A stretch of DNA of 41,509 nt. It comes from Thermodesulfovibrio sp. GTDB lineage: Bacteria; Nitrospirota; Thermodesulfovibrionia; Thermodesulfovibrionales; Thermodesulfovibrionaceae. The stretch covers positions 1 through 41,509 of the forward strand of contig JANXBR010000004.1 in NCBI GenBank assembly GCA_025060625.1, in the 5' to 3' direction. Below the pieces are notes generated by a model, which was not told where the DNA came from, ran no database searches, and was given only the letters and a program-made list of their open reading frames with translations. Below, piece by piece: positions 1 through 41,509 of the stretch. The first letter of the stretch is position 1, and each line of letters opens with the position of its first letter. Position numbers and translations under genes: made by a program.

Positions 1-76
1 CTTAAAAATTCTCCGATGGTCCCGTGAGGGTTAAGGAGAAAAGGCGGAGGTAAAACCATTTTTTAGGAGGTTTTTT
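1..76 (+). promoter_or_regulatory. Truncated 5' leader of rpsB with possible RNA structure
   Basis: CTCCG near position 11 can pair with CGGAG near 45; internal CCC-GTGA-GGG hairpin; strong SD (TTAGGAGG) before ATG at 77. Left side is cut by the window edge. Confidence 0.3.
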
Positions 77-862
77 ATGTCAGTAGTTACAATGAAAGAG
101 CTTCTTGAAGCAGGAGCTCACTTTGGGCATCAAGTCAAAAGATGGAATCCGAAGATGAAAAAGTATATCTTTGCTGAAAGAAACGGAATTCACATCATTG
201 ATCTTCAAAAGACTGTTAAAGGTATTGAAGAGGCTTATGAATTTTTAAAAAAAGTAGCTGCTGAAGGAGGAAGCATTCTTTTTGTTGGCACAAAAAAACA
301 AGCCCAAGATGCAATTCATGAAGAAGCAAAGAGAGCAGGTGCTTTTTATGTAAATAATCGCTGGCTTGGTGGAATGCTCACTAACTTTTCCACAGTAAGA
401 AAAAGCGTTGAAAAATGGCAAAGAATTGAACAGATGAAGGAAGATGGAACACTCTATTTACATACCAAAAAAGAGATTGCAAAGTATGAGAAAGAGAGAC
501 AGAAACTTGAACTAAACTTAAGTGGCATTAAGGAAATGATGGAAATTCCAAAGGCAATATTTATTATTGATATAAAAAAAGAAAATATAGCTGTTGAAGA
601 GGCAAGAAAACTTTCAATTCCAATAGTGGCAATAGTTGATACAAATTGTGACCCTGACCTTGTTGATTATGTAATTCCTGGAAATGATGATGCAATCAGA
701 GCAATAAAACTTATCACTTCTAAGATGGCTGATGCTATAATTGAGGGTAAGGAGATATTTATGAAAAAACTTGAAGAAGAAGCAGAAAAATTAGCAATTA
801 AAGAAAAGATACTTCAGGAAGAGGAGTATCAAAGAACTATGGATGAATATATTGAGGAATAA
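77..862 (+). CDS. rpsB: 30S ribosomal protein S2
   Basis: [32 protein letters not shown] and [12 protein letters not shown] motifs; followed by tsf. Confidence 0.98.
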
Positions 863-874
863 AGGAGGAAGACC

Positions 875-2748
<1,874 letters not shown>

Positions 2749-3138
2749 ATGAATATAGAAGAGGAAAGAAAAAATAGACTAAAAAAAATGCTCAATAAAA
2801 TGAAAGAACAGATTCTCCAGGAAGCCCGTGAAGAGATAAAAAAATTTCAGACAGGAGAAAAAAGACAAATTGTAGAAGCTGTAATGGATGATGCTGATCT
2901 GAGTGTCATTGATCTTTCAGAAGATATAAGTTTAAAACAGTTAAGTACGCATAGAGATATTCTTAAAAAAATTGAAGAAGCTTTAAGAAAACTTGAGGAA
3001 GGCACATATGGAATATGCGAGATGTGCGGAGATGAAATTCCTGAGGAAAGGTTAAAGATTCTTCCATTTGCCATATATTGCAGAGATTGTCAGGAAAAAA
3101 TAGAAATGATAGAAAAATTTGAAAGCGAAGAAGGTTAA
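2749..3138 (+). CDS. DksA/TraR-family C4 zinc-finger protein
   Basis: ALRKLEEGTYGICEMCGDEIPEERLKILPFAIYCRDCQ (C4 zinc finger of DksA/TraR). Confidence 0.9.
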   Translation: MNIEEERKNRLKKMLNKMKEQILQEAREEIKKFQTGEKRQIVEAVMDDADLSVIDLSEDISLKQLSTHRDILKKIEEALRKLEEGTYGICEMCGDEIPEERLKILPFAIYCRDCQEKIEMIEKFESEEG

Positions 3139-3899
3139 TAAAATATTTTCTCTAAGAAAAGACCCTTGGAAGGGGCTGTCTGCATAGTAGATGGTCTCTT
3201 CCCTGTTTCAAAAGCCTTCTTAATTGACTCAATTTTTAATTTTCCCCTTCCTACTTCAACAATACATCCTACTAAGTTTCTCACCATATATTTTAAAAAT
3301 CCATCTGCTTCTATACGAAATTTGATAAAGTTTCCATTCAAGCACATATCCATAAAACAAAGCTTAGTAAGTGATTGCATCGTAAAATCATATACAGTTC
3401 TTATTTTATTTTTCACATCCGTGCTACCTGAAAAAGCTGTAAAATCATTTGTTCCTTTAAACAAACTCAGAGCCTCTTGCATTAAAGACAAATCTAACGT
3501 CCAGGGATAATGCCATACATATCTTTGAATAAAACAGGAACATTCTTCATCAAAACATAAGTAATAAATATAAGATTTTCTTTTTACTGAATACTGTGGA
3601 TGAAAACTATCTTCAACTTGCTCAAGTTCTATTATTTTTATATCATCGGGTAACAAAGAATTTAAAACCTTTTTAAGAATATCCAATGGCATTTTAAGCT
3701 CCGCTTTAAATGAGGCAACCTGTCCAAAAGCATGGACTCCTGCATCAGTTCTTCCAGCTCCACGAATTTTAACTGGTTTTTTAAAAATTTTGTAAAGACT
3801 TTCTTCTATTTTTATCTGTATAGTTTGCTCCTTTTTCTGCCTTTGCCATCCAAAATAGTTAGTTCCATCATACTGAATAGTCATTTTAATATGTGCCAT
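3135..3899 (-). CDS. truA: tRNA pseudouridine(38-40) synthase
   Basis: IQYDGTNYFGWQRQ, GAGRTDAGVHAFGQVASF and FLKYMVRNLVG motifs. Confidence 0.97.
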   Translation of the reverse strand: MAHIKMTIQYDGTNYFGWQRQKKEQTIQIKIEESLYKIFKKPVKIRGAGRTDAGVHAFGQVASFKAELKMPLDILKKVLNSLLPDDIKIIELEQVEDSFHPQYSVKRKSYIYYLCFDEECSCFIQRYVWHYPWTLDLSLMQEALSLFKGTNDFTAFSGSTDVKNKIRTVYDFTMQSLTKLCFMDMCLNGNFIKFRIEADGFLKYMVRNLVGCIVEVGRGKLKIESIKKAFETGKRPSTMQTAPSKGLFLEKIFY

Positions 3900-4194
3900 A
3901 GTTTAAGATTATAACATCAAAAAATTACAGTATAGAACTATCTAATATTCTGTCTTATCTCTCTAAGCATAGCCAAGGATCTATACTTTAGAGGAAAATA
4001 TTCTTTAAATTTGGTTGTGGCTGACATGGAAGGTAAGGTTCAGACCTACTTTACTGAAGTCATGAACAACATTTTCATTAAAAACATTCACATTGGCAAT
4101 TTCAGAGAGGGAATATACATGTTGAACATTATGATATAATATATATACCCCCTACCCCTAAGATAGAATACAAAAATAATTTAAGGAGAAGGAT

Positions 4195-5811
4195 ATGAGA
4201 ATAAGCAAATTAATTCAGATAGTTATACCCCTTATAGCTTTATCAATGCTTACTCTTTTTTCGGTTTTCTTTTTTACATCTAAAAACTCTGAAAGACATG
4301 TTAAAGAGATTGTTGACAAAAATTTACAAATGCTTAATTTACTACAGGAAATGCAATCAAATGGGCTTCAGACTATAGCTGCGGTGAGATATTTAATAAT
4401 AACTCATGGTGATGAAAAGACTAAAAAAACAATTGACGATTACTATCAGAAGTTTTTAATAGCAAATAACGAGGCTATGAAATTAGCTTCTCTTTCTACT
4501 CAAGAAAAATTAAATTCCGTTGTGACACTGTGGCAGGAGGCTAAATTAAAATTAGAAGAAATACAAAATGCTGTAAAGTCTATGAATAATGAGAAAATAT
4601 GAACAAGTTCTGAAGAACTCACAAAAATCTGGAAAAATATAAGAGAAATACTATTAAAACTAATTGAAGAAGAAAAAATAAAGTTTATAGAATCAAAAAA
4701 TGCAATGTTTGAAACAGTAAAAATAAATTTTTACTTATTTTCAATCACTTTTATATTTTCGTTAACATTAATAATTTTATTTTTAACTTCTTTAAGAAAT
4801 TCAGTGAAACATCTTTCATTAATGGCACTAAAGATGGAGGAGATAGCAAAGGGAGCAGACAGAGGGGATATAGGGTTAATTCAGTTTGATAAGAGGCTTG
4901 AGGGGAGGAAAGATGAGATAGGGTTAATAGCAAGAGGTGTAAAAAAAGTTGATGAGTTTACCCTGTCAGTAATAGACAATGTAAAGAAATCACTTGGCAC
5001 GATTCAATCAGTAGTTGGAGCACTTCAGTCAAATGTAGAGACATTGAAAAACAGGGCATCAGAACAGACATCGCAGTCTCATCAGATAGCAACTGCTGCG
5101 GAGGAGATGAGCCAAACAATAACTGATATAGCGAGGAATGCTTCTGAGGCATCTGCATTAGCAACAGAATCGCAAAATATTGCCCATGAAGGAGTTAGGC
5201 TTTCTGATAAGTCTACAGCCATAGTGCAGTCAGCAAATCGTTCAACTATGGAGTTGAAAAAAACGATAGATTCACTAAATCATAGAGTTGAGGAGATAGG
5301 AGAGATAGTAACAGTGATAAAAGACATAGCAGACCAGACAAACTTACTTGCATTAAATGCGGCTATAGAGGCAGCAAGAGCAGGAGAGCAGGGTAGGGGC
5401 TTTGCTGTTGTTGCAGATGAAGTAAGAAAGCTTGCAGAAAGGACAATCAAATCCACAGAGGAGATAGCCCAGAAAATAACCGCAGTTCAGTTAGAGTCAA
5501 AGGAATCATTGAAAAACATGGATGTAACAGCCAAAGAAGTAGCCGAAGCCCTTGAGGCATTGAATGAAGTGAAAGCAGCACTTAACAGAATAGCAGAACA
5601 CTCAACAAAGGTTAGGGATACAATAACACAGATAGCCACAGCAACAGAGGAACAATCCTCCACATCTGATGAGGTAGCACGTTCAGCAGAGCGATCAAGT
5701 TCAATTGCTCAGGATGTAAAGACAACATCAGAGACAGTAGGAAAAGAAGTTGAAAATCTTAATGATGTTATAAGAAAACTATCCGATTCAATTAGAGGCA
5801 TTAAAACTTAA
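4195..5811 (+). pseudogene. Methyl-accepting chemotaxis protein interrupted by an in-frame TGA at 4600-4602 (ORFs 4195..4602 and 4705..5811 share a frame)
   Basis: N-terminal TM plus 4-helix-type sensor; C-terminal signature [39 protein letters not shown]; nucleotides 4603-4704 are open in the same frame ([34 protein letters not shown]). Confidence 0.75.
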
Positions 5812-5935
5812 AATGTATTAGTCAAGACTTGGTCTGACATTTCTGTTTTTCAATACTACCATAAATCTTCCTGACTTTGACAGTTAAAATTTAAAAATCC
5901 TTTATTTTCAATATATTAACACACACCTTCCCCAT

Positions 5936-6050
5936 CTACTGCACTACTTCCTTCTCTTTGAGTACTACTTGCGGGATTTTTACTCCTAATGTCATCAATA
6001 TCTTATTCGTATCTTCACTTATTTCTGTCCTCGCATATACCTTTGAGTTT
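5936..6050 (-). mobile_element. Decayed transposase C-terminal fragment (insertion-sequence remnant)
   Basis: Minus-strand frame reads ...[37 protein letters not shown]-stop, which resembles IS transposase C-termini. It overlaps the nusB 3' end in another frame; about 115 nt of AT-rich non-coding sequence follows. Confidence 0.5.
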
Positions 6051-6491
6051 TATCATCTGACAAAAATTTTCTTTTGCAATTTTGTCAAGAATGCCGTTAA
6101 TAAATGCAGAACTTTCTCTTGTTGAGTATTTTTTTGCTATCTCTATTGCTTCATTAATTGTTACTTGATAAGGGATATCAGGACGATATAGTATTTCATA
6201 AATTGAAAATCTTAAAATATTTTTGTCTATTGTTAGAATTCTATCAATATTCCATTTAGCAGCATATCTTTGAATAATATTATCAATTTTATCAATATAT
6301 TTAATAGTTCCTTCTATTAGCTGATTTGCAAATGACTTTATGTCTGGATCCTTTTCTTCAATATTTCTATCCCAGAATTTTTCTATTTCTTCCTGTAAAA
6401 AATCGTAGTCGCATACTTTTTTAGTATTTTCATTCATATCACAGGCATATAAAAACTGCAAAACATACTCTCTTGCTTTCCTTCTTTTCAT
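6015..6491 (-). CDS. nusB: Transcription antitermination protein NusB
   Basis: [17 protein letters not shown] and [35 protein letters not shown] motifs. Confidence 0.95.
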
Positions 6492-6958
6492 TTTTCTTTT
6501 AATTGGACCATAACCTGTGCCATTTCAATGGCTACAATAGCTGCATCCCAGCCTTTGTTACCGGATTTCGAGCCAGCTCTCTCAATTGCCTGTTCAATTG
6601 TATCTGCTGTTATTACACCAAAAGATACAGGAATTTCTGTTTCAAGGCTCACAAGGGCAATTCCCTTAGAGACTTCAGCTGCGATATAATCAAAATGAGG
6701 AGTAGCTCCTCTTATAAGTGTTCCAAGGCAGATGATGGCATTGAATTTTCCAGATTTAGCTAATTTTTTTGCTACCAATGGAATTTCAAAGGAGCCTGGA
6801 ACCTTGACAATTTCAATATCCTCTCTATTTGCTCCATGCCTTATTAAGGCATCAATAGCTCCATCAAGAAGTCTTGAAGTAATAAATTCATTAAATCTGC
6901 TTACAATAATTCCAAACCTTAATCCATGAGCTTGTAGCTTTCCTTCAATAATTTTCAT
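6488..6958 (-). CDS. ribH: 6,7-dimethyl-8-ribityllumazine synthase
   Basis: [39 protein letters not shown] and [16 protein letters not shown] motifs. Confidence 0.98.
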
Positions 6959-6967
6959 AGTTTCCTC

Positions 6968-8095
6968 CTAAGGATAAAATAACTCAAATCTTCTCATTCT
7001 AACATTTATTATGAGAGCAATTCCTATAAAATTAGCAAGAAGTGTTGTACCACCATAACTCATAAAGGGTAAAGGGATGCCAACTACAGGCATTATGCCG
7101 AGAGTCATTCCAATGTTTATAAAAAAATATAACATAAATATAGAAGTAAAACCTAATGAAAGGAGTTTGCCAAAGCTATTTTTTGCAATTATAGAGGTTT
7201 GAAAACATCTAAGAAAAAGAATAAAATAAAGGCTTAAAAGAATTAGGCAACCAATAAATCCCCATTCTTCTGCAAAAATTGGGAAAATAAAATCAGTATG
7301 TCTTTCTGGAAGAAATTTTAGAGGACCCTGTGTGCCTTCAAGAAATCCTTTACCAAATAGACCACCAGAGCCTATAGTTATCACAGATTGCATAATATTA
7401 TAACCAATGCCTTTTGGATCAATGTTTGGGTCAATAAAGGCAATTAATCTATTTCTCTGATACTCTTTTAGTCCTTCCCATAAAATATCCCATAAGAAAA
7501 ATATTGAAATAATTAATATAGAGAGAAGTATTATCATTAGTTTTGGATGTAGTCCTTTGTAAATAATTATTATAAATGTAATTGTGAGAATTAAAATTGC
7601 TGTTCCAAGATCAGGCTGTTTAACAATAAGTAAAAATGGGATGATACCAAAAATAAATAATGTCTTTATAGTATCTTTTACTGATAGAGGAGAGGGCTTG
7701 TCTTCAAGAAATGATGATATGCTAATTATAAAGATTATCTTAAATATCTCTGAAGGCTGAAATGAGAAAAAACCAAGATTTATCCATCTTTTTGCTCCCA
7801 TTGCTGTTTTACCCATAAATAGAACAATAATAAGAAGAATTATTCCCGTAATATAAAATATCAACCAAAAATTTTTTAGTTTTATATAATCAAAGCTTAC
7901 AAAGATGCATAAGGCTATTATAGCTATAGTAAGCCATATTAACTGTTTCACATAAAAAGGTGGTTGTTCTCCTTCATCAAGAGGTGGTCTTGTAGCACTA
8001 TAAATTGTCAATATACCAACAATGCATATAAAGACAACTATACCGAAACTAATCCAATCAAAGGAACTAATTAATCTTCTATCAATTTTTAACAT
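6968..8095 (-). CDS. rodA: Rod shape-determining SEDS protein RodA
   Basis: Multi-TM; GFFSFQPSEIFKI, KQPDLGTA, ERHTDFIFPIFAEEWGF and PFMSYGGTTLLANF motifs. Confidence 0.97.
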   Translation of the reverse strand: MLKIDRRLISSFDWISFGIVVFICIVGILTIYSATRPPLDEGEQPPFYVKQLIWLTIAIIALCIFVSFDYIKLKNFWLIFYITGIILLIIVLFMGKTAMGAKRWINLGFFSFQPSEIFKIIFIISISSFLEDKPSPLSVKDTIKTLFIFGIIPFLLIVKQPDLGTAILILTITFIIIIYKGLHPKLMIILLSILIISIFFLWDILWEGLKEYQRNRLIAFIDPNIDPKGIGYNIMQSVITIGSGGLFGKGFLEGTQGPLKFLPERHTDFIFPIFAEEWGFIGCLILLSLYFILFLRCFQTSIIAKNSFGKLLSLGFTSIFMLYFFINIGMTLGIMPVVGIPLPFMSYGGTTLLANFIGIALIINVRMRRFELFYP

Positions 8096-9833
8096 TTAAT
8101 TGCCTTTTTTTGAGAATGTATCCTTCAAGAATATTTCTTGATAAAGGTGCAGCCACAGATCCTCCGCTTCCTCCATGTTCAACAATAACAGAAAACGCTA
8201 TTTCTGGTTTTTCAACTGGAGCAAATCCAATAAACCATGCATGATGTTCAATATTTTTATATGATACCTTTTCTTTCATCTTTTTGCTAACTACCTGAAC
8301 TGTTCCTGTCTTACCACCAAATTTTATTATATAGGAACGAGCACCTGCTGCTGTGCCATTTGGTTCGTTCACAACACCAGACAATGCATCTTTGATTATC
8401 TCAAGATTGATAGAGTTCAGATTTAGATTTTCCTTGTGGGGTTCTGTTCCTCTTATTATGTAAGGAGTGATTTTTATCCCTCCATTTACAATAGTTGCCA
8501 TGACATTTGTCATTTGTAGAGGGGTAACTTTAAGAAACCCCTGACCTATAGCTGTATTAAAGGTATCACCTAAGAACCATGAAGTTTTTTTTACATTTTT
8601 TTTCCACTCTTCATTGGGTACCAAACCTGACTTTTCTTCAGAACTGAAACCTGTAGAATTGCCCAGTCCTAATAAAGTAGCATATTTATGTATTTTCCCT
8701 ATGCCAATAATCCTACCAAGTTCATAAAAATAAACATCACAGGACTCTATTAGAGCTCTTATTAAGTTTACAGGACCGTGTCCCTCCTTATGCCAGCATC
8801 CAAATCTCCATTTTCCGAAGCTTATTCCGCCAGTACAGTTAACAAGAGTTCTATCAGGTGTTATCACTCCCTCTTCAAGTCCTGCAATTGCAGTAATTAT
8901 TTTAAATGTTGAACCCGGTGGATATTGCCCTTGAATTGCTCTGTTAAGCAATGGATTATTTGAATTATTCACTAACTCATTCCAGTAATTTCCAGAAATA
9001 CCTTCAATAAACATATTTGGATTAAAAGAAGGAGAACTCAATAATGCCAGTATTTCTCCTGTATCGGGTTTAATTGCAACAAAAGCTCCTGGATGATTTT
9101 CAAAAGCCTTATAGGCAGATTCCTGTAAAAGTGCATCAATTGTGAGGTATATGTCTTCTCCCTTAACAGGAGGTGATTCTTTTATAAGCCTAAGTTCTCT
9201 ACCAAGAGCATCAATTTCTATTATTTTTTCTCCTGGAATGCCCATCAGTCTTTCATCAAATATTTTTTCTAATCCTGTTTGTCCAACTAAAAAATATGAG
9301 GGCAGATTTTGATAACGAGCATTGTTTTTGATCTGGTTTTCTGTAATTCTGCCGAGATATCCCAGTAGATGTGCTGTAGCAGGACCAAAGGGATAATGTC
9401 TTTTTATCTCTGTTTCTATTATTAATCCAGGTAATTCTGAACGCCTTGCCTCAATCATGGCGATTTCTTTAAAGGTTAAATCTTCTTTTATTCTGATCGG
9501 CATATAGATGCTTTCATGTTTCTTTTTAAGCTTTTTTTGTAAGTCCTCTTGAGAAATATTTAAAATTTTAGCTAAAAGATTTACATCTACTTTATCCGTA
9601 TATTCAGGAGAAATGAGGGCAGCAAAGGAAGGTATATTTTCAACTAAGGGTATGCCATTTCTGTCATAAATAATCCCACGGGGAGCTGGAATCTTTATTA
9701 TTCTAATTCTATTTTGTTCAGCAAGTTTTTTGTATTTTTCTGTGTTAAGTACTTGAAGTTGCCAAAGTTTCAATAAAATTACTATAAACATCATAGAAAT
9801 TATACCTATGAATATTCGGTCCTTTAATGTCAT
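8082..9833 (-). CDS. mrdA: Penicillin-binding protein 2
   Basis: APRGIIYDRNGIPLVEN, YPPGSTFK (SxxK) and GGKTGTVQ motifs; overlaps rodA. Confidence 0.97.
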   Translation of the reverse strand: MTLKDRIFIGIISMMFIVILLKLWQLQVLNTEKYKKLAEQNRIRIIKIPAPRGIIYDRNGIPLVENIPSFAALISPEYTDKVDVNLLAKILNISQEDLQKKLKKKHESIYMPIRIKEDLTFKEIAMIEARRSELPGLIIETEIKRHYPFGPATAHLLGYLGRITENQIKNNARYQNLPSYFLVGQTGLEKIFDERLMGIPGEKIIEIDALGRELRLIKESPPVKGEDIYLTIDALLQESAYKAFENHPGAFVAIKPDTGEILALLSSPSFNPNMFIEGISGNYWNELVNNSNNPLLNRAIQGQYPPGSTFKIITAIAGLEEGVITPDRTLVNCTGGISFGKWRFGCWHKEGHGPVNLIRALIESCDVYFYELGRIIGIGKIHKYATLLGLGNSTGFSSEEKSGLVPNEEWKKNVKKTSWFLGDTFNTAIGQGFLKVTPLQMTNVMATIVNGGIKITPYIIRGTEPHKENLNLNSINLEIIKDALSGVVNEPNGTAAGARSYIIKFGGKTGTVQVVSKKMKEKVSYKNIEHHAWFIGFAPVEKPEIAFSVIVEHGGSGGSVAAPLSRNILEGYILKKRQLNVKN

Positions 9834-10318
9834 GGCTTTCTCCAGCTTAAAATTAGCCCAAAGGGTATATTACTAAGTCCTTTTATAAAGGATAACTTTA
9901 AAAGACTAAAATAGTCCAAGCTAATATTGAAAAAATATATCATAATAAGACTATAAATAATCTCATCAATTATAGTAAAAATACATATGATAATAGCTTT
10001 GAATAACTCTGTCCAATGAAAAAAAAGTTGTTTAATCAGCAATATTAATAAATATCCAGTAATAGATTTGGATATAACTGCTGGACCTAATATGCCTTGA
10101 AATAAATCTTCTAATAGTCCAACTATAATAAAAAATAAAATAGGTAATAATTCTGAAGGTTCAATCTTTTTTTGTTCTACCTTCGGAAAAAAATAGTGTA
10201 TAACAAAAAGATAGATAAGTAAGAAGGAAAAATTGAAGTTTAAGCCCTCAATTGTAAAAGTCTTTTCTATTAAAAAAGTCAAAAATATAAATATGCTCCA
10301 TCTAAGTATTGATTTCAT
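9830..10318 (-). CDS. mreD: MreD-like membrane protein
   Basis: Hydrophobic 162 aa protein positioned between mreC and mrdA. Confidence 0.8.
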   Translation of the reverse strand: MKSILRWSIFIFLTFLIEKTFTIEGLNFNFSFLLIYLFVIHYFFPKVEQKKIEPSELLPILFFIIVGLLEDLFQGILGPAVISKSITGYLLILLIKQLFFHWTELFKAIIICIFTIIDEIIYSLIMIYFFNISLDYFSLLKLSFIKGLSNIPFGLILSWRKP

Positions 10319-10319
10319 T

Positions 10320-11078
10320 TCAGCTTTTAATTACTGCAACTTCTTCAATTTTTGAATCAGACTGGTAGGGAATAATTTCAATGTTTTGGAAAAAACCTTT
10401 CTTCCTCTCAATTTTTCTTACTACACCTACTTTAAGACCTTCTGGAAAAATGCCATCTGTTCCAGAAGTAATTAATACATCTCCCACATTTATATCTTCC
10501 TCTAAGGGCATATATTTCAGAATACAAAGATTTGTTCCAGTTCCAGTAACTATGCCTTCTGTTCTGGTTCGCTCAACTCTTACTGAAACAGAAAAGTTTG
10601 GATCAGTTAATAAAAGTACTTCTGAAAAATTTGATGATGTAGATATGACTTTTCCTGCCAATCCATGAAGAGTTATTACAGGCATACCTACTTTTATACC
10701 ATGGTCATGTCCTTTGTCTATCCATATGGTTTTAAGAAATTTATTTGAACCTATTTTTATAACTTTTGCTATAGCTATGAGTTCTTTTTTCCTTTCCTGT
10801 AAATTTAGAAGTCCCTTTAATCTCTTGTTTTCTTCAATTAGTTCATGATGAGATCTTTGTTGTAATATAGTTTGATATAGTTGTTCTTTTAATTTTCTAT
10901 TTTCTTCCTTTAAGTTAAAAATTTCAGTGAAAAAGTTTTTTAGATTTTGAATAGGTAATATTAAGTTTGAAAAATCAATCTTAATAAAGTTTATCTGTCT
11001 TTTGGATTGATAACTTATAAGTAAAAAAGAAACTAAACATATTCCTAATATAAGAAAGATAGTTGTTTTTTTGAACAT
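10320..11078 (-). CDS. mreC: Rod shape-determining protein MreC
   Basis: N-terminal TM and coiled coil; VITLHGLAGKVI, VLLLTDPNFSVSVRVERTRTEGIVTG, GDVLITSGTDGIFPEGLKVG. Confidence 0.95.
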   Translation of the reverse strand: MFKKTTIFLILGICLVSFLLISYQSKRQINFIKIDFSNLILPIQNLKNFFTEIFNLKEENRKLKEQLYQTILQQRSHHELIEENKRLKGLLNLQERKKELIAIAKVIKIGSNKFLKTIWIDKGHDHGIKVGMPVITLHGLAGKVISTSSNFSEVLLLTDPNFSVSVRVERTRTEGIVTGTGTNLCILKYMPLEEDINVGDVLITSGTDGIFPEGLKVGVVRKIERKKGFFQNIEIIPYQSDSKIEEVAVIKS

Positions 11079-12109
11079 TAGCTAACATTAAGAGAAACTC
11101 TTTTGAGTAAGTCAAGTTTATCAAGCATTGCACCACAACCCTTCACAACTGCTCTAAGTGGATCATCAGGAATTATTACAGGAACTCCAGTATTTTCTCT
11201 TATAAGAATATCAAGCCCTCTTAATAGAGCTCCACCGCCAGCCAAAACTATGCCTTTGTCTGCAATGTCTGATGCGAGTTCAGGTGGAGTATTTTCTAAG
11301 GTTACTTTTATTGTATCAAGAATTATTGAAACAGGTTCTTGGAGTGCTTCTCTGATTTCTTCTTCAGTTATATTTATTGCCTTAGGAATTCCTGTTATTA
11401 GATCTCTTCCTTTAATTTCCATGGTTTTGTTGAAGCTTATGGGATATGCACTTCCAATATTTATTTTTATTAGTTCAGCCGTTCTCTCTCCTATCATAAG
11501 GTTATATTTTCTTTTAATATAAGCTATTATTGCCTCATCCATTTTGTCTCCACCAACTTTTACAGCCTTTGAGCATACAATACCATCAAGAGATATTACA
11601 GCAACATCTGTGGTTCCACCTCCTATATCAACTATCATATTTCCAGAAGGTTCTCCTACAGGAAGTCCTACTCCTATTGCTGCAGCCATTGGTTCTTCTA
11701 TAAGATATACTTCTCTTGCACCTGATGCAATTGCAGCATCTTTAACAGCTCGCTGTTCAACCTGGGTGATTCCAGAAGGTACGCCAATTATAATTCGTGG
11801 AGAAATAAAGCATTTTCTATTATGAGCTTTTGTTATAAAGTATTTAAGCATCTCTCCAGTGGCATCAAAATCAGCTATAACACCATCTTTTAAGGGCTTT
11901 ATTGTGATAATGTTTGCTGGAGTTTTGCCCATCATCTCTTTTGCTTCACTTCCAACTGCAATAACTTTTTTATTATCTCTTCTTACAACAACAACAGAAG
12001 GCTCATCACATACAATCCCTTTGCCTTTTACATAAACCAGTGTATTTGCTGTACCAAGATCAATTGCTAAATCATTAGAAAATTTGCCAATTAATTTTTC
12101 AAGAAGCAC
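11078..12109 (-). CDS. mreB: Actin-like rod shape-determining protein MreB
   Basis: DLAIDLGTANTLVYVKGKGIV, DIGGGTTDVAVISL and LAGGGALLRGLD motifs. Confidence 0.99.
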   Translation of the reverse strand: MLLEKLIGKFSNDLAIDLGTANTLVYVKGKGIVCDEPSVVVVRRDNKKVIAVGSEAKEMMGKTPANIITIKPLKDGVIADFDATGEMLKYFITKAHNRKCFISPRIIIGVPSGITQVEQRAVKDAAIASGAREVYLIEEPMAAAIGVGLPVGEPSGNMIVDIGGGTTDVAVISLDGIVCSKAVKVGGDKMDEAIIAYIKRKYNLMIGERTAELIKINIGSAYPISFNKTMEIKGRDLITGIPKAINITEEEIREALQEPVSIILDTIKVTLENTPPELASDIADKGIVLAGGGALLRGLDILIRENTGVPVIIPDDPLRAVVKGCGAMLDKLDLLKRVSLNVS

Positions 12110-12157
12110 ACTATCCTCCAGAATATGAAATTTAAAATATTTTAAAATATTTTAGAC

Positions 12158-12565
12158 TTATTCTTCTATTACTGAGGTTTTTGCTAAATAATCACCTAAT
12201 CTTCTATTGTCAGAGTCTCCTATTATGATAATAAATTCAAAAACAAAGATTGCCATGCAAATCAACCAACCAATAATTGGTATAAGTAAAAAAAATAATG
12301 AAAAGGCTATAAATAAATTCCTAACAATAGAATCTCTGAAATCTGCACTACGTTGTCTATCAATATTTATTACCTTAAGTCTTAAAAACTTTTTACCAAT
12401 ACTACAACCTTTTAAAAGACCATCACTTATTAATAGATAGAAAATTCCCAAAAAAATTCCTGCATGATGAAAAATCTTCCATAATATGGTTACAATAATC
12501 AAATCAATTAATTTAGCTAATACTCTAAAAAAAATAGTGCCGTGTTTATATTGATTATTAGTCAT
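12158..12565 (-). CDS. RDD-family membrane protein
   Basis: RVLAKLIDLIIVT at the N-terminus, GKKFLRLKVI, multiple TM segments. Confidence 0.75.
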   Translation of the reverse strand: MTNNQYKHGTIFFRVLAKLIDLIIVTILWKIFHHAGIFLGIFYLLISDGLLKGCSIGKKFLRLKVINIDRQRSADFRDSIVRNLFIAFSLFFLLIPIIGWLICMAIFVFEFIIIIGDSDNRRLGDYLAKTSVIEE

Positions 12566-12704
12566 TTTTATTATTATATTATTATTTTAAATATACTATA
12601 ATATTTTAGCACTTGCCTCTTTTTTATATAAACAATTATGATAGGATACAATAAATTTTATTGATAAAGCAAAACATGAATAGAAATTACATTAGGAGGG
12701 AAAG

Positions 12705-14450
12705 ATGGGCAATAAAATTTTAAGGGAAATCTGTTGGCTGTGTTACTGTGTTTTTCTATTGTTTTTTTGCTTTATAACAGGTGTCTATGGAGAGATTATT
12801 GCTAAACCAGGAACCTTTGATCACTTCCAGATTGATGCCCCAGATACATTAATAGCTGGTAATGAATATAAAATACACATTTTTGCTCAAGATGCATTTG
12901 GGAATGCTGTGAATATGCCTTCTGATAGTATTAAGGAGTATAGATTAATTATCAAGGGTTCTGCCGTAGCCTCTCCTCTACATATTAAGTCTAATGAAAT
13001 TACTCAGGCAGGTTTTCCAATAAAATTTAGAGGAGAAAGGGCAGAGGATATAGTAATAGCTCTATATGAACTTAACAGTCCTTTACCATTGATTGAGAAA
13101 AAAATAAAAATTTTGCCAGCAGAAATATCTCAGCTTATTATAAAAGTTCCTACTGTAGTAAGAGTTGGTAATTATTTTGAAGCAATTATTTCTGCTAATG
13201 ACCGATTTGGCAATGTTGTTTGTAAAGAGTTTAATCCAAAAGAGTTAAATTTATATATTAAAGGAGACATTTCTCCCCAGATAAAAGAGATTCAACATTT
13301 ATCTGATGGTTGTTTGGTTAAGGTTCAAATTATCTCAGAAAAAATCGGAGGTTTCTACATTGAAGCAGATTTATTAAATAAAAAAGTTACGGGCAAAAGT
13401 TCTAAGGTAGAAGTTTTAAATGGAACGGTGAACTCCTTTATTGTTAATGTGCCCGAAGAAGCTGTAGTAGATGAATTTTTTGATATAACTATATTAGCGA
13501 TTGATAGGTTTAATAATTTCGTTAAAGATTTTGCCACCCAAAAAGAAAAAATAGTAATAGAGGCACAGGGTAAGGGTTATATTTTCCCTTCTGAATTAAC
13601 ATCTTATGCTTTTTCAGATGGAAAGGCAAAATTAGCCCTTCGTTATGATAGACCTGAGGAAATTAGAATAGTAGTTAAAGTTGCAAATGACAATTCAATT
13701 AGAGGAGAAAGCAATGCTATAAAAATTGTTCCACCAAAAGTAAAAAGATTTGAAGTAATCTCACCTGATACAATCATTGCAGGACAGAAATTCAAAATAA
13801 AGATTATAGCTTATAATCATCTTGATAAAATTATGTCAAACTATAATTTATATGGCAATACAGTGAACTTAAAATCATCAGGTACAGGAACAATCATGCC
13901 AAATAAAATTCCACCATCAGAGTTTATAAATGGAGTTGCTACAGTTGAAGTAATGTATGATAAGGCAGAAAAGTTTGAAATTTTTGCAACCTTAGAGGAA
14001 AAGGAAGTTCCTTCAAAAGAAATAAAGGTTGCTGAAGAAAAAAAGATTGAAAAACCTAAAAAGATAGTTAAGAAGAAAGAAGTAAAAGAAAGTAAAACTA
14101 AAAAAAGAACAACAGCACAAAAATCTCAAACACTTGAGCTAAAGAATGTTTCTATTGTTGAAACAAAAAATGCCTCAACATTAACTCTTTTTATTCCAGG
14201 TATAGATAAACATGGTGGCTATTATCCAAGAACAAAAAAGGCTGGTACTACTATGTCGGTCATACTGGAAGTTTACCCTGTAAAAAATAAATTAGAAACA
14301 CCTATAAAGATTGACTCAGAATTTATAAAGGAAGTTTCTGTATCGGAGGAACAGAATAAAATAATTCTAAATATAACTTTAAAGAAACCTCTCAAATATC
14401 GCCTTTCAAAGAAAAAGGATGAACTCATAATGGAGTTCCGGAGAGGTTAA
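12705..14450 (+). CDS. Secreted protein with four Ig-like repeats, a Lys-rich linker and an AMIN-like C-terminal domain
   Basis: Signal peptide; four repeats beginning FDHFQIDAPDTLIAG, ISQLIIKVPTVVRVG, VNSFIVNVPEEAVVD and VKRFEVISPDTIIAG; KKIEKPKKIVKKKEVKESKTKK linker; C-terminus ...KPLKYRLSKKKDELIMEFRRG. Confidence 0.75.
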   Translation: MGNKILREICWLCYCVFLLFFCFITGVYGEIIAKPGTFDHFQIDAPDTLIAGNEYKIHIFAQDAFGNAVNMPSDSIKEYRLIIKGSAVASPLHIKSNEITQAGFPIKFRGERAEDIVIALYELNSPLPLIEKKIKILPAEISQLIIKVPTVVRVGNYFEAIISANDRFGNVVCKEFNPKELNLYIKGDISPQIKEIQHLSDGCLVKVQIISEKIGGFYIEADLLNKKVTGKSSKVEVLNGTVNSFIVNVPEEAVVDEFFDITILAIDRFNNFVKDFATQKEKIVIEAQGKGYIFPSELTSYAFSDGKAKLALRYDRPEEIRIVVKVANDNSIRGESNAIKIVPPKVKRFEVISPDTIIAGQKFKIKIIAYNHLDKIMSNYNLYGNTVNLKSSGTGTIMPNKIPPSEFINGVATVEVMYDKAEKFEIFATLEEKEVPSKEIKVAEEKKIEKPKKIVKKKEVKESKTKKRTTAQKSQTLELKNVSIVETKNASTLTLFIPGIDKHGGYYPRTKKAGTTMSVILEVYPVKNKLETPIKIDSEFIKEVSVSEEQNKIILNITLKKPLKYRLSKKKDELIMEFRRG

Positions 14451-15355
14451 TGGGTTTTTTTGACAAGCTTAAGGAAAAGTTAAGCAAGACAAAGCAACAC
14501 ATAGTTGAAAAAATAGAAGCAGTAATTCCTGTAGGAACTAAAATAGACGAATCAATAATAGAAGAGATTGAGGAAATTCTAATTTCTTCAGATGTGGGAG
14601 TACAGGCAACAGAAGAGATAACGAGTATACTAAGAAGAAAAATTAAAGAAGATAGAATTAAAGACGTTTCAGATGTAAAAATAGTTCTAAAAGAAGAGCT
14701 TATTAATCTCCTCAAAAATGAAACTTCTTTAAATTTAAAGAATAATCCTTCAATCATACTTGTTGTAGGAGTAAACGGAGTTGGTAAAACTACAACCATT
14801 GGTAAACTCGGATATAAATTTATTAGTGAAGGTAAAAGCGTAGTTTTTGCAGCGGCAGATACATTTAGGGCTGCAGCTATTGAACAGCTTGAAATCTGGG
14901 CAAAAAAAGTAGGAGCAGATATTATAAAACATAAAAGTGGTGCGGATCCTGCAGCTGTTGCCTTTGATGCATTGGAACATGCTAAGGCTAAAAATAAAGA
15001 TATAGTAATTATAGATACTGCAGGAAGGTTGCATACTAAATCTTCACTTATGGAAGAGTTAAAAAAGATCAATAGAGTTATGAAAAAGTCAATACCCAGT
15101 GCTCCTCATGAGACTTTGTTAATTTTAGATGCTACCACAGGACAGAATGCTGTTAGACAAGCCTCCTTATTCAATGAAGCTGTGGGACTCACCGGTGTTG
15201 TTGTTACAAAGCTTGATGGTACAGCAAAGGGCGGTGTTATTTTTGCTATAAAGAAGGAGATAGGAATTCCTATAAAATTAATTGGAATAGGCGAAGGAAT
15301 TGAAGATTTAAAAGAATTCATTCCAGAGGAGTTTGTAAAGGCTTTATTTGATTAA
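14450..15355 (+). CDS. ftsY: Signal recognition particle receptor FtsY (NG domain)
   Basis: VVGVNGVGKTTTIGKLG, AADTFRAAAIEQLEIWA, DTAGRLHTKSSLMEEL, TKLDGTAKGG; overlaps the upstream gene by 1 nt (TAATG). Confidence 0.97.
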   Translation: MGFFDKLKEKLSKTKQHIVEKIEAVIPVGTKIDESIIEEIEEILISSDVGVQATEEITSILRRKIKEDRIKDVSDVKIVLKEELINLLKNETSLNLKNNPSIILVVGVNGVGKTTTIGKLGYKFISEGKSVVFAAADTFRAAAIEQLEIWAKKVGADIIKHKSGADPAAVAFDALEHAKAKNKDIVIIDTAGRLHTKSSLMEELKKINRVMKKSIPSAPHETLLILDATTGQNAVRQASLFNEAVGLTGVVVTKLDGTAKGGVIFAIKKEIGIPIKLIGIGEGIEDLKEFIPEEFVKALFD

Positions 15356-15356
15356 A

Positions 15357-15430
<74 letters not shown>

Positions 15431-15473
15431 ATATTTTTTAATATAAACTAAAACTTTAAGAGTTGTCAAATCT

Positions 15474-16088
15474 ATGAAAATAGTTATCGCATCAAGAAAT
15501 AAAAAAAAGACAGAAGAGTTAAAAAGGATTTTGGAGGAACTTGATATCACCATTCTTTCAGTTGATGATTTTCATGGACTTGAAGAAGTACAGGAAGATG
15601 GACTAACTTTTGATGAAAATGCATTAAAAAAAGCCAGATATGTCTGTCAAAAAACTGGATTACCTTCTGTCTCAGATGACTCAGGCTTGGAGGTGGATCT
15701 ATTAGGAGGCAAGCCAGGTGTGAGATCAGCCAGATATGCAGGAGATAAAGCAACTGATGAGGATAACATAAAAAAACTTCTTGGAGCACTTGAAGGCGTC
15801 CCTTTAGAAAAAAGAACTGCCCGATTTGTTTGTTGCATTGCCCTGGTTTTTCCGGATGGAAAAGAATACATTTTCTGGGGCTATGTTAGAGGTAAGATCT
15901 CTGAACTACCAAGGGGATCACAGGGTTTTGGTTACGATCCTGTCTTCATACCCGATGGATTTGAAAAAACATTTGCTGAGATGCAACCATACGAAAAAGA
16001 TAAAATCAGCCATCGCAAAGAAGCACTTGACAAATTAAAGGATTTTTTGGTAAAATTTGTCGCAATTTATAAGCAAAACTTATTATAA
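15474..16088 (+). CDS. rdgB: XTP/dITP diphosphatase (RdgB/HAM1)
   Basis: [79 protein letters not shown]. Confidence 0.96.
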
Positions 16089-16173
16089 AATTATAAAATT
16101 TAAGTTGCTTTTTAATTTATAATAGGTTAAATTATTAACCAAAAGTTTACTCTGACCCGAAAAGGAGGCTTCA

Positions 16174-16821
16174 ATGAGATTAGTATTCTTAGGTGCTCCA
16201 GGAGCAGGCAAGGGAACACAAGCAAAAAGACTTGTTGAGAAATATGGCATTCCCCAGATATCAACAGGTGATCTTCTAAGGGCAGCAGTCGCTGCAGGAA
16301 CTCCACTTGGTAAAGAAGCAAAAACATATATGGACAGAGGAGAGCTTGTACCTGACAGTGTAGTTTTAGGAATGGTTAAAGAAAGACTCTCTCAGGATGA
16401 TTGTAAAAAAGGATTTATTCTTGATGGTTTTCCAAGAAATGTTGCTCAGGCAGAATCTCTTGACAAAATGCTTTCTGAAATGAATATGCCATTAGATTTA
16501 GCTCTAAATCTTGATGTTCCTTTTGAAGATTTAATGAAAAGACTCACTGGAAGAAGAACTTGCAAATCCTGTGGACAGATGTACAATGTCTACTACTCTC
16601 CCTCAAAGGTTGAAGGTAAATGTGACAAATGTGGTGGTGAACTTTTCCAGAGAGATGATGATAAAGAGGAGACTATTAGAAAGAGACTTGAGGTATACAG
16701 AGCACAGACAGAACCTTTAATAGATTATTACTCCAAAAAGGGAATACTTAAAAATGTGGCTGGCACAGGTAATATAGATCAGATATTTAATAGCATCTGT
16801 GCAATTTTAGAAAAAAAGTAA
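16174..16821 (+). CDS. adk: Adenylate kinase with Cys4 zinc lid
   Basis: FLGAPGAGKGTQAKRL, DGFPRNVAQAE, CKSC...CDKC lid. Confidence 0.98.
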   Translation: MRLVFLGAPGAGKGTQAKRLVEKYGIPQISTGDLLRAAVAAGTPLGKEAKTYMDRGELVPDSVVLGMVKERLSQDDCKKGFILDGFPRNVAQAESLDKMLSEMNMPLDLALNLDVPFEDLMKRLTGRRTCKSCGQMYNVYYSPSKVEGKCDKCGGELFQRDDDKEETIRKRLEVYRAQTEPLIDYYSKKGILKNVAGTGNIDQIFNSICAILEKK

Positions 16822-16838
16822 ATTAAAGGAGGAAAGGT

Positions 16839-18224
16839 ATGCCAGAAGTAAGAATTAAGACTCTTCCCCCACCTCATGGTGGAAAGCTTGTTGAAAGGGT
16901 TGTCCGTGACCCACAGATGGCAAGAAAACTAATGGAAAAATGTTCTGCTGTCTATGATATCAAGCCCACTCTTTTTAAGGGAAATCCAGTAAGAAATGTT
17001 TACAGAGAAATTATGTCAGTATGCTATGGATTTTTTAGCCCTGTTGAAGGTTCTATGACAAAGGCTGACTTGGAGAGCGTTCTTGAAAGAAGAAGACTCA
17101 CAAGTGGTTGGGTATTCCCTTATCCAATTCTTTTTGATATTTCTGAAGAGGATTATAAAAAACTTGGAGTTGGAGCAGGTGATTGGCTCTTGATCAGGCT
17201 AAAGGGTGAGCCTTTTGCAATTCTTGAGATAGAAGAAGTATATGAAATTGTTCCAGGTGATGTAGCAGTAAGAACCTTTGGTACACCAGAGAAGAATCCT
17301 GAAGTTGTGAAGGTACCCTTTGATCAGAAACATACAGGATATAATATTTATTGCTCATTAAACCCAATTGTTTTGGCTGGTAAATATACCATTATAAATG
17401 AGCCTAAGTTTAGACCACCCTTTGATAGATTCTGGTATCCACCAAAGAGGGCAAGAGAAGAATTTGAGAAGAGAGGGTGGACAACAGTAATTGCCCACCA
17501 GACAAGAAATGTTCCCCACACTGGTCATGAAGCATTAATGAAAAATGCAGCCTATATTGGAGATGTAAAACCTTGTGATGGTATCGTGGTCAATGCAATA
17601 GTTGGTGCTAAGAGAATCGGAGATTTTCCAGATGAAGCAATCGTAGAAGGTCATGAAATGGTCCACCTTGCTGGCTATATTAAGCCAGAGCGTCATCTTG
17701 TAACATTTACACTTTGGGATATGAGATATGGAAATCCAATTGAATCACTTATTCATGCAGTAATCAGACAGAATATGGGAATATCCTTCCATATGTTTGG
17801 AAGAGACCATGCAGCACTTGGTGAATACTATGATATTTTCGCAACTCAGATACTGTGGTCAAAAGGTATTCCGAGCTTTGGATTTGAAGAGCCTCCATAT
17901 ATGGTAGATGGTGGATTCTACATTAGACCACAGAACATTGAAGAGTTCTGGTTCTGTCCAAAATGTAAAGAGTTTGCATACTCTGCAAACTGTTCACATA
18001 AAGGAATTTACTCAAGATACTCTGGCAGCTTCATAAGAGGACTTATTAATGAGGGTGTAATGCCACCTCCTGAAATTTATAGACCAGAGGTTTACAAGGT
18101 TGTTGTAAAGTGGTGGCAGAAATTCGGATATCCATTTAATAATGAGAAATATCTCAAAGAGAGAGAGGAGAGATTAGAGGTTGATCTCCCTCATATGGAA
18201 CTTCCAGCTCATCTAAAAAAATAA
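16839..18224 (+). CDS. sat: Sulfate adenylyltransferase
   Basis: AHQTRNVPHTGHEALMKNA, GRDHAALGEYYD, C-terminal FCPKCKEFAYSANCSH zinc site. Confidence 0.97.
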   Translation: MPEVRIKTLPPPHGGKLVERVVRDPQMARKLMEKCSAVYDIKPTLFKGNPVRNVYREIMSVCYGFFSPVEGSMTKADLESVLERRRLTSGWVFPYPILFDISEEDYKKLGVGAGDWLLIRLKGEPFAILEIEEVYEIVPGDVAVRTFGTPEKNPEVVKVPFDQKHTGYNIYCSLNPIVLAGKYTIINEPKFRPPFDRFWYPPKRAREEFEKRGWTTVIAHQTRNVPHTGHEALMKNAAYIGDVKPCDGIVVNAIVGAKRIGDFPDEAIVEGHEMVHLAGYIKPERHLVTFTLWDMRYGNPIESLIHAVIRQNMGISFHMFGRDHAALGEYYDIFATQILWSKGIPSFGFEEPPYMVDGGFYIRPQNIEEFWFCPKCKEFAYSANCSHKGIYSRYSGSFIRGLINEGVMPPPEIYRPEVYKVVVKWWQKFGYPFNNEKYLKEREERLEVDLPHMELPAHLKK

Positions 18225-18236
18225 AGGAGGTGAATA

Positions 18237-18641
18237 ATGGCTAAGTATTTTGGCGTAATAATTGATGAAAAAAGAATGGCAGCAATAAAGGGTACCCCCC
18301 TTGAGGACAAAGTTCAATCTATTTTTGGTGGAGCCTTAAGAAGATTAGTTATTGAAGTATCTGATGAACTTGGTCAGAAGGTTATTGATCAGTTTACAAA
18401 GGCAAGATTTGATGCAAGAGGTTACATTGAAGAGACCCCAGCAGCATTTAAGAGGGCAGTCTTTAAAAGAATTGCTGAAATGAAAGATCTTTCAGAAGCA
18501 GTAATTAAGAAGGTTCTTGAAGAGGATCTTGATAAGGTGAAAGAAGAAGCAGCAAAGGAAGACAAAGAGCTTCCAGTTCCCGACATTGATATAAGTGATG
18601 TGCTGGAGTTACAAAAAAATCCAGTACAAAAGCCAGCATAA
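18237..18641 (+). CDS. Small uncharacterised protein encoded between sat and aprB
   Basis: 134 aa, strong SD (AAAGGAGGTG), 12 nt after sat and 25 nt before aprB; basic N-terminal half and acidic C-terminal half. Confidence 0.8.
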   Translation: MAKYFGVIIDEKRMAAIKGTPLEDKVQSIFGGALRRLVIEVSDELGQKVIDQFTKARFDARGYIEETPAAFKRAVFKRIAEMKDLSEAVIKKVLEEDLDKVKEEAAKEDKELPVPDIDISDVLELQKNPVQKPA

Positions 18642-18666
18642 TAAAAAACAAAAAGGAGGTTAAGCT

Positions 18667-19095
18667 ATGCCAAGTTTTGTAATTACTGAGAAGTGCGACG
18701 GCTGTAAAGCACAAGACAAAACAGCATGTCAGTACATCTGTCCAAATGATCTTATGACTCTGGACAGAGAGAAGATGAAGGCTTACAATCAGGAACCAGA
18801 GCAGTGCTGGGAGTGTTACAACTGCGTTAAAATCTGCCCACAGCAGGCAATTGAGGTAAGAGGTTATGCTGATTTCTGTCCCCTTGGTGCAAGTGTTATA
18901 CCAATGAGAGGACAGGATGCTATAATGTGGACAATTAAATTCAGAAATGGTGCAATTAAGAGATTCAAATTCCCAATAAGAACAACACCTGAGGGCTACT
19001 GGAAGGCAGAAAATATTTATGAGGGATTACCTGAGCCTGATTATTCAAAGATTAAAGGTCCTGGTTTCTTTAACTATGAAGCCAGAAAAGAGTAA
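18667..19095 (+). CDS. aprB: Adenylylsulfate (APS) reductase beta subunit
   Basis: MPSFVITEKCDGCKAQDKTACQYICPNDLM and CWECYNCVKICPQQAIEVRGYADF. Confidence 0.97.
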   Translation: MPSFVITEKCDGCKAQDKTACQYICPNDLMTLDREKMKAYNQEPEQCWECYNCVKICPQQAIEVRGYADFCPLGASVIPMRGQDAIMWTIKFRNGAIKRFKFPIRTTPEGYWKAENIYEGLPEPDYSKIKGPGFFNYEARKE

Positions 19096-19118
19096 AAAAT
19101 AAAGAAGGAGGTATAAAG

Positions 19119-21107
19119 ATGGAAAAAGAGACTTGCACATTTTCATACTGTCAGAGACCAGAAATAACTGAGGTAGATACTGATTTTCTTATAATCGGTG
19201 GTGGTATGGCTGGTGCTGGAGCTGCATATGAGGCTGCAAGATGGGCAACACCAAAGGGACTCAAGGTAACACTTGTTGACAAAGCAGCAATGGACCGTTC
19301 TGGTGCTGTGGCAATGGGTCTTAGTGCTATTAACACATATATTGGTGAGAATAAGGTTGAGGACTATGTAAGATATGTCCGTGCAGACCTTATGGGAATT
19401 ATTCGTGAAGACCTTGTCTATGACCTTGGAAGACATGTTGATAACTCAGTTCATATGTTTGAGGAATGGGGACTTCCCATCTGGAAAAAGGGTGCCGATG
19501 GTTGGTCAAGAGATGGTTTCCAGGCAAGAGATGAAGGAATCCCATCATTAAAAGATGGTGGAACACCTTGCCGTTCTGGTAAATGGCAGATCATGATAAA
19601 CGGTGAATCCTATAAGGTTATCGTTGCCGAGGCTGGAAAGGCAGCTCTTGAATATAATAGAAAAGCAACTGGACAGGCTCAGAATCTCTTTGAAAGAGTA
19701 TTTATCACAAGACTTGTTAGAGATGCAAATGATCCAAAGAGAATGGCAGGTGCAATCGGCTTTAGTGTAAGAGAGAATAAGGTTTATCTCTTCAAAGCAA
19801 AGGCAATTCTTATTGCATGTGGTGGAGCTGTTAATGTATTCAGACCAAGATCCACAAAAGAAGGTATGGGTAGAGCTTGGTATCCAGTATGGAACTCTGG
19901 TTCAGGATACTATCTTGGAATGACCGCTGGAGCAGAGATGACAATGATGGAAAACAGATTTGTTCCAGCAAGATTTAAGGATGGATATGGTCCAGTTGGT
20001 GCATGGTTCCTCTTCTTCAAAGCAAAAGCAACGAATGCTCTTGGCGAAGACTACTGTGCAAAGGACACACCAGAGTTTAAGGATGCAGTTCAGAGATATG
20101 GAAAATGGGCAGAGGCTCTTGGAACTGCAATAAGAAACCATCTTATGATGCAAACAATGAAGCAGGGTAAGGGTCCTGTATTAATGAATACACATATTGC
20201 TATGCAGGAACTTGCAAAGCAGATGGATGCAAAGAGATTTAAACATCTTGAAGCAGAAGCTTGGGAAGACTTCCTTGATATGTGTATTGGTCAGGCAGGA
20301 CTCTGGGCAGCAAATAATGTTGAACCAGATAAGGTTCCATCAGAGATTATGCCAACAGAGCCTTATCTCCTTGGTTCTCATGCTGGATGTGCAGGATTCT
20401 GGGTAAGTGGACCTGGAGACATTCCTGGAGCACCTGCAGAGTGGTTCTGGGGTTATAACAGAATGGGAACTGTTCCTGGTCTTTTCTTTGCAGGTGACGT
20501 AGTTGGTGCCTCAGGACATAAATTCTCTTCAGGTTCTCATGCTGAAGGAAGAATTGCAGCAAAAGCTGCTATTGCCTTCATACTTGACAATCCTGGATAT
20601 ACTCCAACCATTGGAGAAGACATTAATGCTCTTGCAGCAGAGATGTATCTCCCATTTGAGATATACGAGAAGTATAAGACTTACTCCACTGATCCAAAGG
20701 TCAATCCATACTACATTAAACCTGATATGTATCAGGCAAGACTTATGAAGATTGCTGATGAATACTTCGGTGGAATTGGAACATGGTATATGACCTCTAA
20801 GACCATGATTGAGGAAGGACTTAAGAAGCTTCAACTTCTCAAAGAGGATGCTAATAAACTCGCAGCATCTAACCTTCATGAGCTTCTCCGTTGCTGGGAA
20901 AACTATCATAGAACTCTTGCTCTTGAGGCTCATGCAAGACACATCCTCTTTAGAGAAGAATCCCGTTATCCTGGTTACTACTACAGAGGCGACTTTGACT
21001 TTGTTGATGATAACAATTGGCGTTGCTTTGTCAACTCAGTCTATGATCCAGCAACAGATACATTTACAATTAAGAAAGTCCCATACGTTCAGATCATTCC
21101 TGATTAA
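19119..21107 (+). CDS. aprA: Adenylylsulfate (APS) reductase alpha subunit
   Basis: FLIIGGGMAGAGAAYEA FAD motif, MDRSGAVAMGLSAIN, GSHAGCAGFWVSGP. Confidence 0.98.
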   Translation: MEKETCTFSYCQRPEITEVDTDFLIIGGGMAGAGAAYEAARWATPKGLKVTLVDKAAMDRSGAVAMGLSAINTYIGENKVEDYVRYVRADLMGIIREDLVYDLGRHVDNSVHMFEEWGLPIWKKGADGWSRDGFQARDEGIPSLKDGGTPCRSGKWQIMINGESYKVIVAEAGKAALEYNRKATGQAQNLFERVFITRLVRDANDPKRMAGAIGFSVRENKVYLFKAKAILIACGGAVNVFRPRSTKEGMGRAWYPVWNSGSGYYLGMTAGAEMTMMENRFVPARFKDGYGPVGAWFLFFKAKATNALGEDYCAKDTPEFKDAVQRYGKWAEALGTAIRNHLMMQTMKQGKGPVLMNTHIAMQELAKQMDAKRFKHLEAEAWEDFLDMCIGQAGLWAANNVEPDKVPSEIMPTEPYLLGSHAGCAGFWVSGPGDIPGAPAEWFWGYNRMGTVPGLFFAGDVVGASGHKFSSGSHAEGRIAAKAAIAFILDNPGYTPTIGEDINALAAEMYLPFEIYEKYKTYSTDPKVNPYYIKPDMYQARLMKIADEYFGGIGTWYMTSKTMIEEGLKKLQLLKEDANKLAASNLHELLRCWENYHRTLALEAHARHILFREESRYPGYYYRGDFDFVDDNNWRCFVNSVYDPATDTFTIKKVPYVQIIPD

Positions 21108-21120
21108 TATGAGGGTATAC

Positions 21121-21163
21121 AAGGGAGGGAGCGACTTCCCTCCCTTTAAATTCTTCTTTTTAG
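21121..21163 (+). terminator. Rho-independent-like hairpin after aprA
   Basis: AAGGGAGGGA-GCGACT-TCCCTCCCTT followed by a T-rich tract (TTCTTCTTTTT). Confidence 0.8.
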
Positions 21164-21172
21164 GTTTTAATT

Positions 21173-21213
21173 AAAAATTCGTAATGCAGCCTAAAGCTGT
21201 GTTACGAATTTTT
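21173..21213. repeat. Long inverted repeat (hairpin) between aprA and qmoA
   Basis: AAAAATTCGTAATGCAGC-CTAAA-GCTGTGTTACGAATTTTT; about 18 bp near-perfect stem. Confidence 0.8.
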
Positions 21214-21246
21214 ATGTTTAAGATAATTCAATAAAGGAGGCTGAGA

Positions 21247-22500
21247 ATGCATCATAATGGTAGCCCTAATCGTATCTTGGTCATTGGTGGGGGATTTAGT
21301 GGTTTGACTGCTGCAGTTGAGGCTGCCGAGACAGGTGCAGAAGTAATAATTGTTGAAAAAAATTCCTATCTCGGTGGAAGAGTTGCTCAACTAAATAAAT
21401 ATTTCCCAAAAATCTGCCCACCCTTATGCGGTCTTGAGATTAATTATCGGCGTATAAAAGTAAATCCACAGATAAAATTTTATACAATGGCTCAGATTGA
21501 ATCAATTTCTGGTTCACCAGGTGACTATAATGTAAAAATAAAGATCAATCCAAGATATGTAAATGAAAACTGTACTGCCTGTAATGCTTGCTCTGAAGTA
21601 TGCCCTGCAGAAAGGGAAAATGATTTTAATTTTGGACTTAACAAGACAAAAGCAATTTATCTGCCTTTTGAACAGGCTTTCCCATTGAGATATGTTTTGG
21701 ACAGGGTAGCTTGTCCAAAGGACTGTCCTGCACCTTGTGTTGAAGCATGCAAATATAATGCTATTGATTTAAATATGCAGAGTGAGACAATAGAAGTGAA
21801 AGTTAATTCAATTGTTGTGGCAACAGGTTGGAAACCCTATGATGCAGGGAAAATAGATAATTTAGGCTTTGGTAAGGTTAAAAATGTAGTTACAAACATG
21901 ATGTTTGAAAGGCTTGCTTCAAAGAATGGTCCAACTGGTGGAAAAATTTTAAGACCTTCTGATAGTAAACCTGTTGAAAAGATTGCTTTTGTTCAGTGTG
22001 CAGGAAGTAGAGATGAAAATCATCTACCTTTCTGTTCCTATATCTGTTGTCTTGCCTCTTTGAAGCATACACTTTACTTAAAAGAACAAAATCCTGATGC
22101 TGAGGTTTATATTTATTATATTGACATAAGAACACCTGGTAGATATGAGAAGTTTTTCAATCAGGTTAAGGAGCAAGGTGGGGTTAATTTAATTAAGGGT
22201 AAAGTGGCAGCTATTGAACAGGATACAGAGTCAGATGATGTAATGGTCACAGTAGAGGATATGCTTAATATGCAGAAGATTAAACAAAAGGTAGATATGG
22301 TTGTTCTTGCCACAGGAATGCAACCAGAGGGTTTGGAGTTCAAGGTTCCAGGGATTAAGTATGCCATAGATGGTTTTGTCGTTGAGGCTGAGGGTATATA
22401 TTCTGCTGGATGTGCGAAAAACCCGATGGATGTGGCAGGTTGTGGAAAAGACTCCACAGGCGCAGCCCTCAAGGCAATTCAGATTGGTGTAAGGAGGTAA
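21247..22500 (+). CDS. qmoA: Quinone-interacting membrane-bound oxidoreductase subunit A (HdrA-like)
   Basis: VIGGGFSGLTAAVEAAETG, CTACNACSEVCPAERENDF, adjacent to aprBA and followed by qmoB. Confidence 0.95.
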   Translation: MHHNGSPNRILVIGGGFSGLTAAVEAAETGAEVIIVEKNSYLGGRVAQLNKYFPKICPPLCGLEINYRRIKVNPQIKFYTMAQIESISGSPGDYNVKIKINPRYVNENCTACNACSEVCPAERENDFNFGLNKTKAIYLPFEQAFPLRYVLDRVACPKDCPAPCVEACKYNAIDLNMQSETIEVKVNSIVVATGWKPYDAGKIDNLGFGKVKNVVTNMMFERLASKNGPTGGKILRPSDSKPVEKIAFVQCAGSRDENHLPFCSYICCLASLKHTLYLKEQNPDAEVYIYYIDIRTPGRYEKFFNQVKEQGGVNLIKGKVAAIEQDTESDDVMVTVEDMLNMQKIKQKVDMVVLATGMQPEGLEFKVPGIKYAIDGFVVEAEGIYSAGCAKNPMDVAGCGKDSTGAALKAIQIGVRR

Positions 22501-22503
22501 CCC

Positions 22504-24738
22504 ATGGAAAAGAAAATAGGACTTTATATCTGTAAAGGCTGCGGTATAGGTGATGTAATAAATGTTGAAAAAATTTCCAACATAGCAAAGAATGCTCTCA
22601 GAGTTCCTGTTGTAGCAGTTAGCGATATTCTTTGTAGCCATGAAGGTGTGGAGCTAATTAAGAAGGACATTGCTGAACAAGGAGTAAACAGCATAGTTAT
22701 TGCAGGTTGTTCCCCAAGAGTTAAAACCTATGAGTTTAATTTTCCCGGTTGTTTTGTTGAACGTGTACCTGTAAGAGAACTTGCTGTATGGACAATTGAG
22801 GCAGATGAGGAAAAACAACTTGCAGCAGAAGACTATATCAAATTGGGCGTTATTAAAGCTCAAAAAGGAGAAGTACCTCAGCCATACATAATTGAGATCA
22901 ATAAAACAATACTTGTAGTTGGTGGTGGTATTTCTGGAATGACAGCTGCATTGGAAGCATCAAAATGTGGATATGATGTTGTCCTTGTAGAAAAAGAAGC
23001 TGAGCTTGGTGGTTTTGCAAGAAAGCTCTATAAAAAAGTGCCTACAGATGATTACTCACAAGGAGTTCTATCAGATGTAAATCTTGATTTGATTATTAAT
23101 GAGGTCACATCAAATCCAAAGATTAAAGTTTATACATCTTCAAAGATTGAAAGAATAGATGGACAGCCTGGTGATTTTGATGTAACGATTGCAAAGAATG
23201 GTTCTACTGAGACAATAAAGATTGGTGCAATTATTCAGGCAACAGGTTGGAAACCCTATGATGCCAAGAAACTTACAAAAAAATATGGTTATGGCAAGTT
23301 TAAAGATGTAGTAACAAATTTTGAGTTTGAGGAAATTGCAAAGAAAAACAATGGTGTTATTAAAAGACCATCTGACGAGAAAAAAGTAAAATCTGTTTTA
23401 TTTATTCAGTGTGCCGGACAAAGAGATGCTGAACACCTCCCTTATTGCTCAGGTATGTGTTGTGTAACTTCACTCAAACAGGCAAGATATGTAACAGATG
23501 GAAATCCTGATGCCTCTGCAATGATTATTTATAAGGATATGAGAACACCAGGCAAATTAGAGTATTACTATAAGGAGGCACAGAATGCTCCAGGTGTTAT
23601 GCTTGCTAAGGGTGAAGTAACTGCAATAAGAGAAGAGTATGACAAGCTTATTGTAACTGTTAAAGACTCCTTATTTGGTGAACAAGCTGAAATAGAGGCA
23701 GAGATGGTTGTTCTTGCGACAGGAATGGTGCCAACTACTAAAGAGCCTCAGGATTATCTTATAGGACTTGCTGAAGCAGCAGCAAAGGGAGATGAGGAAA
23801 AGGCAAAATACATTGAAAAAACCAAAAAACCAGAGTTCATACTAAATCTTGGATATCGCCAGGGTCCTGAACTTCCTTTCTTGGAGGGTGGTTTTGGTTT
23901 TGTTGACTCTAACTTTATCTGTTTCCAGTATGAAACAAGAAGAACAGGTATATATGCGATAGGACCTGTGCGTCAGCCTATGAATATGACAGAAGCACAA
24001 GAAGATGCTCGTGGTGCTGCACTTAAAGCAATACAGGTAATTGAACATGTAGCAAAAGGTATGGCAGTTCATCCAAGAGCTTGGGATACATCATTTCCAG
24101 AGCCAAACCTTACAAAATGCACAGCCTGTAAGCGCTGTACAGAGGAATGCCCCTTCGGAGCTATTGATGAAGATGAAAAAGGAATACCCTACTATAAACC
24201 AAACAGATGTCGTAGATGTGGAACATGTATGGGTGCGTGCCCAGAGAGAATAGTATCTTTTAAGGATTATAGCGTTGATATGATTGGTACAATGATGAAG
24301 AATGTCTCTGTGCCAAGTGAGGATGATAGACCACGTATAATTGTTCTTTGTTGTGAAAATGATGCGTTCCCTGCAATAGAAACCGCATCTCTTAATAGAC
24401 TTAAACTTGATCCTGCTGTGAGATTTATTCAGATGCGATGTCTTGGTTCAATGAATCTTGTCTGGATAGCTGATGCGCTCTCAAGAGGAGTTGATGGAAT
24501 GTTGCTTTTAGGTTGTAAATTTGGTGAAAACTATCAGTGTCACTTTGCAAAGGGTAGTGAACTTGCAAAGTATAGGCTTGGCAAAGTTCAGGAGACACTG
24601 GATAGACTCCAGCTTGAGTCAGATAGAGTTCAGATGTATGAAGTTGCTATTGATGAATACTGGAGAATACCCGACATAATAAATGAGTTTATGGACAAGA
24701 TAAGACAAATTGGTCCTAATCCATTTAAGGGCTTCTAA
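22504..24738 (+). CDS. qmoB: Quinone-interacting membrane-bound oxidoreductase subunit B (HdrA plus MvhD-like C-terminus)
   Basis: VVGGGISGMTAALEAS, two 4Fe-4S motifs (CTACKRCTEECPFGA, CRRCGTCMGACPERI), MvhD-like C-terminal domain. Confidence 0.95.
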   Translation: MEKKIGLYICKGCGIGDVINVEKISNIAKNALRVPVVAVSDILCSHEGVELIKKDIAEQGVNSIVIAGCSPRVKTYEFNFPGCFVERVPVRELAVWTIEADEEKQLAAEDYIKLGVIKAQKGEVPQPYIIEINKTILVVGGGISGMTAALEASKCGYDVVLVEKEAELGGFARKLYKKVPTDDYSQGVLSDVNLDLIINEVTSNPKIKVYTSSKIERIDGQPGDFDVTIAKNGSTETIKIGAIIQATGWKPYDAKKLTKKYGYGKFKDVVTNFEFEEIAKKNNGVIKRPSDEKKVKSVLFIQCAGQRDAEHLPYCSGMCCVTSLKQARYVTDGNPDASAMIIYKDMRTPGKLEYYYKEAQNAPGVMLAKGEVTAIREEYDKLIVTVKDSLFGEQAEIEAEMVVLATGMVPTTKEPQDYLIGLAEAAAKGDEEKAKYIEKTKKPEFILNLGYRQGPELPFLEGGFGFVDSNFICFQYETRRTGIYAIGPVRQPMNMTEAQEDARGAALKAIQVIEHVAKGMAVHPRAWDTSFPEPNLTKCTACKRCTEECPFGAIDEDEKGIPYYKPNRCRRCGTCMGACPERIVSFKDYSVDMIGTMMKNVSVPSEDDRPRIIVLCCENDAFPAIETASLNRLKLDPAVRFIQMRCLGSMNLVWIADALSRGVDGMLLLGCKFGENYQCHFAKGSELAKYRLGKVQETLDRLQLESDRVQMYEVAIDEYWRIPDIINEFMDKIRQIGPNPFKGF

Positions 24739-24749
24739 GGAGGGAAGAG

Positions 24750-25898
24750 ATGGACAAACCAATAAAACCAGATTTACAGTTTGCAAGGGAAATTATAAAA
24801 GCAGGTGGAGAATCACTAAAAAAATGTTATCAGTGCTCCACATGCACGGTTGTTTGCAATCTCTCGCCAGATGACAAACCATTTCCAAGAAAAGAGATGC
24901 TTTATGCACAGTGGGGTCTTAAAGAAAAGCTCTTTAAAAATCCAGATATCTGGCTCTGCCATCACTGCGGTGATTGCACAGCTTACTGTCCAAGAGGAGC
25001 AAAGCCTGGTGAAGTTTTAGGGGCTGTTAGAAAACTCATGATACAGAATTATTCTCCACCAAGCTTTCTTGCAAAGTGGGTAGCTGAGCCTAAATATCTT
25101 ATACTGCTATTTCTATTTCCTGTGCTTCTATTCCTTGGAGAACTTTATCTTTTAGGATATTTTACAGGCACAGAAATTCCCAGAGGTGAACATGGAGAGT
25201 TAGCCTATTCAAAATTCTTACCAGCAGTGCCATGGATAGATGTACCCTTTATGGCAGCAGCAGGCTTTGCAGTGATATGTTTTTATTTAGGAGTGAAAAA
25301 ATACTGGCTTGACCTGACTGCTGGAGTAGAGCTTAAGAGAAAGGACATATATAACTGTATCTATGAAACCATCAGGGATATACTGCTTCATAAGAAATTT
25401 CAACTTTGCACTTTAAATAAAGGTAGAACAACAGCACACTTACTTGTTTTATATGCCTTTATAGGACTTGCCATAACAACAAGTATAGCTATGTTCTATG
25501 AATGGGTCTTAAAGTGGGAGTCACCATATCCACAAACAAATATAGTAAAGATAATAGGAAATGTCAGTGGTATAGCTCTCATAATTGGAATGTTATACAT
25601 AATTGCCAACCGGTCTAAAAATGCAGTAAAACAAGGAATTGGTAGCTATTTTGACTGGTTTCTTATAGTGGTAATTCTTGGTGTTGGTATTACAGGATTT
25701 ATGGCTGAGCTTCTTAGGCTTGCAGATACAGGTGTATTAGCATATGCATCATATGTTACCCATCTTGTCTTCGTATTTGTTCTCTTTACTTATGCACCTC
25801 ATTCAAAGATGGCACATATGGTTTACAGAGCAACAGCTATGGTATTTGCAAAGGCGGCAATGAGACAAGAAAGTATTAAAGAGAAAGAGGCTGCTTAA
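24750..25898 (+). CDS. qmoC: Quinone-interacting membrane-bound oxidoreductase subunit C (HdrC/HdrE-like, haem b membrane subunit)
   Basis: CYQCSTCTVVCNLSPD and CHHCGDCTAYCPRGAKPG, then a multi-TM domain. Confidence 0.95.
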   Translation: MDKPIKPDLQFAREIIKAGGESLKKCYQCSTCTVVCNLSPDDKPFPRKEMLYAQWGLKEKLFKNPDIWLCHHCGDCTAYCPRGAKPGEVLGAVRKLMIQNYSPPSFLAKWVAEPKYLILLFLFPVLLFLGELYLLGYFTGTEIPRGEHGELAYSKFLPAVPWIDVPFMAAAGFAVICFYLGVKKYWLDLTAGVELKRKDIYNCIYETIRDILLHKKFQLCTLNKGRTTAHLLVLYAFIGLAITTSIAMFYEWVLKWESPYPQTNIVKIIGNVSGIALIIGMLYIIANRSKNAVKQGIGSYFDWFLIVVILGVGITGFMAELLRLADTGVLAYASYVTHLVFVFVLFTYAPHSKMAHMVYRATAMVFAKAAMRQESIKEKEAA

Positions 25899-25920
25899 AT
25901 TTGATTTAAAAAGTCTTTAA

Positions 25921-25950
25921 AGGGCGGAGTTTATTATCCGCCCTTTTTTA
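25921..25950. terminator. Bidirectional terminator between qmoC and the convergent M16 peptidase gene
   Basis: AGGGCGGA-GTTTATTA-TCCGCCCT followed by TTTTTA; A-rich on the other side. Confidence 0.9.
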
Positions 25951-27183
25951 TATTTCAATATTAATTTCTCTTTTACTTATTGGTCCAAGAATTGTTATTG
26001 AAAATTTTTTATCTTTTAAGAGAGATGCTATGTTTTGAACTTCCTTTAAAGATACTTTTTCAATCTGTTTTATCTGTTCTTTAATGCTAAAGATTTTTCC
26101 GAGATATAATTCCTGATATGCTAAATTATGCATAACCGAACCAGGTGATTCAGAAGAAAAAAGAATTTGCGATATGATTTGAGTCTTTGCTCTGTCTATT
26201 TCTTCTTTTTTTAAATTTTCAGGGACTTGTTTTAATATTTTGAAGATTGTTTCAATAATTCTGTTTATTTTTTTATAGTCACAGGCAGTATAGATACCGA
26301 AAATGCCTGTGTCTTGATAAAATGAAATAAAAGAATAAATATTATATACCCATCCCTTTTTTTCTCTTATTTCCTGAAACAATCTTGAGCTGACACTTCC
26401 TCCAATTATACAGTTAAGCAGAGTTAGGGCATTTCTATAGTTACTATTAAATGAAAAGGTGTCAACACCTATACACAGATGAGTCTCATTAAGATCTTTC
26501 TCATGCACTTTAAGACAAGGAGAAAAAACTGTTTTATTAATTAATGGAGTTTTGTTTGAAGGTCTTATTGCAATATTTTTCTCAAGGCATTCTATTAAAG
26601 TTTTTTCTTCAAAATTTCCAGCACAGCTTATTACACAGTTATTTATTCCATAAAAGTTGTTGTAACACTCAATTATGTCTTGTCTGGATATTTTTGATAA
26701 TGTGGATTCTTTTCCAAGAATTGGTTGCCCTAATCCATTAGGAAATGAGTTTTCCATAAATAGATCATGAATTAGTTCATCTGGTGTATCATTTACTGTT
26801 CTTATTTCATCAAGTATGACTGAACGTTCTTTTTCTATTTCTTGTTCAGGAAAAAGAGGATTTGAATAAATATCTCCAATTATTTCTAAAGCTTTACATA
26901 TGGAAGTATTTAAAACTTTTATGTATAATGCTGTAAACTCTCTTGAAGTAAAGGCATTTATATCTCCACCAATACTGTCAATCTCAAAAGATATCTGTCG
27001 AGCGTTTCTTTTGGGTGTTCCCTGAAAAAAGAGATGTTCTATAAAATGAGATAATCCATTTTTTGAGGAGATTTCATGTCTGGTTCCATGTTTTATCCAT
27101 ATACCGAGAACAAAGGATTTGTAATAGTTCATTTTGTTCATTATTAAGGGAGTATTTGAGAAAAGATATGTTTTTTTTATCAT
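25948..27183 (-). CDS. M16-family zinc peptidase (processing-peptidase-like)
   Basis: GTRHEISSKNGLSHFIEHLFFQGTPKR (HxxEH), downstream of pnp. Confidence 0.95.
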   Translation of the reverse strand: MIKKTYLFSNTPLIMNKMNYYKSFVLGIWIKHGTRHEISSKNGLSHFIEHLFFQGTPKRNARQISFEIDSIGGDINAFTSREFTALYIKVLNTSICKALEIIGDIYSNPLFPEQEIEKERSVILDEIRTVNDTPDELIHDLFMENSFPNGLGQPILGKESTLSKISRQDIIECYNNFYGINNCVISCAGNFEEKTLIECLEKNIAIRPSNKTPLINKTVFSPCLKVHEKDLNETHLCIGVDTFSFNSNYRNALTLLNCIIGGSVSSRLFQEIREKKGWVYNIYSFISFYQDTGIFGIYTACDYKKINRIIETIFKILKQVPENLKKEEIDRAKTQIISQILFSSESPGSVMHNLAYQELYLGKIFSIKEQIKQIEKVSLKEVQNIASLLKDKKFSITILGPISKREINIEI

Positions 27184-27188
27184 CAGAC

Positions 27189-29324
27189 TTATTTTTTTGT
27201 GACAGTTTTATTTTCTATCTCTCGCAGTGCTTCTTTTCTGCTTAAACGAGCTCTTCCCAGCTCGTCAATCTCAATTACTTTAACAGGAATTTGATCTCCT
27301 ATTTTTAATACTTCAGATACTTTTTGAATTCGTTTATCAGATATTTGAGATATATGGAGCAGACCTTCAACTCCAGGCATTATTTCCACAAAAGCACCAA
27401 AATCTACTATTCTTGTTACCTTTCCCATGTAGATTCTTCCAAGTTCAGCTTCTTGGGTGATCCCTTTTATTATTTCAATTGCTTTTTTAGCAGAGTCTTC
27501 ATTGTATGAAGCTATTTTGACGATTCCTTCTTTATCTTCAATATCTATTTTTACCCCTGTCTCTTCTATAATTCCTTTTATTACCTTACCACCAGTACCG
27601 ATTATATCTCTGATTTTTTCAGGCTTGACTTGAATTTTATATATTCTCGGAGCATATAGGGAAAGTTCTTTTTTAGGTTCTGAGATTGTTTCAGCCATTT
27701 TTTTAAGTATGAATAGTCGTGCCCTTTTTGCTTGCTCAAGAGCTTGTTTAAATATTTCATAACTGATTCCTGAAATTTTTACATCCATCTGGAAGGCAGT
27801 TATGCCCTTTTCAGTTCCTGCTACTTTGAAGTCCATATCACCATAGTGGTCTTCCATTCCGAGAATATCTGTAAGAATAACGGTCATTTCTTCCTCTTTA
27901 ATAAGTCCCATAGCAACTCCTGCAACAGGTGCTTTTATGGGCACTCCAGCATCCATAAGAGAAAGCGTTGCTCCACATACAGTAGCCATTGATGATGAAC
28001 CATTTGATTCAAGAATATCCGATACAACCCTTATTGTATATGGAAATTCATCCTTTGATGGAATTACATAACTCAAAGCTCTTTCTGCGAGATAACCATG
28101 ACCGATTTCTCTTCTTCCAGGTGCTCGTAATGGTTTAACCTCTCCAACACTGAAGGGTAAAAAATTATAGTGTAGCATAAAGGTTTTGAATATCTCGCCT
28201 TCAAGCGAATCAACTTTTTGTTCATCCTCTGAAGTGCCTAAGGTTGTTGCAACAAGAGCTTGAGTTTCTCCCCTTGTAAATAAAGCAGATCCATGAACTC
28301 TCGGTAGTATTCCAATCATGCATGTAATGTTTCTTATTTCATCGGGTTTTCTACCATCAACTCTTATACCTTTCTTTAAATATGATTGTCGCATTTGTTT
28401 TTTAACGACTTTATCAAAAGCTTTAGTTATCTGGAGGGATAAATCTTTATCATAATTACTGCCATATATTTTATGGCGAAACTCCTCAGTATTTAAACTT
28501 TTAAGGCATTCATTAAGAAGTTCATCAAGGGCTTGCTGTCTTTCAAGTTTTTTTGGAAGAAATAAAGCATTTTCAATCTTTGTTAGAATTATATTTGAAA
28601 TTGCCTTTTGAAGTTCTTCGTCTTCATTAGGATAGATAATTTCTTTTTTTGGTTTACTTACTAATTGCTGTAGTTTTTTTTGCAATTCAACAATTTTTTT
28701 AATATGGATATGGGCAAATTTTAAGGCATCTACAAGAATATCCTCAGAGCATTCTGCAGCTCCACCTTCAACCATGGTTACAGCATCTTCTGTGCCTGCA
28801 ACTACGAGGTTAAGAATGCTTTTTTCTGATTCCACATTGTCAGGATTTAAAATGAATTCATCTCCAACCATTCCAACTCTTACAGCTCCAACAGGTCCAC
28901 CAAATGGAATATCCGATATGGTTAAAGCAGATGAGATTCCAATTATACTTAGAATATCAGCAATATTTTCATCACCATAAGAAAGTACAGATGCTATGCC
29001 CTGAGTTTCACAGTTAAATCCCTCAGGAAAAAGAGGTCTTATAGGTCTGTCAATTAAACGGGAGACAAGAATTTCTCTATCAGTAGGTTTGCCTTCTCTT
29101 TTAAAAAAACCTCCTGGTATTTTCCCTGCTGAGTAGGCTTTTTCCTGATAGTCAATTGTCAGTGGAACAAAATCCAGTCCTTCTTTGGGCGTTTTTTCAG
29201 CAACCACAGTGGATAATACATATGTGTCTCCATATTTTACTAAAACTGAACCATTTGTTTGTTTTGCAAAAACTCCTGTTTGTAAAATAAGTTTTTTTCC
29301 TTTAATCTCAATTTCTACTTCCAC
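27189..29324 (-). CDS. pnp: Polyribonucleotide nucleotidyltransferase
   Basis: IPGGFFKREGKPTDREILVSRLIDRPIRPLFP; C-terminal KH (IIGTGGKVIKGI) and S1 (GFEVIMP-type VDFGAFVEIMPGVEGLLHISQ) domains. Confidence 0.98.
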   Translation of the reverse strand: MEVEIEIKGKKLILQTGVFAKQTNGSVLVKYGDTYVLSTVVAEKTPKEGLDFVPLTIDYQEKAYSAGKIPGGFFKREGKPTDREILVSRLIDRPIRPLFPEGFNCETQGIASVLSYGDENIADILSIIGISSALTISDIPFGGPVGAVRVGMVGDEFILNPDNVESEKSILNLVVAGTEDAVTMVEGGAAECSEDILVDALKFAHIHIKKIVELQKKLQQLVSKPKKEIIYPNEDEELQKAISNIILTKIENALFLPKKLERQQALDELLNECLKSLNTEEFRHKIYGSNYDKDLSLQITKAFDKVVKKQMRQSYLKKGIRVDGRKPDEIRNITCMIGILPRVHGSALFTRGETQALVATTLGTSEDEQKVDSLEGEIFKTFMLHYNFLPFSVGEVKPLRAPGRREIGHGYLAERALSYVIPSKDEFPYTIRVVSDILESNGSSSMATVCGATLSLMDAGVPIKAPVAGVAMGLIKEEEMTVILTDILGMEDHYGDMDFKVAGTEKGITAFQMDVKISGISYEIFKQALEQAKRARLFILKKMAETISEPKKELSLYAPRIYKIQVKPEKIRDIIGTGGKVIKGIIEETGVKIDIEDKEGIVKIASYNEDSAKKAIEIIKGITQEAELGRIYMGKVTRIVDFGAFVEIMPGVEGLLHISQISDKRIQKVSEVLKIGDQIPVKVIEIDELGRARLSRKEALREIENKTVTKK

Positions 29325-29342
29325 ATTCTGCCTCTTTTCAAT

Positions 29343-29612
29343 TTATTTTCTGATACTGAGTCTTTCAATGAGTTTGCCATATCGTTCTTTGTCAATTTTT
29401 TTTAGATAATTTAAAAGCTTTCTTCTTTGTGCTACTAATTTAATAAGACCTCTTCTTGAATGGTGATCCTTTTTATGAATTTTAAAATGTTCCGTTAAAT
29501 AATTAATTCTTTCAGTCATTAGAGCAATCTGCACCTCAGGTGAACCTGTATCAGAAGAATGGATTTTAAAACTTTCTATAAGCTCCTTTTTTCTCTCTGG
29601 AGAAATTCCCAT
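29343..29612 (-). CDS. rpsO: 30S ribosomal protein S15
   Basis: [39 protein letters not shown]. Start chosen at the internal ATG (29612) because AAAGGTGGTG lies just upstream; the ORF track extends to 29624. Confidence 0.97.
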
Positions 29613-29681
29613 TGTCTTCACCACCTTTCTTGAAAGGATTAATTTTAAAAATTAACATAAAATTAAGAATTTAGTAAAGTT

Positions 29682-31712
29682 TTAAGCCTCACTATTAACT
29701 GAAATTAAGTAAAAAGAGCTTTTCAATTCTTCAATGAGTTTTAATCTATGTTGATGACAACTGAGTATAATTACTTGATTTGAATTTGAAATCTCCTTTA
29801 TTAAATATTTCATGCCCTTAATAAATCTTTCATCATCTGAGTGTGCAAATGGTTCATCCAGTATAAAAGGAATTTTTATACCCCTACTTAGTAAGTCAGC
29901 AAGCATAAGTCTTACAGTAAGGTATATTTGTTCTGTTATGCCTCCGCTAAGTTTGCTCTCAATTTCTTTTTCAGATAAGGGATATTCAATTTCTGGAACT
30001 TTTATATTAAAAGATAAGTCTTTACCAAAAGATATATATACTGTTTTGTCTGTTATCTTACTTAAAAGTGTTGAAGCCTTTTTGTTTAATTTTTCAGACC
30101 AGCGTTCATGATGTTTTTTTGTAATATTTTCAAGTACTTCAAAAGATTTTTGTAAAGCCCTTTTAAATCTTTCCAGATTTTCTATGTTTTTTGTAATAGA
30201 CTGAATTTGTTCAGTTATTTTTTCAATTTCTTTTCTGTATTGTATAATTTTATCGTAATCTGCTTGTAGTTTATGAAGATTATCTTTTATCTGTTCTTTA
30301 AGTTTAATAAGTTTTTCCCTTTTCTGTTCATATTGTTCAATATTTGTATTGCTAATTTCATTATTTTTGGAAATAATTTTTGATTCATAGAAGTCTATTT
30401 CATTTTTTGAAAGTAGAAGTTTTTTAAACTCTTCAATTTTTCTGGAATTTTCAATAAATTCTTTAATTTCATTTTTATGTGTATTCATTTTTTTAAAAAA
30501 ACTGAAGAATTCACTTTTGTCATTTATTGGGATGGTAAAATTAGAAATTATATTGTTTATTTTTTCAGAAATATCATCATATTTTAATTTTAAAGTTTTT
30601 ATTTCATGGTTTAGTTTTTTATTTTCGCTATTAAGTTTGAATTGATAAAAAAGGCTAAAAATACAGAAAATAATTCCAATATAAAATATTTTATCTATAA
30701 AAATTCCCCCTAAAATACTAAAAATAGCTGTTAGAATACTTATCAAATATACATTTTTTAGAAATTTTTTTGTTTTTTCTTTTCTTTCTTCATTTAATAT
30801 TAAATCTCTCTGTAAAGACTGAACTTCATTTTCATAAAGAACTATAAATTGTTGCTCTTCAGGTTTTAGATTTTCAAAATCTTTAGAAAACTGCACAATT
30901 CGTTCAAGTTCTTTTAATTCGTTATTTCTTTTTTCAAGATTTTGAATTTCTGCACGGTAAAAATTATCTTGTTGAATTTTCCATGTAGCATAATCACTAT
31001 CAAGTTTTATAAGCTTGTAGTTTATGTTATCAAATTCAGAAAGTAATTCAGTGTAATTTTTAATAATTTCCGTTTCTTTTTCTATTAAATTTTGTAGATA
31101 TGATTTTTTTTCTTCGTAATCAGATAGTTTTTCTTCCCATATTTTTATTGCTGTATCCAGCTTACCTTTTGTAATAAAAGGAAATAATGCACCACTGTGA
31201 ATGTTATCATAAAGTGCTTCTTTTATTTTGGATAAAGCTGAAGATGCTGATGTATCCCGAAAACCTGTATCAATAGCCTGTTCTAAAAAGGATGTGACTG
31301 GATAGAGTTCTTTGGTATTTATTCCCGACTTTTGAGCTAAGTAAGAACTATTAATGAAAATTTCTCTCGGAATGTTAAAAATAATCTCTCCAGGTAGTTT
31401 TTTTATTATTTTTCCTTTATTTTTAGTTTCATATTTTATAGGATTGCCATTTTTAAATATCTGATATCCTTTGTAATTTCTTGTAATCTGAAAAAATTCA
31501 TTATCTGCCTCTATTTCCAGTGTAATCTTTCCATTGTTCAAAGGTATTATAGGCTGTTTTGATGGATAAAGAGCTTCAACTATAGATTTTGCAAGAACAG
31601 ACTTGCCAGTTTCATTTCTGTCAATTATTAAATTGCAAGAATGTTCAAAAATAAATTCTTTATTTTTATAAGGTCCGATATTTTCTATTAATATTCTTTT
31701 AATTCTCATCAT
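29682..31712 (-). CDS. Rad50/SbcC/YhaN-like coiled-coil AAA ATPase with a central membrane hairpin
   Basis: DRNETGKS P-loop, LSGGITEQIYL signature, IPFILDEPFAHSDDERF Walker B/D-loop, SCHQH H-loop; hydrophobic pair VYLISILTAIFSILGGIFI / IFYIGIIFCIFSLFYQF mid-coil. Confidence 0.88.
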   Translation of the reverse strand: MMRIKRILIENIGPYKNKEFIFEHSCNLIIDRNETGKSVLAKSIVEALYPSKQPIIPLNNGKITLEIEADNEFFQITRNYKGYQIFKNGNPIKYETKNKGKIIKKLPGEIIFNIPREIFINSSYLAQKSGINTKELYPVTSFLEQAIDTGFRDTSASSALSKIKEALYDNIHSGALFPFITKGKLDTAIKIWEEKLSDYEEKKSYLQNLIEKETEIIKNYTELLSEFDNINYKLIKLDSDYATWKIQQDNFYRAEIQNLEKRNNELKELERIVQFSKDFENLKPEEQQFIVLYENEVQSLQRDLILNEERKEKTKKFLKNVYLISILTAIFSILGGIFIDKIFYIGIIFCIFSLFYQFKLNSENKKLNHEIKTLKLKYDDISEKINNIISNFTIPINDKSEFFSFFKKMNTHKNEIKEFIENSRKIEEFKKLLLSKNEIDFYESKIISKNNEISNTNIEQYEQKREKLIKLKEQIKDNLHKLQADYDKIIQYRKEIEKITEQIQSITKNIENLERFKRALQKSFEVLENITKKHHERWSEKLNKKASTLLSKITDKTVYISFGKDLSFNIKVPEIEYPLSEKEIESKLSGGITEQIYLTVRLMLADLLSRGIKIPFILDEPFAHSDDERFIKGMKYLIKEISNSNQVIILSCHQHRLKLIEELKSSFYLISVNSEA

Positions 31713-32838
31713 AAAATCTTGGAGTTATTTGTTTACCAGCAAAAGCATCAAGCCCATAGATTAAAGCATCTTCAAGAATTTGTTTTTCTCTGCCATCGGC
31801 ATTTTCAATGAGTTTGAGCATTTCATTAATAAATGTACCCATAGTTGTTTCTGGTGAAGTTTCTTTCAGTTTTTCCATATCAAATTTTGTGAATTCAGAA
31901 GTATCAAACAGAATTTTGTATTCAGAGAAAAGCTCTTTTAAATACATTATGCTTAAATCACCCATACCTTTAATTTTTAAAATAAAAAGACTATCCTTAG
32001 GATTATTACTGTCTGATATTTCAGATAATATGACATTTTTAATTTTTTCAATATTTTGAGAGGGTGAAACTTCAATCTTTTTGATTGAGAAATCACTTAA
32101 TTCAACGAATTCTACTTCAGTAGATATTTTGTTATCTTTTTTTATAATCTCAACAATCAATCCACCTCTTTTTCCATATTCAGCAATGGAAACTGGTACC
32201 ATACTGCCTGGATAGGCTGATTTAATTACTGAACCATCAGAGATTTCAGAGTAGTTATGATAATGTCCAAGAGCAACATAGTCAAAATTAGAATTTAATA
32301 TATCTTTGTCTTCAAAAGGATTCCATATTTCCTTACCCTGTGGAGAAAAATTTATTCTTGATGCATGAATTACAGCTATATTAATTTTTGATGGCTCAAT
32401 ATTGATTGGCTTATCAAAGGCTTTAGCTTGTCTATTTAAGCATGGTTTGCCATAAATATTTATATCTCCAAATGAAAAATTGGAGAATTCTGGTATTTTA
32501 AAAATTTTTACATTTTCGCTCCAATCCTTAATTCTTAATATATTTAGAAATCTTTGATCATAGGCACAATTAAAGTTTAAAAAATCATGATTTCCTGGAG
32601 AAATTACTACTGGTTTAGGATGAATTAATTCAAAAGTTTCATTTAAAAACTCTATATCCTCCCTGTAAATTTTATCGTTTTCAAATAAATCTCCCGAAAT
32701 TATTAGGGCATCAAGATTATTATCTCTGACTATATTAATTGCCTTTAATATAGCTCTCTTACAATATTTAGTTCTATCTAAGCCTCTAATTTGAAAGCCC
32801 AAATGAAGATCCGCAACATGTAAAAATTTGAATTTCAT
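31699..32838 (-). CDS. Mre11/SbcD-like metallophosphoesterase
   Basis: FLHVADLHLG, ISGDLFEND, ISPGNHDF, AVIHASR, VALGHYHNY phosphoesterase motifs; overlaps the Rad50-like gene by 14 nt. Confidence 0.92.
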   Translation of the reverse strand: MKFKFLHVADLHLGFQIRGLDRTKYCKRAILKAINIVRDNNLDALIISGDLFENDKIYREDIEFLNETFELIHPKPVVISPGNHDFLNFNCAYDQRFLNILRIKDWSENVKIFKIPEFSNFSFGDINIYGKPCLNRQAKAFDKPINIEPSKINIAVIHASRINFSPQGKEIWNPFEDKDILNSNFDYVALGHYHNYSEISDGSVIKSAYPGSMVPVSIAEYGKRGGLIVEIIKKDNKISTEVEFVELSDFSIKKIEVSPSQNIEKIKNVILSEISDSNNPKDSLFILKIKGMGDLSIMYLKELFSEYKILFDTSEFTKFDMEKLKETSPETTMGTFINEMLKLIENADGREKQILEDALIYGLDAFAGKQITPRFYDEN

Positions 32839-32937
32839 AGTTTTATTATAAGAGATTTTTTTCTATTTGATGTATGAGAATAATTATCGTTTCAAATAAG
32901 AAAGCCAATTTTGTATCTTTAAATATTATATTTAAAA

Positions 32938-34200
32938 TCAACTCTTATTTTTTAAAATAAAATCGTAAAATATTTTAATATTATGGAATCCTCTTCTTTT
33001 ATTTCTATTTGAACCTCTAAATATTATTACTTCCACACCAATTTTTCTGCATATCTCACAATTACATTTTTCCCAGGGTCTATCCATTAATGTCTTTCTA
33101 TATTTATCGTAATGGTGATTACCGTCATATTCTCTTAAAAGAAGTTTATCGTATTCAAGAATCGTATTTAGAACTTCTTCAATATTTTTTGTTTTTCTGT
33201 CTGCATAATCTCTTAAGACTTTTAATGCTTTTGTTTCCATTTCTATTACTTTGTCTATTGAATAGCCCTCTTTTAAGGCATTTTTTATTAATACAGGATT
33301 ATCAGAATAGGGTACTCTTATTGCAGCATACCAATCCCCATTTTTTGTAATATAATTTCTACCTGCTCTTAACCATGCTTTTCTTAAAAATGAAGCACTA
33401 TCAAGACTTGAAACACCTAAGGATTTGAATTCCTTTATTATTTGTGGACGTAGTATTCCGAAAAGATGAATTTTAATATTTTTTTTAGCAATAACTTTTT
33501 TCACTCTTTTAAGAATTTCAACTATTTCATCATCTGATTTCGGCACTAATGTGCCAATTCCAATATATGAATATCCCATTTCAATTAATCTTGCTGTGGA
33601 ATCTGCATAAGTCTCTGGTGAGTAACCTTGCACTGCTCCAATAGGTATGAAGTTTAGATTTTTCTTTCTATGATATTTAATAAAATCCTTAGCATTACTA
33701 ATGCTTAACTGACGTCTTTGTTCTTTTTGCTGGTCTGTGAGTGGAATTTTTATCTTTTTATTTCCATCAACTTTTTTTACTATTATATCTGGAATCATGT
33801 GGTCAACTGAAACACCGTAGTCAAATCTTAGAGATTGATATGTTTCAGCAACTTTCTCAGTATGATAATCATCTGGTGGTATTTCTTCATTAATATAACT
33901 AAATGCGCCACAATCTCCCATGACTTCTAATTTTGATTTGGGATGTATTTTAAGATATTCTTTGATAGAACCGTAAGTTCTGACTTGCCTTTGTCCATTG
34001 ATGTCTGAATTTAAATTAATTTTATTTTTGAAAATTGCTAAACTAACTAAAATTCCGTCATAGGGAGGCTTTTTGAAAATTTGGTGAGCATATATATCAG
34101 TATCATAGGCTATGGATTTATCTCTGCTGAATTCATCATTTTCAAAGTTATAATTTGGATCTAATCGGTCTTCCCAATCAGGTAAAAAGTAACGCATCAA
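32938..34200 (-). CDS. TGT-superfamily protein, DpdA-like (putative base-exchange transglycosylase)
   Basis: GDCGAF and SLDSASF align with the TGT catalytic-Asp regions; PIGAVQGYSPETYADSTARLIEMGYSYIGIGTLVP aligns with the G-V-Q-G / A-I-G-G-L regions; CNCEIC...FHN matches the CxCxxC...H zinc site. Start TTG 34200 or ATG 34197. Confidence 0.82.
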   Translation of the reverse strand: MMRYFLPDWEDRLDPNYNFENDEFSRDKSIAYDTDIYAHQIFKKPPYDGILVSLAIFKNKINLNSDINGQRQVRTYGSIKEYLKIHPKSKLEVMGDCGAFSYINEEIPPDDYHTEKVAETYQSLRFDYGVSVDHMIPDIIVKKVDGNKKIKIPLTDQQKEQRRQLSISNAKDFIKYHRKKNLNFIPIGAVQGYSPETYADSTARLIEMGYSYIGIGTLVPKSDDEIVEILKRVKKVIAKKNIKIHLFGILRPQIIKEFKSLGVSSLDSASFLRKAWLRAGRNYITKNGDWYAAIRVPYSDNPVLIKNALKEGYSIDKVIEMETKALKVLRDYADRKTKNIEEVLNTILEYDKLLLREYDGNHHYDKYRKTLMDRPWEKCNCEICRKIGVEVIIFRGSNRNKRRGFHNIKIFYDFILKNKS

Positions 34201-34203
34201 TCA

Positions 34204-35979
34204 TTATTTATTTTTATTAATTTCGTCTAAAAATTTATTTATCCTATCATCAGCATTTTCAGTGTGAATAGGTATTGGAATAGCATCAAGTCCTGTTGCA
34301 TCATAACTAACGAGAAGCCAATCACCTTTTTTAAATTTAAATGTTTGCTTAAATATATCCTCTGATATTCCAAAAGCCTGAGCTACCACTTCTCTGTCTG
34401 TTTGTCTTGGAAGCTTGCTTATAAAGTAAGTATGAGGCTGTGCCATTATACTTGTATCCAGATATCTTACCCTCTGTGTAGCTATTCCGAGCCCTAATCC
34501 AAATTTTCTCCCTCTTCGCGCTATGGTCATAGCAATAGATGAAGACAGTTCATATGAACCCTTTGGTTGTTGGGGAATAAACTCATCAGCTTCGTCAAAA
34601 ACAAATAGACATAGTGGAGTTATTTCACCTGTCATACGCCTATTATCATATAATTCGTTGCCTAATCTATGGGCAAACTCTCTTAGTATATCAGGGTTGT
34701 GAGAGTTTATTATATAAAGAGAGGAAGATGTTTTGTCATTAAGTTCAGAAATTATCTCATTAGTGGTTATACCACATTTAATATCTTTGTTACTTGTTAA
34801 AATCACACTTTTTAATACATTAATTAGATTTGAAAAATCTTCTCTATATTGATTAAACTTTTCAGTTTTTTCTAAATTTTGCAGTAATTTTTGCGCTAAA
34901 TCAGAAGTTAATTTCTCATCTTGGTCTTTGTATTTGCCAAAAACTTGTCCGATAATATTATTTATATTATTCCAATGAGAAGAACCTTTTTGCCTTTTGC
35001 CCCAGGGATTACCTTTTTGTACAGCCTGATCAACGGTTAAATCTAAAAGTTCCTGCCATAGTTTGATTTTCTTGTGGTATATTAACAATCCCAAAGGTTT
35101 TATAAAGTCATTCTGTCTTCTTTTAAGCATCTTTGGAAGTAAAGTGGTTTTTTGATAAATTTCAGCGATCTGTCTTGTTAATTTGATCTCATTATTTAAG
35201 CATTTAAAGACAATATCAGGTAGAGTCTTTTCCTCAAGGCATATAATTTTTGCTTTAGGAATTTTTAGAAGCTGATCAATTAAAAGTGCCGTATATTCTC
35301 CCATTAGATCAAATAATATTATCTTTACGGGTTCTTTAGTATTCTCTAAAATTTTGCTTATTAATGTGCTCATAAAGTTAGATTTACCTGCACCAGTGAA
35401 ACCAAATACTCCAAAATGAACCTTTATCAGGTCTTCAATTCGGAGTAGTATGTTAATCTCAGGGTCTCTTACTAAATTACCTATTATTAATGTATTTTCA
35501 ACTTCTGGATTTATCCCCAAATTAATAACTCTCTGTGTATATTCATTATTTAACAAATTAACCTTTGCTCCAATCATAGGAATGTTTTCCTCTATTTGAA
35601 AAGTGGTTTCATCATTAGTAAGTTTGAGCTCAAAATTAGTAGGAACAGCAATACACCTTATTTTTGTTGTGTCTTCAGTAGATTCATTTTCTTGCTCCCA
35701 GTCCAAACATGCGCTGTGTGCAGCTTCAACAATAAATCCAGGGTAGCCACTGATATCAGAGCCAAGAGCATAATGCATAGGTAAAATTGAGACTATCTCT
35801 AAAATACTCAAATGTGTTTCCATATTATTTGATGCAAAATTAGGAACAACAACCATAGTACCTTCACGAATAAGATTTATAGCTTTTTTTGTATAATCAA
35901 ACCAGATTTCAAACTCGTATCTTGTATCTGGATTCTCCGTGATTTTCATTAATGTGCCAAATATATTTGGAATAAACAT
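34204..35979 (-). CDS. HerA-type FtsK/VirB4-superfamily ATPase
   Basis: HVGVFGFTGAGKSNFMSTLISK-type Walker A (FGFTGAGKSN), LCLFVFDEADEFIP Walker B, LGIATQRVRYLDTSIMAQPHTYFISKLPRQTDREVVAQAFG. Confidence 0.9.
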   Translation of the reverse strand: MFIPNIFGTLMKITENPDTRYEFEIWFDYTKKAINLIREGTMVVVPNFASNNMETHLSILEIVSILPMHYALGSDISGYPGFIVEAAHSACLDWEQENESTEDTTKIRCIAVPTNFELKLTNDETTFQIEENIPMIGAKVNLLNNEYTQRVINLGINPEVENTLIIGNLVRDPEINILLRIEDLIKVHFGVFGFTGAGKSNFMSTLISKILENTKEPVKIILFDLMGEYTALLIDQLLKIPKAKIICLEEKTLPDIVFKCLNNEIKLTRQIAEIYQKTTLLPKMLKRRQNDFIKPLGLLIYHKKIKLWQELLDLTVDQAVQKGNPWGKRQKGSSHWNNINNIIGQVFGKYKDQDEKLTSDLAQKLLQNLEKTEKFNQYREDFSNLINVLKSVILTSNKDIKCGITTNEIISELNDKTSSSLYIINSHNPDILREFAHRLGNELYDNRRMTGEITPLCLFVFDEADEFIPQQPKGSYELSSSIAMTIARRGRKFGLGLGIATQRVRYLDTSIMAQPHTYFISKLPRQTDREVVAQAFGISEDIFKQTFKFKKGDWLLVSYDATGLDAIPIPIHTENADDRINKFLDEINKNK

Positions 35980-35980
35980 T

Positions 35981-37834
35981 TTATATCCTCCTTAAGCTGT
36001 CTCTTATAATTCTAAAGGTTTTACTAAGAGGATTTGCTCTGAATGAAATTTCGCTATTTTTTATTAATTCTTTTACCTTCTTTCCTATGGATTTTGCTCC
36101 CCAATCAGCCTTGTGTAGAGGATCGGGATAACCAATTACTTCGGGAAAGTGATTTCGTGTAAGAGTGCTTAGAAAATAAAGCATGATATCCTGTCCGATA
36201 TTAGGTGTATTATTATAGGGACAATAAAAAAGTGATAATTCTCCAATTTCGTCATTTTTAATTTTTAAGCTTAGTTTATCAGTATCCCATTCAGAATACA
36301 AAAGTCTATCCAGAAAAACAACATGACCCATTAATGGAGTTGCCTTATTTCTCTTAATAAAAAATTGAGCTAAGGACCTAGCAAAAAGTTTTTCATTAAA
36401 TACAATTGAGCCTTTTACTCCCGAAATAATAGGTGATTTTGATGGATCCTGCTGATATAAAAATAACGTCATAAAAGCTGAATCAATTTCAATAGATGAC
36501 CAGGGTGCTTCTAAATTTTCATCACATAGGGGCAATGTCTCAAGAAATATACGGTCTGTCCATGGTAATTGAAGAACTTGTAATTCATTTAATTCAGGAT
36601 AAAGTTCTAAATATTTTAAAACTCCAAGATAGTTTCTTGATAAGTATCTTGAATGTGAATCCTTAACTACTCCTGTAAGTAAAATTTTTCTCTTCCAACA
36701 CTCTTCTATCAATGCTCTTATTCCCACAGAGATTAAGAATTTAATATCATTAGGAGATAACCACCTTCTACGCCTTATACCCCTTTCATCAGCAGAATCG
36801 TAAATCAAAGCTGATTGGTCCTTTTCTATAAAAAGCTTACGACAAAGGTTCTGAAAAAAACTTTTTACATATTCCCATGAAGCTTCAACATCAACAAGAG
36901 GTCTTAAAATACCACCTTTTAAATCAGCTATTTTATTGTCAATAACATATTTAATTGCACCGCTAATCTTACCATTTGAAAATCCGAGATCTTCTATTGT
37001 TAAGCCATATTCTTTTGCTAATTGGTAAACATCTAAAGGTTTGGATCCATTTGAGTGAAATTTTGAGATAATTAAAGAGTATCTTTTAAATTTTTTAGTT
37101 CCAGGAATTCCAAGTTTTAAATTAAAAGGATGAGCAAAGGCAATAGCAATATCAGCCATATCTATGGTTCTTCTGTCATATGGATAACATCCTGCTAAAT
37201 GAACCTGTATAGGTTCAATAGCTACACTTGCCATAAGTGAACTTGGTGATAAATCAAGCATCAATAATTTGGGAGATTCTAAAACGGAACTTGTTACTAC
37301 GTTATAGGCAAGAAAAATTTCAGCTAATTGCATTATTGAAGTTTGAATGTTGGAAAGATCGATTCGGTCTGAATCAGAAACTACAAAGGTTTCCTCCATA
37401 TCTGTATCAGTAATGTCTGAAAGTTGCGCAAAGGGAATAGGTATATAGGCAACCATGCTTACATCCTTATTAATTTCCCATTTTTGATACCTAACCTTTG
37501 GAGGCTCTCCTTCAATTGAAATACTGCCTTTTGCTCCATAGGCTCCACCAAAGAAGATGATAAAATCCTTAAAAGGTTCTTTACTACAGGTTCCATCAAT
37601 TGCTACAAAATCTATTTGTTCTTTTTCAAAAAATTTTAAGATTTCTCTTTTTAATCTATAAAGATTTCCTGAGTTAGAGAATATCGGTTTATATTGTTTA
37701 ATTAATTTATAGAAAAAATCTTTGTAAAAGGCTTGTGCATTGCTAACTCTCTCAATATATAACTCTTGATATCTTTTCTTTGAATAATCAAGGGAGTTTT
37801 TGTAATTGCCAAATATTTTTGATATAGTTGACAA
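35981..37834 (-). CDS. NurA-domain 5'-3' nuclease
   Basis: FVAIDGTCS metal-site motif, LLTGVVKDSHSRYLS, and the C-terminal GYPDPLHKADWGAKSIG motif. Start reassigned to TTG 37834 behind AAAGGAGG; the ORF track starts at 37864. Confidence 0.87.
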   Translation of the reverse strand: MSTISKIFGNYKNSLDYSKKRYQELYIERVSNAQAFYKDFFYKLIKQYKPIFSNSGNLYRLKREILKFFEKEQIDFVAIDGTCSKEPFKDFIIFFGGAYGAKGSISIEGEPPKVRYQKWEINKDVSMVAYIPIPFAQLSDITDTDMEETFVVSDSDRIDLSNIQTSIMQLAEIFLAYNVVTSSVLESPKLLMLDLSPSSLMASVAIEPIQVHLAGCYPYDRRTIDMADIAIAFAHPFNLKLGIPGTKKFKRYSLIISKFHSNGSKPLDVYQLAKEYGLTIEDLGFSNGKISGAIKYVIDNKIADLKGGILRPLVDVEASWEYVKSFFQNLCRKLFIEKDQSALIYDSADERGIRRRRWLSPNDIKFLISVGIRALIEECWKRKILLTGVVKDSHSRYLSRNYLGVLKYLELYPELNELQVLQLPWTDRIFLETLPLCDENLEAPWSSIEIDSAFMTLFLYQQDPSKSPIISGVKGSIVFNEKLFARSLAQFFIKRNKATPLMGHVVFLDRLLYSEWDTDKLSLKIKNDEIGELSLFYCPYNNTPNIGQDIMLYFLSTLTRNHFPEVIGYPDPLHKADWGAKSIGKKVKELIKNSEISFRANPLSKTFRIIRDSLRRI

Positions 37835-37836
37835 TC

Positions 37837-38304
37837 TTATTCCTCCTTTAAAGTTTGAATCCATTTTTTTAATTGGGACATCTTTAAACCTATACCACCT
37901 GTTGCATATAGAAATTGAGTCTTTTTGGAAAATATAGTTTCAAATCCTTCAATTGCCGATAAATAATCTTTGCCTAAACAGATAAATATTTTACTAATAT
38001 GATAGCATTCCACTTGCTTTTTTAATGAATTTAGAAGAAATGGTTTCATATATGTTTTTGAGTCTAATCGGTGGTCATAATAACTAATATAATCAGAGGG
38101 TTTGATAAATCCGTATTTGGCTGATAAGATTATAATGCTAAGGTTTTCAGGAAACCCTTCTTCTCTCTCTATTTTCTTTAACATCCTAAAAATAACACCA
38201 TCATACAACTCCCATGCTTCCACTTTTCCTAAAACTTTTTTCTTACGTTGCGAGCATGAGATAATAAGTAAATTCGATTTTGTAATCTTACAACTTTTCT
38301 TCAT
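37837..38304 (-). CDS. DUF6884/YaaA-like protein
   Basis: LIISCSQRKKK...AWELYDG...IIILSAKYGFIKPSDYISYYDHRL pattern. Confidence 0.7.
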   Translation of the reverse strand: MKKSCKITKSNLLIISCSQRKKKVLGKVEAWELYDGVIFRMLKKIEREEGFPENLSIIILSAKYGFIKPSDYISYYDHRLDSKTYMKPFLLNSLKKQVECYHISKIFICLGKDYLSAIEGFETIFSKKTQFLYATGGIGLKMSQLKKWIQTLKEE

Positions 38305-38333
38305 TAATTTTTGTAATAAATTACCATTTTCTA

Positions 38334-39557
38334 CTATCTAAATTTATATCTTATTTCCTCCAATGCCTCCTCTTTTTTTGAAATCTTACCCGCAAGGACA
38401 AGGATCTCTATTCTTTCAAGAATTTCTCCAATCAGAGGAGATGGTTCAAAGCCAAGAGAAAGTATGTCTTCTCCTTTGATAATTGGAAGTTTTCTCTTAT
38501 TTTTGAGATAAACTTTTTTATAAAAACTCTCAATTTCCCTATAAAACCATGCTCTTGCCATTCCAATCGGATCTACACTTATGCCATAGATAAGGGCAGG
38601 ATATAGGATATTTTCGTAATTTTGGATAAATCTTACCTTATCAAGTAGTGTTTCTATTTTTTTGATGCTATCGCCTGCCTCTATCAGTTTTTCTATAAAT
38701 CTTTCCTCTTTTTTTGATGGTTTTATCTGTTTTATTAATGAGGGAGCATGAAAACCAAAAACTCCTGAAAATTTTAGACAGACTATTGTATTTAAACCGA
38801 GAGTTTTATAGTAGTTAAAGATTTTTTCTGGATTATTTAATATTTCTTCAATTATTATCAGTGCCTGAAGATTGGGTTTTAGTGGTAATAAATCAGGAGG
38901 TTTAAAAAATGAATTAAATATTTCATCTTCTATTATCATTTCAACTGTCTTTGCACTGTTGTCCACAGAGAGTATCTGCCAGAGTTCTTCCTTTATTCTT
39001 TCCTTTGCTGTAATCCTTATTAAATGGGCATTTCTTTTCAAAGCCTCACGAGTTTTATCCTCTATATCAAAGTTCAATGTAGCATGAAATCTATAAGCTC
39101 TGAGCACTCTCAAAGGGTCTGTTTTTAGATTTTCTTCCTTCACCATCCTGATTAGTCTATTTTTTATATCCTGAAGGCCTCCAAAGGGATCAATTAGTCT
39201 ATCAAGTGAGACTTCTACAGCCATTGCATTCATTGTAAAGTCTCGCTCACCAAGATCTGCTTCAATTGAATTACCACTTAACCGAGCAAAATCAATTGTT
39301 ATATCATCTTTTACAACTCTTCCTATTGAAAAGGCTTCATCAAGAAGAACAAAGCTTCCACCTATTTGTTTTGAAAATTCCTTTGCAAGCGCTATAGAAT
39401 CTCCTTTGATTGCAAAGTCCAGATCCTTTAGCTTCCTTTTCAGAAGAAGGTCTCTAATAGAACCACCTACGAGATAACTCTCATTTATAAGTTTTTTTTC
39501 TTCAAAAAAATTTAAAATTTCTTTATAATATCGGTTCTTGGTTAATGATTCAAACAT
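38334..39557 (-). CDS. cca: CCA tRNA nucleotidyltransferase / poly(A) polymerase family
   Basis: YLVGGSIRDLLLKRKLKDLDFAI, GERDFTMNAMAVE, LIDPFGGLQDIKNRLIR, DPLRVLRAYRFHA. Confidence 0.92.
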   Translation of the reverse strand: MFESLTKNRYYKEILNFFEEKKLINESYLVGGSIRDLLLKRKLKDLDFAIKGDSIALAKEFSKQIGGSFVLLDEAFSIGRVVKDDITIDFARLSGNSIEADLGERDFTMNAMAVEVSLDRLIDPFGGLQDIKNRLIRMVKEENLKTDPLRVLRAYRFHATLNFDIEDKTREALKRNAHLIRITAKERIKEELWQILSVDNSAKTVEMIIEDEIFNSFFKPPDLLPLKPNLQALIIIEEILNNPEKIFNYYKTLGLNTIVCLKFSGVFGFHAPSLIKQIKPSKKEERFIEKLIEAGDSIKKIETLLDKVRFIQNYENILYPALIYGISVDPIGMARAWFYREIESFYKKVYLKNKRKLPIIKGEDILSLGFEPSPLIGEILERIEILVLAGKISKKEEALEEIRYKFR

Positions 39558-39560
39558 ATC

Positions 39561-40001
39561 TCACCTCGTGCTTAATATAAAGGTTACAGGGCCTTCGTTT
39601 ACAAGGGATACATGCATGAAACTTCTAAATGAGCCTTCTTTTACAGAAATACCTGTCTTTCTAAGAGTATCTATAAAATCTTTATAAATTTTCTCAGCTT
39701 CTTTGGGTGGCATTGCTCTTTCAAAGGATGGACGATTTCCTTTTTTACAGTTACCCGCAAGAGTGAACTCTGATACTACCATTATTTCACCATTTACATC
39801 TTTCACAGAGAGATTCATTTTGGCATTATTGTCCTCAAAAATTCTCAAATTAATAATTTTATTTACGAGATAATCAATATCTCTCTGGCTATCACCCTTT
39901 TCAATTCCTACAAAAACAACTATTCCTCTATTAATCTCGGCTATTGTTTTTTCATTAACTTTTACTGATGCGTTTTTTACTCTTTGTAATAAAATAATCA
40001 T
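39561..40001 (-). CDS. dtd: D-aminoacyl-tRNA deacylase
   Basis: LQRVKNASVKV, VVSEFTLAGNCKKGNRPSFERAMPP, NEGPVTF motifs. Confidence 0.96.
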   Translation of the reverse strand: MIILLQRVKNASVKVNEKTIAEINRGIVVFVGIEKGDSQRDIDYLVNKIINLRIFEDNNAKMNLSVKDVNGEIMVVSEFTLAGNCKKGNRPSFERAMPPKEAEKIYKDFIDTLRKTGISVKEGSFRSFMHVSLVNEGPVTFILSTR

Positions 40002-40004
40002 TTT

Positions 40005-41090
40005 ATGTTAATATATTATATAATGTTTAAAGATACAGCATCAAAAATTTTAGTAGTTGATGATGAGGTTATAAACTTAGAGTTAATCTCTGCTATTTTT
40101 GCTGACTCACAGAATATACAAGTCCTAACAGCAAGTGATGGCGTTGAAGCAATAGAAGTTCTAAAAAATTATACTCCAGACCTTATTGTCCTTGATATAC
40201 GAATGCCCCGCATGAATGGGATTGAGGTTTTAAATGTTTTAAAATCAGATTCTAAAACATCTCATATTCCTATAGTTGTTCTCTCAGGAGATGAAAAGGA
40301 GAGAAAAAATGCTCTGAAATATGGAGCAAATGATTTTATTCCAAAACCCTTTGATGCAGAAGAATTAAGACTTAGAGTTTTCAATAATCTTCAGGTTAAA
40401 AAATATCAGGATTTAATAAAAAATCTAAATGAAGTTCTACAGCAAGAGGTAATGAAGAAAACAAAAGAACTCCGTGAAGCACTGGAACTTGCAAGGGAAG
40501 CAGAATATGAAATGGTTTTAAAACTTGGTATGATTTCTGAATTTAGAGATGAGGAAACGGGACAGCATATAAGAAGAATGAGTTACTATGCAAAATTACT
40601 TTCTCATCTTGCTGGTTTGTCCGAGTCTGAACAGGAAATTTTATTTTATGCTTCTCCCCTACATGATGTTGGAAAAATAGGAATTCCAGATAACATCTTA
40701 AAAAAACCAGGACCTCTTACCTATGAGGAGTTTGAGGTAATGAAGCTTCATACAATTATAGGTGCTAAAATCTTAGATACTGACCAAAAATTTGTTACAC
40801 TTAAGGCTGGAAAAGTAATAGCTGAGCAGCATCATGAAAAATGGGATGGCTCAGGATATCCCCGCGGGTTAAAGAAAGAAGAAATACACATATACGCAAG
40901 AGTTGTTGCTATATGTGATGTTTTTGATGCACTAACATCAGACAGGGTTTATAGACCAGCTTTCACTGTTGACCAGGCAGTTGAGATAATGAGGAAAAGT
41001 AAAGAAAGCCATTTTGATCCTAAACTTCTTGATATCTTTATGAAAAATCTTGATGTCTTTGTAAATATAAGAAACACCTTTAAAGATTAA
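40005..41090 (+). CDS. Response regulator receiver plus HD-GYP domain (putative c-di-GMP phosphodiesterase)
   Basis: ILVVDDEVINLELI, LIVLDIRMPRMNGIEVL receiver; HDVGKIGIPD and HHEKWDGSGYPRGL HD-GYP motifs. Probable real start ATG 40023. Confidence 0.95.
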   Translation: MLIYYIMFKDTASKILVVDDEVINLELISAIFADSQNIQVLTASDGVEAIEVLKNYTPDLIVLDIRMPRMNGIEVLNVLKSDSKTSHIPIVVLSGDEKERKNALKYGANDFIPKPFDAEELRLRVFNNLQVKKYQDLIKNLNEVLQQEVMKKTKELREALELAREAEYEMVLKLGMISEFRDEETGQHIRRMSYYAKLLSHLAGLSESEQEILFYASPLHDVGKIGIPDNILKKPGPLTYEEFEVMKLHTIIGAKILDTDQKFVTLKAGKVIAEQHHEKWDGSGYPRGLKKEEIHIYARVVAICDVFDALTSDRVYRPAFTVDQAVEIMRKSKESHFDPKLLDIFMKNLDVFVNIRNTFKD

Positions 41091-41091
41091 T

Positions 41092-41509
41092 CTATTCAAT
41101 AAGAATATTATCAATTAGTCTTGTATCGCCAATTTTTAGGGCAATTGCAATTAAATAACTGTCTTGTTTGTCTTTAACTTCATCAAGGGTCAAAGGATCA
41201 TATATGCCAGCATATTGAATTTCTTTAACAAGAGGTTCACTTTTAAGTATTTCATTAATTTTTAAGTTAACATCCTCTGGATTATATCCCTCTTTAAGTA
41301 ACTTTTCAGCTTCTTGTAAAGCTTTATATATAATAGTAGCTGCTTTTCTTTCCTTTTCGTTTAAATATGTATTTCTTGAACTCATTGCAAGACCATCTTG
41401 TTCCCTTACTGTTGGACATACGATAATTTCTATGTCAAAGTTCAAATCCTCAACCATTCTTTTAATTATTAATGACTGCTGATAATCCTTCTGTCCAAAA
41501 TATGCTCTT
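41092..41509 (-). CDS. panC: Pantothenate synthetase, C-terminal part (5' end beyond the window edge)
   Basis: Reading frame through the window end gives AYFGQKDYQQSLIIKRMVEDLNFDIEIIVCPTVREQDGLAMSSRNTYL. Confidence 0.95.
   Translation of the reverse strand, partial: RAYFGQKDYQQSLIIKRMVEDLNFDIEIIVCPTVREQDGLAMSSRNTYLNEKERKAATIIYKALQEAEKLLKEGYNPEDVNLKINEILKSEPLVKEIQYAGIYDPLTLDEVKDKQDSYLIAIALKIGDTRLIDNILIE

Follow-up and report, generated by a model that had tools for sequence, protein, structure and literature searches.

A compact DpdA operon with a NurA-HerA pair in Thermodesulfovibrio as a candidate 7-deazaguanine modification-restriction cassette

Six co-directional minus-strand open reading frames with tight junctions lie at positions 29682-38304 of a contig of Thermodesulfovibrio sp. 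(GenBank accession number JANXBR010000004.1), bounded by cca (38334-39557) and rpsO-pnp. The whole stretch of DNA that was analysed, referred to here as the window, is 41,509 nucleotides long. An earlier note, made from the letters of the window, had read the six genes as one cassette that ties base modification to DNA processing. The locus raises the questions of which genes belong together, whether the transglycosylase-like (TGT-like) protein is a DNA enzyme or an ordinary tRNA TGT, and what the resulting unit would do.

Gene content of the locus

The ORF map and domain searches confirmed that the six genes are real, co-directional and correctly placed between cca and rpsO-pnp (Table 1). The DUF6884 gene, located 29 nt past cca, is the first of the cassette. 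The likely start of the NurA-like gene is the TTG at 37834, which lies behind AAGGAGG, 2 nt past the DUF6884 stop, and corresponds to the point at which NurA homologues begin; the longest ORF reaches 37864. The start of DpdA is the ATG at 34197, the listed ORF opening at the TTG at 34200.

Table 1. Genes at the locus, with positions in the window and supporting matches
Product	Position	Strand	Support
DUF6884 protein, 155 aa, short DpdC-like	37837..38304	-	PF21818, 42.6 bits
NurA-like nuclease	35981..37834	-	PF09376, below cut-off; adjoins HerA
HerA-type hexameric translocase ATPase, 591 aa	34204..35979	-	PF01935, 6e-19; PDLC01055, 3e-93
DpdA, DNA-guanine transglycosylase	32938..34197	-	NF041059, 427 bits
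Mre11/SbcD-like phosphoesterase, context gene	31699..32838	-	Metallophos, 4.5e-16
Rad50-like ATPase, context gene	29682..31712	-	SMC_N, AAA_27; hydrophobic hairpin in coiled coil

Boundaries of the cassette

As judged by domain matches, the Mre11-like and Rad50-like assignments are fair. In three genomes of the same genus, G002, G001 and G010, the genes for these two proteins adjoin rpsO-pnp without the other four genes, the Mre11-like/Rad50-like identities being 83/82%, 66/63% and 72/65%, respectively, and a small HU-like gene (HU by eye) is divergent from mre11. The cca gene is found elsewhere in relatives, ~1.3 Mb from pnp in G002. DNA similarity to the relatives stops at 32851, which is 13 nt upstream of the mre11 start, and at 38341-38353. 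Among 200 relatives, a DpdA above cut-off was found in a single genome (G173, of another family in the same order), and no NurA was found in any. The Mre11-like and Rad50-like genes are native to the genus and lie outside the cassette. Given the native mre11-rad50 pair, the similarity breakpoints and the absence of DpdA and NurA from the genus relatives, the cassette is DUF6884-NurA-HerA-DpdA (32938-38304), an acquired unit situated at a rearrangement point.

The proposal of a single six-gene cassette was thus rejected, as mre11-rad50-rpsO-pnp stands alone in relatives and single-sequence searches detected an Mre11 or Rad50 homologue near DpdA in none of 35 related compact loci (described below). 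The same results removed the ground for the archaeal Mre11-Rad50-HerA-NurA set that the earlier note had seen in the operon: with Mre11 and Rad50 outside the cassette, the locus is not that set plus two additions.

It is extremely unlikely that the contig is a chimera that artificially joins the cassette to cca on one side and to mre11 on the other. The fragmented assembly (66.6% complete, 184 contigs) and the separation of cca and mre11 in relatives would be consistent with a chimera, but the former flank partners of both sides turn up beside new neighbours on two other contigs of the assembly, C117 and C123. Such an outcome is expected of a real rearrangement and favours it over a chimeric contig. 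The GC content of the cassette (29.5-31.9%) is similar to that of the neighbouring genes, and, whichever holds, other genomes confirm the four-gene unit.

Assignment of the cassette proteins

Judged by sequence, the TGT-like protein is certainly a true DpdA. Its score of 427.5 bits against the DpdA model NF041059 (cut-off 200) is far above the 27 bits obtained with the TgtA model (cut-off 350), and an ordinary tRNA TGT was rejected. With the DpdA family profile, the match to 7ui4, a DNA-guanine transglycosylase of solved structure, reached 1.2e-177, and those to tRNA enzymes 6e-8 or worse. An alignment of seven shows GDCGAF, SVDH, D267 and the CxCxxC...H zinc site to be invariant, and the transglycosylase aspartates and zinc site align through to 7ui4. 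The NF041059 score and the 7ui4 profile match bear out the earlier suggestion of a DpdA.

The DUF6884 protein is above the Pfam cut-off (PF21818, 42.6 versus 30 bits) and gives a weak match to the DpdC model (1.2e-4) in its N-terminal part, the second half of DpdC being absent. The motifs C17xxxK21 and LSAxxG are kept, with Cys, Lys and LSA invariant or nearly so. The predicted fold is confident (pLDDT 91); its top PDB match is AF0587 (2q07; E 1.1e-3, TM-score 0.56 by query length), and weaker matches include uracil-DNA glycosylases. AF0587 provides a lead, being a relative of ArcS, the archaeosine synthase, another enzyme that acts on the preQ0 nitrile. N-terminal fusions of DUF6884 to DpdA occur in Nostoc, Paenibacillus and G173; in Haloferax the domain is found at the DpdA C-terminus, there just under the cut-off. 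The Enterobacter protein preceding dpdA scores 470 bits as DpdC and is weak as DUF6884. A survey names DUF6884 as a domain of dpdC (PMC11888242), and the Pfam authors noted for DUF6884 a probable cleft for DNA binding, together with the CxxxK and LSAxxG motifs (PMC11701544). From these matches DUF6884 is assigned as the domain family of DpdC.

No other dpd-island gene had been recognised in the window previously. This holds for DpdB, for which no DndB/DGQHR match was found among the cassette proteins though Salmonella-type Dpd uses DpdB, and for the DpdD-DpdK restriction genes, none of which was found among the cassette proteins in domain and profile searches, but it probably does not hold for DpdC, since DUF6884 is the Pfam domain of that protein (PMC11888242).

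The HerA assignment is sound, with invariant Walker A (GFTGAGKSN) and Walker B (FDEAD) motifs, a family profile that matches solved HerA structures and a gene that adjoins the NurA-like gene. The PADLOC model for this HerA family, PDLC01055, carries the label type III CRISPR-associated. Beside the Dpd genes of a Nostoc plasmid, a HerA-like gene and its neighbour were rejected as counterparts, the HerA being only distantly similar and the partner not similar.

The NurA call is weak by score (16.5 bits against PF09376, below the cut-off of 21) and is backed by the position of the gene beside HerA and by the positionally equivalent proteins of related cassettes L040 and L043, which pass the NurA cut-off. 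Three of the four members of this NurA family match NurA. The fold predicted from 4 sequences was too poor to use (pLDDT 36), and a PDB profile search with NurA gave no match. Comparing the profiles of the two NurA subfamilies gave no significant result, and hence Pfam and position are the grounds for their kinship. A NurA search of plasmids gave no new gene context, and neither did a search of 386 cyanobacterial genomes, which returned the query locus and one weak partial match.

Recurrence of the four-gene set

A genome-wide scan with one DpdA sequence alone gave no match. When the scan was based on an alignment, it identified 280 places in the genome collection encoding a DpdA relative, the best 80 of which were kept. 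In the best-scoring loci, DpdA lies in a short operon with DUF6884 and with helicase/translocase and nuclease genes. Seven further loci, from three other phyla (Aquificota, Poribacteria and Latescibacterota), have the four-gene set, with the genes adjacent and co-directional, a co-occurrence that is more than chance. The window order DUF6884-NurA-HerA-DpdA is also present in L043 (Hydrogenothermaceae) and in L188 and L190 (same phylum), and L040 (Poribacterium) has the order NurA-HerA-DpdA-DUF6884. Loci L046, L192 and L088 (Latescibacterium) include the four genes together with a UvrD-PD-(D/E)XK pair or fusion, and therefore both effector types; the NurA and HerA of L088 are the closest to those of the window among DpdA-linked operons (44 and 48% identical). 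Neighbours of defence type are a Cas3-like gene in L043 and MmeI in L040. No match to the cassette was found at the nucleotide level in phage records. The proposed tie between base modification and DNA processing is thus conserved across phyla for the four genes, and the Mre11/Rad50 pair drops out of it.

Two further arrangements are frequent: the order DUF6884-UvrD-PD-(D/E)XK-DpdA, in archaea, Dehalococcoidia and Aquificota, and UvrD and PD-(D/E)XK placed after a DUF6884-DpdA fusion, in Planctomycetota, Bacillota and others, and in G173. The 35 related compact loci were picked by similarity to the DpdA of the window, and the counts given here therefore describe its clade and not all DpdA. A helicase gene is present in all 35 (UvrD in 31, NurA-HerA in 7, both in 3). 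A Cas4-like PD-(D/E)XK nuclease accompanies UvrD in 30 of the 31 loci, the remaining one being on a short contig, and DUF6884 is found in 34 of the 35, or 35 of 36 with the window. DpdB, DpdD, DpdJ and DpdK were not detected in the 35 loci by single-sequence searches, the modest sensitivity of which means that zero is to be read as not detected; the same searches in 55 other DpdA loci found DpdB in 7 and DpdJ in 12.

In a maximum-likelihood tree of 58 DpdA domains, 36 compact rows were split from 22 other Dpd rows (support 99/97), and the same split was obtained in an earlier 82-row tree (100/98). The compact clade spans many bacterial and archaeal phyla, and the branch of the window DpdA inside it shifts between the two trees. 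Loci with NurA-HerA are scattered within the clade, and its well-supported branches cannot be reconciled with fewer than five changes of effector in the same operon slot. This repeated swap between NurA-HerA and UvrD with PD-(D/E)XK suggests that the two do the same job for the system.

Predicted function

The locus is probably a compact four-gene modification-restriction cassette of the Dpd type with an end-degrading helicase-nuclease as its effector, a reading to which we assign a probability of about 0.6 on the basis of the gene content and its conservation. The preQ0 precursor would be supplied by the chromosomal QueC pathway, expected in this strain as a trait of the genus: QueC was strong in all 15 relatives searched, and the incomplete genome of the strain itself gave only a weak partial match, with no full QueC found. 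As its family membership and conserved active site suggest, DpdA would replace guanine by preQ0 in the DNA of its own cell. The short DpdC relative with the DUF6884 domain may convert the nitrile to the amide (dADG), or may otherwise process or read the base. NurA-HerA, as a motor ring with a nuclease, would degrade double-stranded DNA from its ends and so destroy invading unmarked DNA, and the effector slot of the compact Dpd clade contains either this pair or UvrD with the Cas4-like PD-(D/E)XK nuclease.

According to PMC12839542 and PMC11888242, preQ0 insertion in the known Dpd system is the work of DpdA, the base is then converted to dADG by DpdC, and restriction falls on DNA without the mark. 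The DpdA of phage 9g alone put dPreQ0 into plasmid DNA (PMC6884629), so that DpdB is not necessarily essential. In Thermococcus kodakarensis, HerA-NurA degrades double-stranded DNA from the ends on both strands, and an antiviral use of the pair has been suggested over end resection (PMC12977600). The Dpd precedents and the end degradation by HerA-NurA together favour self-marking and destruction of unmarked DNA. The patchy presence of DpdA and NurA among relatives is likewise what would be seen for defence genes.

The alternatives concern the purpose of the mark and the unity of the operon. In a repair or genome maintenance role, the base or the DUF6884 protein would mark damaged or special DNA, the ends of which are processed by the helicase-nuclease, and there would be no role against invaders. 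NurA-HerA, UvrD-nuclease and Mre11-Rad50 are repair enzymes, many hosts of the related loci are thermophiles by name, and YfjM, a DUF6884 protein, has been reported among interactors of DNA lesions (PMC11701544). Such a role is nevertheless unlikely given the patchy distribution of the genes, which are missing from other genomes of the genus, the exchange of effectors within the clade, the many hosts that show no sign of a special repair need, and the marking of self DNA by DpdA in the known system. It is distinctly unlikely that DpdA and DUF6884 form a lone marking module with NurA-HerA as a separate defence module travelling along. In L077 and L084 the same NurA-HerA subfamily does stand outside a DpdA operon, NurA-HerA was gained or lost between the close relatives L045 and L046, and the PADLOC label of the HerA family is type III CRISPR-associated; however, NurA-HerA lies between DUF6884 and DpdA with ends touching or overlapping (window, L043, L188 and L190), fills the slot held elsewhere by UvrD-PD-(D/E)XK, and belongs to a clade in which every compact locus has a helicase gene.

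An attack of the type IV kind, in which NurA-HerA destroys DNA containing 7-deazaguanine, such as that of modified phages, and DpdA and DUF6884 remove or edit the base, would agree with the 7-deazaguanines that phages do carry (PMC6884629), with the nature of transglycosylases as base-exchange enzymes and with the lack of a separate sensor in the cassette. Known DpdA chemistry, however, runs toward preQ0 insertion, the near-constant DpdC-like DUF6884 fits synthesis, and QueC/QueD lie near some compact loci (L051, L100 and L153), which makes this reading very unlikely.

Extended beyond the window, the modification-restriction reading would describe a widespread minimal class of 7-deazaguanine restriction in bacteria and archaea, in which DpdA and a short DpdC relative protect self from a processive end-degrading machine, NurA-HerA and AddAB-like enzymes being interchangeable; in effect, a RecBCD-like machine under base-mark control. 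This extension is tentative, its chances being placed slightly short of even. If true, Dpd shrinks from about ten genes to four, a distinct DpdA clade is placed in many bacterial and archaeal phyla, and both DUF6884 and some bacterial NurA-HerA pairs acquire a role. It also raises the testable question of how a nuclease that starts at ends distinguishes marked from unmarked DNA.

Relation to known systems

The cassette resembles the Dpd system of Salmonella Montevideo (dpdA-dpdK) in having a DpdA, a probable DpdC-family (DUF6884) protein and an expected 7-deazaguanine DNA mark, but differs in its effector, which is NurA-HerA (UvrD with PD-(D/E)XK in relatives), and in a DpdA that belongs to a separate clade. 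The dpd survey required dpdA plus dpdB (PMC11888242), and the compact clade would therefore be missed. No description was found in the literature searched for HerA, NurA and DpdA together and for DUF6884, the coverage of which excludes Thiaville 2016, Yuan 2018 and Gedara 2023, so that an earlier mention is possible.

The nearest published hybrids are BREX-Related Capture (BRC) and BRIGADE, both of which have different core genes. BRC likewise combines a HerA-type ATPase with a TGT-family protein, but has PglZ, DUF6079, a STAND NTPase and DUF4007 and, per its authors, no DpdC (PMC12839542), whereas the window has NurA and DUF6884. As none of the six proteins matched PglZ, DUF6079, STAND NTPase or DUF4007, membership in BRC/BREX was rejected. 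BRIGADE also joins Dpd-like modification genes to a different effector set; it is defined by YprA-like helicases and is confined to haloarchaea (PMC12458937), and the cassette is without a YprA helicase.

Adjacent genes for HerA and a NurA-like nuclease are shared with the archaeal and Deinococcus HerA-NurA pairs, but the NurA of the cassette is long and divergent and is linked to DpdA/DUF6884, not to Mre11-Rad50. The anti-phage systems Sir2-HerA and HerA-DUF4297 similarly partner a HerA ring with an effector enzyme; in the cassette, HerA has a NurA-like partner and comes with a DNA modification module.

Borders of the cassette and adjoining genes

Relative to the gene order in related genomes, that of the Thermodesulfovibrio contig diverges at both ends of the DUF6884-NurA-HerA-DpdA cassette. 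The flanks on the hupB and the fumarase side were found on other contigs of the same genome, each with new neighbours. The Mre11-like/Rad50-like gene pair adjoining rpsO-pnp is kept in at least three relatives. In the Rad50-like protein, the coiled coil carries a strongly hydrophobic hairpin, and a CxxC zinc hook is lacking. The pair resembles the YhaN/YhaO type more closely than classical Rad50/Mre11.

Positions of the features described
Feature	Locus	Position
Mre11-like/Rad50-like pair	window	29682-32838
Divergence of gene order, one end	window	32851
Divergence of gene order, other end	window	38341-38353
Split UvrD gene	L088 (Latescibacterium)	14896-18443
NurA-HerA pair	L077 (cyanobacterium)	477-7190
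NurA-HerA pair	L084 (cyanobacterium)	11159-14785
Cas3-like helicase gene	L043 (Hydrogenothermaceae)	1197-3449
MmeI-type restriction-modification gene	L040 (Poribacterium)	12248-15031

NurA-HerA and HerA-like genes at other Dpd loci

The DpdA operons of two Thermovibrio loci, L046 and L045, are near-identical, and NurA-HerA is present in only one of them, beside a UvrD/PD-(D/E)XK fusion; they form a natural pair for comparing what NurA-HerA contributes. In the Latescibacterium cassette, the UvrD gene consists of two separate ORFs, and an opposite-strand ORF of 379 aa, perhaps an inserted element, lies between them. Close relatives of the NurA-HerA pair also occur in two cyanobacteria, near a DpdA operon yet outside it, with NurA 55% (L077) and 46% (L084) identical to that of the window; the L077 pair adjoins a NACHT-ATPase/signal-peptidase-like protein.

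Many Dpd loci outside the compact group (L053, L069, L079, L091, L092, L094, L107 and L108) have, downstream of DpdA, a gene for a distinct, distant HerA-like ATPase of ~600 aa, which may be a so far uncounted component of these systems.

Defence-type genes, namely those for a Cas3-like helicase and an MmeI-type restriction-modification protein, each lie near a cassette of the NurA-HerA type.
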